This document shows, one piece after another, positions 1-64,000 of a stretch of 64,000 bases of DNA. The stretch lies in contig NZ_CP073710.1 of the NCBI RefSeq assembly GCF_021184045.1, positions 1,064,685 to 1,128,684 on the forward strand. The letters are read 5' to 3'. The notes below the pieces were generated by a model. It made no database searches. It saw only the letters and a program-made list of their open reading frames with translations, and had not been told where the DNA came from. The position numbers were made by a program, and so were the translations under genes. Source of the DNA: Methanococcoides orientis (GTDB lineage Archaea > Halobacteriota > Methanosarcinia > Methanosarcinales > Methanosarcinaceae). Position 1 is the first letter of the stretch; the number at the start of each line of letters is the position of its first letter.

Positions 1-1167
1 CTGCTTCTGGTAAGCTTTGTGCTCAACCTGTTCTCTGCCACATATCCGCTCTTTGTGATAGGGCAGACGATCACCATATCAACCATGGGTCTGGGTGTTG
101 CGACCATCGTTCGCTGCCACATGAAGTCAAAGTATATTTCCCTTACAAAGAATGAATACCCTTCAAAGAAATACAAAGATGAACCAAATATCCTGAATCT
201 CATACCTTCAAGCATCTCAATGCTTATCACCGGAATTATCTTCGCATCCATCGCCGGTGCATGGATAGTCTACTGGCAGGATTCCGGCATATCCTATAAT
301 CTGGTATTCTTTGTAGCAGTAATAGGCTCAATAACGGCTGCACTTTTCGAATCCATACCATCCAGGATAAATGAGAATATTTCCATCCCGCTTGGTGCAG
401 GAATGGCAATGTGGCTTTTCGTCTCCTTTGGCTATTCCATACCACCCCAGCAAATATTATTCGCCCTTCTGTTCTCATTGTTCCTGGGATACCTTGCCTA
501 CTATGCGAAGATAGCAGACATATCCGCATCCCTGAGTGCCACCCTCATCGGTGTCCTCATCATAGCGTTCAGCAATATCTACTGGTTCGTCCTGCTGCTG
601 ACATTCTTCATACTTGGAGGTATGTTCACCAAGTACAAGTACAAACTGAAAGAATCCATGGGCATTGCAGAATCAAAAGGCGGTGTGCGAACCTACGAGA
701 ATGTTTTCAGCAACAGTACAGCAGCCCTCATACTTGCAATAGCATACGGGATCTACCCGCAATATGGCGAACTGATCATCTTTGCATACCTCGGGACCGT
801 AGCAACCGCTGCAGGAGATACCCTTGCCAGCGAGATAGGTACGACCTCCAACCAGAAGCCAAGGATGATAACCACCCTCAGGCCGGTCAAAACAGGTGTT
901 GACGGCGGTGTCACCCTGCTAGGTGAGCTCTCCTCAATAGGCGGATCTGCAGTTATCGCTATCCTTGCAGTGGCTTTCGGTATGGTTGATAATATCACCG
1001 CAGCCCTTTTCATAACCATCGCAGGTGGATTCCTGGGTACGAATGTCGACAGCCTTCTGGGTGCTACCCTCCAGAGTAGAGGAGTGTTGTCCAACAGTGG
1101 TGTCAATTTTGTAGCCACCTTCATAGGCGCAATTATCTCTGCAGGACTCTATCTGCTGCTTTTTTAA
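1..1167 (+). CDS. DUF92 family integral membrane protein (5' partial)
   Basis: The frame is open to the first base of the window, so the true start lies upstream. The visible 388 codons form a very hydrophobic protein with about nine or ten membrane helices. The C-terminal half carries the hallmarks of the DUF92/TIGR00297 family: AGDTLASEIG, then a Gly-rich GGVTLLGEL stretch, then TNVDSLLGATLQ near the end. Plant and cyanobacterial members (VTE6) phosphorylate phytyl or farnesyl phosphate. An isoprenyl-phosphate kinase role in archaeal lipid salvage is therefore possible but inferred only from family membership. It ends with TAA about 70 bases before the next gene on the same strand. Confidence 0.85.
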   Translation: MLLVSFVLNLFSATYPLFVIGQTITISTMGLGVATIVRCHMKSKYISLTKNEYPSKKYKDEPNILNLIPSSISMLITGIIFASIAGAWIVYWQDSGISYNLVFFVAVIGSITAALFESIPSRINENISIPLGAGMAMWLFVSFGYSIPPQQILFALLFSLFLGYLAYYAKIADISASLSATLIGVLIIAFSNIYWFVLLLTFFILGGMFTKYKYKLKESMGIAESKGGVRTYENVFSNSTAALILAIAYGIYPQYGELIIFAYLGTVATAAGDTLASEIGTTSNQKPRMITTLRPVKTGVDGGVTLLGELSSIGGSAVIAILAVAFGMVDNITAALFITIAGGFLGTNVDSLLGATLQSRGVLSNSGVNFVATFIGAIISAGLYLLLF

Positions 1168-1235
1168 ATTGCAGATATTAATATAGAAAATAAACTTCAG
1201 CAAAACTATATCATCTTCGAAAACAATTTCTTATT

Positions 1236-1631
1236 ATGAAAGTAAATGGCATTGCACGTGAAACGCTGGAGTTCATCCTGGGTGTCAGCAAAGCATCAGC
1301 CCCGAACGAGTTTGCCGGGCTTTTACAGGTGGAGAAAGACGTGATCGCGGAGGTCCTCATACTTCCGGGAACCGAGACCAGTGATCAGAATGCTGTTATC
1401 AAATTATTCATGATGCCAAACGTATCATCCGTGGGATCGGTACATAGCCATCCCGGACCTAATATAACCCCTTCAAAGGCCGACCTTCGGCTCTTCGGGA
1501 AGACAGGAAGCTACCACATAATTGTAGGGGAACCCTATGATGAGAACAGCTGGCAATGTTACAATGGCGATGGTGAGCCTATCGATCTGCCTGTACTGGA
1601 TGTTGAACTGGATGAACCGGAATTCATCTGA
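1236..1631 (+). CDS. JAMM/MPN-domain metalloprotease-like protein
   Basis: A 131-residue stand-alone Mov34/MPN/PAD-1 (JAB) domain. The zinc motif is visible as HSHP followed ten residues later by Asp (HSHPGPNITPSKAD, around residues 70-83). The upstream Glu expected for catalysis is present in the NEFAGLL segment (residues 24-30). Archaeal JAMM proteins of this size act as desampylases that remove SAMP modifiers, or as uncharacterised peptidases. No ubiquitin-like gene is adjacent, so the substrate is unknown. No strong Shine-Dalgarno sequence is seen before the ATG. The acidic C-terminus (DVELDEPEF) suggests a cytoplasmic protein. Confidence 0.85.
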   Translation: MKVNGIARETLEFILGVSKASAPNEFAGLLQVEKDVIAEVLILPGTETSDQNAVIKLFMMPNVSSVGSVHSHPGPNITPSKADLRLFGKTGSYHIIVGEPYDENSWQCYNGDGEPIDLPVLDVELDEPEFI

Positions 1632-1684
1632 TGCTGTGGTATCAACAACATATTAATGTCTATTTTAGTTACTGCAGTTTGAAA

Positions 1685-1885
1685 TTACTCATCCTGCATC
1701 TTCTTGTGGACAAGGCCACCGAGCCAGAAGCCCACCATTCCAATTGCAAAAGCTGCCGGTATGAGAATAAGCATCTTAAAACCGAGTGGTTCCATAAGAG
1801 GGAAGCCCACTGCTACGAAAGCAAGAATGAAAAAGATGTAACCTGCATACTGTGCCTGTCTTCTGGAGATATTGCTCTTTGACAT
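1685..1885 (-). CDS. Small two-helix membrane protein
   Basis: A 66-residue protein. A start at ATG 1885 is preferred over GTG 1894 because the GTGA just upstream of the ATG serves as a ribosome-binding site. It has a short basic N-terminus (SKSNISRRQ), then two hydrophobic segments (about residues 13-30 and 36-57), and a charged tail (HKKMQDE). The arrangement suggests two membrane helices with both ends in the cytoplasm. No characterised family is recognised. It stands alone, convergent with the JAMM gene. Confidence 0.6.
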   Translation of the reverse strand: MSKSNISRRQAQYAGYIFFILAFVAVGFPLMEPLGFKMLILIPAAFAIGMVGFWLGGLVHKKMQDE

Positions 1886-1997
1886 GATGGTCACTTTGTA
1901 ATATCTGATAGTATTTAAAGGAAACAGATAACATTAATATGCACTCATCAAAAATTATCACCAGATATGGCTTATAATTCAAAAAAATAAAGCGTAC

Positions 1998-3950
1998 TTA
2001 TTCGCTGATGATCTCGTCCTCAACTGGTATCGTAAAAGTGAACTTGCTGCCTTTTCCAACTTCGCTTTCAACCCAGACATTCCCGCCATGCATCTCCACA
2101 AAATTCTTAACAAGAGCAAGACCAAGCCCTGTGCCACCATATTCTCTTGAGTTTGATGAATCCACCTGAATGAAAGGATTGAACAATTTACCTAGGTCTT
2201 TTTGTGAGATGCCTACTCCGGTATCTTCTACAAAAATAGAAATTAATTTGTCAGACCTGTCCACCCCTATTGTCACCAAGCCACCCTGACCGGTGAACTT
2301 GATCGCATTACTTACAAGATTATAGAGGATCTGCTTGAACTTCAATGGATCTGCCACTATAGAAAGATCTCCCATATTGATGCTGCAGTTCAGGGCAATA
2401 TTCTTCTTTTTTGCAAGAGGCATCATGGTCGACGTTATCCCACTGATGATATCAAGTATAGCAAACTTTTCAGGGAAAAGCTCCATCTTACCAGCTTCGA
2501 TCTTTGAAATATCAAGAAGATCATTAACTATTTCTAAAAGATGGTTGCCGTTTTTAATAACATTGTGCAGATATTTTTTTTGGATGTCACTTAAAGTACC
2601 AAAATTCTCATTGTACAGAACATCCGAGAACCCTATGATCGAATTGAGTGGAGTTCTCAATTCATGATTCATATTTGCTATAAATTCGGTCTTGGCCAGA
2701 TTAGCATTTTCAGCAGCGATCTTTGCAGCTATAAGCATATCTTCAGCATTTTTACATTCAAGACCTGCACCTATTATCTGAGAAACCATATTAAGAATAT
2801 CGAAATCTTCTTTTGTCCACTCGCCGGTATTTAGGACATTATCCAGACCAAGGTAACCTACCAATTGATTATTCATATACAAAGGCAAAACTACCAGAGA
2901 TCTTATATCCTGCATTTCAAGGATCTCTTTCTCTGCAGACGCCTCTTCTGTCAAAGTTGAAACATCTGTAATGTGGATCAACTCGCCTTTATGGAGTTTG
3001 TCCATCCACCAGGGAAACATACTTACCGGAAGATCCTGAAGACTTTCCTTTTGTGGAGTAACACCCTCAGGACAGTATTCATGAGTATTATTCATCCGTT
3101 CCCCATCATTACTGAATCTAAAAATATAACTTCTGCTGCATCCACATAATTCACAGATCTTTTGAAGAGCTACATTGATAGTATCATCAATATTTTTAGA
3201 AGATACGAACATGGAAGATATAGAAGAGATAGTTCTTTGAATTTCGAGCTTTCGTTCGATAAGCAGATTTGCTTTTTTGATCTCAGTAATATCCACAAAA
3301 GAAGCCATTATGCAAATCGGATCCCCGAACTCATTAAATACAGTATTGGCTGACAAATTTACTGAAAAAGCAGTACCATCTTTTTTTCTGGCAAGTAATT
3401 CCCCAGTCCAGCTACCTTCAGAAATTAATTCATTTTTTATTTTCTTTGCTATGCTTTTATCCTGCCACAGTTCTACGGAAGATCTTCGAAGGACCTCTTT
3501 TTCGTCATCATATCCCCACAATTCAAGGAAAGAAGGATTGACATAGGTAAGAATCCCTTCAGGATCAGCAAGAAAAATAGCATTGATCGATGAATCAATA
3601 GCATTCTCTTTGACTAAAAGATCATTTTCTGTTTCCTTAAGGTTTGAAATGTCTATAAAGCTCTCGATCAAGTATAGATCGTCACCCTTCTCAACCTTCT
3701 TGACCGTTTTCAAAATTGGAATTGGTTCACTCTTATAATTTAAAAGTACACATTCAGATCGATCTAAAATTTGTCCAGGATGAGCAACAGGACATTGACC
3801 AAACTCAGCGGGGCAGATATATTTATGACACACGTTACCAATGATATCTTCTTTTGGCAGCCCGATCATGTTTGCAGCTGTTTCGTTCACATCAACTATA
3901 ACATGATCTTTGCCATCAATGATCACAACACCCGAGATAAGTGAATCCAA
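1998..3950 (-). CDS. PAS-PAS-GAF sensor histidine kinase
   Basis: An orphan cytoplasmic sensor kinase of about 650 residues with no membrane segment. Order from the N-terminus: a PAS domain (about 1-110) with a Cys-rich CHKYICP...GQCPV segment, a second PAS (115-235), a GAF domain (240-405), a HisKA domain with the phospho-acceptor in [11 protein letters not shown] (about 428), and HATPase_c with N-box SNAIKFT, G1 DTGVGIS and G2 [10 protein letters not shown]. The Cys-rich PAS suggests a redox or metal signal, which is inference. The start is uncertain. TTG 3950 is the first usual start codon, but alignment with the decayed neighbour copy places the ancestral start at 3986, where this copy has ACG. 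A TAA (3987-3989) lies just before. No response regulator is nearby. Confidence 0.85.
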
Positions 3951-4221
3951 AACAACATCAACTGTTTTTTCTTCATTGTGTATCGTTTACCCCCCCATTT
4001 TGTGAGTACATTATGATGATGACTCTATTGAGTATGCCATTAATTACTATAAACTTTGCTATTAAATTTTAGTATAAAATAGAAAAATAGTCATATTATT
4101 ACAGAACCTATGCCAGTCATATTAAGCATAGATCGAGTTACAATTGAAATTTGTTAATCTACTCGAAAAATATATTGTCCGGATGAACTGAAGATCATCT
4201 TTTTACTATTAACCCATTTAA

Positions 4222-4917
4222 TTCGGTGATCAAACATGTTATGTATCCAATTTCCGTCATTACCTGATCCAAAAATAGAACTCCATATATTGTTCCATAC
4301 ATAACAAACGATATCAAGAGCTAGATTATGAACTCATCGATACTTTTTAATAGATGTGACCAGAAAAGAAAGCGAAACTATGCCTATTCCAGTTTCAAGT
4401 CTTTACTTGGTAGCCAGGTTTGCCTCATCAATATTGGTGATGTCCACAAAAAAAGCCATCAGAAAAACCGGATCTCCAGCATCATCCTTAATGATGTGAT
4501 GATAAAAGATCTGCCATTGCAATAGGATCAATTACCTTTTTTTATTAAAATTTCCTCTTTTGCTTCTTTAAGGTTTGAAACGTCTATAAAGCTCTCGATC
4601 AGGTACATATGACCATCTTTCTCTACCTTCTTGACCCTTTTCAGGATAGGAACTGATTCGCCCTTATAGTTCAGAAGAATGCGTTCAGATTGGTTTATAA
4701 GTTGACCCGGATGAGAAACAGGGCAATGTCCGATCTCAGTAGGACAAATATATTTGTGACACACTTTACCAATGACATCTTCCTTTGGAATTCCGATCAT
4801 CTTAATAGCTGTTTCATTAATATCAACTATAACATGATCTTTGCCATCAATAACAACAACACCCGAGATAAGTGAATCAAAAACCAAGTCGATATAATCT
4901 TCTTCTTTACTTATCAT
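4222..4917 (-). pseudogene. Decayed tandem copy of the PAS-GAF histidine kinase
   Basis: Translation from ATG 4917 (good GGGGAGTGGGA leader) gives 129 residues that match the first PAS of the neighbouring kinase almost residue for residue (for example [19 protein letters not shown]), ending at a TGA at 4528. Downstream, in shifted frames, further matching segments appear: GDPVFLMAFFVDIT against [14 protein letters not shown] at about 4425-4470, then GAF-like GNDGNWIHN against SNDGERMNN near 4230-4260. Internal deletion, stops and frameshifts separate them, and the kinase half is gone. The remaining PAS fragment could still be expressed as a small PAS-only protein, but the downstream decay favours a pseudogene. 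Confidence 0.8.
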
Positions 4918-4923
4918 TCCCAC

Positions 4924-5308
4924 TCCCCAGCAGTACTAGACGATCTTAATTATAACTATAATTATTACTAGATTAATTTTTTATTTATATTATAAAAACG
5001 TTTTTAAAAAATATAGCTGTTTCGGAAAATCCGGTTTATATGCAGTTATATTTATGTCAGAATAGCCATATACTGAGAATATAGAATTCTTGAAATTAAT
5101 TTGAGAGCCTGCCACTCAATGCCATCACATAACCTCAGATATCAATATCGAAATAGATATGTACTTTCAGATATGCTTTATTTATGTTCTACAAAGGAAA
5201 GTGTTAAAATATCAATGGATATTAGAGCTACTGACAGGCATTGCAGACAAAATTATTTGTAAGATAGCTTAAGCTTAAGTTTAAACCTAGAGCAAGAAGG
5301 TGTAATAT
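4924..5308. other. AT-rich intergenic region upstream of thioredoxin
   Basis: About 385 bases without a supported gene. It separates the decayed kinase copy (minus) from thioredoxin (plus) and must hold the promoter of the redox cluster. It contains long A/T tracts (4975-5020), several TATA-like stretches, and a perfect 12-bp palindrome near its end. Confidence 0.6.
5268..5279. promoter_or_regulatory. Perfect palindrome CTTAAGCTTAAG upstream of thioredoxin
   Basis: A 12-bp perfect palindrome 30 bases before the thioredoxin start codon, in the position of an archaeal core promoter or operator. A/T-rich palindromes arise by chance, so a regulator-binding role is only a possibility. Confidence 0.25.
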
Positions 5309-5716
5309 ATGGGATTGGGAGACTTTATCAGCAACCTGTTTGGGAAAGAAAAAGCAACTGTAAGCAGCGAACCAATAGTAGAGGAGATCAGTACGAACCT
5401 TTACGAAATAAATACACGTGCATTCGATAATGAGGTCGTGAATTCACATTTACCCGTCATAGTGGATTGCTTTACAAAGACCTGCCCACCATGCAGAAAA
5501 ATGGCACCGATCTTTGAAAAGGTAGCAGCAGAATATGACGGAAAGATCAAGTTCGTAAAGATCAATCTCAAGAACTCACCCGGCATCGCAAAACAGTTCA
5601 AGATCGTGGGAGTACCAACCTTTTTGTTCTTCAGGAGTGGGGAAATGGTGACAAACGTAGTTGGATTTGTCGAAGAAGAGAAACTGAAAGAGAAGCTTGA
5701 AACTCTTTTGGAATGA
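5309..5716 (+). CDS. Thioredoxin with N-terminal extension
   Basis: A 135-residue thioredoxin-fold protein with active site TCPPCRKMAP (Cys59, Cys62) and the cis-Pro loop VGVPTF. An extension of about 30 residues (GLGDFISNLFGKEK...) precedes the canonical fold and has amphipathic character, unlike standard 105-residue thioredoxins. The active-site CPPC differs from the usual CGPC. A strong leader (AAGGTG) precedes ATG. It is followed after 33 bases by the FTR-like catalytic protein, so the pair probably forms a ferredoxin-to-disulfide relay feeding cytoplasmic targets. Confidence 0.9.
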   Translation: MGLGDFISNLFGKEKATVSSEPIVEEISTNLYEINTRAFDNEVVNSHLPVIVDCFTKTCPPCRKMAPIFEKVAAEYDGKIKFVKINLKNSPGIAKQFKIVGVPTFLFFRSGEMVTNVVGFVEEEKLKEKLETLLE

Positions 5717-5749
5717 TTTATTAAGAATCACTTATTCAGAGTGAGAATT

Positions 5750-6040
5750 ATGAGCGAAGGTAAAACTAAAAAAGAAGATGTCCATGCATGGACTACCAAA
5801 TATGCCGATAAAGCCGGCTATATGCTTAACCCTGATGAAGAGATGAGGGACCTTGTCCTCGAAGGAATAGCAAAGAACAAGGACACTCACGGAAAGAACT
5901 ACTGTCCATGCAGGATAGTCACAGGCGATGAACTCGAAGACAAAAAGATAATTTGTCCTTGCATATACCATAAGGATGAGATCGAGACCGATGGTTCCTG
6001 TCATTGTGATCTGTTCTTCAAGAAGGAAGATGAAGATTAA
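5750..6040 (+). CDS. Ferredoxin-thioredoxin reductase catalytic subunit family protein
   Basis: A 96-residue protein with the FTR catalytic (beta) signature: CPC (Cys52, 54), CPC (Cys69, 71) and CHC (Cys84, 86). These provide the redox disulfide and the 4Fe-4S ligands. A start at ATG 5750 is chosen over GTG 5741 because the GTGAG around the latter acts as the ribosome-binding site. As in other archaea, no variable (alpha) subunit is seen. Methanosarcina homologues are described as ferredoxin:disulfide reductases. Placement directly after thioredoxin supports it as the physiological partner. Confidence 0.9.
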   Translation: MSEGKTKKEDVHAWTTKYADKAGYMLNPDEEMRDLVLEGIAKNKDTHGKNYCPCRIVTGDELEDKKIICPCIYHKDEIETDGSCHCDLFFKKEDED

Positions 6041-6096
6041 GATCGAACACCTTTTTTGATCTTTTATTGATATGAGAATATTTATCAGGTGAACCT

Positions 6097-6555
6097 ATGA
6101 CAAATGCATTGGAGATATACCAGCTTCTCCCAAAAACGAACTGTAAGCAATGTGGGAAAGCCACATGCATGGCTTTTGGAGCTGCCCTTCTTTCAAGAGA
6201 AGTTACCATAGATGACTGTCCGCCTCTGAAAGAGGACAAGTTCAAGGAAAACTATGAGAAGCTCTCACAAATGATCACACCCTCAGGCGAAGCCTCTGAA
6301 TCCGGGATGATCGTCCATACGGAAAAATGTATTGGATGCGGTAACTGTGTGGTCGCCTGCCCTGTAAACGTCGCAGAAGATCCCCATGGAGCAGGTTCAG
6401 GAAAAGCCCCTACCAGTGAAAATGTCATCCTGCGAGTTGAGAATGGTGTTGTACGTCTCTCCAATGTTAACCAGTGCCGCCGTTTTGGAAAGAACAAGAT
6501 AATGTGCAACGGCTGCATAGTGACATGTCCGACAAAAGCAATAGAGTTCGTCTGA
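6097..6555 (+). CDS. Two-domain iron-sulfur protein (Fe-S plus ferredoxin) linked to formylmethanofuran dehydrogenase
   Basis: 152 residues. The N-terminal domain has Cys16, 19, 24 and 41 (NCKQCGKATC ... DDC), the four-cysteine Fe-S module found in CdhE and RnfB. The C-terminal half has CIGCGNCVVACP (Cys78, 81, 84, 88) and a second set, CNGCIVTCP, so probably one 4Fe-4S from the first domain and two from the ferredoxin domain. It lies 18 bases upstream of FwdB, indicating co-transcription. It probably delivers low-potential electrons to FwdB in CO2 reduction, or receives them in methyl oxidation. The exact subunit letter (FwdF/G-like) cannot be assigned from sequence alone. Confidence 0.75.
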   Translation: MTNALEIYQLLPKTNCKQCGKATCMAFGAALLSREVTIDDCPPLKEDKFKENYEKLSQMITPSGEASESGMIVHTEKCIGCGNCVVACPVNVAEDPHGAGSGKAPTSENVILRVENGVVRLSNVNQCRRFGKNKIMCNGCIVTCPTKAIEFV

Positions 6556-6573
6556 AACTACGTGGTGAGATAA

Positions 6574-7818
6574 GTGGAACAGGAATATTACGTTTGTACA
6601 GGTTGTGCACTTCTTTGTGATGATATCGAAATAGAAGTAACTGATAACAAACTCTCAAAAATTAACAATGCCTGCTTAAAGGGTGTAGCCCGCCTAAAAG
6701 AGTGCGCTGAGCCTGCAGAGTGCAAAGTTGATGGAAGCAATGTCAACATCGATGATGCGATAAAGGAAGCAGCAAGCATACTTAAAAATGCCAGCAACCC
6801 CCTGATATTCGGCATGGGAAACTCTACCACCGGTGCCCAGAAAAAAGCTATAGAACTGGCAAAAACGACAAATGCATATATTGATGATACATCTTCGTTC
6901 TGCCAGGGACCCGTTATTGAAGCGATCCTTGGAAACAGGATCAAAACATGCACACTGGATGAAGTGAAAGACTATTCAGATGTGATTATCTATTGGGGTG
7001 CAGACCCTTCGAACTCACATCCACGTCATCTCTCAAAATACACATACTTCCCTCGCGGAAAAGAAAGGCAACGTGGCTGGGAAGAAGACAGGACCGCTAT
7101 CTGTATCGATGTGAGAAAATCTGATACCGCCATCATATGCGGGGACAAGTTCTACCAGATACCACCACAGGCAGATGAGGAACTGATCGATGCGCTTGTC
7201 GCTGCATTGTCAGGAAAGGTCCCGAAGGTCTCCTTTGGAATGGGACCAAAGAAGATACTGGAACTTGCCAACATGTTAAAGAAAGCAAAGTTCGGTACCA
7301 TCTGTGTCGGTCTTGGGCTGATCTATTCCATTCAAGATGTTGAACCTCTTGTCAGATTGATGAACAAACTCAACGAGGTCTCGAATTTCCACCTCATACC
7401 AATGGTGGGACAGTACAACATGCGTGGATTTGACCATAATCTGCATGAGGAAACGGGATACATCAATCGTGCAAGATTCCAGGAAAGTGATGTCGAGCAT
7501 GGTCCGCAATGCTCAATTGTTGAACTATTGAGAACAAAGAGTGTGGATGCAGCCCTTGTAATAGGATCTGATCCAATGTCAAGCCTGCCGGGAAGTATTG
7601 CTAAAGAACTTCTTGACATCCCTGTGATAACCATCGATCCCTGTGTGACAATGACGTCCAGAAAAGCGAAGGTAGCAATAGCTTCTGTTACCAGTGGTTC
7701 TGAATGTGGTGGCACTGCCATACGAATGGACGGTGTTGAGGTCGAGTTCAAGCCGATGATAGCTACTGACGATCTGAGCGATGAAGAAATACTTAGCCGC
7801 ATCATGGAGGTATTATAA
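6574..7818 (+). CDS. fwdB: Formylmethanofuran dehydrogenase subunit B
   Basis: 414 residues, starting with GTG behind a GGTGAGA leader. The N-terminus carries the 4Fe-4S motif CTGCALLC (Cys8, 11, 15, then Cys34). SSFCQGP supplies Cys110, the expected metal (W/Mo) ligand of the FwdB/FmdB family, here cysteine rather than selenocysteine. The rest is a molybdopterin oxidoreductase fold with GADPSNSHPRH and GSDPMSS cofactor loops. It catalyses CO2 reduction to formate within the Fwd complex. The stop overlaps the start of fwdD (TAATG). Subunits A and C are not in this window, so they must be encoded elsewhere. Confidence 0.93.
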   Translation: MEQEYYVCTGCALLCDDIEIEVTDNKLSKINNACLKGVARLKECAEPAECKVDGSNVNIDDAIKEAASILKNASNPLIFGMGNSTTGAQKKAIELAKTTNAYIDDTSSFCQGPVIEAILGNRIKTCTLDEVKDYSDVIIYWGADPSNSHPRHLSKYTYFPRGKERQRGWEEDRTAICIDVRKSDTAIICGDKFYQIPPQADEELIDALVAALSGKVPKVSFGMGPKKILELANMLKKAKFGTICVGLGLIYSIQDVEPLVRLMNKLNEVSNFHLIPMVGQYNMRGFDHNLHEETGYINRARFQESDVEHGPQCSIVELLRTKSVDAALVIGSDPMSSLPGSIAKELLDIPVITIDPCVTMTSRKAKVAIASVTSGSECGGTAIRMDGVEVEFKPMIATDDLSDEEILSRIMEVL

Positions 7819-8213
7819 TGGGATTTGGACAATTTCTTGCAGCTCCTGAATATGACCTTAAGATCATAACATACAGGGACATATTCCAGAACACTGCTCT
7901 TGAGTCCTCAAGGGGCGGAGAGGAATACCTCAACCGTTCAGCAGTCATAAAGATAGACACAAATGACATGAAGAAGATGGGATTCAAGGAGAACGGCCAT
8001 GTTATCCTGAAGAACAGCTTTGCAAGGATCGTAGTTTCTGTTCAGTTATCCGAATATGAGGAAGCACATGAAGGCATTGCCTACATGACCAACAGCCCGT
8101 GGTCAAATGCACTTGTATCCGCTGACGATGGTACAGGAGTACCAAAATTCAAGATGATAACTGCAACGATCTCTGATGCAAAGGACGAGAAAATAACAAC
8201 TTATGATATGTGA
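7818..8213 (+). CDS. fwdD: Formylmethanofuran dehydrogenase subunit D
   Basis: 131 residues matching the molybdopterin dinucleotide-binding beta-barrel subunit D, which in some methanogens is fused to subunit B. Characteristic segments are SRGGEEYLNRSAVIKI, the ENGHVILKNS turn, and GIAYMTNSPWSNALV, which contacts the pterin. It is translationally coupled to fwdB by TAATG. It completes the pterin-binding half of the enzyme. Confidence 0.9.
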   Translation: MGFGQFLAAPEYDLKIITYRDIFQNTALESSRGGEEYLNRSAVIKIDTNDMKKMGFKENGHVILKNSFARIVVSVQLSEYEEAHEGIAYMTNSPWSNALVSADDGTGVPKFKMITATISDAKDEKITTYDM

Positions 8214-8303
8214 TATCAGACCTGATATCTTATATTTATCAATTTTTTGCAGTCGTTCTGCAAGTGGTCATTAAAGATCATAAAAAATATTTTGCCGAAA
8301 AGA

Positions 8304-9152
8304 TCAGACAAGATCCTTCGGCTGCTTCTTTTCAGGAAGCATTGGTAATGGCATTGTGTTCACAAGGATCGGACTTTCCACTTCCTTGGCACGTTCAAGC
8401 AACAGCTCCTTTCCTTTTTGAGTGAGTCCAAATAAAGGCACAGCAGTTCCGACCTGTACCAGAGGCTTTATTGTATCCCTTATGTTCTTTGAAGCACATG
8501 AAGTGATGATATCAAGATATTTGATTATCTCGAGAGCATCCTCCCTGCTAAGACCTGTTGTATGTGCACCGATTATCATAAGTTCAAGGTCATTCTCTTT
8601 CTCGATCTCACGAAGGGTCCTTGCAGTAAAAGGGTCGACCACAGTCACTGCGATCCTCTTGAAACCGAGGTCACTTGCTTTCAAAACGCCACCAACAGGA
8701 TCAATACTTGCACTTGAAGGATCGAGCACGATGCCACCCCTGTCCTCGATACCGTTGATGACCTTGTCAATAGGTTCGGTCTCCACAAGACCTGATATCC
8801 TTGCACCCATCCCCTGAACAAGGGTCGCATTATTCGTAATTACAGTACCTGCACCGTCACAAACAGTTATCGTGGTATCCAGCATGTCACGTTTCAGGCC
8901 GGTCATCATAACTTCTGAAGCACCAAACCCCACAAAGACATCCATCTCAAGTTTACGGTCCTCAGTAAAAAGACCGAAGTCCCTTATGCGAAACTCCATG
9001 TTCTCCTTTACAGCCTCACAGGTGATCTTTTTGATACCTCTTGCCTTTTCAAAAAGAGGACACCATTGGAGCTGTGGCTCGCCAACTTCGACAACCTTTC
9101 CATCCTCGACGACAACCCTTGTTTTCCCAAGGATCTCCATAACGTGTGCCAT
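8304..9152 (-). CDS. Methanogenesis marker protein 8 (DUF2099)
   Basis: 282 residues from ATG 9152 (MAHVMEILGKTRVVV), which has a GAGGT ribosome-binding site eight bases upstream. The frame is open further upstream into the preceding gene but that is not used. The sequence matches methanogenesis marker 8 (TIGR03275/DUF2099), a family restricted to methanogens and relatives whose biochemical role is unresolved. The conserved middle includes MDVFVGFGASE, CDGAGTVITNNA and GGIVLDPSSASIDPVGG. It lies 37 bases after paaK on the same strand and is probably co-transcribed. It is convergent with fwdD. Confidence 0.88.
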   Translation of the reverse strand: MAHVMEILGKTRVVVEDGKVVEVGEPQLQWCPLFEKARGIKKITCEAVKENMEFRIRDFGLFTEDRKLEMDVFVGFGASEVMMTGLKRDMLDTTITVCDGAGTVITNNATLVQGMGARISGLVETEPIDKVINGIEDRGGIVLDPSSASIDPVGGVLKASDLGFKRIAVTVVDPFTARTLREIEKENDLELMIIGAHTTGLSREDALEIIKYLDIITSCASKNIRDTIKPLVQVGTAVPLFGLTQKGKELLLERAKEVESPILVNTMPLPMLPEKKQPKDLV

Positions 9153-9189
9153 ACTTAAACCTCTGGAAATAATATGAAATAATGAAGGG

Positions 9190-10491
9190 TTAGATAGCTT
9201 CCCTTCTGTCAAAGACCCTCTTGGCCTTACCTGTGCTTCTGGGGATAGTACCCTTTTCCACAAGATCAACGTTTGCCCTGATGTTCAGGACGCTCTTGAG
9301 TTCGCCTTCAACAACCCTCTTTACTGTTGCAAGGTCCCCGATCTCACCGGTGAAAGCTTCTTCATCAAGTTCGACCCTTACAGTGATCTCGTCCAGCTTC
9401 TTCTTGTTCCTGTCAAGATATATCTCGAACTGGTCAGTGATCTTCTCGATCCTGACAAGTACATCCTCGATCTGGGATGGGAACACATTGATGCCCCTTA
9501 CAATGAGCATATCGTCTGCTCTTCCAAGTATCCTTGAAATACGATCAGTAGTACGTCCACAGGCACACTCGCTTTTCAGGCGCCTGGCAATATCTCCGGT
9601 ACGATACCTGATAACAGGTAGTGCTTCCTTTGTGAGGGAGGTGAGTACGATCTCTCCTTTCTCGCCTTCTGCGACCTCTTCTCCATTTTTATCAAGGATC
9701 TCTACAATATAGTGGTCGCTCCAGATGTGAAGACCATCCTGCTCCTGACATTCAAATCCAATTCCGGGACCCATCATTTCAGAAAGACCGTAGGAGTCGT
9801 ATGCCTTAATGTTAAAAGCAGATTCAAGTTCTTTTCTTGTGCTGGAAGACCATGGTTCTGCACCGAAGCATCCTACACGTAAAGATAATTTGTCAATGAC
9901 ACCCATTTCCCTGACAGTCTCTGCAAGGTAAAGGCCATAAGAAGGAGTACAGTGAATAGCAGTAACATCAAAGTCCTCCATCATTTCGATCTGGCGGACG
10001 GTATTTCCTGTTCCGCTTGGAACTGCCATGGCACCCAGTCTCTCAATACCATAGTGGAAGCCAAGACCACCGGTGAAAAGACCGTAGTTAACAGCATTCT
10101 GGAAAGTATCAGTAGCATCAAGACCAACCATTGTGAAGTTGCGTGCCATCATGTCTGCCCAGGTGTTAATGTCATTGGCAGTATAACCGACCACAGTAGG
10201 TTTACCGCTTGTACCGGAAGAAGCATGGATACGAACAATGTCCTTCTTAGGAACAGCAAAAAGACCGAAAGGATAGTTGTCACGAAGGTCCGTTTTTCGA
10301 GTAGTTGGCAGTTTTTTAATGTCATCCATGGACTTGATATCATCAGGAGTTATGCCCAAAGCATCGAACTTCTCCCTGTAGAAAGGAACATTATCATAGA
10401 CTGCAGCAGCCGTTTTCTTTAAACGTTTAAGTTGCAGTTCCCGAAGTTCATTGTGCTCCATTGTTTCAAATTTTGGCTGCCAGTATTTCAT
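9190..10491 (-). CDS. paaK: Phenylacetate-CoA ligase family (AMP-forming)
   Basis: 433 residues. The P-loop RIHASSGTSGKPTVVGYT (about residues 88-105), the YGLSEMMGPG adenylate motif and the RYRTGDIARRL hinge are typical of AMP-forming phenylacetate-CoA ligases. The C-terminal domain includes GRADDMLIVRGINVFPSQIE. The family activates aryl acids as CoA thioesters. In methanogens it is usually assigned to arylacetate use in aromatic amino-acid synthesis via indolepyruvate oxidoreductase. It is followed directly by methanogenesis marker 8, a pairing that suggests a shared transcript rather than a known joint function. Confidence 0.9.
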   Translation of the reverse strand: MKYWQPKFETMEHNELRELQLKRLKKTAAAVYDNVPFYREKFDALGITPDDIKSMDDIKKLPTTRKTDLRDNYPFGLFAVPKKDIVRIHASSGTSGKPTVVGYTANDINTWADMMARNFTMVGLDATDTFQNAVNYGLFTGGLGFHYGIERLGAMAVPSGTGNTVRQIEMMEDFDVTAIHCTPSYGLYLAETVREMGVIDKLSLRVGCFGAEPWSSSTRKELESAFNIKAYDSYGLSEMMGPGIGFECQEQDGLHIWSDHYIVEILDKNGEEVAEGEKGEIVLTSLTKEALPVIRYRTGDIARRLKSECACGRTTDRISRILGRADDMLIVRGINVFPSQIEDVLVRIEKITDQFEIYLDRNKKKLDEITVRVELDEEAFTGEIGDLATVKRVVEGELKSVLNIRANVDLVEKGTIPRSTGKAKRVFDRREAI

Positions 10492-10726
10492 GAGATGATC
10501 ACCTTTTCAGGACTCATTGAATTCAATCTTTAAATTATTTCCTATCAACTCTTCGATAAAAAAACCGGGATAAAAAAATACTACATTTATATACTTCTAA
10601 AGTTTCATTAAAAGCTCATATTTTGAAAATATAATGCCATAAATTATAATTTTGAATACATAAAATTTATTTGATGTCCATATATTGCTACTTCGTGAAC
10701 ATGCATTATATTTTTAGAGGGGAAAC

Positions 10727-11662
10727 ATGAACGAAGTAGGTAATGTAACAAGAAATGACAGAATATATAGAGAAACTTTAGTTATTATAAAGGAACTATG
10801 GAATGATTTCATATACGGAGGACATCTTTTTGCATTCGGTGCAATTTGTGTTGCATTTATGTGCTCGATCCTTTTCGCGATTCCCATAACATGGGATTTC
10901 CTGGTCATAATCTACCTTACATTTTACATAATCTACCTGTACGATTATTTCAATGGAACAGAAGATGACGAGAAAACAAATTCAACGCGTGCAAACTATT
11001 TCCGAAAAAATGATTCAAAGACGATAACCTACATATTATACGGGTCCATCATATCCATCGCTTCCATCTATGTGCTCTATAGTGACATACCGAACATGCT
11101 GATAGGATTTGCTATCCTGATCCTCGGATTGACATATCAGGCATATTTTAAAGGTTTGACAAAAAAGATAACGGCATTTAAGAATATTTTTGTATCACTG
11201 GTATGGGCCATACTTGTCTATGTCATGTTCATTTACTACTCATATCCAATAACATCAGAAGCCCTGATCATCTCTGCTTTTGTCTTCCTGAGAATGACAG
11301 GGATACAGATCCTTTTTGACATAAGGGATATCGAAGGTGACCAGAAGAAAGGCCTTCGCACATTCCCTGCCATCTACGGATACAGAAAAGGTCTTATGAC
11401 TCTGGTTGCGATCAATTTCATAACAGCCATACTGCTTATTTACGAAGCATATATAGGAGCTCTCCCCTACACTGCACTAATGATCGTACCGGTAATTTTC
11501 TACGCCCAGAATTATCTGGACAAGGTAGACAAGTCAAGAAAGGACCACAAGAGCTACCTCTTTGCAGCCGGAGAGCCATTTGTCTGGTTCATTCTGATAT
11601 TTTCAGGTTCAATGTTCTTCCGCATCGTCCCATACATACCAGATATCCCGAACATCCTGTGA
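10727..11662 (+). CDS. UbiA-family prenyltransferase
   Basis: 311 residues with eight or nine membrane helices. The two Asp-rich motifs that bind Mg and prenyl diphosphate are visible: YDYFNGTEDDEKTNS (about 65-80; the first motif is YDYFN rather than the usual NDxxD) and FDIRDIEGDQKKGLRTFP (about 195-213). It attaches a polyprenyl chain to an acceptor. In this lineage candidates are the methanophenazine ring, a geranylgeranylglyceryl phosphate lipid, or a quinone-like acceptor, and sequence alone does not decide. An AGAGGGGAAAC leader precedes ATG. It is convergent with the permease gene. Confidence 0.85.
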   Translation: MNEVGNVTRNDRIYRETLVIIKELWNDFIYGGHLFAFGAICVAFMCSILFAIPITWDFLVIIYLTFYIIYLYDYFNGTEDDEKTNSTRANYFRKNDSKTITYILYGSIISIASIYVLYSDIPNMLIGFAILILGLTYQAYFKGLTKKITAFKNIFVSLVWAILVYVMFIYYSYPITSEALIISAFVFLRMTGIQILFDIRDIEGDQKKGLRTFPAIYGYRKGLMTLVAINFITAILLIYEAYIGALPYTALMIVPVIFYAQNYLDKVDKSRKDHKSYLFAAGEPFVWFILIFSGSMFFRIVPYIPDIPNIL

Positions 11663-11824
11663 GCAAGGCATATAAGATCAAAAAGGAAGCAGACAGAACT
11701 CTCGATCTAGCAATAACGATCCCGGTCACAATAAGGCTCACAGACATCTTGCTCGTAATTATAGGAGGATTCATGCCGAACATTGTGACCGGACCAGATA
11801 CTGCTGGAGAAGCATCCAGCAAAA

Positions 11825-12994
11825 TCACTCGTTCTCAATTGCTTCTACAGGATCAAGTTTTGAAGCACGTCTTGCAGGATAAACTCCTGCGATGAGATTC
11901 AGGATAAAAGCAAAGCCTGCAGCATAAATGAAATTGATGGCTTCTATTTTCATTGGCATTGTGGTCAGGCCAAGATACATCTCACTTGGAAGCTCAAGCT
12001 CGTAAGCCCCGATAGCCACTGATGCTATGTATCCAATTATACAGCCCACTACCACACCGGCTGCTCCAAGGAAAGCTGATTCTAAAAGGAATATCGACGT
12101 TATGCTTTTTCTGGAAACTCCCATTGCTTTAAGCATACCGATCTCTTTTTTCTTGTCCATAACTACTGTGATCAGTGTATTGGCAATACCAAAACCTGCG
12201 ATCACATAGATTAGAGCATAGAATACCCACACGAACACTTTCTGAGTGTTGAGCAGGTCGAGGATATCCTTGTTGGCCTCGGTCCAGCTAACCGCATCAG
12301 TTCCGGTCTCACTCTCAATCAGAACCGCTATATCTTCTGCCCGGTAAGGATCAGTCACTCTGACCCCGATGGAGGTCACAACCCCGTTCTTTCGGAAGAG
12401 GTCCTGCAGGGTCCCAAGCCTTGCATATGCGAGACTTTCGTCACTGGCAGTTCCAGTGTCTACAATACCAACTACCTTGAAGGATCTCGTAGGGGAACCC
12501 GGATAAACAGCTTCAACATTGTCCCCAACACGCACTTCGAGATTGTCTGCAAGTTCATCGCCAAGGACAATACCATGGCCTGTAAGGGAAAGGTCTACAA
12601 AACTACCTGAGACAATGTCATCGCCTACCCGCATTACTCTCTCTTCAGCATGCGGTTCTATACCTTTGAGCAATACGCCTTCTGCATTCTCCCTATATTT
12701 CAAAGCCGCCTGGCCTGAAAGATAAGGCGATACTGCAACAACCCCTTCTTTCTGTATGATGACATCCATCAGATAATAATACAAATGGAGATCATCTTCA
12801 GCATCCGACTGCGGGCTGACAACAATATGCGGAGCATTCTCAATGGTGATCTCGATAAGTTCCTCCTGAACCCCTGAGACCATTGACATGAGGACAACTA
12901 TAGTAGCAACTGCCAGTGCAACGGCAAGAAGAGAGAACAGAGTATGCCGCCGGCGTGAGTTGATATGGCGCATTGCTATGCTTAACTCGAACAC
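11825..12994 (-). CDS. FtsX/MacB-type ABC transporter permease
   Basis: 389 residues. One N-terminal helix (about 20-42) is followed by an extracellular MacB-type domain (45-250), then three C-terminal helices with the FtsX pattern (about 265-285, 310-335, 350-372) and the conserved tail PARRASKLDPVEAIENE. The segment VMDKKKEIGMLKAMGVSRKSI is the coupling region that normally contacts the ATPase. No LolD/MacB-like ATPase is adjacent, so the partner is unlinked. Such permeases drive lipoprotein release or export by mechanotransmission; the substrate here is unknown. Confidence 0.88.
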   Translation of the reverse strand: MFELSIAMRHINSRRRHTLFSLLAVALAVATIVVLMSMVSGVQEELIEITIENAPHIVVSPQSDAEDDLHLYYYLMDVIIQKEGVVAVSPYLSGQAALKYRENAEGVLLKGIEPHAEERVMRVGDDIVSGSFVDLSLTGHGIVLGDELADNLEVRVGDNVEAVYPGSPTRSFKVVGIVDTGTASDESLAYARLGTLQDLFRKNGVVTSIGVRVTDPYRAEDIAVLIESETGTDAVSWTEANKDILDLLNTQKVFVWVFYALIYVIAGFGIANTLITVVMDKKKEIGMLKAMGVSRKSITSIFLLESAFLGAAGVVVGCIIGYIASVAIGAYELELPSEMYLGLTTMPMKIEAINFIYAAGFAFILNLIAGVYPARRASKLDPVEAIENE

Positions 12995-13248
12995 AAGAGA
13001 TCCCCCGACACAGGTACTGTGCCTGTTATGGATATTATATTATTTTCTCCGGCTTAATATTTGTTTGTATTGTATGTTTTTATCTTGAAAATGGGCCACG
13101 CACTTCATTTTTAAGCTAAAGTAAACCGAAAATCAATTTGCATCAAGGCACATATATTTATAGGTTTCAAAGATTATAATAATGGGCAGGTCTTTTCGCA
13201 GATGAGCTGTGGAGATGACATGAGGGCTGCTCTTATAGAGGTAATCGG

Positions 13249-14178
13249 ATGGATCTTATTAATAAGCTAAAGGATAAACAAAAAGACCAGAGCGCTAAGA
13301 ACTGGTTCGATCTTGGTGTGCAAACAAAAAGCCTGGATAAAAAAGTGCAGTACTTCACGAAATGCCTGTTGATAGAACCGGAAAACGTGGAAGCATTAAG
13401 ACTTCTGGCAGATGCACAGGACGAGCTTGGCATGATAGATGCTGCCATGGGAAGCAGAGCAAGAGCAGACGACATTGAAGGCTCATCCGGCATGTTCAGC
13501 CAGAGATCCGAAAGCTATACAGAAAGCGATGCATTTGGTTCCAATAGTTTTGGTTCTGATAGTTTTGCCTCAGATACCATGGCCGTAGAAGAGGAAGAAC
13601 AGTTAGTGGAGGATAACACATTCTCAACACCTGAAAATAATGGAAACATTCCATTTGACACCTCTTTTAGCGAACCTGACCAGGGCACTGAAATACCTGG
13701 TTCAAACAACGAGAAGTGGGCTATTTTTGAGATCGCAAAAGAAAATGAAGCTAAAAAAGAGGAAGAAAGCTTCAGCACAAGTTCAGCATCAGTACCTCAA
13801 CAGGAAACAAACGTCGTTGTGGAAGAACTAACTGAAACAGAAGATCAACCAGTTACTCCAGAGACATCAGCCAGTGTCCCGGAAGAAACTCCTACAAGAG
13901 CAAAGAAGGAACCGGTCGTTGTTAAAAAGCAGACTGAGCAAAGAGTAGCAACTTCCACTATGGAACAGGCTACACGTCAACCAGCTGCTCAAGCATCAGC
14001 AACCAGACCTGCACCAACTCCTTCCACTTCAACTGCCGTTCCACAGGCAATACCACAGTGCAGTATTTCAGAACCTGTAGCAATGAAATTGCCAATGGGA
14101 GAGATCATCAAATTCTGGATCGTGGGTGCAGTTGTGTTGATCATCGTAGGTATGATCATGAACTCACTGGCAGTATAA
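13249..14178 (+). CDS. TPR-like N-terminus, disordered middle, C-terminal membrane helix; unknown function
   Basis: 309 residues, no named family recognised. Residues 1-75 look like tetratricopeptide helices (NWFDLGVQTKSLDKKVQYF ... EPENVEALRLLADAQDELG). The middle (about 80-280) is Ser/Thr/Pro/Glu/Gln-rich low complexity, likely disordered. A single hydrophobic helix at the C-terminus (FWIVGAVVLIIVGMIMNSLAV, about 288-309) marks it as a tail-anchored membrane protein facing the cytoplasm. GAGGT lies nine bases before ATG. It could be a scaffold at the membrane, but that is inference. Confidence 0.7.
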   Translation: MDLINKLKDKQKDQSAKNWFDLGVQTKSLDKKVQYFTKCLLIEPENVEALRLLADAQDELGMIDAAMGSRARADDIEGSSGMFSQRSESYTESDAFGSNSFGSDSFASDTMAVEEEEQLVEDNTFSTPENNGNIPFDTSFSEPDQGTEIPGSNNEKWAIFEIAKENEAKKEEESFSTSSASVPQQETNVVVEELTETEDQPVTPETSASVPEETPTRAKKEPVVVKKQTEQRVATSTMEQATRQPAAQASATRPAPTPSTSTAVPQAIPQCSISEPVAMKLPMGEIIKFWIVGAVVLIIVGMIMNSLAV

Positions 14179-14208
14179 GAATAACTTTAAAAGATGATCA
14201 ATTACCAA

Positions 14209-14239
14209 AAACTACCAATTTCCACTGAATTGGTAGTTT
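14209..14239. terminator. 12-bp perfect inverted repeat (stem-loop)
   Basis: AAACTACCAATT and its exact complement AATTGGTAGTTT flank a 7-nt loop, 30 bases after the stop of the TPR-like gene. It is a plausible transcript 3' end or mRNA-stabilising hairpin. Archaeal termination normally needs only a T-tract, so function is inferred. Confidence 0.45.
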
Positions 14240-14457
14240 ATTGGACCCATAGCTGGATCCTTTGAGCAAACCATAAAATTATAATTAAATTTAAAATTTA
14301 AACTAAATTTAAAAAAGAAAAGGAAAAGGCTGGCAGATCATATTGTTTAAGATATCGATCCAGCCACTAGCCTGCCTTTACCAGTTATTACTTTTTGTCC
14401 TTCTATTTTCATTCATCATAAATCCTAAAGTAGCTCGTGATATTTTAGCACCGCCTC

Positions 14458-15504
14458 TCATAGGTCGCTGTCACCGTAGGAACTGACCTCCATATAGACC
14501 GGATAGTGATCCGATACAGCCACTGTCATCTCTTCGGAAAGACCGTATTCAAGATCATACCTGAACACACCATTCTCACCGCTAAGGTCGGAAGCATCGG
14601 TCAGCACTATCCTGTCATAGGTATAGTCAGTGCTCTTTGTGGTAGTATCAAGACTATTGTCGATCAGCCAGAAATAGCCATCAATATCACTGGATGAGTC
14701 CTCATCAAAGTAATTACCGTCAGCGTTGAAGTCACCCATGATGACAAAGTCCCCTTCATCGGGATAGGACCGTTGTGCATATTCAAGTACGTCATCAAGA
14801 GCGTTGATCTCTTCGGTAGCCTCGTCCGGGTCGGTGTGGATCACCATCAACACTACGTCATAATCACCTTCTACTGCATCGAAGGAGCTGATATATGGCT
14901 GCCTGTGGAATGGATCAGTACCTTCTGGTTCAGGATATGTTTCAGGTGTACCTGTTACGGCAACTGTGGTGGAGTCATAGATATAGGCATACTGCTCCTT
15001 GCTGGAAGTCCTTCCAAGCCGCTCACTTACAACATAATTGTATTGTGAGCCGTCACTGTTCACAAGGTCCACAAGTTCAGGAAGTGCAGTCTGCGAGGAA
15101 TCCCGGATCTCCTGGATGGCTATGATATCATAGGTGCGGACGATGTCTGCAAGCACCAGCATGACATCAGGTTTTGATGCCTTTGTCACACCGAACACCT
15201 GTATGTTGAAAGCCCCTATCCGAAGATCTTTCGCATCGGATGCTGAACCCTCAAATTCAGGTGTTGCTGTAGTATCACCCACATTATCCATATCATCGAT
15301 ATCAGATGGAATACTTACCACAGGTTCGTTGACTTTATCCAAATCGTTCAACTCGGATTCTATCTCTTCTATCGCACCTGATACCTCTGCTGCAGCCGTA
15401 GCGATCTCATCCACAGACCCTGCAAGGTCTTCAGTGGAATCCGTACAGCCGGAAGATACCAGGAATATTGCTAAAAATAAGATCAGGATTGTTTTTTGTA
15501 ACAT
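14458..15504 (-). CDS. Secreted DNase-I-like lipoprotein (endonuclease/exonuclease/phosphatase family)
   Basis: 348 residues. A signal peptide ends in the lipobox LVSSGC (Cys20), so the protein is a membrane-anchored extracellular lipoprotein. An acidic coiled stretch (25-75) is followed by an EEP domain with the motif series IGAFNIQVFG, IIAIQEIRD, the HTDP segment, GDFNADGNY, YDRIV and SDHYP. These are the DNase I catalytic and metal residues (Glu, His, Asp-Asn, Asp-His). It most likely hydrolyses extracellular DNA or phosphodiesters for phosphate or nucleoside supply. This role follows from the family and the signal. Confidence 0.85.
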   Translation of the reverse strand: MLQKTILILFLAIFLVSSGCTDSTEDLAGSVDEIATAAAEVSGAIEEIESELNDLDKVNEPVVSIPSDIDDMDNVGDTTATPEFEGSASDAKDLRIGAFNIQVFGVTKASKPDVMLVLADIVRTYDIIAIQEIRDSSQTALPELVDLVNSDGSQYNYVVSERLGRTSSKEQYAYIYDSTTVAVTGTPETYPEPEGTDPFHRQPYISSFDAVEGDYDVVLMVIHTDPDEATEEINALDDVLEYAQRSYPDEGDFVIMGDFNADGNYFDEDSSSDIDGYFWLIDNSLDTTTKSTDYTYDRIVLTDASDLSGENGVFRYDLEYGLSEEMTVAVSDHYPVYMEVSSYGDSDL

Positions 15505-15676
15505 TTCTATACTCCTTTTTTGGAAGTATAGATTTTTAGTTATTATATTATATTAAAGTTATTAAATTGTTGAAAAAAGAATATATTTAGCTTGAAGAAA
15601 CTGCATAAATGAAGTAACAAGTACAAGCTTTTCAAAGATCCGAGCATCCCTGATAAATAAGTAAATAAATAGGCAG

Positions 15677-15700
15677 AATAAGGAGAGCTTACTCCTTATT
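15677..15700 (-). terminator. Stem-loop downstream of the SulP gene
   Basis: AATAAGGAG and CTCCTTATT form a perfect 9-bp stem around a 6-nt loop, about 80 bases after the SulP stop on the minus strand. A T-rich stretch follows in the direction of transcription. It fits a transcript 3' end. Confidence 0.45.
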
Positions 15701-15781
15701 CCACCATAATATCCTAACATGAATTAGGATCAAAATCAGGATGGCAAGGTCATGATCATCTTCAAATGATCAGATAGAAGC

Positions 15782-17440
15782 TTATCTTCCACCTTCCCCG
15801 GAGGAACTCAGATAAACAAGAGCTTCCTGCGTCCTCTGGAATATAAGTACCTCTTTTTCCTTTACCATTTCACTAAGAGCCGTATCGGAGTTGATAGCAG
15901 CCATTACTTCCGGCTGAACGCTTGTGAGATAGACATGATCCCCCAACTTATTACGGTTTAGAATAAAGCTTTTCAGCCTTTCTATACCCGTGGTATCGAT
16001 AAAAGGAACATACCGCATTCTTATCACGACATGCTTCTTTCTCATATTGATCTGTTCATCGACCTTGTGCTCGAATACATTCATCGCTCCAAAGAAGAAC
16101 GGACCATTGATCGTGTAGACGGCTACGTTATCATGAAGATATGGGTCGGAAAGTATCGTAGCATTGATCCCTTCTGATGGGTCATAGTTCTCCATGGTAT
16201 GAATATCGATCATATTTGTCAGCCTTATGAACAGCAGTATTATTGAAAGGAACATGCCTGCCTGAATGGCAAATACAAGATCTGTCAGAACGGTCAGTGC
16301 AAAGGTCGAAAGCAGGACGAAGGTATCCATCTTGCTGATCCTCATGGTGGTTCTGATCTCTTCGATGTTGATCATTTTTATAGAGACCAGTATCAGGATA
16401 CCTGCAAGATATGCCTTTGGTATGTACCTTGCAATTGGTCCGAAGAATATGAGAATAGCAAACAATATCAGAGAATGTATTACACCTGACATACGTGTCC
16501 TGGCGCCTTCCCTGATATTTACTGCACTTCTTGCAATTGCTGCCGTTGCAGGAATACCTGCAAAGAAAGGAAGAAGCACGTTTGCGATACCCTGACCGAT
16601 GAGCTCTTTGTTACTGTTATGTTTCGTAGTTGTCATTGCATCACAGACCACAGCGCATAGAAGCGATTCTATGGTACCCAGCAAAGCTATCGTAAAGGCA
16701 GCCGGAAGAACAGCATATATGAGCTCAAGATCGAAGTTCAGCATGTGAAACTGCGGGATATTCCCCGGAATATCGCCTACTATGGGAACCTCAAGGTGGA
16801 AGTAATACGTAAGAACCACAGAGATCATTAGCGTCACAATGGATGCCGGGACGTTGTTCAGGTATCTTGACCCGGACAGTATCCTTGGAAGCAATAGCAT
16901 CAGTGCAATGGTACCGCTAAAGATGAGGACAGCTGTGGTGTTCGCCATTCCAAGGGCTGCAAATACATCATAAACGGTTTCCCAGACATGTTCACGTGCA
17001 GGAAGTACAAGACCAAAGGAATTGGACAGCTGGCCGATCAGGATGATCACACCGATACCACTTGTAAAACCGGAGATCACGGGCAATGGGATATACTTCA
17101 CCACTTTGCCCAGATTCATTATACCGAACAGTATCTGGAAGATACCTGCCAAAAAACCTGCAAGCAACAAACCTTCCACACCAAGAGTATTGACCGTTGA
17201 AAGGATTATAACGGTCATGGCACCAGTAGGGCCCGATATGGAATAACGTGAACCGCCAAAAGAGGAGACAAGGGCACCTGCAATTATTGCAGTATAAAGT
17301 CCCATAACAGGTTCTACCCCGGAAGCCAGAGCAAATGCAATTGCAAGAGGAAGCGCTACGACCGCAGTGATGAAACCTGCTTTAAGGTCGCTCAAAAACG
17401 ATTCTTCAAAGTATTTTTTTATTTTATGTTCAGTTGTCAT
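15782..17440 (-). CDS. SulP-family anion transporter with STAS domain
   Basis: 552 residues. The N-terminal 430 residues hold the SulP/SLC26 membrane domain, with the conserved start FLSDLKAGFITAVVALPLAIAFALASG, GPTGAMTVI and the IPATAAIARSAVNIREGARTR segment. Residues about 440-540 form a cytoplasmic STAS domain (VAVYTINGPFFFGA ... RMRYVPFIDTTGIERLKSF). Family members carry sulfate, bicarbonate or other anions. No carbonic anhydrase or sulfate genes are adjacent to fix the substrate. It is transcribed divergently from the sodium symporter. Confidence 0.9.
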   Translation of the reverse strand: MTTEHKIKKYFEESFLSDLKAGFITAVVALPLAIAFALASGVEPVMGLYTAIIAGALVSSFGGSRYSISGPTGAMTVIILSTVNTLGVEGLLLAGFLAGIFQILFGIMNLGKVVKYIPLPVISGFTSGIGVIILIGQLSNSFGLVLPAREHVWETVYDVFAALGMANTTAVLIFSGTIALMLLLPRILSGSRYLNNVPASIVTLMISVVLTYYFHLEVPIVGDIPGNIPQFHMLNFDLELIYAVLPAAFTIALLGTIESLLCAVVCDAMTTTKHNSNKELIGQGIANVLLPFFAGIPATAAIARSAVNIREGARTRMSGVIHSLILFAILIFFGPIARYIPKAYLAGILILVSIKMINIEEIRTTMRISKMDTFVLLSTFALTVLTDLVFAIQAGMFLSIILLFIRLTNMIDIHTMENYDPSEGINATILSDPYLHDNVAVYTINGPFFFGAMNVFEHKVDEQINMRKKHVVIRMRYVPFIDTTGIERLKSFILNRNKLGDHVYLTSVQPEVMAAINSDTALSEMVKEKEVLIFQRTQEALVYLSSSGEGGR

Positions 17441-17841
17441 TAGATCAAGTCTTTAAATCGATTCATTTTTTGATTTATGAAGCACGAGATCGAAAAAAGC
17501 ATCATACAGACATAGAAATGACTCAGGATACATGGACTAAACCTGTGGCTATCAAAGACCAGATCCAGAAAATCAGATGACTGATGCGTTAATTTCCACG
17601 GGCTCCATCACCGAGTACCAATTTTTTAAATGTAGCCGGTTGGTTGCGTTAGACATGCTACTGGCGTAAATAGTTTTTGGAACGATCTTTTTTATGGCAT
17701 ATGAAGTTCTGACAGGCATCATACCTCAAAAAGAGAAAAGTGGTGTTATGAAAGCTCAAAATAAAAATCAGAACATTAATATCTGAAAACCCTGTATCCC
17801 AAATCAATTCATGGACCTGGCGTCCACAGGAGAAAATATTA
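17441..17841. other. Intergenic region between sulP and the sodium symporter
   Basis: About 400 bases holding the divergent promoters of the two transporters. Only very short reading frames are visible and none has a convincing ribosome-binding site or family signature. I see no RNA gene in it. Confidence 0.5.
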
Positions 17842-19332
17842 ATGGAGATGACATCCGGAAACCAGAGTGTTGCGATCATAATAATATTATATCTGCTTTT
17901 TATGCTAACGATCGGTTTTTACTACTACAGAAGAACCGAGAACCTGTCCGACTATATTCTTGGTGGCAGGAAATTGAACAAATGGGTAACCGCTTTAAGC
18001 TCCCAGGCATCCGATATGAGCGGATGGCTGCTCCTGGGATTGCCCGGTTATGCATACCTTGCAGGAATGGAAGCGATATGGATCGCACTTGGCCTGGGAA
18101 TCGGAACCTATCTCAACTGGAAGTTCGTTGCCAAGAGGCTTCGAAAATACACAATGGAAGCAGGCGATGCCCTCACGATCCCGGTGTATTTCGAGAACCG
18201 TTTCCGCGATAAGAGCAAGCTTCTGAGAACTATCTCAGCCCTGTTCATCCTTATATTCTTCCTCTTCTACACATCCTCCGGATTCGTTGCCGGCGGTAAA
18301 CTTTTCAGCACGGTCTTCGGAGTAGAATACATCACTGCACTGACCATCGGAGTGCTTGTTATCATCTCATACACTTTCATGGGAGGATTCATGGCGGTCT
18401 GCTGGACAGATTTCTTCCAGGGCCTGCTAATGATCCTTGCAATTACACTGGTACCTCTGACAGCCATGAACGGCCTTGGAGGAATCTCTTCGACCACTGA
18501 TATCATCAGGACCATCGACCCAAGCCTCCTGAGCCCGTTCACAGGTTCAGATGGAAGTGTGATCTCCCTGATGGCAATAGTGTCACTCATGGCATGGGGA
18601 TTCGGATATTTCGGACAGCCGCACATTCTTGTGCGTTTCATGGCCATCAACAACCCTGAGGAGATAAAGCAGTCCCGTGCAATAGCAATGTCGTGGGTCA
18701 CTATCTCCCTTGCATTTGCGGTTATCGTTGGGCTTGTGGGAAGAGCATATGTACCCGAGTTCCTTGCAGGAGCTACAAGCGAGACAGTGTTCATGGTAAT
18801 GGTCAACAGCCTCTTCCACCCTGTAGTTGCAGGAATTATGCTGGCAGCGATCCTAGCAGCCATAATGAGTACTGCTGATTCACAGTTGCTAGTAGCAGCA
18901 TCCGCTTTCACAGAGGACATCTATACGCTGCTCTTCAAGTCAGATGCCAGCCAGAGAGAACTTGTCTGGATGGGACGTTTCACAGTTATCGGCATCTCCC
19001 TGCTTGCATACTACTTCGCACTCGACCCGGAAAGCTCGGTACTTGATCTTGTGGCCTACGCATGGGCCGGATTCGGTGCAGCTTTCGGACCTGCCATCCT
19101 CTTCTCACTGTTCTCAAAGAAGATGACAAGGAATGCAGCACTTGCAGGAATGCTCATTGGCGGACTCACGGTCATCGTCTGGAAACAGCATTCAGGAGGC
19201 ATCTTCGACCTCTATGAGATCGTTCCGGGATTCGTGCTTTCAAGCATTGCCATCATGCTGATCACCAGATTTGGTGAGGAGCCGGAACAGGAAATTCAGG
19301 ATGAGTTCGAGAAAGTTCAGAGGTCGGTCTGA
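17842..19332 (+). CDS. Sodium/solute symporter, PutP (proline)-like
   Basis: 496 residues with about 13 membrane helices. Conserved SSS-family motifs are DYILGGRKLNKWVTALSSQASDMSGW near the N-terminus (sodium site), GGFMAVCWTDFFQGLLM, GYFGQPHILVRFMAI, and ILAAIMSTADSQLLVAAS. These are closest to the proline permease PutP subgroup. Proline or a related compatible solute is the likely substrate, coupled to sodium, which suits a marine or halotolerant methanogen, but specificity is not proven by sequence. ATG 17842 lies behind AGGAG. Confidence 0.85.
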   Translation: MEMTSGNQSVAIIIILYLLFMLTIGFYYYRRTENLSDYILGGRKLNKWVTALSSQASDMSGWLLLGLPGYAYLAGMEAIWIALGLGIGTYLNWKFVAKRLRKYTMEAGDALTIPVYFENRFRDKSKLLRTISALFILIFFLFYTSSGFVAGGKLFSTVFGVEYITALTIGVLVIISYTFMGGFMAVCWTDFFQGLLMILAITLVPLTAMNGLGGISSTTDIIRTIDPSLLSPFTGSDGSVISLMAIVSLMAWGFGYFGQPHILVRFMAINNPEEIKQSRAIAMSWVTISLAFAVIVGLVGRAYVPEFLAGATSETVFMVMVNSLFHPVVAGIMLAAILAAIMSTADSQLLVAASAFTEDIYTLLFKSDASQRELVWMGRFTVIGISLLAYYFALDPESSVLDLVAYAWAGFGAAFGPAILFSLFSKKMTRNAALAGMLIGGLTVIVWKQHSGGIFDLYEIVPGFVLSSIAIMLITRFGEEPEQEIQDEFEKVQRSV

Positions 19333-19507
19333 ACTTTTTACTTTTTACATTTTACTTATCGTTAGTATCCAAAGCTAGCAATATTGATCTGAAAAGTAAA
19401 AAAGCATGGTACAAACCTCTTTTTTATTTTTCAAGACCTGGCATTTCCACATCCACAAGTGCAAATTGCAACCCGATTGGGAAACGCTATCGAAATGCAG
19501 TTTTCAA

Positions 19508-20167
19508 TCATTTCTTATGACATCTTATCAGAATTTCAGCAGCTTCCACAGCCTCTGTGGCAGTCCTTACACAGGCATCGGCACCGATCTTGTCAGCATA
19601 TTCCTGTGTAACAGGAGCACCACTGACCATTACTTTTACATCATCCCGACTTCCTTTTTCTTTCAAGAGATCGATGATCTCCCTGAGATTGTTCATTGTC
19701 GTGCTTGTCATAGAGGATGCTGCAATGATGGTAGCTTTATTCTCAATTGCTGCATCGACAAACTCTGATGGACCTAGGTCCTTACCCAGATCGATCACAT
19801 TAAAGCCTGCAATTCGTAACATACTTGATGCAATGTTCTTCCCCAGATCATGCGTGTCATTCCTGACAGTGCCTATGACAACAGTTCCTTTGCTTTCGAC
19901 CTTTATCCCACTTTCAGCCAGCCTTTCAGCAATGAGATCGTTCGCTTTATCAAGAAGAGAAGCTGAATTCATCAACTGGGCAAGGAAATATTCTTTTTCG
20001 TCAAATCTTCTACCGATCTCAGTCAGAGCCTCAACGAATTTTTTCAGAAGGTCTTTCACGTCATAGCCGCTTTCAAACCACTTTTCAATGACCTCGAAGA
20101 CCCTATTTTCATCAATTTTCACAAATGATTCGTATGCTTGACCGAGAAGTTCCTCTTTTGATAGCAT
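19508..20167 (-). CDS. Corrinoid (B12-binding) methyltransferase protein, orphan
   Basis: 219 residues in the MtmC/MtbC/MttC architecture: an N-terminal four-helix cap (about 1-85), then a Rossmann-like B12 domain with the base-off motif DTHDLG in VRNDTHDLGKNI (His about 110), SSMTSTT, and the PVTQEYADKIGADA tail. The His supplies the lower axial ligand to cobalt. These proteins carry a methyl group from a substrate-specific methyltransferase to a CoM methylase. No methyltransferase gene, with or without TAG, lies next to it, so the substrate is unknown. Confidence 0.88.
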   Translation of the reverse strand: MLSKEELLGQAYESFVKIDENRVFEVIEKWFESGYDVKDLLKKFVEALTEIGRRFDEKEYFLAQLMNSASLLDKANDLIAERLAESGIKVESKGTVVIGTVRNDTHDLGKNIASSMLRIAGFNVIDLGKDLGPSEFVDAAIENKATIIAASSMTSTTMNNLREIIDLLKEKGSRDDVKVMVSGAPVTQEYADKIGADACVRTATEAVEAAEILIRCHKK

Positions 20168-20353
20168 TACACTCCCCCTTTAAAGTACCATAATAAATGT
20201 TCATGGAACACTATATAATACTGTTTATTCAGTGATCTGGAAATGACTCAACCTGCTGGATAGATAGTTTACATTTAATAGTGTAGGCTAACGTGGATCT
20301 GTGATCAGCAATTCAATAATAATGAAAAATAAAAAGTGAAATTTGTGATGATA

Positions 20354-20375
20354 TCCTGCGAATTTAGTCGCAGGA
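20354..20375 (-). terminator. Stem-loop after fae
   Basis: TCCTGCGA pairs with TCGCAGGA around a 6-nt loop, beginning 10 bases after the fae stop and followed by a T-rich tract on the transcribed strand. A good candidate 3' end for a highly expressed gene. Confidence 0.5.
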
Positions 20376-20385
20376 GATCATTGAT

Positions 20386-20889
20386 TTAAGCAAATGGGTG
20401 CTCTGCAGAGTCCTTCTTTGCAAGTGCTTCATCGACTGTTGGTGTTCCGTCAACAGCACGCTTTATTGCCATCTTTGTTGCTTCGTAGTTGAACTCGTAG
20501 ATCTTTTCCTTGTCTGTTGCATCCCATTCGAGGAAGACTGAAACAATGATGAGAAGGTTCTCTGCTTCTTCTTTTGGAATGACGCCATCAGCTACACTGT
20601 CCATTACAGCTTTTGCAACAGCTGCCTGCGCAGGTCCGAACATCAGGGAAGCCTGAGATACATTCTTGATGGTTACCTTGTTCACCAGAAGTGTTGCAGG
20701 TTTTGGCATGACATTTGGTTCAAGGACTGCAAGTAATGGGGAATGACCCTGCTGTGGGTTTGCAAGTGCGTTCATGAACGCGGTCTCAACTGCACTTCCC
20801 TTTGTACCGATAACAAGATCGATGTGTGCAACTTCTGGTCCTTCTCCTACCAATGCTTCGCCAATTAAGCTGTTTGTGAATTTTGCCAT
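20386..20889 (-). CDS. fae: Formaldehyde-activating enzyme
   Basis: 167 residues matching Fae along its length: the start SLIGEALVGEGPEVAHIDLVIG with the catalytic-type His, GHSPLLAVLEPN, KPATLLVNKVTIK and MFGPAQAAVAKAVMDS. Fae condenses formaldehyde with tetrahydromethanopterin (here sarcinapterin), linking free formaldehyde to the C1 carrier pathway. It is a stand-alone gene with no HPS fusion partner. A GGAG leader lies seven bases before ATG. It is divergent from an HxlR-family regulator, which suggests aldehyde-responsive control. Confidence 0.95.
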   Translation of the reverse strand: MAKFTNSLIGEALVGEGPEVAHIDLVIGTKGSAVETAFMNALANPQQGHSPLLAVLEPNVMPKPATLLVNKVTIKNVSQASLMFGPAQAAVAKAVMDSVADGVIPKEEAENLLIIVSVFLEWDATDKEKIYEFNYEATKMAIKRAVDGTPTVDEALAKKDSAEHPFA

Positions 20890-21023
20890 ATTTTATTCTC
20901 CATTTAGCCTGTAGAATGACATTATCCAGGTGTTAACGGAAGTAATTTAAGGTATTACCGAATTTTATTCCGAAATCTGGAAGCATTCTACAAGACCGGT
21001 TTAGCACCCCCTAATTACAAAAG

Positions 21024-21036
21024 GTTATTTAATAAC
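21024..21036. promoter_or_regulatory. Inverted repeat in the fae/HxlR intergenic region
   Basis: GTTATT-T-AATAAC lies 35 bases before the regulator ATG. A second repeat, ACCA-AA-TGGT, lies at 21045-21054, close to its ribosome-binding site. Placement between divergent genes fits autoregulation by the dimeric HxlR protein; binding is inferred. Confidence 0.35.
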
Positions 21037-21070
21037 TTAATCTAACCAAATGGTAACCAGGTGAGAAATC

Positions 21071-21451
21071 ATGGGAGAATTGGAAAACAGCCCGATCGAT
21101 AAAGCTATCAGATTGATAAGCAAGAAATGGACACTGAACATCATCCGGGATATGTTCTGTGGCAGCACACACTTCAACGATTTTTTAAAGAATAATCCCA
21201 AGCTCAGCAGCAAGGTCCTTTCAGACAAATTGCGTCAGCTGGAAAAAGATGAACTTATAGAAAAGGTGATCACCTCCAAAACACCACTGAACATAGAATA
21301 TCACCTGACAGGCAAAGGCCGGAATCTTAACAGGGTACTTTTCGAACTTTCCGAATTCGCTTACAAGGAGTGCTTGGACGAATCTGCTCCGGAATGTACA
21401 GAGAAAAGCTTTGAGCTTACAAAGAAGATCCTCGGAATTAATGATCAATGA
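21071..21451 (+). CDS. HxlR-family winged-helix transcriptional regulator
   Basis: 126 residues. The HxlR core is clear: ISKKWTLNIIRDMFCGSTHFNDFLK, KLSSKVLSDKLRQLEKDELIEK (recognition helix), then a wing ending in YHLTGKGRNL. Cys30 lies just after the helix that in related YodB/HypR regulators reads redox or electrophile stress, and Cys residues also occur near residues 99 and 107. HxlR itself activates formaldehyde fixation genes in Bacillus. Sitting divergent from fae makes formaldehyde or electrophile sensing a reasonable hypothesis. Confidence 0.85.
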   Translation: MGELENSPIDKAIRLISKKWTLNIIRDMFCGSTHFNDFLKNNPKLSSKVLSDKLRQLEKDELIEKVITSKTPLNIEYHLTGKGRNLNRVLFELSEFAYKECLDESAPECTEKSFELTKKILGINDQ

Positions 21452-21551
21452 GCACGTAACATTAAATGTTAATTATCAAATATAACCGTAATAGCTCAAA
21501 AAAATAAAAAGAGAAGCAAGGACAAATATCCTTACTTTACTTTGACTTCAC

Positions 21552-24500
21552 TTATCTCATCTGTTCATCTTCTTCATCCTTCCTTCTCTTCCAGAGAACG
21601 AAGAGGAAAATTCCCAGAATTCCTGCGATCACAGGAAGCAACCACATTGAACTTGTAAATCTTTCTTCTGTAGAATCACCTAAATGTCCACTGTCGGTTG
21701 TGGTGTCAACATCCTCACTTTCCACAGGGAACATTGCATCCATACCAAATGGCAGCGCTGCTACTGCGAACTCTGAGAATCCCGGAGTCCTCACTGTGAA
21801 GTAATAATAGTCTTTATCCACTGAAGAGGAAACAACTTCAAGCATTTCCCATTCAACATACTCAGCGCCGCAGTGAGTCACAGTTGTGGTGGTTGGATCA
21901 AGTTCATTCTGCTCATACCATGCTACAGGAACACGGATGTGGATCAGTGCACTTTCCGTGCTTCCCGGACTACTGGTGTCAATATTGATGTATCCATAGA
22001 CACGAGCTCCATTGCCTACTGCAAATGATATGTCAGCAGGTTCTTCCTAAGAGGATGATGAGCTCTGAGTGATGGTCACATCCATGTCATCGACATCCCT
22101 GCCCAGATTAATGTCCACACCGGTGACCATACATCCGGCAGTTTTGAGCTGGTCAAGTGTATCGATCTCAACGGTATCTCCTGACATGACATCTCCCACA
22201 TCAAACTCTCTGGAAGCCTCAAGTGCTGAGCAGGCAGCTTCATTTTCCTGCTTTTCCTTCAGATCCTGGAAGTAGTAGTAGTTTGGAAGACCGTTGTCAT
22301 CAGATGATCCACCCCCGGTGCTTGTTTTAACAGTTGTGAAGTTACTGATCTGGGAAGAGTTGTTGAAACCAAAAATGTCGTAGCTGACTACCTTATAGTA
22401 GTACAGTGTTTCATCCTGAAGTCCGGTTAGCATGATACTGTGATCTGTTCCAAATACTGCTTTTGAAGCATTCATAGAGACATTTGAATCGAGACCATAG
22501 TATACCGTGGAATTGGCAGCTTCATTAGTCTTCCATGAGATTGTGGCAGACCTGTCTGTCACCTGTGATGCGGTCACATTGGTTATTTTCATATCGATTG
22601 CATCAATACCATAGGCAATAGGACCGATCGGAACAATATTACCACCAAGATCCTCAACAGTCGCATTCAGATAATACATTCCGGATTGCAGTGATGTGAA
22701 GTTCACAGAAAGACTGCCGGGGTATGATGTGGAATTGAACAATCCTGTACTGTTGTAAAGGTAGATAGTAACATTCCTTATGCCCATATTATCAGATGCT
22801 GTTACATTGGCAAATACCCAGTCCTGACTGAAATTACCTGAAGGTAGCACATCATCATTGAATACAATTACCGGATCGGTTGTATCAAGCAGGATAGATC
22901 TTGTTTCAGTTTCATTGGTGTTACCGGCATAATCCCAGACACTTGCGTTCAGCTGGTAGTAATCATCAGCAAGACCGCTGAAAGTAACGGAATGAGTAGG
23001 CTCAGCACTGATGCTGGAATCAACAACTCCACTGCTGTTGTACAGGTAGATTCCGGAAGCGTTCAGCCACATGTCACTCACGCTTATGTTACCAACAATG
23101 TAGCTCTGGCTGAAATTGCCTGCATCAGTTGTCTCATCATTGAAATCGATCGCAGGTTTAGCAGTATCCAGTGTGATCTCCAGAGTAGAGGTAGTGTTGG
23201 TGTTACCTGCAAGATCAACTACGGTTGCATTCAGGTAATAGACACCATCAGCAAGACCTGTGAATTCGTTGGAAAGGTTACCATTACCTTCGGTTGTACT
23301 GGAATCCACAAGTGAACTCTCATTGTACAGGGATATTGTAAGACTGGAATAGCCGAATAAATCGAAGGATGTAACGTTAGCAAAGATACTGGTATGACTG
23401 AAGTTACCTTCAGCAGTTGTATCCTCGTTGAATACAATTAACGGATCGGTTGTATCAAGCAGGATAGATCTTGTTTCAGTTTCATTGGTGTTACCGGCAT
23501 AGTCCCAGACACTTGCATTCAACTGATAGTAACCATCAGCAAGATCGCTGAAAGTAACGGAATGAGTTGAATCAGCACTAATGCTGGAATCAACAAGTCC
23601 ACTGCTGTTGTACAGGTAGATTCCGGAAGCATTCAACCACATGTCACTCACACTTATGTTACCAACAATGTAGCTCTGGCTGAAATTGCCTTCATCAGTT
23701 GTCTCATCATTGAAATCGATCGCAGGTTTAACAGTATCCAGTTTGATCTCCAGAGTAGAGGTAGTGTTGGTGTTACCTGCAAGGTCAGCTACGGTTGCAT
23801 TCAGGTAATAGACACCATCAGCAAGACCTGTGAATTCATGAGAAAGGTTCCCAAGACCAGTGGTTGTACTGGAATCCACAAGTGAACTCTCATTGTACAG
23901 GGATATTGTAAGACTGGAATAGCCGAATAAATCGAAGGATGTAACGTTAGCAAAGATACTGGTATGACTGAAGTTACCTTCAGCAGTTGTATCCTCGTTG
24001 AATACAATTACCGGATCGGTTGTATCAAGCAGGATAGATCTTGTTTCAGTCTCATTGGTGTTACCGGCATAGTCCCAGGCACTTGCATTCAACTGATAGT
24101 AACCATCAGCAAGATCGCTGAAAGTAACGGAATGAGTTGAATCAGCACTAATGCTGGAATCAACAGGTCCACTGCTGTTGTACAGGTAGATTCCGGAAGC
24201 GTTCAGCCACATGTCACTCACGCTTATGTTACCAACAATGTAGTTCTGGCTGAAATTGCCCTCATCAGTTGTCTCATCATTGAAATCGATCGCAGGTTTA
24301 GCAGTATCCAGTGTGATCTCCAGAGTAGAGGTAGTGTTGGTGTTACCTGCAAGATCAAATACGGTTGCATTCAGGTAATAGACACCATCAGCAAGACTTG
24401 TGAATTCGTTGGAAAGGTTACCATTACCTTCGGTTGTACTGGAAGCCACAAGTGAACTCTCATTGTACAGGGATATTGTGAGGCTGGAATAGCCGAAAAC

Positions 24501-27500
24501 ATCGAAGGATGTAACGTTAGCAAAGATACGGGTCTGGCTGAAGTTACCTTCAGCAGTTGTATCCTCGTTGAATACAATTACCGGATCGGTTGTATCAAGC
24601 AGGATAGATCTTGTTTCAGTCTCATTAGTGTTACCGGCATAGTCCCAGACACTGGCATTCAACTGATAGTAACCATCAGCAAGATCGCTGAAAGTAACGG
24701 AATGAGTTGAATCAGCACTAATGCTGGAATCAACAACTCCACTGCTGTTGTACAGGTAGATTCCGGAAGCATTCAGCCACATGTCACTCACGCTTATGTT
24801 ACCAACAATGTAGCTCTGGCTGAAATTGCCCTCATCAGTTGTCTCATCATTGAAATCGATCGCAGGTTTAACAGTATCCAGTGTGATCTCCAGAGTAGAG
24901 GTAGTGTTGGTGTTACCTGCAAGATCAACTACGGTTGCATTCAGGTAATAGACACCATCAGCAAGACTTGTGAATTCGTTGGAAAGGTTACCATTACCTT
25001 CGGTTGTACTGGAATCCACAAGTGAACTCTCATTGTACAGGGATATTGTGAGGCTGGAATAGCCGAAAACATCGAAGGATGTAACGTTAGCAAAGATACG
25101 GGTCTGGCTGAAGTTACCTTCAGCAGTTGTATCCTCGTTGAATACAATTACCGGATCGGTTGTATCAAGCAGGATAGATCTTGTTTCAGTCTCATTAGTG
25201 TTACCTGCATAGTCCCAGACACTGGCATTCAACTGATAGTAACCATCAGCAAGATCGCTGAAAGTAACGGAATGAGTTGAATCAGCACTAATGCTGGAAT
25301 CAACAACTCCACTGCTGTTGTACAGGTAGATTCCGGAAGCATTCAGCCACATGTCACTCACGCTTATGTTACCAACAATGTAGTTCTGACTGAAATTGCC
25401 CTCATCGGTTGTCTCATCATTGAAATCGATCGCAGGTTTAACAGTATCCAGTGTGATCTCCATAGTAGAGGTAGTGTTGGTGTTACCTGCAAGGTCAACT
25501 ACGGTTGCATTCAGGTAATAGACACCATCAGCAAGACCTGTGAATTCGTTGGAAAGGTTACCATTACCTTCGGTTGTACTGGAATCCACAAGTGAACTCT
25601 CATTGTACAGGGATATTGTGAGGCTGGAATAGCCGAAAACATCGAAGGATGTAACGTTAGCAAAGATACTGTTCTGACTGAAGTTACCTTCAGCAGTTGT
25701 ATCCTCGTTGAATACAATTACCGGATCGGTTGTATCAAGCAGGATAGATCTTGTTTCAGTCTCATTAGTGTTACCGGCATAGTCCCAGGCACTGGCATTC
25801 AACTGATAGTAACCATCAGCAAGATCGCTGAAAGTAACGGAATGAGTTGAATCAGCACTAATGCTGGAATCAACAGGTCCACTGTTGTTGTACAGGTAGA
25901 TTCCGGAAGCGTTCAGCCACATGTCACTCACGCTTATGTTACCAACAATGTAGCTCTGGCTGAAATTGCCCTCATCGGTTGTCTCATCATTGAAATCAAT
26001 GAACGGAGCATTGTTGTCTATTGTTACACCGATAACATTGCTTGAACAGAACTTTTCAGCTGTTTCATTCTCACATGCTACCCAGGTAATATTGTAGATA
26101 CCATCTGCAAATTGGGTACTATCGAAAGTGACAGAAGAAACATCCTGAGGGAGAGAAATATATCCACCAACATCGCCTGTGGTGTTGCTCAGGCTGATAT
26201 TGGACACGAAAGCATCCTCGTTGTTATCGGTTACAGATGCATTCACGTAGAAAGTACCGGAAATATAAGCATCCGGTTCAGGTGCAATTATAGCCACATG
26301 CGGTGCTGTATTAATAAAAGTGATATCAAATTCGCTAATCTCGAAACCAGCGAGTACTTCATCGATCTGTTCAAGAACCTCACCTTCTTCCACAGTGACC
26401 CAGAGGTTGAAATTGTATGTTTCACCCGGTGTCAGACCACCAGTGGTGTAGTAGATGAAAGCGTTACCAATATCATCATCTGACATAAGGTATCGCTCCT
26501 TCTTTGAATAACAGTCAGGAACCTGAGTACAGTTGATGAAATATGTCGGTGTCTGAGAGCCGGAAAGTGAGCTGAAAGAGCTGGTCATTGCGAGGAAGTA
26601 ACCGGTACCATTATACACAGTCACACTTTCGGTTGCCAGTAGATGCGTACCAGCTGGAAGCTGGAGATCATTTGAAGCATCTGTACCCTCGTTGGAAACA
26701 GAGAAGCTACTTATCTCATATGCTCCCGAGTCTTTCAGGTCAAAGTCAAGTACCTTTCCAACAACGTTCGTATTCACACCGCTGCTCTTTGAGAAAATGC
26801 TGTAATTGGTTGATGAGGTCTCAACCTGATCTACGAATATACCGGAAACAGAGCCAACGTCAAAGGCACTTCCCTGATGTCTTGACCAGGATGTTGAAGT
26901 GTCACCTGAGTTGAGATCCTTATAGTAATATTGTAACACTGATTCCAGATCAGAACTCAGTGAGTATTTACCTATCACAAAGGTACCGGATTCAACACTC
27001 TTTTCCACAGACCAGTTAAATGCGTCATTAAATGTAGTAGAAGAGTGACTATAGCTCACATCCGTAAGCTGCTCACGAACCTGGTTTCCTTCTGCCGTAA
27101 CGAACTTCAAGAGAGTTATGTCAATATCATTAACCTCTACCGCACCGTTGCCTGTCCTGTTGAACTCATAAGTAATATTATGTGTCCCGGAAGAAGGAAT
27201 AGTGAAACTGATTGGCCTTGTTCCTGTTGAGCCTTCGTCAATATTTGACCTGTCTTTACTGAGAGACCTCATCTTTTCTTCAAGCACAGGTTCTGAGGCA
27301 CCATCAACATAGATCCTGACCCATACATCATTATCCAGAGCTCCGGTCAGTTTCACGATATTCATTGTGCTCATAAGGGTAAGGTCAACATTATCACTTG
27401 AAGTATTGAATTCCACATTTATGCCTTCAACAAATTCCGAGCTGGCGAAAGTGAAATCAGTTTCATTGAGAGGAACTGCGAGGAGGGAAGTCAGATTTTG

Positions 27501-28490
27501 TACATCTTCACTAGCACTTACCGGAGGTAGCTGCAATAAGTACGGATAACCACTGTTAATACTGTCATCCATGGACCAAATTGAAGAGAAATCCCAACCA
27601 ACAAATGTGGATTGTGTCTTCATTTCAGCTGTTGTCTTACCTGTGCCTACAGGACTTGTAGATTGACCAGAGGTTTGAGTATCCCAGTAACTATTAGTGG
27701 AAATTAACTCAAACATATCATATCCAACAAGACCACCGACAGAATCAGAACCAGTGACATACCCGGCAGAATAACTATTCAAAATTTCGCCATCCCAGCA
27801 TTCTCCAACGAGACCACCTATAATAGAAATACCAGTAACATTGCAAGTGGAATAACTATTGGAAACGGTTTCAAAATCATTATACCCAAGAAGTCCACCG
27901 ACATCATAGTCACCAGAAACATCTCCAGTGGAGTAACTCTGATCAACAGAACCTAAATTTACTCCAACAAGACCACCTACATAATCAAAACCAGTAATAT
28001 TGCCATTGGAATGACTTTGAATAACAGAACCATCATTCCATCCAACAAGACCACCGACATAATCAACACCAGTAATGTTAACATGCTCAAGCCAAACATT
28101 ATTAAGTTCTGAACTTGAACCCACATATCCAAAAAGTCCGATATAACTTGTGGATGGCCTATTTATATGAAGCCCGGTGATCACATATCCGCTACCATTA
28201 AAGCTACCTGTGAAATGACTTGAGGAACTACCTATTGGCACAAATCCGGCATTACTATTCCAGCTAATAGTTTCACTGGCATCGATATCATTAATCAATA
28301 TGTAGTTTGCTGACAAGGCAGTACTCATGTTCTGAAGCTGCTCGATCGTAGAAATCTGATATGGGTTTCCGGCAGAACCGTCCCCGACTGCAAATGTGGC
28401 TGCACTCGCAGGAGATGAGATCATCATACCGATTAATATCAGCAATAAACTAAGAAAAAGTATATTATCCGTTCTTTTTATAAATACCAT
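21552..28490 (-). CDS. Giant surface adhesin-like protein with one in-frame TAG (possible pyrrolysine)
   Basis: Reading the TAG at 22047-22049 as a residue gives 2,312 residues ending at TAA. Order: signal peptide (ending near SSPASA), GLUG repeats (about 80-300, GLVG...SYSTGDVSG), an extracellular region (330-820), six 190-residue double Ig-like units (about 827-1970), an Fn3-like domain (1975-2065), a PGF-pre-PGF domain (about 2075-2255, ending RTPGFSEFAVA), and a membrane helix with basic tail (2280-2312). The TAG falls inside the PGF-pre-PGF domain, after a Ser run. All 164 following codons stay open and complete that domain and the anchor. Without readthrough the protein (2,147 residues) would lose its membrane anchor. 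Neither product is proven. Strict standard translation would call 22047-28490. Confidence 0.75.
22600..26010 (-). repeat. Six tandem 570-bp units encoding paired Ig-like domains
   Basis: Near-identical DNA recurs with an exact 570-bp period (unit boundaries near 26000, 25430, 24860, 24290, 23720 and 23150). Each unit encodes two alternating 95-residue domains. Type A begins DFNDETTDEGNFSQ and type B begins VFNEDTTAEGNFS. The first five units are almost identical. In the sixth, type B has diverged (VFNDDVLPSGNFSQDW). Many N-x-S/T sequons imply heavy glycosylation. Confidence 0.9.
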
Positions 28491-28967
28491 TATATCATCC
28501 TAAAATTTATAAATGCTTATAATTAAATAATTAAGAGAGTTTAAATGTAAGTATTATGCATGATATATATACATAACTATCGAGATAATGCGAAGTTAAA
28601 AGACCGATAGTTTTGATTTAAAAGTAAAAGCATTTAGATAACATCATCAAAACGTTGTTAAATCTATATTACATCATTTTCCTGAAATAGATAATTATAA
28701 TAGCAACAAAAAACACAACAAAAATACTACCGATGAGATCATCGCTGGAAAAAGCTTCGAGGATCAATGTGCTTTACTGTTGCAGTCTCTTTTTTCTTAT
28801 CATTCGACATAATTAGATACCATTCTTGAACGTAAATCTCTATATTAAAAATAATCAGGAAAAGATGGCTTTAGAAGATCAGGAAAAATCATCAGAGGTC
28901 ATCTTCAAACCCATTGCAAAAAATATAAGAACTGGCGATGCAACTTTAATAAGTGGAGAAAGGGTTT
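28491..28967. other. Intergenic region upstream of the surface protein
   Basis: About 475 AT-rich bases between two divergent genes. It holds the promoter of the giant surface protein and a possible frame-disrupted small membrane gene at 28669-28810. An open frame on the plus strand (28826-29074) has no family signature and overlaps the next gene in another frame, so I do not accept it. Confidence 0.5.
28669..28810 (-). pseudogene. Possible frame-disrupted small membrane protein
   Basis: From ATG 28810 the reading starts SNDKKKETATVK and soon reaches TGA. One base out of frame, the sequence continues LILEAFSSDDLIGSIF, then a strongly hydrophobic helix, and ends RKMM before TAA at 28669. Removing one A from the AAA run near residue 12 would join them into a single-helix protein of about 46 residues. 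It could be a real frameshift, a sequencing error, or chance. Confidence 0.25.
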
Positions 28968-29648
28968 ATGGACACATCTACAAATGTAATTCCAATACCT
29001 CTGAAGATGACAACTGCTTTCATCGTAAGAGGAGAAGGAACTATTCTGGTCGATACCGGTTATCCGGGAAGTGAAGATGCCATTCTTGAAAAGCTCCATG
29101 AAATTGATATCGCTCCTGAGGATGTAAACCTCATTGTCCTGACCCATGGCCACCCTGATCATGCAGGAAGTGCTGCAAAGTTGCGTGAGATAACCGGTGC
29201 AAAAGTTGTTATAAACCGACTGGATGCGAATAAGCTCCGCACCGGTACTCAGGGAAATTTAAAACCTTCCAGATTTATCGGAAGGATCCTCAAGTTGTTC
29301 CTCGGACATGGAAAGAATACACGCTATCCCCCACTTGAACCCGATATTCTCATTGAGGACCTGTTTGAACTTGATGAATACGGTGTCCTGGGAAAAGTTA
29401 TCTCCACACCGGGACATACTCCCGGATCTGTATCAATAATTCTGGATAATGGTGATGCCATCGTGGGAGATCTGATAGTCCCGTCACTTCTTTCCAGCAA
29501 GCCCAATATTCCTTTCTGGGCAGATGATCTGAATGAAGTTATGAAGAGCATCCAAAAGCTAGTTGACTATGCTCCGGAGAGAATATATATTGCACATTTC
29601 GGAGGACCTTACACTTTGGACGATCTAAAAAAGAGCTTCCGGATATAA
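28968..29648 (+). CDS. Metallo-beta-lactamase-fold hydrolase
   Basis: 226 residues from ATG 28968. The in-frame GTG 28953 overlaps the AAAGGG ribosome-binding site and is not chosen. The metal-binding motif THGHPDHAG (about 69-77) plus Asp in VGDLIVP and His in the GHTPGS and AHFGGP segments indicate a glyoxalase-II-like di-metal site. Many such proteins hydrolyse thioesters, lactones or act on RNA; the substrate is not evident. It is monocistronic. Confidence 0.88.
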   Translation: MDTSTNVIPIPLKMTTAFIVRGEGTILVDTGYPGSEDAILEKLHEIDIAPEDVNLIVLTHGHPDHAGSAAKLREITGAKVVINRLDANKLRTGTQGNLKPSRFIGRILKLFLGHGKNTRYPPLEPDILIEDLFELDEYGVLGKVISTPGHTPGSVSIILDNGDAIVGDLIVPSLLSSKPNIPFWADDLNEVMKSIQKLVDYAPERIYIAHFGGPYTLDDLKKSFRI

Positions 29649-29858
29649 TTGATTATAAAGATCACATCTTTTTGGTTTACAGAGACCATCTTCTCCGAAT
29701 TCGGCTTAACTGCTGCAATTTTAAAAATAAGAAGTTGTGTATTTAGTTTGCTTGTGGAAATCCGGGATCATTATTAAAATATTGTAATAATTGAGGGATT
29801 TCCACATTACTTTAATGACCTTATAGCGTATTTGTTGAAACTACCACATATCATCAGA

Positions 29859-30794
29859 TCACTCTGATACCAGAAAGCAGAGGATTTTATTTGCATATTC
29901 TTCCGGTAGATATTGCTCTCCTAAATGTCCCACGCCTTCAAACCTGACAAGTTGTGAATTGGGAACCTGCTCTGTGATCGTAATTGAAAGTTCCGGAGGT
30001 GTGAGAATATCCTTATCTCCTGTAAGAAGAAGCACTTTTTTCTGAATCCCTAGCAGTCTTTCATATGTGCCATCCCAGCCCAGATTTCCTTCTGCATACT
30101 TTCTGATCATTGGGTCTGTAGAAGGATCAGAAGCCCGATATTGAATTCTGCTTCTCAGAATCTCTGTTTCTGGAACATCAAGACTATAGGTTGCTGATGA
30201 AAGGATTAAACGATCAACTTTCCCAGGGTATTCAAGAGCCAATTCCTGGGCAATCGATGCTCCCATAGAGGTACCAAATACATTTGCAGAATCCAGATCA
30301 AGCGCATTCATCAGACCCTCGGCATCATTGACCAGAAGATGTATCGTAATAGAACTGTTATTGTCCGATGAATATCCCATTCCCCTGTTATCGAAGATAA
30401 TTACTCTGTAACTACCGGCCAGCTGTTCCACAAAGGTCGCATTCCACATATCCATTGTTGAAGCAAATGGAGATATCATTAAGATAGGCTCACCTGAACC
30501 AAACTCACGGTAGGCTATCTTAATACCATTAACAGAAGCATATTTTACAGGAGCTTCAAATATCGAAAATTCGCCAGTATCATAATTTTCGCTTTCCCTA
30601 TGCAATCCGTCATTGCTAGATATGCACTCAAGCAGAGGTGGGATGTCAATGAATGAATAGGCATTTACAGAAGATGAATTGATCGAAAATTCTGAAGATC
30701 CTTGTATTGCGCTTTCACCCTCCATTCCAATACAACCAGAAAATGCAAGAGTTATGAGAATCAACGTTAGAATCAGATCAATTCTTAATTTCAT
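29859..30794 (-). CDS. Alpha/beta-hydrolase lipoprotein
   Basis: 311 residues from ATG 30794 (MKLRIDLILTL). The further upstream frame is ignored because the lipoprotein signal begins here. The lipobox AFSGC places Cys21 as the lipidated residue, so it is anchored on the outer face. The hydrolase domain (about 90-310) shows the oxyanion FGSGEP loop, FDNRGMGYS, nucleophile elbow GTSMGAS, an Asp in TGDKD and His in GVGHLG. Substrate is unknown; esters or peptides are possible. An extracellular hydrolase of this type is less common in methanogens. Confidence 0.85.
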   Translation of the reverse strand: MKLRIDLILTLILITLAFSGCIGMEGESAIQGSSEFSINSSSVNAYSFIDIPPLLECISSNDGLHRESENYDTGEFSIFEAPVKYASVNGIKIAYREFGSGEPILMISPFASTMDMWNATFVEQLAGSYRVIIFDNRGMGYSSDNNSSITIHLLVNDAEGLMNALDLDSANVFGTSMGASIAQELALEYPGKVDRLILSSATYSLDVPETEILRSRIQYRASDPSTDPMIRKYAEGNLGWDGTYERLLGIQKKVLLLTGDKDILTPPELSITITEQVPNSQLVRFEGVGHLGEQYLPEEYANKILCFLVSE

Positions 30795-31053
30795 GATATT
30801 TGAATATGATCTAAAATATAAAAAGACAACTTCCAATCAGACAACTAAGCAATCCCGTAGGAAGCATGGAGAAATACTTTCTCAAATGTTGAAAATATTA
30901 GATCGAATTTTCACAGCACTATTAAGAATCTATTCTTACCTGAAACTACATCAAGATAGCAGCTATTTGAGCGAATAATACGTTGTTTGGATATTTAATA
31001 ATCATTAAATCGTAAAGTACTTTCTAAATGTGCATATAAAAACAAGGAATCAT

Positions 31054-33330
31054 TCAGTCAAACTTTTCAGAATATCCTGCAACAACTGCCTGCCCCAAAG
31101 AAACCCCTCCATCACCACATGGGATTCTGTTATGGGTGATAAATTCAAGACCTGCATCCTTAACAACTTCACAGACACGTCCTGTTATGTGTTCGTTATA
31201 AGCAACTCCCCCACTTAGTCCCACAATGTCAACATTCCTTTTCTTAGCAGCTGATATTGCAAGTTCTGCAACCCCGATGGCAAGGGTATCCTCTACAGAA
31301 TATGCCAGATCACAAACTGCATGTGTATCAAGCCTTTCGTAGAGACCATATAACAAACTGGTAGTATCAAGCACTCCTCGTTTGCAAACGACAGGCAGAT
31401 CCAGATCAAGCACGCTCTTTTTTGCAACTGATTCCAGCTTCATTGCAGGCTCACCCTGGTAACTGCGATAATGTGAAACGCCAAGAAGTGCTGCTGCACT
31501 ATCAAGTACCCTTGCAAAACTGCTCGTTCTAACCAGATTTACATCCTTTTCCAGTTGCTGCAATACAATGTCACGTTCTGGCTCACCATGCTTGAAGTAA
31601 AGAGGAAGCTCCCTCAATTCTTTCGCTTCAAGAACATCATGTAGCATCCCCAAAACCATGCGTGAAGGATAGATCGCAGCCGTATCCCCACCGGGCATTG
31701 GCTGCTCCATAAGATGAGCAACTCTTTCATAGCCAGAATATGTGGCTTCAAGGATCTCTCCCCCCCATATTGTTCCATCTTCCCCGTAACCAGCACCATC
31801 AAGAGCTATACCGATGATCCTTGAATCGGCAGACAAGAGATTATCAACCATCAGCGAAACTATGTGTGCATAATGATGTTGCACGAAGACCGTTTTATTT
31901 CCACCTTGCTCCTGTGCGAAACGTGTGGTGTTGAATTCCGGATGCAGGTCACAACCCCATCGATGAGGGTTGATCTTTGTCAACTGTTCTAAATTGGAAA
32001 CGACCTGCTTGTGATACTGAGAAGTCTCAAAGTGCCTTGTGTTCCCGATATACTGGGAGATATATGCACTTTTCTCCTTTGCCAGGGTAACAGTAGTGTT
32101 AAGTTCGGGACCAGAACCAATCGCCGGTTCTATTGAAAACGGAAGCTCTATCCTCTCAGGTACAAAACCCCTCGATCGCCTTATGAAAGCTTTTCTACCA
32201 TTAACGAACCTGATAACCGTATCATCTGTCCTGTTCCTGATAACATAGTTGTGAAGCAGATAATGATCTGCGATTCTTTCGAGATTCAACAATGCCTCCT
32301 CATTATCGGTCACCATCGGAAGACCCGGAAGATTTGCAGATGTCATTACATAAACATCCGTATCACTATTATCGAACAGAAGGTGGTGTGTGCCTGAATA
32401 AGGTAGCATCACACCTATGTTATGCAGATCGGGAGCAATGTGATCAGATAATGCAAGATCATCACTTTTGTCCAGAACAACTATTGGACGCTGCCTGCTG
32501 AGCAATAGGGAACTTTCATCTGCATCGATACTGGCAAAAGAACATACCGTTCCAACATCTTTTGCCATCACCGCAAAAGGCTGAGCAGGACGATCAAGAG
32601 AATTCCTGAGCTTCAGGACAGCACTGTCTGAAGTAGCATCACAGACAAGATGGAAACCACCGTATCCTTTGACTGCAACAATTGATCCATCATCTATGAG
32701 TTCAGCACATCTGATAATGGCATCATTTCCGGATGCAATAACATCACCATTACAATTGGTAAGTGAAAGGACAGGACCACAATCCGGACAGCAGGTGGCC
32801 TGTGCATGGAATCTTCTGTCAGACGGGAGTTTGTACTCAAGACCACACTCCTGACACAGGGGGAATTCGACCATACTGGTATTTTTCCGATCAAAGGGAA
32901 GAGAGCTTACCAGGGAATATCTCGGACCACAGTTCGTACAGGAAGTAAATGGATAGTGATAGCGCCTGTCCTTACGATCATACATTTCCCGCAGGCAATC
33001 GGAACAGATCGCATTGTCAGGGGGGATAATGGAACTGGTAGTATCATCCAGTTCGCTGTCAAGTATCGAGAAAACGGAAAAGCCCGATACAGGGAAAAAC
33101 TTCGTTCTTACTTGGTCAACAAACGATAGAGGTGGTTTTTTAGTATGTAGCTCGTGGAGAAAACGGTCGATATTCTTTTTGTCTCCTTCTGTGACTATCT
33201 CTACGTCATTGCCTGTGTTCTTCACATAACCGCAGAGCCCGTTCTCTGTCGCGATGTGATATACGAAAGGGCGAAAACCAACACCCTGTACCACCCCGCT
33301 AACATTGATCATCCTGCATTGAGTTTGCAT
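31054..33330 (-). CDS. hypF: Carbamoyltransferase HypF
   Basis: 758 residues from ATG 33330, which has AGGT nine bases upstream. The open frame extends 20 codons further but that stretch is not family-like. Domains: acylphosphatase (VSGVVQGVGFRPFVYH), two zinc fingers (CSDCLREM...CTNCGP and CQECGLEY...CCPDCGP), a YrdC-like domain, and a Kae1-like C-terminus (VQHHYAHI, ALDGAGYGEDG, GLSGGVAYNEH). HypF makes the carbamoyl group that HypE converts to the cyanide ligand of the NiFe site. It is separated from the other hyp genes by the hydrogenase block. Confidence 0.95.
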   Translation of the reverse strand: MQTQCRMINVSGVVQGVGFRPFVYHIATENGLCGYVKNTGNDVEIVTEGDKKNIDRFLHELHTKKPPLSFVDQVRTKFFPVSGFSVFSILDSELDDTTSSIIPPDNAICSDCLREMYDRKDRRYHYPFTSCTNCGPRYSLVSSLPFDRKNTSMVEFPLCQECGLEYKLPSDRRFHAQATCCPDCGPVLSLTNCNGDVIASGNDAIIRCAELIDDGSIVAVKGYGGFHLVCDATSDSAVLKLRNSLDRPAQPFAVMAKDVGTVCSFASIDADESSLLLSRQRPIVVLDKSDDLALSDHIAPDLHNIGVMLPYSGTHHLLFDNSDTDVYVMTSANLPGLPMVTDNEEALLNLERIADHYLLHNYVIRNRTDDTVIRFVNGRKAFIRRSRGFVPERIELPFSIEPAIGSGPELNTTVTLAKEKSAYISQYIGNTRHFETSQYHKQVVSNLEQLTKINPHRWGCDLHPEFNTTRFAQEQGGNKTVFVQHHYAHIVSLMVDNLLSADSRIIGIALDGAGYGEDGTIWGGEILEATYSGYERVAHLMEQPMPGGDTAAIYPSRMVLGMLHDVLEAKELRELPLYFKHGEPERDIVLQQLEKDVNLVRTSSFARVLDSAAALLGVSHYRSYQGEPAMKLESVAKKSVLDLDLPVVCKRGVLDTTSLLYGLYERLDTHAVCDLAYSVEDTLAIGVAELAISAAKKRNVDIVGLSGGVAYNEHITGRVCEVVKDAGLEFITHNRIPCGDGGVSLGQAVVAGYSEKFD

Positions 33331-33458
33331 CTTTAATATACCTGGTTCAAGATAGTATAAATAGGCCTCTGTGACGTTACTTTGGATCAAATTAATCGTA
33401 AAACTTTACCGTCATCAATAACAATTATTTTTAAGTATTGTTAAACTTATTTGTAAAT

Positions 33459-33554
33459 GTGGGAAGGAAAGGGCTAATCGACACTATAGTTTATTTGCTT
33501 ATTATATTGCTGCTAATTGCAGTAATCGTTAATCTGAGGCCTACATACCTTTAA
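33459..33554 (+). CDS. Possible 31-residue single-helix membrane peptide
   Basis: GTG 33459 opens a reading of 31 codons ending TAA: a basic start (GRKGLIDT), a long hydrophobic helix (IVYLLIILLLIAVIV) and a short tail NLRPTYL. A TATA-like TTTTTAAG lies about 28 bases before the GTG, the spacing for a leaderless transcript. No homologue is known to me, and short hydrophobic frames can arise by chance in AT-rich DNA. Confidence 0.35.
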   Translation: MGRKGLIDTIVYLLIILLLIAVIVNLRPTYL

Positions 33555-33555
33555 A

Positions 33556-33778
33556 TCACTTATCAGAAGATTTGAATAACTCAAGCTTGATCAGCTGAAC
33601 AAGATCACAGCAATGTACTGTAACCACTCCGAAGCATCCCAAGATTACGCTACATTACATGAAAAAGAATGCTAAGGGGGATATGCTGTTCCAGAACCTT
33701 CTCAGCTTCTTCCATAGGCATACCACTCTTCACAGCAAGAGCCAAGTCCTTATAATCAGAGTTGAAGTAAACTTTTAT
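33556..33778 (-). pseudogene. Decayed paralogue of the 34442 small protein
   Basis: In one frame the DNA reads GCFGVVTVHCCDLVQLIKLEL (33556-33639, shown from its Gly to its last Leu with the following FKSSDK stop). This matches EYFGVVAAYCCDLIQGMKIEL of the intact gene at 34442. In another frame just upstream, a helical segment DYKDLALAVKSGMPMEEAEKV corresponds to its middle part. No start codon, an in-frame TAG and the frame change show that it is broken. Confidence 0.6.
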
Positions 33779-33787
33779 ATTTCACAT

Positions 33788-34138
33788 TCACATTACAACA
33801 GATGGGAAATAGCCATCAATCGCATCTAAAACATTCCAAAAAGCCTTTGCTTCCCCGATATTATCAAAGAAAAACACCTTATCATTGTAAGATGTCATAA
33901 AGAATATCATACCAAAATCCATCCCTTGACTGTAGGGTACAGGAGCTTCTCCACCCATATGACAATATTCGATATATTCCGTAGCGGGTTTCACAAAAAG
34001 CTTTCCTTCGGGTGAATACTTTCCACCATAACAGTAAGTACAGCGGTCACTTAAGAACTTCTTGTAAGCCTCAACAGCTTCTTCAAAGTTCCCATCGTCA
34101 ATTCCAAAGTTCACAATCTCTATCTTCTGTTCCCTCAT
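33788..34138 (-). CDS. Unknown protein, 116 residues, Cys-containing
   Basis: Start ATG 34138 (MREQKIEIVNFGIDDG) is chosen because it overlaps the stop of a preceding 59-codon frame as ATGA, with AAGGGG upstream. An open frame further upstream in this phase is then just overlap. The protein is acidic and globular with an amphipathic helix (NFEEAVEAYKKFL), a CTYCYGGKY segment and an aromatic-rich end. The C-x2-C could bind metal. No family recognised. It lies in a small minus-strand cluster between hypF and the hydrogenase protease. Confidence 0.6.
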   Translation of the reverse strand: MREQKIEIVNFGIDDGNFEEAVEAYKKFLSDRCTYCYGGKYSPEGKLFVKPATEYIEYCHMGGEAPVPYSQGMDFGMIFFMTSYNDKVFFFDNIGEAKAFWNVLDAIDGYFPSVVM

Positions 34139-34314
34139 AACTTCACATTCCCCTTTTTCATCACACCAACAAAACCGGCCTTTAAGCCCATGAACACCGC
34201 CATCGGTTTTTCTACTTTCTCCGACTTGTTGTGCGATGCTAACGGCCATACAATGTTGGAGTCTTTCGTTTTAATCACGACAGTTGGTGGACTATCAATT
34301 GCAGCCTCCTGCAT
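34135..34314 (-). CDS. Small unknown protein, 59 residues
   Basis: ATG 34314 opens 59 codons (MQEAAIDSPPTVVIKTK ... VMKKGNVKL) ending TGA in an ATGA overlap with the next gene. The overlap and the AAGGGG near its end suggest translational coupling. No ribosome-binding site precedes the ATG, so a leaderless transcript would be needed. Basic overall. Function unknown. Confidence 0.4.
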   Translation of the reverse strand: MQEAAIDSPPTVVIKTKDSNIVWPLASHNKSEKVEKPMAVFMGLKAGFVGVMKKGNVKL

Positions 34315-34441
34315 ATTTATTTTTTTTGTATATATTAGTTAGTTAATTCAATATTAGTTCAATAATATAACAATATACGATTAAACCAATAATTCGAAGT
34401 TTCAATCACCAACTTTCTATGCGAGGGATAAAATTCAAAAT

Positions 34442-34669
34442 TCAAGTATCCACGAAATACAAATGCTGATGATCTGGAAAATACATATCTAATTCTATCT
34501 TCATTCCCTGGATCAGATCGCAGCAGTAAGCAGCAACCACACCAAAGTATTCTTTCAGAATCCGACAAAGCTCGTATGTCGTGATGCCATCGTACACGTA
34601 TCCACGTAGTTCCTGGAGAACAGATATTGCCATTTCTTCTTCTTCTTCTTCTGAGATGATTGCATCCAC
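34442..34669 (-). CDS. Small unknown acidic protein, founder of a decayed local family
   Basis: 75 residues from GTG 34669. It begins with a Glu run (ISEEEEEEMAIS), then helix LQELRGYVYDG, ITTYELCRILKEYFGVV, and CCDLIQGMKIELDMYFPDHQHLYFV at the C-terminus (separate stretches). Broken copies of its C-terminal part occur at 33556-33639 and at 47061-47141, the latter next to an integrase remnant. That spread suggests a mobile or phage-derived origin. Function unknown. Confidence 0.5.
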   Translation of the reverse strand: MDAIISEEEEEEMAISVLQELRGYVYDGITTYELCRILKEYFGVVAAYCCDLIQGMKIELDMYFPDHQHLYFVDT

Positions 34670-34739
34670 ATCGATGTCCCGATCAGGTATCGCATCATCT
34701 GACTGTGATCACTGAATACGGGCTTGTGTACAAGCGTGT

Positions 34740-35237
34740 TTATTGCGATGCCCCGGGTATTTCCTCAATAATATACGAAATTACCCTGTCCACCGCAGCA
34801 AGAACCTCCGGACTGAGATCCATTGATAGATCTTCCCTTATCCCGCCGACCTCTATCCCGAAAACAATGATATCTGGAAAATCCTGAACGTGTTTTCCAA
34901 TGGTAAGGATATCAGAAATACCGATATCATGGGCTGAGAATATCCCAGCGTATTCATGGTCTTTATTCAAAAGATCATCAAGATCTAAACGAAGAATTGA
35001 ACCTCTTTTCGTACTTCCACTGCCAACCATTGAATCAACAATAATTGCCTTATCAACACCATCCAGCAGGTTCAGGATATCAAGGCCACATACACCAGCA
35101 TCCAGTATATCAATATCCTCCAGAATACCAGACTCTATTTTTTCGAGAGCTTCGACAACCCTCACGCCAACACCATCGTCCCCCATTAGAATATTTCCAC
35201 ATCCGATTATGCGAACCGATGGATTTAATTCAGACAT
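34740..35237 (-). CDS. Hydrogenase maturation protease (HyaD/HycI family)
   Basis: 165 residues. The family start IIGCGNILMGDDGVGVRVVEAL contains the first Ni-binding acidic residue (Glu or Asp in GDDG). ILDAGVCGLDILNLL supplies the second Asp, and SAHDIGISDIL the His. The enzyme checks Ni insertion and then clips the C-terminal tail of the large subunit after His in DPCxxCxxH. It lies 55 bases downstream of the large-subunit gene on the same strand, and the tail it should remove (16 residues, beginning TIDLTGK) is present. Confidence 0.9.
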   Translation of the reverse strand: MSELNPSVRIIGCGNILMGDDGVGVRVVEALEKIESGILEDIDILDAGVCGLDILNLLDGVDKAIIVDSMVGSGSTKRGSILRLDLDDLLNKDHEYAGIFSAHDIGISDILTIGKHVQDFPDIIVFGIEVGGIREDLSMDLSPEVLAAVDRVISYIIEEIPGASQ

Positions 35238-35292
35238 TTAGGCACCCCTACAACCCGTATATATTCTTACCATATGATAAAATCCAATATTC

Positions 35293-37080
35293 TCACAGCA
35301 GTCGGAATGTACCAGGAAGGTTCTTCCCTGTCAGGTCTATGGTGTGGACAGCACACGTGATACACGGATCATATGACCTCCCCACATGTAAAATACTGGT
35401 AGGATTACTGAAATCGACTCCCAGCCAGTTATCAACTGCAGATATCCTGCACCCCACCAGTGCCTGCTCAAGAGGACCTGGCACCCCTTCACTGTCCCTG
35501 GGACTCAGGTTCCAGGCACTTGGGGTAACTATCTGGTAATTGGCGACCTTTGAATCATCATCTGTTATGAGCCAGTGCCCCAGTGCACCCCGGGGAGCTT
35601 CACAAAGACCCATTCCTCTGGAATCCCTGCCCATTGACATATTAATATCAACACGGAATCTTCCATTTGGATCAAGGTCTGTTGTTATCCACTTGATCAT
35701 CTCATTGGTGACAATGAACAATTCCTGCATGCGTGCTATCATTCTGGTAAAGCTGTTAAAAGGAGAATATCCTTTTTCCCGGAACATTTGTACAAGACCC
35801 GTGACAAGTGGCTCTTTCATAATGAGCAGACGGGATAACGGACCAACCTCGCATGGGATGCCATCATAACGTGGAGCTTTAGACCATGTATATTTTTCCT
35901 CAGAAAAGTTATCATAATTGATCCGGTCGGGATCTGTAAAAGGTTCGGTTACTCCTTCATATGGATGTCTTTCGCCTTCATAATCATCATAGAAAGCATG
36001 TTTGACGTTTTCTGTGACCTTCGTTGAATCAAAATTATGATACTCTAACGAGCTGGTCATAAAACCGGAAGTCTGGAAGCGATCGCCGGAAGGACTTGTC
36101 GGATCATAGCCTTCATGGTCAACGCTATAGAATCCGCCATATGAGAGTAAGCCTATTTTTGAAAGATCATTGTAACCACCCATTTTATCGTGCTTGAGAC
36201 TGATCGGAAGTCCCAGCAGTTCTTCACCGATAAGTTCTGAGCCGAATGCGGAATATAGCTCTACATCCCCCCATCCATTTGAACGTGAAAGGTCATTCTT
36301 CTGAAGTGACATTTCAGTTATTTCGTTAAGGTGTTCAATAAAGAAGTCTACAGCTTTCTTTGGAGAAGACGCCTTGTAAGTGTTCTCGATCCAATCCTCA
36401 AAAGGTATGCCGATTACATTTTTATTTAAGAAATCGACAACTTCAGACATGATCGATGACAAGGTTTGAATGTCTGAAGTTGTTGGATTGTTTGTAACTC
36501 CCCCGGGATAGATTACGGTCTGGTGGGGCATTTTCCCACCGATCACAGCACCGGCATCGTGTAGTCTTTTCTTCATCGGGATAACGCCAACATATGAACT
36601 ACCGGGGGGGATCGGTTCTCCACCGATCTTATAGCTGATCGGGGCAAATCTTCCAAGCAATTCTTTCCAGACAGAAGCTCCAAGGTCACCAAAAGTGGAC
36701 ATTACATTACCATAGGCAGGATTTGCAAGGTCCGGAGCCCACAGGATATAGAAATGGAGTAAATGATTTGAGACCGTATTCAGACCCTGATTTATGTTCC
36801 TTGCAACAAGTGCATCCTTTGGAACCGACTCAGCAACGCCAAAAAGCTCATCAAGCGCATTGACCGCAGCTATTGAGTGTGCTACGGGACATACACCGCA
36901 TATCCTCTGGGATAGAAGAATTGAATCCCTCGGGTCCTGACCACGATATATGCGTTCAAATCCCCTGAAGATCATATTGGAACTTCTGGCTTCCTTTATG
37001 ACACCGTTCTCATCAACCTCAGTATCCAACCTTAGGGGGCCTACGACCCTTGTAAGGGGATCAACTGTTACCCGAACCAT
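35293..37080 (-). CDS. [NiFe]-hydrogenase large subunit, group-1 type
   Basis: 595 residues. The two Ni ligand pairs are intact: RICGVCPVAHS (Cys61, Cys64) near the start and DPCITCAVH (Cys573, Cys576) at the end, followed by a cleavable 16-residue tail. Typical group-1 segments include FRGFERIYRGQDPRDS, HLLHFYILWAPDL and APRGALGHW. Length is within the usual range for uptake hydrogenases. The start overlaps the small-subunit stop (TAATG), so the two subunits are translationally coupled. It oxidises or evolves H2; electron partner not evident because no cytochrome b or F420/ferredoxin subunit is next to it. Confidence 0.93.
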   Translation of the reverse strand: MVRVTVDPLTRVVGPLRLDTEVDENGVIKEARSSNMIFRGFERIYRGQDPRDSILLSQRICGVCPVAHSIAAVNALDELFGVAESVPKDALVARNINQGLNTVSNHLLHFYILWAPDLANPAYGNVMSTFGDLGASVWKELLGRFAPISYKIGGEPIPPGSSYVGVIPMKKRLHDAGAVIGGKMPHQTVIYPGGVTNNPTTSDIQTLSSIMSEVVDFLNKNVIGIPFEDWIENTYKASSPKKAVDFFIEHLNEITEMSLQKNDLSRSNGWGDVELYSAFGSELIGEELLGLPISLKHDKMGGYNDLSKIGLLSYGGFYSVDHEGYDPTSPSGDRFQTSGFMTSSLEYHNFDSTKVTENVKHAFYDDYEGERHPYEGVTEPFTDPDRINYDNFSEEKYTWSKAPRYDGIPCEVGPLSRLLIMKEPLVTGLVQMFREKGYSPFNSFTRMIARMQELFIVTNEMIKWITTDLDPNGRFRVDINMSMGRDSRGMGLCEAPRGALGHWLITDDDSKVANYQIVTPSAWNLSPRDSEGVPGPLEQALVGCRISAVDNWLGVDFSNPTSILHVGRSYDPCITCAVHTIDLTGKNLPGTFRLL

Positions 37081-38159
37081 TATTGGCCAGTCTCCTTCTT
37101 TTTTATACTTTTCATATTTTTCTTACTTGAATACAGAGGTCTGGCATTATCAGGAAAATCCGGTTCCACACATGCAATACATGGGGAACCCGACTGTACA
37201 CAGTAACTGTGCCCATCATTCCATTTGCGAAGTGCACAGTCAGCATGAGCAAGGAAGGCCTGACATCCCATTTTCAACAGGCATTTTTCCCCACCAGCAC
37301 AACTATCAAATTCTTTGTTTTTGAAGAAATCCTTACGGGGACAGTCCTTATGGACGTTATGATCCGGTGGGAAGAAGACCTTTGGCCTGCCAAACTCATC
37401 CAGTACCTCAGGCAGATCATCAGGTACCTTGACATTACCGGATATAATTGCACTTAACGTAAAGATAATCCAGTCAGGATGAGGAGGACAGCCCGGGATG
37501 TTAATCACAGGTTTGTCTATCCCGAGAAGTTTCAGCATGCCTTTTGATGGGTCCTTCTTCGTGAAAGCGACACCCCTGTAATCCAGAATATCAACTATGT
37601 CGCTATTTGCTGTATTAATACCTCCATATGCAGCACAGGTCCCCACAGCTATTATAAGGTCAGCATTCTGGGCTGCCTTTTTGAACATCTCCTTGCTGCT
37701 ACGGTTTCCTGACATGAAATATTTTCCTGAACCTTCAGGCCCGTTTGCAATTGCCCCCTCAACCATCAGGATGTAGTTTCCCCTTTCACTGATCTCATCG
37801 AGCAGGATCTCAGAATTAAGTTCTGATGTATTGGCAGGCTCACCATCAACAAATAGTCCCTGGTGTGCAAGGAATGCTTCATGCCGTTCCAGATCGATGT
37901 TGAGTATCTCAAATGCCTTCAGGAGATCCGGATTGGAAGCATCCAGTAAAGATTCAGAACAGCCCGTACATTGGGCACCCTGTATCCACAGGACATGGGT
38001 CACAGGAAAGTCAGGATCATCCGAAGTATAGTTCTTATAGTTTTCCAGAAGCTTGAAACTCCCGCCCGACCCTCTTGCCTTAAGGAACTTATGCCAGTCC
38101 ATCCTTAAGAAATCAAGATCATTTACACTACTATCTGAATTTGTATTTCCCTCACTCAA
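37080..38159 (-). CDS. [NiFe]-hydrogenase small subunit lacking Tat signal and membrane anchor
   Basis: 359 residues from TTG 38159. An in-frame stop lies just upstream and no ATG precedes it. Cluster ligands are typical of group 1: CTGCSESLL (Cys64, 67), GTCAAYGGI, PGCPPHPDW, then HKDCPRKDFF, CAGGEKCLLKMGC, and CALRKWNDGHSYCVQSGSPCIACVEP in separate stretches. Unlike VhoG-type small subunits there is no twin-arginine leader (N-terminus is polar, with DWHKFLKARG around residue 21) and the C-terminus ends in a Lys-rich tail with no hydrophobic helix. The enzyme is therefore predicted to be soluble and cytoplasmic. Confidence 0.9.
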   Translation of the reverse strand: MSEGNTNSDSSVNDLDFLRMDWHKFLKARGSGGSFKLLENYKNYTSDDPDFPVTHVLWIQGAQCTGCSESLLDASNPDLLKAFEILNIDLERHEAFLAHQGLFVDGEPANTSELNSEILLDEISERGNYILMVEGAIANGPEGSGKYFMSGNRSSKEMFKKAAQNADLIIAVGTCAAYGGINTANSDIVDILDYRGVAFTKKDPSKGMLKLLGIDKPVINIPGCPPHPDWIIFTLSAIISGNVKVPDDLPEVLDEFGRPKVFFPPDHNVHKDCPRKDFFKNKEFDSCAGGEKCLLKMGCQAFLAHADCALRKWNDGHSYCVQSGSPCIACVEPDFPDNARPLYSSKKNMKSIKKKETGQ

Positions 38160-38301
38160 GTGACCATCTCATTATGAATGATTTTTAAGATCGATACTGA
38201 TAGTCCCCCACTAAAATTGATCGATAAAACCCATCTCACTATAGTAGTTATTTTACTTCCAGATATAAATAACAATCCACATGATTAGTAGCAGGCGACA
38301 C

Positions 38302-38332
38302 ATATTAAATATAAAAGACCCTTTTTTATAGT
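38302..38332 (+). promoter_or_regulatory. Promoter of hypC; leaderless start likely
   Basis: TTAAATATAAAAG (38302-38314) is a good archaeal TATA box. Its distance of about 25 bases to the hypC ATG implies that transcription starts at or next to the start codon. No Shine-Dalgarno sequence is present. Confidence 0.5.
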
Positions 38333-38563
38333 ATGTGCATAGCCATTCCGGGGAAAATAACTTCGATCCTGAATGAGAACACGGCTACTGTTGATATCGG
38401 GGGTATAAAGAGAGAGGTGAACCTTGATCTTATAGGGGGAGCTGATAGTTCGCTCATAGGCAAGCATGCACTTGTCCATGTTGGGTATGCTATTTCATTG
38501 ATCTCTGATGAAGAAAGTGAAGAAGTTCTCAAACTACTAAGAGATGTGATGGATCTCAGTTGA
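38333..38563 (+). CDS. hypC: Hydrogenase assembly chaperone HypC
   Basis: 76 residues. The family N-terminus MCIAIPGKI has the essential Cys2, and GKHALVHVGYAISLI is the conserved second motif. HypC carries the Fe(CN)2CO unit with HypD and hands it to the large subunit. It heads the plus-strand operon hypC-hypD-hypA-hypB-hypE, divergent from the hydrogenase structural genes. Confidence 0.95.
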   Translation: MCIAIPGKITSILNENTATVDIGGIKREVNLDLIGGADSSLIGKHALVHVGYAISLISDEESEEVLKLLRDVMDLS

Positions 38564-38567
38564 TATT

Positions 38568-39659
38568 ATGGAAAATATTGAACAAAAGCTGATATCAAGG
38601 ATCAATGAACATGCCACACCTCTTCGAATAATGCATGTATGTGGCACTCATGAAAGAACCATATCAAAATATGCAATTCGTGATATAATCTCTGATGACG
38701 TTCAGTTATTAAGCGGTCCGGGATGCCCTGTTTGTGTAACCCCTGTAGAGGACATCGACTTTGCAATTGAACTGGCAAGGTCAGGAAAGGTGATCACTTC
38801 CTTTGGGGATATGATGAGGGTACCGGGAACTACGGGAAGTCTATTCGATGCAAGATCCGATGGATATGATATTCGCATGGTCTACAGTATCGATGATGCC
38901 ATAAAGATCGCGAAAGATAACCCGACTCTGGAGATTGTATTTTTCGGGATCGGATTTGAGACCACTGCACCCTCCAATGCTGCTGCATTATTAAGAGGAG
39001 TGCCTGAGAACTTCAGCATTCTCACATCACATAAACTCATGCCTCCGGCAATGGAGATCCTCACACGAGATACAAATGTGGACGGATTCCTGGCACCAGG
39101 ACATGTATCAACGATCATTGGAACTGAAAAATATGATCAAATTTCAGAAAAAGGGTTTCCAATCGTAGTAACGGGTTTTGAAGCTCTTGATGTTCTCCTC
39201 GGCATAGCCATGGTCCAGAACCAGCTCGAAACCGGCAGGTCCTGTGTGGAGAACGCATACCCACGCTGTGTGAATGTCGAGGGAAACCTCAAGGCCCGGG
39301 AAATGTTGTATCAGGTATTTAAGAAGACCGATAGCAAATGGCGGGGAATTGGCATGATCGAAAATTCAGGTCTTGCTTTGAAAAAAGAGTTTGACCAATT
39401 TGATGCTGTAAACGTTCATGCTGATATCTATAAGGAACTTCATGAGAAAAGAGCTTCAGAGAGCGATAATGTTGATGGTGAAAATCGTCTTTATGAAGAA
39501 TGTATCTGTGCCGAAATATTGACAGCACGAGCTCAGCCTCCCCAATGCCCTCTCTTTGGTAGAAGATGTTCACCTGAAGCTCCGGTCGGCCCCTGCATGG
39601 TAAGTCTGGAAGGCACATGCTATAACTGGTACAAATATAGACATAATAAAGGAATATAA
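38568..39659 (+). CDS. hypD: Hydrogenase formation protein HypD
   Basis: 363 residues with the HypD signatures MHVCGTHE, LLSGPGCPVCVTP (Cys pair for Fe handling), FFGIGFETTAP and FLAPGHVSTI. The C-terminal 4Fe-4S cysteines are in YEECICAEI, PPQCPLFGRRC and GPCMVSLEGTC. It assembles the Fe(CN)2CO group with HypC. It begins five bases after the hypC stop. Confidence 0.95.
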   Translation: MENIEQKLISRINEHATPLRIMHVCGTHERTISKYAIRDIISDDVQLLSGPGCPVCVTPVEDIDFAIELARSGKVITSFGDMMRVPGTTGSLFDARSDGYDIRMVYSIDDAIKIAKDNPTLEIVFFGIGFETTAPSNAAALLRGVPENFSILTSHKLMPPAMEILTRDTNVDGFLAPGHVSTIIGTEKYDQISEKGFPIVVTGFEALDVLLGIAMVQNQLETGRSCVENAYPRCVNVEGNLKAREMLYQVFKKTDSKWRGIGMIENSGLALKKEFDQFDAVNVHADIYKELHEKRASESDNVDGENRLYEECICAEILTARAQPPQCPLFGRRCSPEAPVGPCMVSLEGTCYNWYKYRHNKGI

Positions 39660-39660
39660 T

Positions 39661-40044
39661 ATGCATGAGTATTCACTTGCCTGTGAGATCTTTGAAACTG
39701 TGATAGCAACAGCAGATCAGAATAAAGCATCAGCAGTAAATTCCATAACACTGGAAATTGGCAGGCTAACACATGTGAATCCTGACCAGTTATTGTTCTG
39801 CCTTGATGTTCTGTCCGGGGACAGTATTGCCGAAGGTGCAAAGGTCAATGTGAATTTCGTTTCACCGTGTGGCGAGTGTGAATGCGGATATAAAAGAGAT
39901 AGCGGAGTTCCAGACAATGCTTGTTGTGATGATCAGCAATCCCTTTACGAATATGCATTAATGACCTGCCCGGTATGCGGGAAGTTGCTTCAGCTGGTTG
40001 GTGGAAATGAGCTCATAATTCAGACGATAGATATCGACATATGA
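39661..40044 (+). CDS. hypA: Hydrogenase nickel incorporation protein HypA
   Basis: 127 residues. The family start MHEYSLACEIFETV gives the Ni-binding His2-Glu3. The zinc-binding Cys pairs are CGEC and CPVC, separated by a longer insertion than in bacterial HypA (about 35 residues, with CDDQQSLYEY inside), as in several archaeal forms. It delivers nickel to the large subunit with HypB. The gene starts one base after the hypD stop. Confidence 0.93.
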   Translation: MHEYSLACEIFETVIATADQNKASAVNSITLEIGRLTHVNPDQLLFCLDVLSGDSIAEGAKVNVNFVSPCGECECGYKRDSGVPDNACCDDQQSLYEYALMTCPVCGKLLQLVGGNELIIQTIDIDI

Positions 40045-40065
40045 AATTAGAGAGAGGAAAAATCA

Positions 40066-40719
40066 ATGCTGATGCACGTGGTAAATGTCAACAAAGATGT
40101 CATGAAAGCCAATAATGAGCTTGCACATAGCAACAAGAAGCTTTTGATCAAAAACAGGGTTTTCGCCATGAATATCATGGGAGCCATAGGTTCCGGGAAA
40201 ACAACCCTTATTGAAGAGGCGATCAATGCGCTCAAAGACCGTTACAGAATTGCGGTTATTGCAGGTGATGTGGTAGCACAGATGGATGCATCCCGTTTTG
40301 AGAAGCTGGGAGTGAAAACAGTAGCTGCAAACACTGGCCGTGAGTGTCATCTGGATGCAAAACTTGTGGAAAGATCAATGGAAAATATCGATCTTGAAGA
40401 TATTGATATCCTATTCATCGAAAACGTAGGGAATCTCATCTGCCCTGTGGACTATAAACTTGGTGAGAACGTCCGTGTTGTGGTCGTAAGTGTAAGTGAG
40501 GGTGATGATACTGTTTTAAAACATCCGATGATATTCAGGACCTCTGATCTTGCCATCGTGAACAAGGTGGACATTAGTGAAGCTGTATCTGCCGATCCTT
40601 CCAAAATGAAAGCTGACATTGAAAAGTTAAATCCATCAATTCCCATACTCCTAACCTCTGGAAATGACAGGATAAGCATTGATAGATGGATAGAGTACAT
40701 CGAATCCTATCTTGAATAA
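40066..40719 (+). CDS. hypB: Hydrogenase nickel incorporation GTPase HypB
   Basis: 217 residues. The GTPase P-loop GAIGSGKTTL (about 41-50), the metal-site residues in NTGRECHLDAKLV (Cys-His), the Walker B ENVGNLICPVD and the guanine motif NKVD are all present. No His-rich nickel-storage stretch is seen at the N-terminus. It drives nickel transfer with HypA. AGAGAGG lies before ATG. Confidence 0.95.
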   Translation: MLMHVVNVNKDVMKANNELAHSNKKLLIKNRVFAMNIMGAIGSGKTTLIEEAINALKDRYRIAVIAGDVVAQMDASRFEKLGVKTVAANTGRECHLDAKLVERSMENIDLEDIDILFIENVGNLICPVDYKLGENVRVVVVSVSEGDDTVLKHPMIFRTSDLAIVNKVDISEAVSADPSKMKADIEKLNPSIPILLTSGNDRISIDRWIEYIESYLE

Positions 40720-40746
40720 AGACATTCTTGTTTCTGATAACAATAA

Positions 40747-41817
40747 GTGATGATCATGTCAAAAGATAAAGTCATTAGGATGGAACATGGAGCTGGTGGA
40801 GAAACGATGCAGGCACTTATTCGTGAAGTGATCCTCAACAACATAACCAGCAGATCTGCAGGACTTGTGGGTCTTGACGATCTCGATGATGGTGCAACGA
40901 TAAACATTGCAAGTACCATTGCCAATAACAAAAACTCTGATGAGATCGTGATCACTACAGATAGTCACGTGATAAAACCTGCTTTTTTCCCGAATTCCAA
41001 CATTGGCAGGCTTGCTATTTCAGGTACTGTCAATGATCTTGCAGTAATGGGAGCTGCACCCCTTGCCCTTACATGTGCGATAGTTGTACCGGAAGGATTT
41101 GAACTTGATTCTTTTGAGCAAATAATCAGGTCCATGAACGAAACTGCAGAAGAGGTGGGTGTTCCTATCATAACAGGTGACACAAAAACCATCGAGAGAA
41201 ACGGACTTGACTCAATTATAATTAATACTACAGGTATCGGGATCGCGGATGAAGTTATCCGGGACTGTGGGATTTGTCCCGGTGACAGGATAATCCTTAC
41301 AGGCACCATAGGTGATCACGGGATATCGCTCCTGGCCCATAGGGAAGGATTCGATCTTACCACCGACCTGGCATCTGATGTAGCACCTTTGTGGAATATG
41401 ATAAGGTCAGTTATTCCAATACGAACTATCGAAGGCAGGCCTGCCATATCAGCCATGAAAGATCCGACAAGAGGAGGACTTGCAGGCGCACTGAACGAAA
41501 TGGCTCAAAAAAGCGGAACAGGGATCATCATTGAACAAAAGGACCTGCCTATAAAAAGATCAGTATCATCTGCCTGTGAAATGCTTGGGATAGACCCTCT
41601 TGAAGTAGCAAACGAAGGTAAAGCGATCATCTGTGTGAAGGCTGAACATGCAGAGGAAGTACTATCATTAATTCGTCAACATGAGTATGGCAAGGATGCT
41701 GCTATCATAGGGGAAGCAACAGACGAGAATTCAAGTAAGGTTCTGATGAGAACAACAATTGGCAGCATGAGGTATGTAGATACACCTACAGGCGACCTGA
41801 TACCAAGGATCTGCTGA
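40747..41817 (+). CDS. hypE: Hydrogenase maturation protein HypE
   Basis: 356 residues (the ATG at 40753 is an alternative start). It is an AIR-synthase-like ATPase with MEHGAGGETMQALI, LDDLDDGATI, DPTRGGLAGALNEM and the C-terminal PRIC. The terminal Cys carries the thiocarbamate that is dehydrated to thiocyanate for the CN ligands. It works with HypF and ends the hyp operon. Confidence 0.95.
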   Translation: MMIMSKDKVIRMEHGAGGETMQALIREVILNNITSRSAGLVGLDDLDDGATINIASTIANNKNSDEIVITTDSHVIKPAFFPNSNIGRLAISGTVNDLAVMGAAPLALTCAIVVPEGFELDSFEQIIRSMNETAEEVGVPIITGDTKTIERNGLDSIIINTTGIGIADEVIRDCGICPGDRIILTGTIGDHGISLLAHREGFDLTTDLASDVAPLWNMIRSVIPIRTIEGRPAISAMKDPTRGGLAGALNEMAQKSGTGIIIEQKDLPIKRSVSSACEMLGIDPLEVANEGKAIICVKAEHAEEVLSLIRQHEYGKDAAIIGEATDENSSKVLMRTTIGSMRYVDTPTGDLIPRIC

Positions 41818-41907
41818 GATCTGAATTCGATTATACTTTTGTTCCAACACTTTAAAAAAGATAGGAGGAGTGCATCCTTTGCATCCCTTTTTGAGAGAAT
41901 AAAAGCA

Positions 41908-42492
41908 TCAACTCCAGTAATTCATAACATATGACCTCGTGTTACGCAGATATGGTGTTACAAATCTTAACAGAAGAGGGGTTATAAAAATCGTAACTAC
42001 CAGATTGCCAATGAACCATCCCTGGAAAATGATCCTGTATTCAGACCACGGGACGATACCCCCGGCAACAAGTACGGAAGAGCCCCATACAGCACCCACC
42101 AGATTATTGAGGAAAAGCCCAAACACAAGAAAAATCGCCAGATCCCTACGGGTCTTCAGGGTGATATCAGCGCCCAGTGAAACAAAGGCAATAAGCGGTA
42201 TAAGAACCTGCCAGAAATCTGCAAGAGACCATATTAAGCTTAATGAAAATGGCATATCAATAAGACTCGCCGCACCTAGCAGACATCCAAAATAGGCAGC
42301 CAGAGCACCCCACATACCATACCACAGAACAAAAGCTATCATAACAGCCGCTGCAAAATATATCCCCGATACACCCTGAGCCGGAGATACCGGAGAATTG
42401 ACAACTGCAAACCTTGATAGAAGTGCGTAGACAAGAACCAGAACTAAAAAGATACCAAGATGTGTTGACAAAGAATCTTTCCTAGATTCCAT
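41908..42492 (-). CDS. MASE1-like integral membrane protein
   Basis: 194 residues with five or six hydrophobic helices and no soluble domain. The pattern AQGVSGIYFAAAVMIAFVLWYG followed by WGALAAYFGCLLGAA (separate stretches) resembles the MASE1 membrane sensor domain, but here it is not attached to a kinase or cyclase. It may be a stand-alone sensor or a small transporter. It is convergent with hypE, so it is not part of that operon. Low certainty on function. Confidence 0.6.
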   Translation of the reverse strand: MESRKDSLSTHLGIFLVLVLVYALLSRFAVVNSPVSPAQGVSGIYFAAAVMIAFVLWYGMWGALAAYFGCLLGAASLIDMPFSLSLIWSLADFWQVLIPLIAFVSLGADITLKTRRDLAIFLVFGLFLNNLVGAVWGSSVLVAGGIVPWSEYRIIFQGWFIGNLVVTIFITPLLLRFVTPYLRNTRSYVMNYWS

Positions 42493-42724
42493 TTAAATCC
42501 CTCTTTTATCTTCGATTAATCTGAACATATTCCAGAAACTCCACTGAATATACATATACAATAATTGTAGAAATGCACTAATAAAGATTTGGAATTCTTG
42601 TTTTAGAAAGATCACGCTTCTGTAATATTAATGTAGTACCAAAACCAAATCAACCGGGAACTGATAACATTTATATAGCATCTTTGCTAATTTTGTTACA
42701 TATTACAAATTTCAAAGAGGATAT

Positions 42725-43519
42725 ATGATGAATAAAAATTTAGGACTTATATTGATCGTTTTAGCTATTCTTGCATCTGGTTGTGTATCTACGACCACTA
42801 TGACCCCTGTAGGATCAGATGATCTGATCTTAAGTACAGAATCGATAGTTATGAAGGAATTCCATGAACAGGATATATCCGTGCTGGTGCTCAACAACAA
42901 TACCAGCCAACCTATTGATTCTGTAAGAGTGAGTTCTTTTGGACCATTTACAATCCTCGGGGACAGCTCAGATATAAACATTCCTGCAACTAAGAAAGCC
43001 ACTGTTAATGCCAGGATCCAAGCTCCTGCATTTGATTCAGTTGAAGACACTACAATGCTGACCATATCATACGCATCAGGCCTTGACGAGGATGAAAAGC
43101 CCGTGATCATGACAAAGAACATTCCGGTCCAGACCGTTGTCCTTCCGGATGCATCACTGCAATTCGTAGGTTTTGTAGAAGATATAGATAATTTGCTTGC
43201 AACTCCACCGGTTTCCACCTGGGAAGCTGAAAAGGGTGAAAATACTACTGTAAAGTTCTCAGTTAAAAACAACGGACAAACCACGATCGCTGCAGATAGC
43301 CTGATTGTGCTTGTTGATATTGAGAACGAGCTTATCGGAGGAAATGCAAGCTTCAACATAACTCAGGCAATGGCAAGAGGAGGTACTTCCTATACCCGCG
43401 GTGTTGAGCTTCCGGTACTCGAAGATGCTCCTAATGGAGAGACAGACGTGTCTGTGAGACTGATGCAGGGAGATTACCTTATTGATTCCCAGTCCCTTGT
43501 ACTCAAAGTAAAACTTTGA
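42725..43519 (+). CDS. Lipoprotein with two Ig/CARDB-like domains
   Basis: 264 residues. The signal ends in the lipobox LASGC (Cys about 20), so the protein sits on the outer surface. The rest is beta-rich with segments such as VLVLNNNTSQPIDSVRV and VKFSVKNNGQTTIAADSL, typical of CARDB/COG1361-like domains. It starts a three-gene run with short spacing and probably forms a surface complex with the following two genes. No enzymatic motif is seen. Confidence 0.7.
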   Translation: MMNKNLGLILIVLAILASGCVSTTTMTPVGSDDLILSTESIVMKEFHEQDISVLVLNNNTSQPIDSVRVSSFGPFTILGDSSDINIPATKKATVNARIQAPAFDSVEDTTMLTISYASGLDEDEKPVIMTKNIPVQTVVLPDASLQFVGFVEDIDNLLATPPVSTWEAEKGENTTVKFSVKNNGQTTIAADSLIVLVDIENELIGGNASFNITQAMARGGTSYTRGVELPVLEDAPNGETDVSVRLMQGDYLIDSQSLVLKVKL

Positions 43520-43534
43520 TCAGGTTTGATTCTC

Positions 43535-44518
43535 ATGGGATTTGAAATATCGGGATCTAAAAGATCCCTATTTTTATTTTTTATTTCCATCAGCTTGATC
43601 TTAACTTCATTTTCCGGCTGCATTGATACTCCGGGAGACCTTTATAGGGAGTATGATGAGGTCTTCATCCAGGACATAGATGTGATGTCCACTCCTCAGG
43701 AAGAAGGTGCTCTCCTGACAATAACCCCCTATATCCGAAATGACCAGAATTCCGACAGTTCGATGCTTTCTGTAAAGATCAATGTAATTGACCAAAGCAC
43801 GCAGCTGATAGTTGCAGAAAAGAATCTGGACATGGGGTATGTCAAAGCTGAATCAATGGCTTACAATAGTGTATCTCTTCAAGTTCCGAAACCGGGGAGA
43901 TATGATATCGAAGTCCAGCTTTTTGAGGATGATAGGCATCTGGAGACAATGGGCACTCTCGTTACTGTGAAAGAAACGTCTACCGCCGAACAGCCAGCTA
44001 ACATAAAGCTTACTGATATGAACCTTGTGATAACCAAATTCGTGAGCTCAGATCAAGAAGCAATTGTAGATGTATCTCCAGGAATCTACAACGAAGGAGG
44101 AGATTCTAGATCTCTTAATATGATAGTTACCGCAAGAGTGGATCCTTACAAAGCATATACCGAAAGTGACGAGCTCGGGATACTCAAAGGTTCAAGCCGG
44201 GTCAGGGGAAACGTCCGTTTTGTTCTCCCGAGGAATGACGATTACACATTTACAGTTGTTGTGGAAGAGAACGGACGGGAAGTTGCCATATCTGAAACAC
44301 CAGCGCCGGTAAAGCTGGATGAGATCTATAAGATAGACGTTATCAATACGTATCCACTTGTGGAAGAAGGTACACCAGTTGTCGAGGATGAAGCAACAGA
44401 GGAACCAGCTGAAGATGCAATGCCCGGATTCCAGATCCTGATGACGCTAACAGCAGTCCTTCTGATAGCCGGGATCGTAAATCGTGGAATATTAAGCAGC
44501 AAAAAGCAAAGAAAATGA
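43535..44518 (+). CDS. Surface lipoprotein-like protein with PGF-CTERM anchor
   Basis: 327 residues from ATG 43535; the in-frame TTG at 43526 is a weaker start. It has an N-terminal signal with TSFSGC, two beta-rich domains (about 35-150 and 165-270), an acidic Glu/Pro/Val linker, and a C-terminus MPGFQILMTLTAVLLIAGIV then basic residues. That is the PGF-CTERM pattern processed by archaeosortase A. Having both a lipobox-like signal and PGF-CTERM is notable. It overlaps the next gene by ATGA. Confidence 0.7.
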   Translation: MGFEISGSKRSLFLFFISISLILTSFSGCIDTPGDLYREYDEVFIQDIDVMSTPQEEGALLTITPYIRNDQNSDSSMLSVKINVIDQSTQLIVAEKNLDMGYVKAESMAYNSVSLQVPKPGRYDIEVQLFEDDRHLETMGTLVTVKETSTAEQPANIKLTDMNLVITKFVSSDQEAIVDVSPGIYNEGGDSRSLNMIVTARVDPYKAYTESDELGILKGSSRVRGNVRFVLPRNDDYTFTVVVEENGREVAISETPAPVKLDEIYKIDVINTYPLVEEGTPVVEDEATEEPAEDAMPGFQILMTLTAVLLIAGIVNRGILSSKKQRK

Positions 44519-44529
44519 AGGGGAATAAT

Positions 44530-44844
44530 ATGACGGGGGAAGAAGACAGACATAAAATCGAGAGCATGGAAGAAGAAAAACCTGCAACGGTGGCTCCGGA
44601 TGCAAAAGGAAGAGCCTCAAACGGCAACAACAATGACGAATCTTTCAAGAAACTCGTTAATGCATCAGTGGTGATCGTTCTTGTGGCTCTGATCTTTATT
44701 GCCCTGTTCTCTTTCTTTTTTAGTATGCAGGAAGCGATCTTTGCCCTTTTCAACCCCAGATATCAGGCACTTATGCAGGCAGTCTTTAGCCTGATGGTTG
44801 TGGTTATGGGAGTTTACATGATCAAGATGTTTTTGGGAAAATGA
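44530..44844 (+). CDS. Small membrane protein of the surface cluster
   Basis: 104 residues from ATG 44530, which has AAGGGG upstream; an earlier ATG at 44515 overlaps the previous stop. A charged, Asn-rich cytoplasmic N-terminus (about 50 residues) precedes two hydrophobic helices (VVIVLVALIFIALFSFFF and FSLMVVVMGVYMIKMF). No family recognised. Tight coupling to the two preceding surface-protein genes suggests a membrane partner. Confidence 0.6.
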   Translation: MTGEEDRHKIESMEEEKPATVAPDAKGRASNGNNNDESFKKLVNASVVIVLVALIFIALFSFFFSMQEAIFALFNPRYQALMQAVFSLMVVVMGVYMIKMFLGK

Positions 44845-44930
44845 TCAATCAGCCAGATCACGATATTTGCGCGAGGTTATTGGGAATCCGGATTTCCTGA
44901 GACTTATAGAAAAAAAGAGAATGATAAGTC

Positions 44931-45488
44931 TCAGTCTTTTTTCAGAACAACTGCTCTACTTAGAAATACCTTTGGCCTTTCCACAATTGTGAAACCATTG
45001 TTTAAAGCTATCTTGATGGTCTTGTTAAAGCTCTTCGGTGAAACATGCAGATATGGTTCTGCTATGAACAAAAATCCGTTGCCCTTTACAATGGAAGCTA
45101 GCTCATTGAGGGTCTTTTCCGGGTTAGGAACCTCATGAAGCATATAAAAAGCTATTGCAAGATCGACCTTCTCCGATATACCAATTACATCCTCTTTACA
45201 CTTGTGTAGTACAATACGTCCCTCTAGCTCCGTACCCTGTATCTTCTTTCTGAGCTTGTGAAGCATCTCCTCCTGCAGATCAGAAGCTATGACCAGACCG
45301 GAGCTACCGACCATCCGAGCTATCTCTGTTGAGAAGAAACCAGGACCACATCCAAGGTCAAGAACTGTCATTCCTTCTTTGACATAAGGTTCCAGTATCT
45401 CCCGGGGTTTCTGAAACCATCTTCTTATTCTGTTATCCAGAATGCCTGAGATCGCAGCCGGGCACACACGATTGTATCGAATGTTCAC
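44931..45488 (-). CDS. Class I SAM-dependent methyltransferase
   Basis: 185 residues. The SAM-binding motif VLDLGCGPGFFSTEIA (about 42-57) and the acidic loop ASDLQEEML are clear, followed by AIAFYMLHEVPNPEK. The N-terminus has CPAAISGILDNRIRRW. It resembles small UbiE/arsenite-type methyltransferases, but lacks the arsenic-binding cysteines, so the substrate is unknown. Monocistronic. Confidence 0.85.
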   Translation of the reverse strand: MNIRYNRVCPAAISGILDNRIRRWFQKPREILEPYVKEGMTVLDLGCGPGFFSTEIARMVGSSGLVIASDLQEEMLHKLRKKIQGTELEGRIVLHKCKEDVIGISEKVDLAIAFYMLHEVPNPEKTLNELASIVKGNGFLFIAEPYLHVSPKSFNKTIKIALNNGFTIVERPKVFLSRAVVLKKD

Positions 45489-45620
45489 AATATCCCCTTA
45501 AAGATAATTAGCTACAATGAAACATATAGTTACCTTAAACAAAAGATAGATACCATCTTCGAAATTTTACCTTGAAGTAGAAACGTCACCATTCTTAATT
45601 AATGAAATGTCGTGGAGCAC

Positions 45621-46454
45621 TCATTCAGCACCGTCTGAAAGATGTTCTCTGGAAAAGAACATTTCCCGATCATATGCAATGATGGCAGCAGCTACAACAA
45701 TGAGAACAACGGTCTCAATGCACTTAGTGGTCTGGGAGATATCCAGGATCTCCTGCGACATATTTACTATAAAGTGAAAAGCGATTGCGGCAATGATACT
45801 TTTCCCGTTCTTTATGCATATCCAGCTGATTATCATTCCCATGGGAACTATGCTGACAAAGAAGTTCACACCATACCATACACTTTCGTGGAAGATCTCA
45901 TACTGATAGGAGTTGTTGACAAACATGAGCGGAAAGTGCCAGAGTGACCAAAGTACACTAAAAATAAGCGATGCTTTGAAGTAAGTGTGCCGGCTCTGCA
46001 GGCTGTCAAAAGCATATCCTCGCCATCCCAGCTCTTCAAAGCCTGCTGCAAGTAAAAGCAGCAACAATACAGGAACAAATCCGGTAGAGAAGGAGAAGCC
46101 TTCTGCAAGCTGGAACTGTGACACTGATCCTCCGAATAACAGGGAAATAAAGATCGATACCAGTACTGAAAGAGGCATTATTAGAATAAATACAGGCAGC
46201 ACTTTTGGCTGTATGAGTCTTATGTTGATCAGCCTGTTGACAAAATCTTTTTTAAGATCTGCATTTTTAGACCTGAAGATCATAACAAGTGAGATAAGAA
46301 ATGGTGCCATAAGCCCCGGCAGCATAAGCAGCATATATAGCCCATCCCCACCATCCTGAAAGCTTACATACGCTCCTGCAAACCAGAGAGCATAGGTTAT
46401 GATAAAAGTTGAAAGGTAATAGATGCCGGGTTTGTAATTATAGTTAGGTATCAT
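45621..46454 (-). CDS. CPBP family intramembrane metalloprotease
   Basis: 277 residues and about eight membrane helices. The CPBP (Abi) motifs are visible: FEELGWRGYAFD (Glu-Glu and Arg), WSLWHFPLMF (His) and AFHFIVNMSQ (His). Family members cleave or process prenylated proteins and some confer bacteriocin immunity. The target is unknown here. Monocistronic. Confidence 0.85.
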   Translation of the reverse strand: MIPNYNYKPGIYYLSTFIITYALWFAGAYVSFQDGGDGLYMLLMLPGLMAPFLISLVMIFRSKNADLKKDFVNRLINIRLIQPKVLPVFILIMPLSVLVSIFISLLFGGSVSQFQLAEGFSFSTGFVPVLLLLLLAAGFEELGWRGYAFDSLQSRHTYFKASLIFSVLWSLWHFPLMFVNNSYQYEIFHESVWYGVNFFVSIVPMGMIISWICIKNGKSIIAAIAFHFIVNMSQEILDISQTTKCIETVVLIVVAAAIIAYDREMFFSREHLSDGAE

Positions 46455-46615
46455 TTCATTTCATTTCTCCAGATCTTAATTACTGTAGCCTATTAAGAGG
46501 TAATAATATTTGAAGGGGCAAATAAATTAACTTTAGAAGTATTAGTGAAAACTTGCTATTAAAATATATATGTTCTGTTTTGACATCGGCAAGGTTTTAC
46601 TGCTATTTCACCTTC

Positions 46616-46822
46616 ATGAAGAAAATACGTCATGGTCGTGTCTCTGCAAAAACCATACGCAAATGGCATCTTAACGTTATGATCAAAGAAGGAGTTACTG
46701 AGAGTCTAGCTGATTTTATTCAGGGAAGAGCTTCTATGACTGTTGGAAGTGCTCATTACCTCAACAAAGTGGAACAGGCTAAGAACGAGTACAGGAGGAT
46801 CATGGAGAAGTTTTCGATATAA
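46616..46822 (+). pseudogene. Remnant of an archaeal phage-type integrase (C-terminal part)
   Basis: 68 codons from ATG 46616 match the end of archaeal tyrosine recombinases (Phage_integr_3 type): SAKTIRKWHLNVM, then ADFIQGRASMTVGSAHYLNK, with the presumed catalytic His/Arg and nucleophile Tyr. About two thirds or more of a normal integrase is missing upstream. It marks the left side of a probable island that ends at tRNA-Val. Confidence 0.65.
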
Positions 46823-47262
46823 TTCATGTGTGATGTTCAAAGTTTGTCAACTCTAGAACACTTGAGTCAGTTGGAACACTTCTCATGTATAGAGTAGAGT
46901 GCAGTGCATTCTACAGTACAATGTATAATTATCAAAAAATGATATTAATATAAAGCTGAAAACGTACCATGCATTTTACCTTACTGTACATCTAGAAAGT
47001 GTTCCATGCGTACCAACTGTTCTATTTTAATTCTGAATGTGTAGCTGATTCTAGTAATGGTGTGATCTGATACAGAAGATGAAAATTGAGCTGGACATGT
47101 ACTGCCCTGATAGGCAACATCTGTATATCGTAAATGGTTGATAGCATAGGGCAGCTACTAACAAAAGCATAAAACCAAAGATCAAAAACATACGTATTTC
47201 TGATATTACAATCAATGAATTGGGAATCAGTTTTTTATTCCATGTAATTATATTATATACTA
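46823..47262. other. Region between integrase remnant and tatC
   Basis: About 440 AT-rich bases. It holds a fragment homologous to the 34442 small protein (47061-47141, plus strand) and the promoter of the tat cluster near 47230-47260 (TTATATTATATAC just before the tatC ATG). Otherwise I see nothing coding. Confidence 0.55.
47061..47141 (+). pseudogene. Fragment of the 34442-type small protein
   Basis: Twenty-six codons read CDLIQKMKIELDMYCPDRQH, then LYIVNG and TGA. They align with CDLIQGMKIELDMYFPDHQH, LYFVDT of the intact gene near the hydrogenase locus. A TAA and no start codon precede it. This third copy lies 240 bases after the integrase remnant. Confidence 0.7.
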
Positions 47263-47997
47263 ATGATTGAACATTTGGGTCCAACAAAATCGGTACCTGA
47301 GGATTATGATGCCCCTCTTGCAGAACACTTTGGTGAACTGAGAAAACGGTTATTCGTTGTAGCCATCGCACTTTTTGGTTTAATGATGGTCGCATTCCCA
47401 TTTTCAGAAATAGCTTTGAAGATGGTCTGGGCTAATTTTATACCTCAAAACATAGAAATGTTCGTTTATTCTCCTCTTGAATGGATATTCGCAAAACTCA
47501 AACTGTCTCTTGTGTTTTCTGTTGCATTTACTTTCCCATTGTTTCTTTATGAAATGTTTAAGTTTGCTTCAAGGGGTCTGTATCAGCATGAAAAAAAGTT
47601 TTTTTTGAAAATAGTGCCAGTTTCATTTTTATTGTTTATTATTGGAGGAAGTTTAGCATATTACATTGCACTTCCTCTGATGTTTAAATATATCATTTTT
47701 TATTCCAGTGAAACCGCCATATCTCAAATTTCAGTACAAAGTGTTCTGGCAGCAGTGACAAATATGATATTAGGATTTGGTCTTATTTTTCAAGTTCCAC
47801 TGATAATTGTTTTTGCTATAAAAATGCAAATTGTAAAACTTGAGATGCTTAAAAGAAAAAGGATATTTGTTTATGCAGCAGTGCTGAGTCTTGCTGTTTT
47901 TATGTCCCCTGATCCAACCTTTATTTCACAGATAATAGTTGCTTTTGTTCTTGTGATATTGTTTGAGATTGGTCTTCTAATCGCACGATTTCTGTAA
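47263..47997 (+). CDS. tatC: Twin-arginine translocase subunit TatC (first copy)
   Basis: 244 residues, six membrane helices. TatC marks are the N-terminal HFGELRKRLF and SPLEWIFAKLKLSLVF with the conserved Glu. It recognises the RR signal of folded cargo. The DNA is more AT-rich than the hydrogenase and hdr regions. A second, different tatC lies 5 kb downstream in the same cluster. No ribosome-binding site is seen; the TATA-rich stretch immediately upstream suggests a leaderless start. Confidence 0.9.
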   Translation: MIEHLGPTKSVPEDYDAPLAEHFGELRKRLFVVAIALFGLMMVAFPFSEIALKMVWANFIPQNIEMFVYSPLEWIFAKLKLSLVFSVAFTFPLFLYEMFKFASRGLYQHEKKFFLKIVPVSFLLFIIGGSLAYYIALPLMFKYIIFYSSETAISQISVQSVLAAVTNMILGFGLIFQVPLIIVFAIKMQIVKLEMLKRKRIFVYAAVLSLAVFMSPDPTFISQIIVAFVLVILFEIGLLIARFL

Positions 47998-48213
47998 GGT
48001 CTAGTGATAGCAGTAGATTAAGGCATAAATTATCTAAAAATATTGATATTTTGATTATCGTATTTTTCAATCAGTTTTGTCACAATAGTAGGGTATATAT
48101 ACAAGTTAAGGCATTGCACAATATGTTAGGTGTGCCAAAATTACATTTGGAACTGAAACAAAATATGGTTTACAAATTATACTATATACGCATAAATTAA
48201 CAGGGTGATAAAA

Positions 48214-48531
48214 ATGATAGGTGGATTAGGGTCTACAGAACTTTTACTAATATTTGGTTTGATCGTACTCTTGTTTGGTGCAAACAAACTTCCAGAACTA
48301 GCTCGTTCAATGGGAACATCCATGGGCGAATTTAAAAAAGCACAAAAAGAATCTGAAGTTTCTCTAAAAAAAGCTGAAAAAGAGATTCTTGTCAGTGAAA
48401 ATGCTTCAGATGATGATCCAGGGGTCAAGAAGTTAGCAGAGGATCTTGGAATAAACGTCGAAAGCAGAACAACCGAAGAATTGCTGGACGAAATTCGTCA
48501 TAGTGTAAAAACAACTGCTACTAAAGCATGA
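48214..48531 (+). CDS. tatA: Twin-arginine translocase subunit TatA
   Basis: 105 residues from ATG 48214, with GGTGATA as ribosome-binding site (the upstream in-frame GTG is part of it). Classic TatA: a single helix STELLLIFGLIVLLFGANK, then the amphipathic LPELARSMGTSMGEFKKA, and an acidic tail. It forms the pore with TatC. It is the only TatA in the cluster. Confidence 0.93.
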   Translation: MIGGLGSTELLLIFGLIVLLFGANKLPELARSMGTSMGEFKKAQKESEVSLKKAEKEILVSENASDDDPGVKKLAEDLGINVESRTTEELLDEIRHSVKTTATKA

Positions 48532-48716
48532 ATTGATAATCTTGGAACTGCTCGCTTGAAGTGTTATATGTCAGATCGACGATTAACAGCATTTCGTGAT
48601 CAATAGTAATTCCAATTAAATAATACGATCAATATTTTAAAAATTCAAATAATGCCACAATCAATATTTTATAAATTCAATTTAGGCATAACTAATTTCA
48701 TTCGGAAGGTCTAAAA

Positions 48717-49745
48717 ATGGAACGACGTACTTTCATAAGAAATGCTTCTATCGCGGTTGCTAGTTTATCCGCATTGGGAATCGCAGGAAAGTTTTATTCA
48801 AATACGGCTGATGTAGCTGGAAAAACACTTACGATCTATTCGGGAAGAAAGGAGAAACTTGTAGGCCCACTTATTGAAAAAATAAAACTGGAAACAGGGC
48901 TTAACATACAGGTAAGGTATGGAGGCACTGCAGAACTAGCATCAACAATCTTAGAAGAAGGTGCCAACAGTCCTGCACACATATTCTTCGCTCAAGATGC
49001 AGGTGCTCTGGGTTCACTCAGTAAAGAAGGAAGGCTAATTGAGCTTTCTCCTGATCTACTTGAGCCGGTCGATCCAATATTCCGCTCACCAAAAGATGAA
49101 TGGGTTGGCATCACGGGACGTGCAAGAACCGTTGATTATAATGTGAATCTTGTAAAACCTGAAGAGTTGCCAGATTCTATCTGGGGATTTACCGATCCTA
49201 AATGGGGTGGCGGGAAGATCGGCTGGGCACCAACGAACGGTTCATTCCAGTCTTTTGTCACTGCTCTGAGAGTTCTTGAGGGTGATGATAGGGCAAGGGA
49301 ATGGCTAGAAGCTATACAGGCCAATGATCCACAGGTCTATCCAAAGAATACACCGATAGTCGAAGCTCTTGGTAGGGAAGAGATCCATGTTGGGTTTGTA
49401 AATAATTACTACCTTATGAGATTCAAATCCGATGATCCTGATTTCCCTGTGGAACATCATTATACCAAGAACGATGCAGGATCCATTGTAAATATAGCTG
49501 GTGTCGGTATTTTGGATTCGGTCGAAGAAAGGGAAGTTGCTGAAATATTCATCAAGAGCTTGTTGAGTATGCAGTCACAGCAGTATTTTGCTAGTGAGAC
49601 GTTTGAATACCCACTCATCGATGGGGTTGAGGTAGAAGGCGGTCAGAAGCCACTCTCTAGCATCAACACACCAGATATTGACCTGAGTGATCTAGATGAT
49701 CTTAAAGGCACTCTGGACCTGTTAAACGAAGTGGGAGTACTCTAA
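48717..49745 (+). CDS. Tat-exported periplasmic iron-binding protein (FbpA/FutA-like)
   Basis: 342 residues. The signal ERRTFIRNAS with Arg3-Arg4 is a textbook twin-arginine motif, followed by a mild hydrophobic stretch. The mature part resembles type II Fe(III)-binding proteins: LTIYSGRKEKLVGPLI near the start, GRARTVDYN, and the tyrosine pair in NNYYLM that binds ferric iron. It feeds the adjacent permease and ATPase. It is the only convincing Tat substrate I see in the window, flanked by tatC-tatA on one side and tatC on the other. Confidence 0.9.
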   Translation: MERRTFIRNASIAVASLSALGIAGKFYSNTADVAGKTLTIYSGRKEKLVGPLIEKIKLETGLNIQVRYGGTAELASTILEEGANSPAHIFFAQDAGALGSLSKEGRLIELSPDLLEPVDPIFRSPKDEWVGITGRARTVDYNVNLVKPEELPDSIWGFTDPKWGGGKIGWAPTNGSFQSFVTALRVLEGDDRAREWLEAIQANDPQVYPKNTPIVEALGREEIHVGFVNNYYLMRFKSDDPDFPVEHHYTKNDAGSIVNIAGVGILDSVEEREVAEIFIKSLLSMQSQQYFASETFEYPLIDGVEVEGGQKPLSSINTPDIDLSDLDDLKGTLDLLNEVGVL

Positions 49746-49832
49746 ATTATACATGATCTGCATACGGTAGAGACAAACTAACTTGAGTTTAAACATATCT
49801 TCGGAATAGAATAAATTAGCAAGGGGGTAAAT

Positions 49833-51425
49833 ATGACTGGCTTCACAGATGCTATTGAAAAGAATATGGAAATATCCAGAATATTGTTCATACTATCTTT
49901 GATCGTTGTGACGCTAGTCTCGATTCCCCTATTCTATCTTTTGATCAGAACTGCTTCAATCGGGCCTGATATTTTTAATGTGGTCCTATCTCAAAGAAAT
50001 CTATCTATTCTGATCAACAGCATGCTTCTGGCAACGCTGGTTACTTCATTTTCAGTAATTATAGCTGTACCTTTGGCGTTTTTGACCGTTAGGACCGATC
50101 TGCCATATAAGCGCTTTTTTGGTATAGTAGCAGCACTTCCTCTTGTAATTCCAAGCTATGTTGGTAGTTTTGCTATTATCTCAGCTATTGGTCCAAAAGG
50201 AAGTATCCTTCACAACTATCTCAAGCCTTTCGGGATTGAAAGTTTGCCGTCAATATACGGACTTGATGGTGCGGTCTTGTCCCTTACCCTATTTACTTAT
50301 CCATATATTTACCTTACAGTTCGCTCCAGTCTCCAAAACTTAGATCCATCTCTGGAGGAAGCAGCACGAAATATGGGATATGGTCAGTTACAGACATTTT
50401 TGAAGGTAACTCTTCCACATATCAAACCAGCGATTGCTTCAGGAGGTTTACTGGTTGCACTTTACAGCTTAAGTGATTTTGGAACTCCATCCCTTATGAG
50501 ATTCAATTCATTTACAAGAGCCATCTTTATCCAGTACCAATCAAGCTTTGACCGAACAACAGCAGCAGTGCTAGCTATGTTGTTGGTACTTCTTGCATTG
50601 GTTATTCTTTCACTCGATCTTAAATTCAGAAAGAAACTCAAATATCACAGTGTAACTGCAACTACTAAACGTCCTCTTGCGACAATAGAGCTTAAAAAAT
50701 GGAAAATACCTGCTCTGATCTATACAGTAGCAATAATATCCGCTGCTTTGGTCATGCCACTGATAGTAATATTCTACTGGATGTTCAGAGGGATATTTGA
50801 CTTTGGAATACTGTCCGATCTATTTGGACTGGCGTTAAATTCTTTATATGTGTCAGGACTTACTGCAATTGCAGCGGTACTGGCAGCATTACCAATTTCG
50901 CTATATGCCATACGCTATCCAAAGAGAGTCAGTAGCTTGTTTGAAAGAATGACATATCTGGGTTCTGGGCTTCCTGGAATAGTTGTAGCGTTGTCTCTGG
51001 TATTTTTTGGTGCTAATTATGCTATTGGTCTTTACCAGACGATCGCGATGCTCATCTTTGCTTATGTGGTGCTGTTCCTTCCAAAAGCGGTAGGGACCAT
51101 AAGTGCATCACTGCTTCAGGTAAATCCAACACTTGAAGAGGCTGCCAGAAGTCTTGGGTGCAGCTCGATCGAAGCTCTACGAAAAGTAACGATCCCGTTA
51201 ATAAGGCCGGGTATTGTCAATGGTGTAGCCCTTGTGTTTCTAACTACCATGAAGGAATTACCTGCGACCCTCATACTATCACCGATCGGATTTCAAACAT
51301 TGGCTACTCGTATTTGGGCAGCTACAGATGATGCATTCTATTCAGAAGCAGCAGTTTTAGCTATACTATTGATACTTGTATCGGGGATTTCAACTTTCAT
51401 TATTCTTAGGCAGGAAAAAAAATAA
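49833..51425 (+). CDS. Iron(III) ABC transporter permease (FbpB-like)
   Basis: 530 residues with about 12 helices arranged as two fused six-helix halves. Each half carries an ABC-permease EAA loop: LEEAARNMGYGQLQTFLKVTLPHIKPAI and LEEAARSLGCSSIEALRKVTIPLIRPGI (positions about 172 and 431; shown as separate motifs EEAARNMG and EEAARSLG). GGGGGT precedes ATG. It transports ferric iron across the membrane with the binding protein and ATPase that flank it. Confidence 0.9.
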   Translation: MTGFTDAIEKNMEISRILFILSLIVVTLVSIPLFYLLIRTASIGPDIFNVVLSQRNLSILINSMLLATLVTSFSVIIAVPLAFLTVRTDLPYKRFFGIVAALPLVIPSYVGSFAIISAIGPKGSILHNYLKPFGIESLPSIYGLDGAVLSLTLFTYPYIYLTVRSSLQNLDPSLEEAARNMGYGQLQTFLKVTLPHIKPAIASGGLLVALYSLSDFGTPSLMRFNSFTRAIFIQYQSSFDRTTAAVLAMLLVLLALVILSLDLKFRKKLKYHSVTATTKRPLATIELKKWKIPALIYTVAIISAALVMPLIVIFYWMFRGIFDFGILSDLFGLALNSLYVSGLTAIAAVLAALPISLYAIRYPKRVSSLFERMTYLGSGLPGIVVALSLVFFGANYAIGLYQTIAMLIFAYVVLFLPKAVGTISASLLQVNPTLEEAARSLGCSSIEALRKVTIPLIRPGIVNGVALVFLTTMKELPATLILSPIGFQTLATRIWAATDDAFYSEAAVLAILLILVSGISTFIILRQEKK

Positions 51426-51451
51426 TTTTAACAATACTGGAGAAAAAAATA

Positions 51452-52495
51452 ATGGCACTGATCGAAATGAGTAACATCACTAAAATCTACAATGAAGTTC
51501 CTGCACTCAAAGGAATTGATCTGAAGGTCGATCATAGTGAAATATTTGCACTGTTAGGTCCAAGCGGATGTGGGAAGACAACAACTCTACGTCTGATCGC
51601 TGGCTTTGAAAGGCCAAATAGTGGACAACTCCTTCTTGGAAATGATGTGGTTGCTGGCAGTCATGTGTTCTTGCCTCCTGAGAAAAGAAAAATAGGGATG
51701 GTCTTTCAGGATTATGCTCTTTTTCCTCACTTAACGGTTAGTGAGAATATAGCGTTTGGTCTTCAGAAATATAGTGATGAAAAAGACGCTATTGTAGAAG
51801 GTATGCTAAAATTGGTAAACCTGTCTGAATATGGATCTCGATATCCTTATCAGCTTTCCGGAGGGCAGCAACAGCGTGTTGCACTTGCAAGAGCGCTTGC
51901 TCCATGTCCTATAATGGTGGTTCTGGATGAACCATTCAGTAATTTGGATGCGGATATGCGGACTCAGATGAGAGAAGATATGTTAGATATCCTCAGGAAG
52001 TCAAAAACGACTACAATATTGGTCACTCATGATCAGGAAGAAGCCTTTTCCATGGCTGATAAAATTGCAGTGATGAACAATGGATCTATTGAACAGATCG
52101 GAACTCCTGAGGAAATATATCACCATCCTGCAACTATCTTTGTTGCTGAGTTTGTGGGGAAGGCCGATTTTGTTGAAGGGACAATTAATGATGGAAAGAT
52201 CTTGACAGAGGTCGGTATCTTTTCGGGAAGTTCAAGGCTGGAAGATGGGGATCAGATACAACTAATGATCCGTCCTGATGATATTGCAATAACTCCTGAT
52301 GGAACAGGTACTGGGGTCATAGAAGATAAAATATTCAAGGGGTCTGAAATACTGTATACCGTTTCTTTGCAATCGGGAAAAAATATTCACACGTCCATGT
52401 CTTCATCGCATATCTTTGATATTGGTTCAAGAGTGCGTGTTACAGCAGATCCTACTCATATAGTCACTTTCAAGAACGGGATCTCAATTGTTTGA
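51452..52495 (+). CDS. Iron(III) ABC transporter ATPase (FbpC-like)
   Basis: 347 residues. Walker A GPSGCGKTT, Q-loop VFQDYALFPH, signature LSGGQQQR, Walker B IMVVLDEPF and the switch His (LVTHDQEE) are all intact. The C-terminal part (about 240-347) is a TOBE-like regulatory domain with IRPDDIAI. It powers the preceding permease, 26 bases upstream. GGAG precedes ATG. Confidence 0.92.
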   Translation: MALIEMSNITKIYNEVPALKGIDLKVDHSEIFALLGPSGCGKTTTLRLIAGFERPNSGQLLLGNDVVAGSHVFLPPEKRKIGMVFQDYALFPHLTVSENIAFGLQKYSDEKDAIVEGMLKLVNLSEYGSRYPYQLSGGQQQRVALARALAPCPIMVVLDEPFSNLDADMRTQMREDMLDILRKSKTTTILVTHDQEEAFSMADKIAVMNNGSIEQIGTPEEIYHHPATIFVAEFVGKADFVEGTINDGKILTEVGIFSGSSRLEDGDQIQLMIRPDDIAITPDGTGTGVIEDKIFKGSEILYTVSLQSGKNIHTSMSSSHIFDIGSRVRVTADPTHIVTFKNGISIV

Positions 52496-52532
52496 ATTAA
52501 GAACATAATTATTACAGGTAGAAGTGAGAAAT

Positions 52533-53297
52533 ATGGTCGAGCACATGGAAGAATTGAATTTGGTTCTATCCGAACTTCGTAAAAAGTTGGCATACATAGT
52601 CGTTCTGTTCCTTACAGGGGCTACTGTGTCTTTCCCTTTCACGGGATATATTATCGAGCGGATCAGATCCGATCTTTTGCCAGATGGTGCATCAATTGTT
52701 TATGTAACACCTCTTGAAGTCATCATGTTAAAACTTAAAATGACATTAATCCTGGCATTGCTACTTGTATTACCACTTGTGGTTTATCTGGTAGTAAAGA
52801 TGATCTTTGCTAGATTTAATTTTGAAACTACTATCAAGATCAGTCGTACGTGGATGCTCGCAACTTTTGTCGGTGCAATTATTCTATTCTTTATCGGTGC
52901 ATCATATGCATATTTTGGAATGCTTCCACTGTTCATTAAGTATCTCTTTCTGAATGCTGAAGCTTCAGGAGCGATCGCAACATATTCGATCTTCAAATTC
53001 GTTTCATTTGTAGTCACAGCAACAATAATTTTTGGACTAATATTTGAAATGCCATTATTAATGTTGTTCCTGATACGCAATCAAATCGTCCCATACAAAA
53101 GCTTCGTTCAACACAGAAAACACATGTACGTTGTATTCTTGTTAGTTGGAGCATTGATCACACCACCGGATGTTATTAGCCAGGTGTTGGTAGGGCTACC
53201 ATTAGTTGTGTTCTTTGAGCTAAGTCTGCTAATTGTGAGGATAATTGAAAGAAAAAAATATGTACGGGTTGAAACAGCTTGTATTGATGCCGCATAA
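52533..53297 (+). CDS. tatC: Twin-arginine translocase subunit TatC (second copy)
   Basis: 254 residues from ATG 52533; GTGAG just upstream acts as ribosome-binding site. TatC features are LSELRKKLAYIVVL, TPLEVIMLKLKMTLIL with the conserved Glu, and six helices. It differs clearly from the first copy, so it is not a recent duplicate. Archaea with two TatC proteins are known. A Lys/Arg-rich tail follows the last helix. Confidence 0.88.
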   Translation: MVEHMEELNLVLSELRKKLAYIVVLFLTGATVSFPFTGYIIERIRSDLLPDGASIVYVTPLEVIMLKLKMTLILALLLVLPLVVYLVVKMIFARFNFETTIKISRTWMLATFVGAIILFFIGASYAYFGMLPLFIKYLFLNAEASGAIATYSIFKFVSFVVTATIIFGLIFEMPLLMLFLIRNQIVPYKSFVQHRKHMYVVFLLVGALITPPDVISQVLVGLPLVVFFELSLLIVRIIERKKYVRVETACIDAA

Positions 53298-53587
53298 ATC
53301 GCTGGGATCTAAAGAATAGGCAGGTCTCAATTCGACTAGTTTTCAGGTTGAGTTGGATCTTTAACTAAGATCCAATAATGCCGATACTGAAAGGCAAGAT
53401 CCAGATCAAGCCATGATCGTCTGGAAATAAGGACAAATCGCTACCCAGATAACGTTTCTGGAGCGCGAAACGAGGTGATGAGCTACGCTCACCACCTCAC
53501 TGACAGCAGAACGGAAGCTTCAATAGTAAATTCAAAACAGCAAAAACAAAGCTCTTCCTCGCGAAAACAATCAGAAAATGAACATAA
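53298..53587. other. Region between second tatC and tRNA-Val
   Basis: About 290 bases with no reading frame I accept. A hairpin lies at 53472-53498. This is the expected right boundary of the integrase-linked island, because the 3' end of tRNA-Val points into it. Confidence 0.5.
53472..53498. other. Stem-loop with internal loop
   Basis: GAGGTG-AT-GAGC pairs with GCTC-AC-CACCTC around a TAC loop. It lies about 175 bases after the second tatC and could be a transcript end or a small structured RNA. Confidence 0.35.
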
Positions 53588-53661
53588 TGGGCCCGAGGAG
53601 ATTCGAACTCCTGATTCCCGCCGTGTAAAGGCGATGTCATAACCGGCTAGACCACGGGCCC
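53588..53661 (-). tRNA. tRNA-Val (anticodon TAC)
   Basis: A full cloverleaf on the minus strand. The acceptor stem is GGGCCCG/CGGGCCC with discriminator A, the anticodon stem-loop CGCC-TTTACAC-GGCG (anticodon TAC), and the T-arm AGGAG-TTCGAAT-CTCCT. CCA is not encoded. Its 3' end faces the tat/iron cluster and an integrase remnant, a common arrangement for archaeal integrative elements. Confidence 0.95.
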
Positions 53662-53822
53662 CTGTTGCAAATAATACACATCAGTATCCGCCACCATCTA
53701 AGTGGTGTGGGACGTGCAACTCCATAATAGCACTAGTCATATATAATGTTTTTCATGCAGGGGCAGGGATGTGCAGGAATGAATCACAACCATTAATAAT
53801 TAGTAATGCATAGTTGGATAGC

Positions 53823-54113
53823 ATGACCGATAGTAGTGAAAATTCTGAAATAGTCCAGCAGAGCAAGCAACTTGAAGAGTTCAAGGTTGATCTCAACTAC
53901 AATAAAGAGATGGGACAGATCGTCATCTGGATGCCGGTCGGGGAGCATGATATGCGCATCATTACCAGTAGCGAGGACGGAAAACTGGATTGTGTTTTTG
54001 TCCAGATGCACCCGAGTCCCGAAAAAGCGCAGGAAACCTATGAGAAATTTGCTACTGCAGATGACGTCAGGACAATGTTCACCCTCACCGGCATTGGAAA
54101 GAAATGTAAATGA
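53823..54113 (+). CDS. Unknown small protein, 96 residues
   Basis: From ATG 53823 (the in-frame TTG 53814 is weaker). Acidic and soluble, with a Ser/Glu-rich start (TDSSENSEIVQQSK), then a beta-rich segment (MGQIVIWMPVGEHDMRIITS) and a helical end with KAQETYEKFATADDVRTMF. No Cys motif except one near the C-terminus. No family recognised; position before hdrA2 may be coincidental. Confidence 0.65.
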   Translation: MTDSSENSEIVQQSKQLEEFKVDLNYNKEMGQIVIWMPVGEHDMRIITSSEDGKLDCVFVQMHPSPEKAQETYEKFATADDVRTMFTLTGIGKKCK

Positions 54114-54199
54114 TGCTGGTTGATGTTATCAGCAATTAATAATAAATTTGAACTTTTGTTATCTCATAAATTAGAAAACTTCAAGAGGAAGCCTATCGC

Positions 54200-56554
54200 A
54201 TGCGAATCGGAGTATATATCTGCCACTGTGGATTGAACATTGCCAGTGTCATCAACATGGATGCACTTCATAAGAAAGTCGAGGAGATGGAGGATGTTGC
54301 CCTTGTAAAGGACATTCAGTTCATGTGCTCTGATTTCGGGCAGGAGCAGCTGATCGAGGACATCAAAGAAAACAACATCGACAGGATACTGGTAGCAGCG
54401 TGCACTCCGAAACTCCATGAACCCACATTCAAACGCGTCCTCGAAAAAGCAGGGATCAATCCTTACCTTCTGGAGATCGCAAACATCCGCGAGCAATGCT
54501 CCTGGGTACACATGCATAACCACAGCATGGCTACCCAGAAAGCTTTCGATCTTATCAAAATGGGCGTTGCAAAGCTTAAGCTGCTGGCACCATTGCAGAT
54601 CCGTACGTTCAAGGCGAACAAGGATGTTCTGGTCATCGGTGGCGGTGTTGCAGGTATCGAAGCAGCCCTGACACTTGCAGATTCCGGCACACACGTATAC
54701 ATGGTGGAGAAAGAGCCCACCATCGGGGGCAAAATGGCACTGCTCAACGAAGTTTTTCCCACCAATGACTGCTCCATATGCGTACTGGCACCGAAGATGA
54801 CGGATGTACAGAACCACCCGAACATCGATATGCTGACCTACTCCGAGATCACCGAGATCTCCGGCTCAGTAGGTAATTTCAATGTAAAAGGCCTCCAGAA
54901 TCCCAGATATGTCATTGTCGATCGCTGCAAAGGCTGTATCGACCAGTGTTCGAACGTCTGCCCTGTAGAGATACCAAATCCGTTCGACAGCGGTCTTGGC
55001 AAGACAAAGGCCATCAACATGCCTATTCCGCAGGCTGTCCCGCAGTCGGCTTACATCAACAATGAATACTGTGTTGGGTGCGGACTTTGCAAACAGGCCT
55101 GCCCGGCAGATGCTATTGATTTTAAACTGAAGGAAGAGGAATTCTCGTTCACCGTCGGAGCTGTGATCGTCGCAACCGGTTATCAGGGTTTTGATGCAAA
55201 ACGCAAGGAAGAATATGGTTACAGCGTCTATCCTGATGTCCTGACCAATATGGAGCTGGAGAGATTGCTCAACGCATCAGGACCAACGCGCGGCAAGGTA
55301 GTAGTGCCATCCACACACGAGATCCCGAAGAAAGTTGCTTTTATCCAGTGCGTCGGCTCCAGAGACGAGACCGTTGGAAACCCCTACTGCTCCCGTGTCT
55401 GTTGCATGTCATCCATGAAAAATGCACAGATGATCAAGGAGCGCTATCCTGACACCGATGTTACCATTCACTATATTGACATACGTGCAGCCGGTGAGAT
55501 GTACGAGGAATACTACGTACGCACCCAGATGATGGGAATAAATTTCATCCGGGGCAAAGTTGCCGAAGTGCAGCTTGACCCGCAAGGCCAGATGCAGCTT
55601 CGGTATGAGGACACGCTCGAATGTGCCATCCACGAGGAATCTTACGATCTCGTGATCCTTGCAACCGGAATGGAAGCCAGCACAACTTCAGACCCGATCG
55701 CAAAGATGCTGAACCTCTCAAAAAGACCTGACAGGTTCTTGTCAATCGCACACCCGAAGATGAGACCTGTGGATGCCCACATAAACGGTGTCTTCATCGC
55801 AGGCTGTGCCTCAGGACCAAAGGAGATACAGGCAGCCATTGCACAGGGAAGTGCAACCGCTGCAAGGTCCACCCGCCTGCTGGCAAAGGGAGAGCTTAAA
55901 AGTGATCCGTTCAGCGCACATGTCGATCCGGAAAAATGCATAGGATGTCGCATATGTGAGAGCGTATGCAATTTCAATACGATAAAGGTCATAGACGGGA
56001 AGGCAGTGGTAGATGAGATATCCTGCCAAACATGTGGTTCATGCAGTGCATCCTGTCCCACAGATGCTATTACCATGCCCCACAGCACTGACGAGCAGAT
56101 CATAGCACAGATAAGGGCGGCTGTTGAGATCAAGGATGAGTTCCCGCTTATCATTGCGTTCCTCTGCAACTGGTGCAGCTATGGTTCCGCCGACCTTGCA
56201 GGAACATCAAGGATACAATACCCGACCAACGTCAGGATCATCAAGGTCATGTGTGCCGGACGTGTGGACCCGGATTTTGTACTGGAAGCATTGCAGGGAG
56301 GCGCAGACGGAGTACTTGTTACTGGCTGCCGTCTTGACGAATGTCACTACATACTCGGCAACATTGATGCAAAACACAGGATGGATAACCTCAAGGAAAT
56401 TCTCGATGAGATCGGACTGGACCCGCGAAGGCTAAGGCTACAATGGATATCTGCAGCAGAAGGGGATAAATTTGCAAAGACCATTGAGGATTTCGTTGAC
56501 GAGCTCACCGAACTTGGACCTGTTGGTTCCGAGCTGCCGGAGGAGCAGGAATGA
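54200..56554 (+). CDS. hdrA: Heterodisulfide reductase subunit A fused to MvhD (HdrA2 type)
   Basis: 784 residues. The N-terminal domain starts IGVYICHCGLNI. The FAD fold VLVIGGGVAGIEAALTLA is at about 143, with NDCSICVLAPKM. Four ferredoxin-type clusters follow, at CKGCIDQCSNVCP, CVGCGLCKQACP, CIGCRICESVCN and CQTCGSCSASCP. The last 130 residues (FLCNWCSYGSADLAG ... GCRLDECHY) are the MvhD iron-sulfur protein. This HdrA-MvhD fusion matches HdrA2 of Methanosarcina acetivorans, which takes electrons from F420H2 and bifurcates between CoM-S-S-CoB and ferredoxin. HdrB and HdrC are not adjacent. Confidence 0.93.
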   Translation: MRIGVYICHCGLNIASVINMDALHKKVEEMEDVALVKDIQFMCSDFGQEQLIEDIKENNIDRILVAACTPKLHEPTFKRVLEKAGINPYLLEIANIREQCSWVHMHNHSMATQKAFDLIKMGVAKLKLLAPLQIRTFKANKDVLVIGGGVAGIEAALTLADSGTHVYMVEKEPTIGGKMALLNEVFPTNDCSICVLAPKMTDVQNHPNIDMLTYSEITEISGSVGNFNVKGLQNPRYVIVDRCKGCIDQCSNVCPVEIPNPFDSGLGKTKAINMPIPQAVPQSAYINNEYCVGCGLCKQACPADAIDFKLKEEEFSFTVGAVIVATGYQGFDAKRKEEYGYSVYPDVLTNMELERLLNASGPTRGKVVVPSTHEIPKKVAFIQCVGSRDETVGNPYCSRVCCMSSMKNAQMIKERYPDTDVTIHYIDIRAAGEMYEEYYVRTQMMGINFIRGKVAEVQLDPQGQMQLRYEDTLECAIHEESYDLVILATGMEASTTSDPIAKMLNLSKRPDRFLSIAHPKMRPVDAHINGVFIAGCASGPKEIQAAIAQGSATAARSTRLLAKGELKSDPFSAHVDPEKCIGCRICESVCNFNTIKVIDGKAVVDEISCQTCGSCSASCPTDAITMPHSTDEQIIAQIRAAVEIKDEFPLIIAFLCNWCSYGSADLAGTSRIQYPTNVRIIKVMCAGRVDPDFVLEALQGGADGVLVTGCRLDECHYILGNIDAKHRMDNLKEILDEIGLDPRRLRLQWISAAEGDKFAKTIEDFVDELTELGPVGSELPEEQE

Positions 56555-57840
56555 GTGACGAAGAAAAGTCCATGGAAGTCTCAAGAGAGATGGACATACA
56601 GGGCAACCACATCCTTTACAAGCTGGTCTCCGACAGGTCTGAAAAGACACTTGATTACGATTACAAGAGATGCGTTGGGTGCGGGATCTGCGCAAGGATC
56701 TGCCCCACGAAGGCACTCGAGCTTGGACCTATCAAGGAAATAGCCACAGGAATGGATGCACCACCTGTGATGATGGACCTTGATAAGTGTACATTCTGTT
56801 CCATGTGTGTGAACTTCTGTCCAGTAACAGCTCTGGAAATGAGAACAGAAGGAGATTTTCCTGAAGAGGAACTATATCCTGCGCTTGAATACAAGGTCGA
56901 GATGAACGAGAAATGTGTACCCTGTTCCTTATGCGAAGCATCATGCCCGGAGGATGCCATTGAGCTGAAATACACATTCCCGAAAAAAGAAGAGATAGCA
57001 CCACTAAAAGAGAATGCCGAAGGCGAGATAGAGATCGATACTGATAAATGCAATCTCTGCGGAATTTGTGCACATTTCTGTGATGCCTTCCTCATGCTGG
57101 AAAAGGAACCAAAGGCAACCGACCCCATGCCCTTTGAGCAGCTCATCGTTGACGAGGATATGTGCGACTACTGCATGCTCTGCCAGGACATCTGTCCCGA
57201 GGATGCGATAAAGGTCAAGGGAGAGCGTCCCTGCGAACCGCCTGTAGTATCAGGACATGTGACGGTTGATGATGATAAATGCACACGCTGCGGCTGGTGT
57301 GATGCGGTCTGTCCTTATGATGCGGTCGATCTGGTCAAGCCATTCGAAGGTGAGCTGGTACTTGTCGAGGAACACATCGAGAAATGTGACACACAGGGGT
57401 GTCATGCCTGCTTTAACATCTGCCCATCGCACCTCTGGTACGTCCCGGAAGATGGAAAGAACATCGCAGCAGTAGATGATCTTTGCACTTACTGTGGAGC
57501 CTGTGTCAATGCATGTCCAGTCGATGTGATGAAAGTTGCACGCAGCAAGGTAAATCATACGGATATTCCTGATTCGCCCTGGGCATCCGAGTGGAAGGAT
57601 GCCATCGATTCACTCCTCACAAAAGAAAGAAAGCGACCTGATCTTTCAAGAGCACTGGAGCTCGAGATCGAGCCACTGAAAGAGCATGTGGATATCGCAT
57701 TCCCGGATGTCGATGAAGAGATGATGGGTAAAGTTTTCGACAGGATGAGAACAGCCAGGGATGTCCTTACAGACCCAAAGTTCAGGAGGAAACTGAACAA
57801 AGGGGATGCAGATGATATCCATAAGTCCATGCCAAAATAA
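56551..57840 (+). CDS. Polyferredoxin with eight 4Fe-4S motifs
   Basis: 429 residues, starting with ATGA overlap on hdrA2. Eight Cys motifs can be read in order, including CVGCGICARICP, CTFCSMCVNFCP, CVPCSLCEASCP, CNLCGICAHFC, CDYCMLCQDICP, CTRCGWCDAVCP, CHACFNICP (irregular first Cys) and CTYCGACVNACP. The C-terminal 80 residues are helical and Cys-free. It is the probable electron carrier between HdrA2 and a partner enzyme. Confidence 0.92.
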   Translation: MSDEEKSMEVSREMDIQGNHILYKLVSDRSEKTLDYDYKRCVGCGICARICPTKALELGPIKEIATGMDAPPVMMDLDKCTFCSMCVNFCPVTALEMRTEGDFPEEELYPALEYKVEMNEKCVPCSLCEASCPEDAIELKYTFPKKEEIAPLKENAEGEIEIDTDKCNLCGICAHFCDAFLMLEKEPKATDPMPFEQLIVDEDMCDYCMLCQDICPEDAIKVKGERPCEPPVVSGHVTVDDDKCTRCGWCDAVCPYDAVDLVKPFEGELVLVEEHIEKCDTQGCHACFNICPSHLWYVPEDGKNIAAVDDLCTYCGACVNACPVDVMKVARSKVNHTDIPDSPWASEWKDAIDSLLTKERKRPDLSRALELEIEPLKEHVDIAFPDVDEEMMGKVFDRMRTARDVLTDPKFRRKLNKGDADDIHKSMPK

Positions 57841-58058
57841 GTGCTTGAAGAGTACTGGAACTATGACTGGCATTTCCCTTGAAACTTCTATGAACACAAA
57901 AGAATCCATTCTTTTTGGAATAGTTGTTGATAGATACACAGAGCAAAGCACAAAAAGTTATAGCATATGCCTGTGAACAGATAGCAAACAATACTTTTAT
58001 AACGCCTAACACATTTTGTTGTCTAGATTGTGACAGAGTAATTTTTGGTGATACTTTT

Positions 58059-59960
58059 ATGAGCAAAAAGATCGACTACCGTGAACTTGGACTAAAATGC
58101 GGACTTGAGATTCATCAGCAGTTGAACTCAAAAGAGAAACTCTTCTGTAAATGCCCTACTAAGATACGTGACACGGATGAGTCGAACTTTGAATTCTTCC
58201 GTTACCTGCGTCCCACTGCAAGTGAGATGGGAGAGACCGACAGGGCAGCACTTGAGCAGACAAAGGTCAACAGGAAATATATCTACAAAGCATACGATAC
58301 CACCTGCCTTGTGGAAAACGATGAGGAACCACCTCGCGAACTTAACAAAGAGTCACTTGATATCGCATTGTCGATCGCAAAGCTATTGCACATGATACCA
58401 GTGGAGCAGCTCCACGTCATGAGAAAAATAGTTGTGGACGGATCGAACACCAGCGGATTCCAGAGAACTGCTTTCCTCGCCGGAGGTGGACACCTCGACA
58501 CATCTGAAGGAGCTGTAGGCGTTGATGTCCTCTGTGTAGAGGAAGAGGCCGCACAAAAGATAGAGGACAAAGGCGACTCTATCCTTTATTCACTTGACAG
58601 GCTGGGAATACCGCTTGTGGAGATCGGTACAGCACCTGACATAATCTCACCGGCACATGCAAAGGAGACTGCTGCCAATATCGGCATGTTGCTCCGTTCT
58701 ACCGGCAAGGTAAAAAGAGGTCTTGGGACCATCAGGCAGGATGTCAACATATCCATAGCAGAAGGAGCCCGCGTAGAGGTAAAAGGTGTCCAGGCTCTTG
58801 ATCTTATCGAAACTATTGTTGAAAGGGAAGCCGAGAGACAGGTTAACCTGATTGAGATACGCAGGTCCCTTAAGGAAAGAGATGCAAGCGTCCATGATGA
58901 GGTCTTTGACGTGACCGACCTGTTCAGCGAAACAGAATCAAAGGTCATAAAGAAATCACTCAAGAAAGGAAAGGTACTGGCAGTACTACTGCCCGGATTT
59001 GCAGGACATGTGGGAATGGAAGTACAGCCCGGAAGACGCCTTGGTACCGAGTTCTCAGACCGCGCAAAGACCTCAGGTGTAGGTGGCATATTCCACACTG
59101 ATGAACTGCCCAATTATGGTATAACCGAAGATGAGGTCGCTTCATTGCGTGATTTCGTCGGTGCGAAAGAAGGCGATGCTGTCGTTATGGTAGCAGACAA
59201 AGAAAAACGTGCACACGGTGCCATGGAAAGTGTGCTTATCCGTGCGCAGGAAGCACTTGAGTTCGTTCCCGAAGAGACAAGACGTGCACTCCCTGATGGT
59301 AACAGCGCATACATGAGACCGCTTCCTGGAGCTTCGAGGATGTACCCCGAGACAGATGTACCACAGGTAGAGATCAAAAAAGAGTACTTTGATACTATCG
59401 AGATCCCGGAGCTTCTCACAGAAAGGGCAAAGAGGTTTAGCAAAGATTACGGGCTCAACGAGGAACTTGCTGAGAAGATCGCATATTCACAGGACCTGAC
59501 GCTTTTCGAGGAATTGATGAGCAGGTACAACAATGACAAGAATGTCACTGCAACCCTTATCGTGACAACATTCACAGGACTTGTGCCTGAACTCAAACGT
59601 GATGGTGTGGATGTCACGAAGATCAATGACGAGCACTTCAAACAGATGTTCGAGATAATATCTTCAGGTGATGTGGCCAAAGAGGGTATGGAGCAGATAC
59701 TCCGCCATGTTGCAAAGAAACCAAAGGCAAACATAAGGGACAGTCTGGAAGAACTTGGACTTACGGGAATTGACACATCCCAGATCGAAGATTTCATCGC
59801 AAAGATCGTAGAAGAAAGACAGGACTTTGTGAAAGAAAAAGGACCAGCAGCCGTAGGACCTCTCATGGGAATTGTCATGGGCGAGTTCCGCGGAAAGGTT
59901 GACGGAAAGGTCCTCAGTGAACTCCTGAAACAAAAGATTAATGAGTGTATTAATACATAA
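58059..59960 (+). CDS. gatE: Glu-tRNA(Gln) amidotransferase subunit E
   Basis: 633 residues from ATG 58059 ([22 protein letters not shown]), with GGTGAT upstream. A longer open frame back to 57924 does not look like the family. GatB-type core motifs include KCPT zinc ligands near residue 30, [12 protein letters not shown] and DVNISI. A C-terminal YqeY-like helical domain follows an AspRS-like insertion. With GatD it makes Gln-tRNA(Gln) in archaea. GatD is not adjacent here. Confidence 0.94.
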
Positions 59961-59975
59961 TATTCGTTAGATATT

Positions 59976-61040
59976 ATGACACTTGGGAGAAACAACACTG
60001 GTACATTAGTCTTAAAGATTGCATTGATCGCGTCGATACTATTGATATCAACAGCTTTAGCAGGTGCTATATCGTTAGGAGAGACAGAACAACTTACCTT
60101 TGATGTCAACCAGAGATCACCTGCATGGAGTCCGGATGGGCAATTGATAGCTTATTCTTCTGAGCAGGCCATCTGGATAATGAATGCAGACGGATCTGAC
60201 CAAACAAGGATATATGACACCATTGCATGGGAAGGAGAGCCTTCTTTCAGTTCAGATGGAAAATTCATATATTATGCTACAGAACATGTCCAGCCATTCT
60301 CTTCCAAGTTCGTAAGTATCCGTGTGGTAGAGCTTGCTGAAAAAAGCAATACTTCACAGATAACAGAAAATGCTGACAAAAGGGAACCCGTCATGAGTCC
60401 CGATGGAACAAAGATAGCATACCTTTCAAAAACTGCAGGAAACTATGATATATGGACAATGAACCCTGATGGCAGTGAGAGTAGGCAGATAACCGATTCA
60501 TCCAGTAATGAAGGAGCACCATCCTGGTCACCTGAAGGCGACATGCTGGTATATTCACTGGAAGGGAAGATATGGACCGTCGACCCTGATAATAGGGTTC
60601 CAAAGCTCCTCAGGAATGATAATTTTGTGAACACAAATCCGGTGTTCAATCCTGATGGAACAAAGATAGCATTTGTATCTGACAGGTCAGGCAATTCTGA
60701 TATATGGGTTATGAACTCAAATGGTGTAGGAATTGAACAGGTCACATTTGAAAATTCAACTCAGGAACATCCTGCATGGAGTCCAGAGGGCGATAAAATT
60801 GCGTTTTCATCTAACGAAGGTGGTGACTACAACATCTGGACAATTGCCCTTTCAGACACAGATAGTCTGGTTGAGTTGGGACCTGATAAGGAACTGCTGG
60901 TGGAAGAAGAAAAGTTCGACATATTAAAAGAACTTGAAGCTTTTGCAACAAAGTCGCCACTGAGAACACTCATTATATTATTCTCACTCTCAGTAGTTAT
61001 AATACTGATCTTCCTCAGGAACTTCCTCAAAGGACTGTAA
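59976..61040 (+). CDS. TolB-like beta-propeller membrane protein
   Basis: 354 residues: an N-terminal signal/anchor helix (about 12-32), a six-bladed propeller of PD40 repeats (QRSPAWSPDGQLIAYSS, VMSPDGTKIAYLS, DIWTMNPDGSESRQIT, and similar), an acidic linker and a C-terminal membrane helix (LIILFSLSVVIILIFL). It is probably an extracellular scaffold fixed at the C-terminus. It starts 15 bases after gatE, but no functional link is known. Confidence 0.85.
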   Translation: MTLGRNNTGTLVLKIALIASILLISTALAGAISLGETEQLTFDVNQRSPAWSPDGQLIAYSSEQAIWIMNADGSDQTRIYDTIAWEGEPSFSSDGKFIYYATEHVQPFSSKFVSIRVVELAEKSNTSQITENADKREPVMSPDGTKIAYLSKTAGNYDIWTMNPDGSESRQITDSSSNEGAPSWSPEGDMLVYSLEGKIWTVDPDNRVPKLLRNDNFVNTNPVFNPDGTKIAFVSDRSGNSDIWVMNSNGVGIEQVTFENSTQEHPAWSPEGDKIAFSSNEGGDYNIWTIALSDTDSLVELGPDKELLVEEEKFDILKELEAFATKSPLRTLIILFSLSVVIILIFLRNFLKGL

Positions 61041-61190
61041 GAACAGTCCTCTTATTTTCTTTTACGGATATTACCTTTTATTAGTCCATTGTTTTAGAAT
61101 CAAGAGTTATATCACTCACAACTGTTCTGAAATCTATAAATTCCATCGTAACGCTTATAGCCTATTCATGACATGTATTCGCAGGTTCGG

Positions 61191-62288
61191 ATGATGTCTG
61201 CAGTAATAGGATTAGAAGATGGAACAATTTTAAAAGGTACTGGTTTTGGTGCCGAAGGTATCGTTTGCGGAGAACTTGTTTTTACTACCCAGTACACAGG
61301 ATATGAGGAGTCTCTTACAGACCCGTCCTACACTGGTCAGATATTAATGTTCACGTACCCTTTGATAGGGAACTATGGTGTTAATAAGGACACTTTTCAG
61401 TCAGATGGCGTGAAGGCCGAAGGCCTTGTGGTGAGGGAAGCCTGTCCTTCTCCAAGTCACCACCTTTCCACGCGTAATATCTACAAATTAATGGAAGATG
61501 AAGGTAAGCCGGGAATTTCCGGCATTGATACCCGTATGCTTACCATCGGTACCAGAGAGCATGGTACCATGCGTGCTGCACTGATAAACGGCAGCGACGA
61601 TGGCGAAGAAGCAGTCAGGCTGGCAAGGGAACAGCCCGACATTTCAACTCTTGACCTTATCTCAAGGGTCACCTGCAAAGAGCCATATACAATAGAAAGT
61701 CAGGTAAAGACCGCTGACAGAAAGCACGTTGTGCTCTTTGATCTTGGTATGAAGAAGAACATCTCTTTAAGTCTTCTGAGAAGAGGCGTAGATGTTACAG
61801 TAGTGCCTGCCAACACACCTGCTTCTGTGATCGAGGATTACAACCCTGATCTGCTTTTCCTTTCCAACGGACCGGGAGATCCACAGAATGCACAGAATGC
61901 TATTGATGTTGTCAAGAACCTTGCAGGAACAATGCCAATATCAGGTATCTGCCTTGGACACCAGGTCATCTCAAGAGCACTTGGAGCAGATACATACAAG
62001 CTCAAATTCGGACACCGCGGAGCAAACCAGCCGGTCAAGGACCTGGAATCCGGAATTGTCCACATAACATCACAGAATCACGGCTTCGCCGTTGAAGGTG
62101 ACACATTTGATGATACAGATGTGACTGTCACACAGATCAACACTAATGATAATACAGTAGAGGGGATCGAACACAACGATCTTGACATCTTCAGTGTCCA
62201 GTACCATCCGGAAGCACATGCCGGACCAAGGGACACGGAGAAAATATTCTTTGGAAAGGTCATGAAAGCTATGGGAGGCAGGGTATAA
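61191..62288 (+). CDS. carA: Carbamoyl-phosphate synthase small subunit
   Basis: 365 residues from ATG 61191 (61194 equally possible); six extra upstream codons are not family-like. [38 protein letters not shown], the glutamine amidotransferase nucleophile SGICLGHQ and the His-Glu pair in YHPEAHAGP are all intact. It releases ammonia from glutamine for carbamoyl phosphate used in pyrimidine and arginine synthesis. The stop overlaps the carB start (TAATG). Confidence 0.95.
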
Positions 62289-64000
62289 TGACAAAACGAA
62301 CAGATATTAAAAAGATCCTGCTGATAGGCTCCGGACCGATCATGATCGGACAGGGAGCAGAATTCGATTTCTCAGGAAGCCAGGCTTGCAGGTCATTAAG
62401 AGAAGAAGGATATGAAGTAGTCCTTGTAAACTCCAATCCGGCAACCATTATGACAGATCCGGAGATGGCAGATGCTGTTTACATCGAACCCCTTGAAGCA
62501 AAGATAATCGCAAAGATAATCGAGAAGGAACTCCCCGACGGCATCATTGCAGGTATCGGTGGTCAGACCGGACTAAACCTTACAAGTGAACTTGCTGATA
62601 TGGGAGTTTTCGAAAAGTTCAATGTCGAACTGCTTGGAACATCTCTTGAAGCCATCAAGAACACCGAGGACCGTGAGCTTTTCAAGAAGAAGATGGAAGA
62701 GATCGGGGAAAAGGTCCCTAGAAGTGTGGCAGTTTCCACACTTAAAGAAGCTGAAGCGCTCATTGAAGAGCTTGGACTTCCACTCATCATTCGCCCCGCA
62801 TACACCCTTGGTGGTGCCGGTGGCGGTATCGCATACACAAGAGAACAGCTTCTCGAGATAAGTGAAAGAGGACTGCGCCGCAGCAGGATCAACCAGGTGC
62901 TTATCGAAGAGAGCGTACTTGGCTGGAAAGAGTTCGAATACGAGGTCATGCGTGACTCCAACGACACATGTATCGTTATCTGTAACATGGAGAACCTCGA
63001 CCCGATGGGAGTTCACACCGGTGAGTCCATTGTGGTAACACCATCCCAGACACTGAACGATATCGAACACCAGATGCTGAGAACAGCAGCTATCAAGATC
63101 ATACGTGCTTTAGGAATTGAAGGTGGATGTAACATCCAGTTCGCTGCAAAAGACGGTGAATACAGGATCGTAGAGGTCAACCCGCGTGTTTCAAGATCAT
63201 CAGCCCTTGCATCAAAGGCAACCGGTTACCCGATCGCCAGGGTAACGGCTAAGATCGCTATCGGCATGACACTGGACCAGATCCTCAACGATGTCACAAA
63301 GAAGACACCTGCATCCTTTGAACCTACCATTGACTATGTAGTTACAAAGATCCCAAGGTGGCCTTTCGACAAGTTCGTGACCGCGGACAAGACATTGACA
63401 ACCGCTATGAAGAGTACAGGTGAGGTCATGTCCATCGGACGCACCATTGAGGAATCACTCCAGAAAGCAGTCCGTTCCCTTGATATCGGAATGAAGTTCG
63501 GAAGCAAAGTATGGGATCAGGCAGAAGCCAAAACCCTGCTAAAAACACCTACCAGTGAGAGGCTTTTCGTTATCTTCGATGCATTGAAGAATGGTATGAG
63601 CGTTGAAGAGGTCTCAGAACTTTCAGGCTATGATATATTCTTCGTAACAAAAATCAACAACATCGTCGAGATGGAGAAGGAACTTGAGAACAGGCTTTTC
63701 GCAGGTGAGCCGGACATTGAGATGCTCAGGTCTGCCAAGCAGATGGGATTCACCGATGACAGGATCGCAGAACTCACAGGCAAGAGCCGCGAGGAGATCA
63801 ATGATCTTCGCCGTGAGAACATCAGTGCTACCTACAAGATGGTAGATACCTGTGCTGCAGAGTTCGCTGCAGAAACTCCTTACTATTATTCATGCTATGA
63901 GACCATGTGCGAAGACCAGCCAACGGACAGGAAGAAGATCCTGATCCTTGGTGCAGGTCCTATACGAATCGGTCAAGGTATCGAGTTCGACTACTGTACC
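62288..64000 (+). CDS. carB: Carbamoyl-phosphate synthase large subunit (3' partial)
   Basis: 571 codons to the window edge, no stop. Starts [22 protein letters not shown] (first residues), with ATP-grasp motifs [10 protein letters not shown] and [16 protein letters not shown], then [20 protein letters not shown]. At the right edge a second [14 protein letters not shown] begins, the start of the second synthetase half. About half of the expected 1,070 residues are visible. The frame is clean. Confidence 0.95.

Follow-up and report, generated by a model that had tools for sequence, protein, structure and literature searches.

A conserved in-frame TAG codon, probably read as pyrrolysine, in a giant surface protein gene of Methanococcoides

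Introduction

In the 64,000-nucleotide stretch of Methanococcoides orientis DNA analysed here (the window), a giant gene for a predicted surface protein is open throughout except at a single TAG codon, and we asked whether translation ends at this codon or passes through it to the distal end of the frame. Accounts of pyrrolysine commonly tie it to the methylamine methyltransferases. Candidate pyrrolysine proteins beyond these enzymes have been predicted earlier, with tolerated mutation among the explanations (PMC1242214; PMC3639795; PMC4153887).

Results

Reading frame and domains of the surface protein

The open reading frame (ORF) at 22047..28490 (minus strand) begins with ATG at 28490, encodes 2147 amino acids and terminates with TAG at 22047-22049. 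When TAG is read as an amino acid, the frame extends unbroken to a TAA at 21552-21554, for a total of 2312 residues, and the resulting 6.9 kb readthrough gene has zero further disruptions. The frame was thus as the original prediction had described it, open except for one TAG after a Ser run and followed by EEPAD. From its N terminus, the protein combines a signal-like sequence, GLUG and Big_13-type repeats, a fibronectin type III (fn3) domain, a divergent PGF-pre-PGF domain, a hydrophobic helix and a basic tail. The features are as follows.

21552..28490, minus strand: entire gene including readthrough, 2312 residues if TAG encodes an amino acid (translation)
22047..22049, minus strand: in-frame TAG, residue 2148, predicted pyrrolysine; identical codon in the sister species (G002) and in M. 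alaskense
22050..22064, minus strand: five Ser codons preceding TAG; Ser kept in M. alaskense, with 4/5 codons different
21555..22046, minus strand: the 164 codons past TAG, which evolve under purifying selection (dN 0.26 and dS 1.26 in comparison with M. alaskense)
21759..22133, minus strand: divergent PGF-pre-PGF domain (TIGR04213), residues 2120-2244, with TAG inside it (profile and AlphaFold model)
22341..22586, minus strand: fibronectin type III domain, residues 1969-2050 (PF00041)
21558..21641, minus strand: predicted membrane helix, then basic tail (AlphaFold helix 217-244 of the construct)
28398..28490, minus strand: signal-peptide-like N terminus, judged by eye from the translation
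21514..21537, minus strand: terminator-like hairpin past the final TAA (consensus match only; the region has 2 such matches where 1.2 would be expected)

The TIGR04213 profile matched residues 2120-2244, across residue 2148, with a score of 45.5 bits (curated cut-off 28), and this match requires sequence from both sides of the TAG. The segment after TAG therefore does complete a PGF-pre-PGF domain and add a helix and basic tail, as had been claimed. The protein shares with the PGF-pre-PGF surface proteins of the Methanosarcinaceae the plan of an exported repeat protein with a C-terminal TIGR04213 domain above cut-off and a membrane helix. It differs from them in that its copy of the domain is divergent, lacking the usual NIWVG strand, and in that a search of the protein for the PGF-CTERM motif (PF18204) gave no match; SSMWLLP precedes the helix. 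Among about 100 PGF-pre-PGF copies in the genus, a TAG lies within the domain only in the three orthologues described below.

An alignment of 41 sequences was used for AlphaFold structure prediction (mean pLDDT 78), a model from three sequences (pLDDT 44) having been discarded as too poor. Residue 2148, modelled as lysine, is predicted to lie in the loop between construct strands 66-77 and 96-105; more strands lie beyond it, and a helix is confidently predicted at construct positions 217-244. Termination at TAG would deprive the domain of its second half and leave it incomplete. A Foldseek search with the domain model returned ankyrin ZU5 and adhesion-GPCR GAIN domains (probability 1.00, E 2.5e-3 to 7e-3, TM 0.3-0.4), a likeness of the model that has no sequence support and is a lead only.

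Between 22600 and 26200 of the window (minus strand), the near-identical repeats FNDETTDEGNFSQ and FNEDTTAEGNFSQ occur in alternation. Ahead of the TAG, the frame is 2440 codons long in M. alaskense, 2150 in M. orientis and 1694 in the sister species, a spread that probably reflects varying repeat numbers among the orthologues.

Decoding machinery and stop codon usage

The genome, a single contig of 2.494 Mb, contains pylT, encoding tRNA-Pyl with the anticodon cta (CUA), and clustered with it pylS, pylB, pylC and pylD, each scoring above its equivalog cut-off; the complete set on which the original prediction depended is thus present. A family-wide genome search found PylS distributed across the family. 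A PF21360 search without a match had pointed to an absence of PylC, which was a miss by this short N-terminal model, as the equivalog model detects the protein. The dimethylamine methyltransferase MtbB (L063:26-1363, TIGR02368) has an in-frame TAG and served as a positive control.

ORFs for counting stop codons were selected by a simple coding-score filter standing in for a gene caller. Among 45 such ORFs of the window (one of them the segment 21552-21881, downstream of TAG), 24 ended in TGA, 20 in TAA and one in TAG, the latter being the codon at 22047-22049. We extended this to a sample of the window plus 30 stretches of 20 kb, together 664 kb or 27% of the genome, in which TGA ended 266 of 499 ORFs, TAA 228 and TAG 5. 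Four of the five TAG-ending ORFs continue in frame with coding composition: the surface protein, MtbB, a subtilase and a NosD-like beta-helix protein. The fifth, a 90-residue ORF antisense to the gene for DNA polymerase D subunit DP1, was rejected as spurious. This leaves 0/499 credible TAG stops in the sampled 27% of the genome, and the rarity of TAG as a stop, first remarked on from the window, holds well beyond it. Published figures put TAG at about 4-5% of stops in Methanosarcina, at 1.6% in 'Ca. Methanomethylophilus alvus' and at 11.3% in M. luminyensis (PMC4153887).

The subtilase (L053:9451-13404, minus strand) ends in a PGF-pre-PGF domain of its own. The sister species has CAG (Gln) at its TAG, and none of the subtilase orthologues across the genus has a stop at this position, so by these alignments the TAG is recent and species-specific. 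The NosD-like surface protein (L052:10570-13842, minus strand) has a TAG in mid-gene and a C-terminal PGF-pre-PGF domain; for its TAG region, no close match was found among the other species of the genus.

Conservation of the TAG across orthologues

Across 112 genomes of the family, the entire C-terminal region was found in three, those of M. orientis, the sister species and M. alaskense, and all three carry TAG at the identical codon. Protein identity to M. orientis is 94% for the sister species and 57-59% for M. alaskense. In the codons after TAG, dN between M. orientis and M. alaskense is 0.26 and dS 1.26 (dN/dS about 0.2), with dS saturated in the codons before it. The Ser codons ahead of the TAG read AGC TCA TCA TCC TCT in M. 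orientis and AGT TCC TCC TCC TCC in M. alaskense, and TAG GAA comes next in both. Two other matches, the second hit of the genome scan and, on a Methanohalobium plasmid, a 25% relative, contribute nothing.

The original prediction had allowed for a nonsense mutation or a sequencing error. Such a mutation or error, or decay to a pseudogene, would account for the stop codon itself and for nothing further, and it is contradicted by the same TAG in three species with independent assemblies, by the constrained coding sequence past the TAG and by the lack of any other disruption in 6.9 kb; we regard it as next to impossible. That the TAG occupies one and the same codon in three species, flanked on either side by sequence under coding constraint, is more than chance. 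How strongly the codon itself is held is a separate matter. Between M. orientis and M. alaskense, a TAG without codon constraint would survive with a probability of 6-19%, depending on the distance used, and chance retention at this level means that the conservation suggests selection and nothing stronger.

Relatives without the domain, and selection or tolerance of the TAG

In two further relatives, from genomes G059 and G063, the PGF-pre-PGF domain is missing and fn3 is followed almost at once by the same helix and tail; in G063 the anchor helix is in another frame, through a frameshift or an assembly error. Each has one TAG of its own in the GLUG region, in the contexts AASS-TAG-NGGYPYLL and SSS-TAG-NGGYPYLL (L122:2301-4616, plus strand; L123, minus strand), where M. 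orientis and the sister species have ordinary codons at comparable positions. All five family members found therefore have one TAG, at one of two sites, each after a Ser-rich stretch. This pattern could reflect selection for one pyrrolysine, or Ser-rich loops that tolerate a TCG-to-TAG change.

Selection of this kind could act on a chemical or structural role of pyrrolysine on the outside of the cell, as an amine-binding electrophile, for instance, with the family keeping one such residue. The occurrence of one TAG in 5/5 members at Ser-rich sites speaks for such a role, as do the retention of TAG in M. alaskense next to a Ser run in which 4/5 codons have changed synonymously, and the fact that other surface-protein TAGs of the genome are not retained, that of the subtilase being CAG in the sister species. 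Set against these are the 6-19% expectation for unconstrained retention, which rises to about 40% for the pair G059 and G063, the tolerance of Ser-rich loops to change with TCG only one step from TAG, and the fact that in two species the site has moved, or was lost with the domain. We consider a selected role possible, at perhaps one chance in several, and somewhat more doubtful the narrower proposal that selection on this Methanococcoides family favours the display of one pyrrolysine and no more, placed in a Ser-rich loop of the C-terminal domain in three species and of the GLUG region in two.

TAG in other genes

With TAG treated as a sense codon, many ORFs had it only in a short, low-scoring stretch upstream of the likely start, and these were excluded. 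DP1, the small subunit of DNA polymerase D (PolD) and the most informative control, has an in-frame TAG in four of 11 Methanococcoides species. In M. orientis (G000:C1:2065600-2067327; loci L145, L152, L154 and L155 with the orthologues) it lies in a linker, where the sister species has GAG. In G037 (which we take to be M. burtonii), M. alaskense (G061) and G063 it lies in EYFD-TAG-VPEHIK, ahead of the GNHD motif, where G062 and G059 have CAG. PolD is regarded as essential in euryarchaea, and UAG readthrough should therefore occur in all growing cells of species with a TAG in DP1. An EamA transporter (L065:5394-6260, minus strand) has TAG at about codon 50, within the EamA domain, and a histidine kinase in G059 and G063 has it inside HATPase_c (ENGSI-TAG-INA; L122:5975-7336, plus strand; L123, minus strand). 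The kinase shares contigs with the surface-protein relatives in these two genomes.

The scarcity of TAG as a stop, together with its presence inside unrelated genes, suggests that it behaves as a general sense codon. The view of pyrrolysine as an exception outside methyltransferases does not hold for Methanococcoides. Our preferred reading, to which we give a probability of about 0.88, is that UAG is in practice a pyrrolysine sense codon in this genome. The ribosome would decode it constitutively at residue 2148 of the giant exported protein and continue into the remainder of the PGF-pre-PGF domain, the membrane helix and the basic tail, so that the default product would be a surface protein anchored in the membrane, its one pyrrolysine lying in a loop that follows the Ser run. 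The insertion of pyrrolysine and the surface location we infer, as we do the origin of the TAG in a tolerated change of the Ser-rich loop that later persisted.

Termination at TAG as an anchor switch

The original prediction was of pyrrolysine readthrough or a switchable anchor, and its first half is strongly supported by the pyl genes and the orthologues. In the second, termination at UAG would free the 2147-residue protein and readthrough would anchor it, in a ratio set by pyrrolysine supply and hence by methylamine availability. The TAG is conserved and lies upstream of the anchor, a position that would permit this, and in the bacterium Acetohalobium arabaticum decoding is known to depend on the substrate (PMC8211752; PMC4153887). 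TAGs within DP1 and other housekeeping genes, however, argue that decoding should be constitutive, and TAG hardly serves as a stop in the M. orientis genome. Stopping in mid-domain would yield an incomplete domain, and in the relatives with a GLUG-region TAG it would leave only a short N-terminal piece, so that its effect would not be common to the family; these two relatives moreover still encode the anchor after fn3 (in G063 in another frame). The terminator-like hairpin lies past the final TAA and not past the TAG. A search for a PYLIS-like stem-loop just past the UAG gave no support for a conserved RNA element: z was -1.94 in one sequence and many pairs were broken in M. alaskense, in a comparison of three sequences only. 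The switch is thus weakly supported and we think it improbable, although some termination at UAG may occur alongside pyrrolysine decoding.

Discussion

Kivenson et al. are said to have described, in Science in 2025, archaea that decode essentially all TAG as pyrrolysine (the 'Pyl code'). M. orientis has in common with them complete pyl genes, a TAG almost unused as a stop and in-frame TAGs in many unrelated proteins, and the general principle is reportedly published already. A limited literature search found no report on the surface protein, the DP1 TAG or the 'Pyl code'. In 'Ca. M. alvus' 16 pyrrolysine proteins were predicted, half of which have homologues without TAG in two other genomes, and its TAG genes were explained by constitutive decoding with stable, tolerated mutations (Borrel et al. 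2014, PMC4153887). Both organisms use TAG very rarely as a stop and have in-frame TAGs beyond methyltransferases; the surface-protein TAG differs in having been kept across synonymous distances near or greater than 1. With MtmB, MtbB and MttB the gene shares an in-frame TAG and the same pyl genes, MtbB being present here with its TAG. In those enzymes pyrrolysine is catalytic, whereas the surface protein is no such enzyme and its TAG falls in a loop. From the sequence comparisons, the gene is an unusually well conserved addition to the predicted pyrrolysine proteins outside the methyltransferases.

If TAG is an ordinary codon across the genus, including in a DNA polymerase subunit, growth would require pyrrolysine whatever the substrate. 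The surface protein offers a long-conserved case for asking whether pyrrolysine outside methyltransferases is selected or tolerated, and selected display of a single pyrrolysine, if true, would be a selected use of this residue beyond methyltransferase catalysis. Annotation that ends frames at TAG would cut such genes short, and the surface protein would appear secreted, its anchor lost.

M. orientis has 16 PGF-pre-PGF domain copies, and 3/16 of these proteins have a TAG between coding stretches. Outside them, the sampled TAG genes were only methyltransferases, DP1 and EamA. Surface proteins may gain TAG more often.

Follow-up and report, generated by a model that had tools for sequence, protein, structure and literature searches.

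A leaderless [NiFe] hydrogenase of the Vht/Vho lineage in Methanococcoides that has lost the proton-gate glutamate

Vht is guided by the twin-arginine signal of VhtG, according to the accessible part of a published account (PMC9478090). The [NiFe] hydrogenase pair on the minus strand of the window, the 64,000-nucleotide stretch analyzed here from the complete genome of the salt-loving methanogen Methanococcoides orientis (2,494,162 bases), was initially annotated as lacking such a signal, and the question is where an enzyme of this kind would work and by which routes protons and electrons would leave it. The features of the locus are given in Table 1. Family matches of the pair were Oxidored_q6 (2.6e-27), NiFe_hyd_SSU_C (7.1e-26) and NiFeSe_Hases (8.2e-85), and the ATG of the large subunit overlaps the stop of the small subunit. 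The hypC-D-A-B-E genes lie upstream of the pair in divergent orientation. The pair is the only hydrogenase in this genome; the second PF00374 match, a 377-aa frame, is read as FpoD.

Table 1. Hydrogenase and maturation genes of the window and the segments discussed in the text
Feature	Position	Strand	Remarks
Small subunit (VhtG/VhoG-like)	37080..38159	(-)	359 aa, TTG start, without Tat leader or C-terminal helix, basic C-tail
Small-subunit Fe-S ligand positions	within 37080..38159	(-)	all 11 Cys and 1 His present
Fossil twin-arginine segment, residues 14-30 (DLDFLRMDWHKFLKARG)	38070..38120	(-)	WH where Tat relatives have RR
Proximal-cluster segment WIQGAQCTGC, residues 58-67	37959..37988	(-)	Tat relatives W[ILV]HG.ECTGC; H60 and E63 replaced by Q
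Large subunit (VhtA/VhoA-like)	35293..37080	(-)	595 aa; RICGVC and DPCITCAVH motifs intact
Altered L0 motif RVVGP, residues 11-15	37036..37050	(-)	replaces R[IV]EGH; proton-gate Glu to Val, His to Pro
Hydrogenase maturation protease (HyaD/HycI type)	34740..35237	(-)	TIGR00072
hypF	31054..33390	(-)	3' of protease, same strand
hypC	38333..38563	(+)	divergent from the pair
hypD	38568..39659	(+)	divergent from the pair
hypA	39661..40044	(+)	just below the curated cut-offs of the two best models
hypB	40066..40719	(+)	divergent from the pair
hypE	40747..41817	(+)	divergent from the pair

The initial annotation had described a small subunit without a twin-arginine signal or a C-terminal helix at a locus without a cytochrome b gene, and all three statements held. 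An in-frame TGA at 38171 lies four codons 5' of the small-subunit TTG start; no upstream start with an RR leader exists, and the other frames searched upstream offered no leader. The N-terminal 14-residue hydropathy maximum was 0.26, compared with 1.4-1.9 in those Tat-type relatives that were measured. For the C-terminal tail the hydropathy was -1.41, compared with about 1.3-2.3 in most of them; neither end of the protein carries a hydrophobic segment. A VhtC query against the complete M. orientis genome returned no homologue at E<=0.01. Pfam PF01292 gave two weak sub-cutoff fragments in the same genome, and was rejected as a VhtC detector because the model is too insensitive, failing on the known VhtC proteins of G020 as well.

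Protein searches were performed against 60 relatives and then against 111 genomes of the family, and the small subunit was found in 61 of the 111. The leaderless enzyme was present in seven of the eleven Methanococcoides genomes, that of M. orientis included, and the six others were 80-97% identical to the one in the window. One Methanococcoides genome (G009) carried a different enzyme, which has a Tat leader, an anchor and a cytochrome b, and three others (G004, G008 and G005, which we take to be M. burtonii) lacked both a hydrogenase and HypD. The same leaderless arrangement was observed in a second genus, g6, in G015, presumably Methanosalsum zhilinae, and in G101, a contig fragment; a third g6 genome, G028, gave no match in the protein search. 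The g6 genus is probably Methanosalsum, since strain WeN5 is listed with vhtGADF but no C in the accessible part of a published table (PMC3017947).

In the trees of both subunits, which comprised archaeal rows and no group 2 sequences, these nine sequences formed one clade (100/100) nested among the Tat/cytochrome-b Vht/Vho enzymes of Methanosarcinaceae; the Vht/Vho enzymes of Methanosarcina are, we assume, group 1k in HydDB. The G009 enzyme clustered with g4 enzymes outside this clade. A cytochrome b gene adjoined the large subunit in 20 of the 28 other tree pairs and in none of the nine clade pairs; among the pairs labelled as without cytochrome b (G076 and G090 are also so labelled), G122_15545 and G126 may owe the label to the stretch examined ending there. 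The VhtC query found no homologue in any of eight clade genomes (0/8), whereas it did match G009, G020 and G029. With leader, anchor and cytochrome b all missing from one clade, the simplest explanation is a single loss in the clade ancestor. The contrast first drawn with Methanosarcina Vho/Vht enzymes, in which all three features are present, does not extend to every Vht of Methanosarcinaceae: G033 and G122 hold a Tat-leader paralogue that likewise has no C-terminal anchor helix and no adjacent cytochrome b. This paralogue differs in that it retains the RR leader and the EGH motif, and it clusters with the Tat Vht enzymes and not with the clade.

The maturation protease gene was present at all nine clade loci, and hypF followed it on the same strand in the eight loci long enough to show hypF (in two frames in G002; the G002 and G101 loci lie on short contigs of 6.8 and 3.8 kb). 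The protease and the hyp genes were the only genes common to the neighbourhoods of all clade loci, those of the other genomes being compared without family models. Three frames considered as parts of the system, orf153, orf75 and orf194, were rejected because they have no counterpart at the other clade loci.

The segment DWHKFLKARG had been passed over as only a vague resemblance to a twin-arginine signal. The signal is indeed missing, but on alignment the segment is the homologous twin-arginine site itself. At columns 22-23, W and H were found in all eight readable clade rows and R and R in all 24 Tat rows; G101, a contig-end fragment without an N-terminus, could not be called for leader state, and G034, G054, G054b and G126 (long branches or a fragmented large subunit) were omitted from the column comparison of Tat and clade rows and from the Fe-S ligand count. 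The leader region reads (M)DFL.MDRRTFLKAVGA.GA.AFL in the Tat relatives and DFLRMDWHKFLKAR in the clade, which has no h-region. In columns 13-30, six Methanococcoides other than G003 differed by 0 to 2 non-synonymous changes per pair, and pairs with G003 by 4 to 5. So few changes indicate that something has preserved the segment since its export function was lost. Judging by these alignments, DWHKFLKARG is an inherited twin-arginine site in which RR has changed to WH and which is still under purifying selection.

The L0 glutamate is the proton gate of the [NiFe] hydrogenases studied, and the R[IV]EGH motif that carries it is near-universal and stands outside the formal group definitions. This residue corresponds to Glu25 in D. 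fructosovorans, Glu34 in DvMF and Glu28 in E. coli Hyd-1. The initial annotation overlooked that the motif is lost here: it reads RVVGP in each of the seven Methanococcoides and RIGGG in the two g6 genomes, so that E13 and H15 are replaced in nine of nine clade large subunits (V/P in seven, G/G in two) by substitutions constant within each genus. Among 57 other archaeal sequences (27 from Methanosarcinales and the best-scoring 30 loci of a phylum-wide search, G126 omitted), the glutamate was found in 56, the exception being Q in G076, and the histidine in all 57; both residues were also retained in all five PDB alignments compared. Of 70 near-universal large-subunit columns, only these two were lost in all nine clade members. 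Seven members share a conservative A53S change, and the two g6 genomes have additionally lost H106 (to N) and the C-terminal H579 (to Q), together with a few milder changes.

The metal-ligand motifs are of the uptake-hydrogenase type, as first annotated. The large-subunit cysteines C61, C64, C573 and C576 of the two Ni-Fe-binding CxxC motifs, which together with a cleavable C-terminus and its protease mark the [NiFe] hydrogenase superfamily, were present in 9/9, and all twelve small-subunit Fe-S ligand positions were present wherever readable; we assigned these ligands to the proximal, medial and distal clusters on the assumption that known structures apply. Changes were found close to the clusters. 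Beside the proximal cluster, H60 and E63 were both Q in eight of eight readable clade rows. Position 287, six residues before C293 (presumably a distal-cluster ligand), carried a new Cys in seven members and a new His in two, and was never C or H in the 24 Tat rows. An AlphaFold2 model of the small subunit, built from a 3-row alignment only, had a pLDDT of 35 and was set aside.

Selection on the enzyme was estimated within Methanococcoides. The large-subunit omega was 0.057-0.155 (median 0.106, 21 pairs) and the small-subunit omega 0.070-0.150 (median 0.095, 15 pairs, with G003 excluded for its TAG-cut frame); the two g6 large subunits gave 0.11. Medians in the Tat control genera were 0.11-0.21, so that the clade values are similar or lower. 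The first 20 large-subunit codons, which include the altered L0 motif, showed synonymous variation only in the seven Methanococcoides. The small subunit of G003 contains an in-frame TAG, and pairs with G003 had the highest small-subunit omega of the genus; PylS is present in G003, and the TAG may be read through. An omega of about 0.1, with all Cys/His metal ligands kept, indicates an enzyme under strong purifying selection, maintained and re-plumbed and not decaying.

Compared with the methanophenazine-reducing Vht/Vho enzymes of Methanosarcina, in whose trees both subunits are nested, the enzyme shares the Fe-S ligand set and the maturation genes, and its small subunit is about 50-60% identical to the Tat types of the family; it differs in the missing leader, anchor and VhtC, the lost EGH, the replaced H60 and E63, and the new residue at 287. 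The best PDB match was the [NiFeSe] hydrogenase of Desulfomicrobium/Desulfovibrio (4kl8/1cc1, E about 1e-47), which has W[VI]QG and CVEPDFPD in common with it and also lacks the small-subunit Glu, but which retains the L0 Glu and His and is periplasmic by its PDB name. It also differs from Mvh (group 3c) by its full-length SSU_C domain, weak matches to the VhuG/FrhG models and the absence of a linked mvhD; an HdrA-MvhD fusion lies 16 kb from the hydrogenase and is present in hydrogenase-free genomes as well. The engineered E25Q, E28Q and E14Q gate mutants are changed at the same large-subunit position, but those are laboratory mutants of other enzymes, whereas the change here is natural, goes to V or G, and is accompanied by loss of the His two residues further on.

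Studies of different enzymes disagree on what the L0 glutamate does. In the accessible text of two reports, it is essential in D. fructosovorans (as cited in PMC3325256), about half-dispensable in T. roseopersicina, where the E14Q variant retained about 50% activity (PMC3325256), and critical for one step in E. coli Hyd-1, whose E28Q variant accumulates Ni-C/Ni-R (PMC11228991). By analogy with E14Q, the gate loss in this clade is presumably survivable; by analogy with D. fructosovorans, it might not turn over. The accessible text on T. roseopersicina also proposes an Arg487-Asp103-His104 proton route (PMC3325256). Methanococcoides retain the equivalents of Arg487 and His104 (R497 and H106) and the L1 histidine H68. 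The T. roseopersicina route also needs Asp103, which is Asn in Methanococcoides, and this counts against the explanation we favor below. With His106 and His579 lost, the alternative route does not hold for the two g6 genomes.

The reading we favor, at about an even chance in our estimate, is that the pair, a member of the Vht/Vho lineage, forms a heterodimer in the cytoplasm that would react with H2 at low turnover, using another proton route and soluble Fe-S carriers. The two-subunit enzyme would have moved from the outer membrane face into the cytoplasm, a location suggested by the lack of any apparent export route for the pair. The soluble heterodimer would hold a mature NiFe(CN)2CO site and three [4Fe-4S] clusters and react slowly with H2; a mature site is to be expected because the genome retains the protease and the Hyp proteins, with only this one hydrogenase for them to serve. 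Protons would exit without the Glu gate, through the retained Arg497/His106 chain or His68 (window numbering). Electrons would leave the distal cluster for soluble carriers of a generic kind (ferredoxin, perhaps HdrA2/polyferredoxin) and go on from there to Rnf or Fpo, not to methanophenazine. The enzyme would serve in the cytoplasm as a valve or scavenger for H2 at low flux, not as an energy-conserving uptake hydrogenase. A soluble cytoplasmic member, which would need another acceptor, had already been proposed for this locus, and the sequence, the synteny and the placement in the group-1/Vht lineage speak for such a cytoplasmic member.

No conserved linked acceptor gene was found at the clade loci. 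HdrA2 was present in 12 of 12 genomes searched and RnfC in 13 of 13, including three hydrogenase-free Methanococcoides. Because both are equally present without the hydrogenase, HdrA2/polyferredoxin and Rnf were each rejected as a dedicated partner.

Regulatory hydrogenases (HoxBC/HupUV) lack a Tat leader, and a cytoplasmic H2 sensor of that kind, which would split H2, stall without a proton gate and signal by its redox or conformational state, is an unlikely but serious alternative. The accessible part of PMC5665086 describes the R. eutropha regulatory hydrogenase as cytoplasmic, with three [4Fe-4S] clusters, as trapping in Ni-C and as turning over slowly. The clade enzyme, likewise without a Tat leader and probably cytoplasmic, has a cysteine pattern for three such clusters; gate loss could give the same trap here, given the Ni-C/Ni-R accumulation in Hyd-1 E28Q (PMC11228991, accessible text). 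The residues changed are different, a Gln replacing the second-sphere His in the regulatory enzyme (PMC5665086, accessible part) versus the lost L0 Glu in the clade. Against a sensor, the enzyme falls in the Vht lineage among the archaeal tree rows and is probably not a group 2 member, no kinase common to the clade loci was seen in the comparison without family models, in which the protease and hyp genes are the only shared neighbours, and within the window the closest histidine kinase identified lies about 30 kb away. The M. orientis genome also holds no second hydrogenase for a sensor to regulate.

That the [NiFe] site has been recruited for something other than oxidizing or evolving H2 is, in our judgment, quite unlikely. 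The clade-wide replacement of two near-universal catalytic residues, constant within each genus, would fit such a change of chemistry, as would the further changes of H579 and H106 in the two g6 genomes. Nothing has been lost, however, from the Ni, Fe and Fe-S ligands or from the set of hyp genes, the protease is kept as well, and no candidate substrate or partner gene was found. Improbable, and placed after recruitment in our ranking, is a peripheral enzyme on the inner membrane face, attached through its N-terminal segment and basic C-tail and reducing methanophenazine or docking to Fpo, Rnf or HdrDE. The segment is conserved and the tail has a net charge of +3 to +5 in eight of nine clade rows, but the helical moment of the segment was no higher than in shuffles, which gives no sign of an amphipathic helix, the G003 tail is neutral, and no quinone-type or cytochrome partner was found. 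A relic heading for loss, as the patchy occurrence in the genus and the TAG and raised omega of G003 might suggest, is very improbable given an omega equal to that of the Tat relatives, intact ligands and maturation genes, and a possible readthrough in G003.

Methanococcoides are regarded as obligate methylotrophs in which H2 plays no part. One genome with the leaderless enzyme, G010, is presumably that of strain MM1. In the accessible part of the report on this strain, up to 12% of methane came from CO2, and H2 was ruled out because no F420-reducing hydrogenase was known (PMC6775961). A probably cytoplasmic, H2-reactive enzyme in seven of the eleven species-level genomes reopens the question of H2 in Methanococcoides. 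The absence of VhoC is already in print, M. methylutens having been described in 2014 with VhoA and VhoG and without VhoC (PMC4239356); the gate loss is the part that is surprising to a specialist. In the literature searched, which mostly did not extend to subscription papers, no report of the leader loss, anchor loss or L0 loss was found. A natural lineage without the L0 Glu, the neighbouring His and the small-subunit Glu, under normal purifying selection, offers a ready-made test of alternative proton routes. A more far-reaching claim, on the doubtful side in our view, is that this is a naturally selected [NiFe] enzyme that has dispensed with the Glu gate after its move to the cytoplasm. It would either turn over H2 through a single alternative proton path or, having given up net H2/H+ conversion, act on a different substrate or sense H2 by trapping it. 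If this holds, the enzyme would make up a separate functional class inside the Vht lineage, and would do so in organisms that have been described as incapable of using H2.

The window also encodes a Tat system about 9 kb from the hydrogenase, noted at the outset as having its own cargo: TatC at 47263, TatA at 48205 and a substrate at 48717 with an ERRTF start.

Irregularities in sequence were observed in two Methanococcoides members of the clade of leaderless hydrogenases. In the genome resembling M. vulcani (G003), the small-subunit gene was interrupted by an in-frame TAG within its N-terminal linker (locus L067, 7560-7870). PylS was found in the same genome, so pyrrolysine might be inserted at this codon; alternatively, the gene may be broken. 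In the second (G002), a contig end carried a 51-aa duplicate of the large-subunit C-terminus that was 92% identical (contig C70, 5024-5176).

Another genome of the genus (G009, locus L069) contained a Vht operon of the Tat/cytochrome-b type adjoining hyp genes, which diverge from it as they do at the window locus, and a nearby protein with seven hydrophobic segments is a putative TatC.

Several other enzymes were found outside the main clade. The large subunit of a Tat-type enzyme (G076, neighbourhood L105) displayed an E to Q change at the proton-gate glutamate, giving the motif RIQGH; this natural change is identical to the E to Q substitution of the laboratory gate mutants (E25Q, E28Q and E14Q) of other [NiFe] hydrogenases. 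Additional Vht-like pairs, present in G033 (L079) and G122 (L110), had small subunits with a Tat leader and a polar, Ser/Asp/Arg-rich C-terminal tail in place of the membrane anchor, and no cytochrome b gene adjoined either pair; judged by these sequence features, they are possibly soluble exterior hydrogenases. Two divergent group-1-like pairs came from another family of the same order (G054, L078; G054b, L108), and one of their small subunits read MDKQECLDA at the expected twin-arginine site.

Among the other genes of the window, the HdrA-MvhD fusion (HdrA2) was kept in all 12 genomes searched.

Other features encoded in the window
Feature	Window position
Surface-type protein, 2147 aa, with GLUG and Ig-like repeats	22047-28490
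Two tatC genes, one on either side of a stretch with tatA and an ABC transporter that has a Tat-leader binding protein	47263-53297
HdrA-MvhD fusion (HdrA2), then polyferredoxin with many 4Fe-4S motifs	54200-57840
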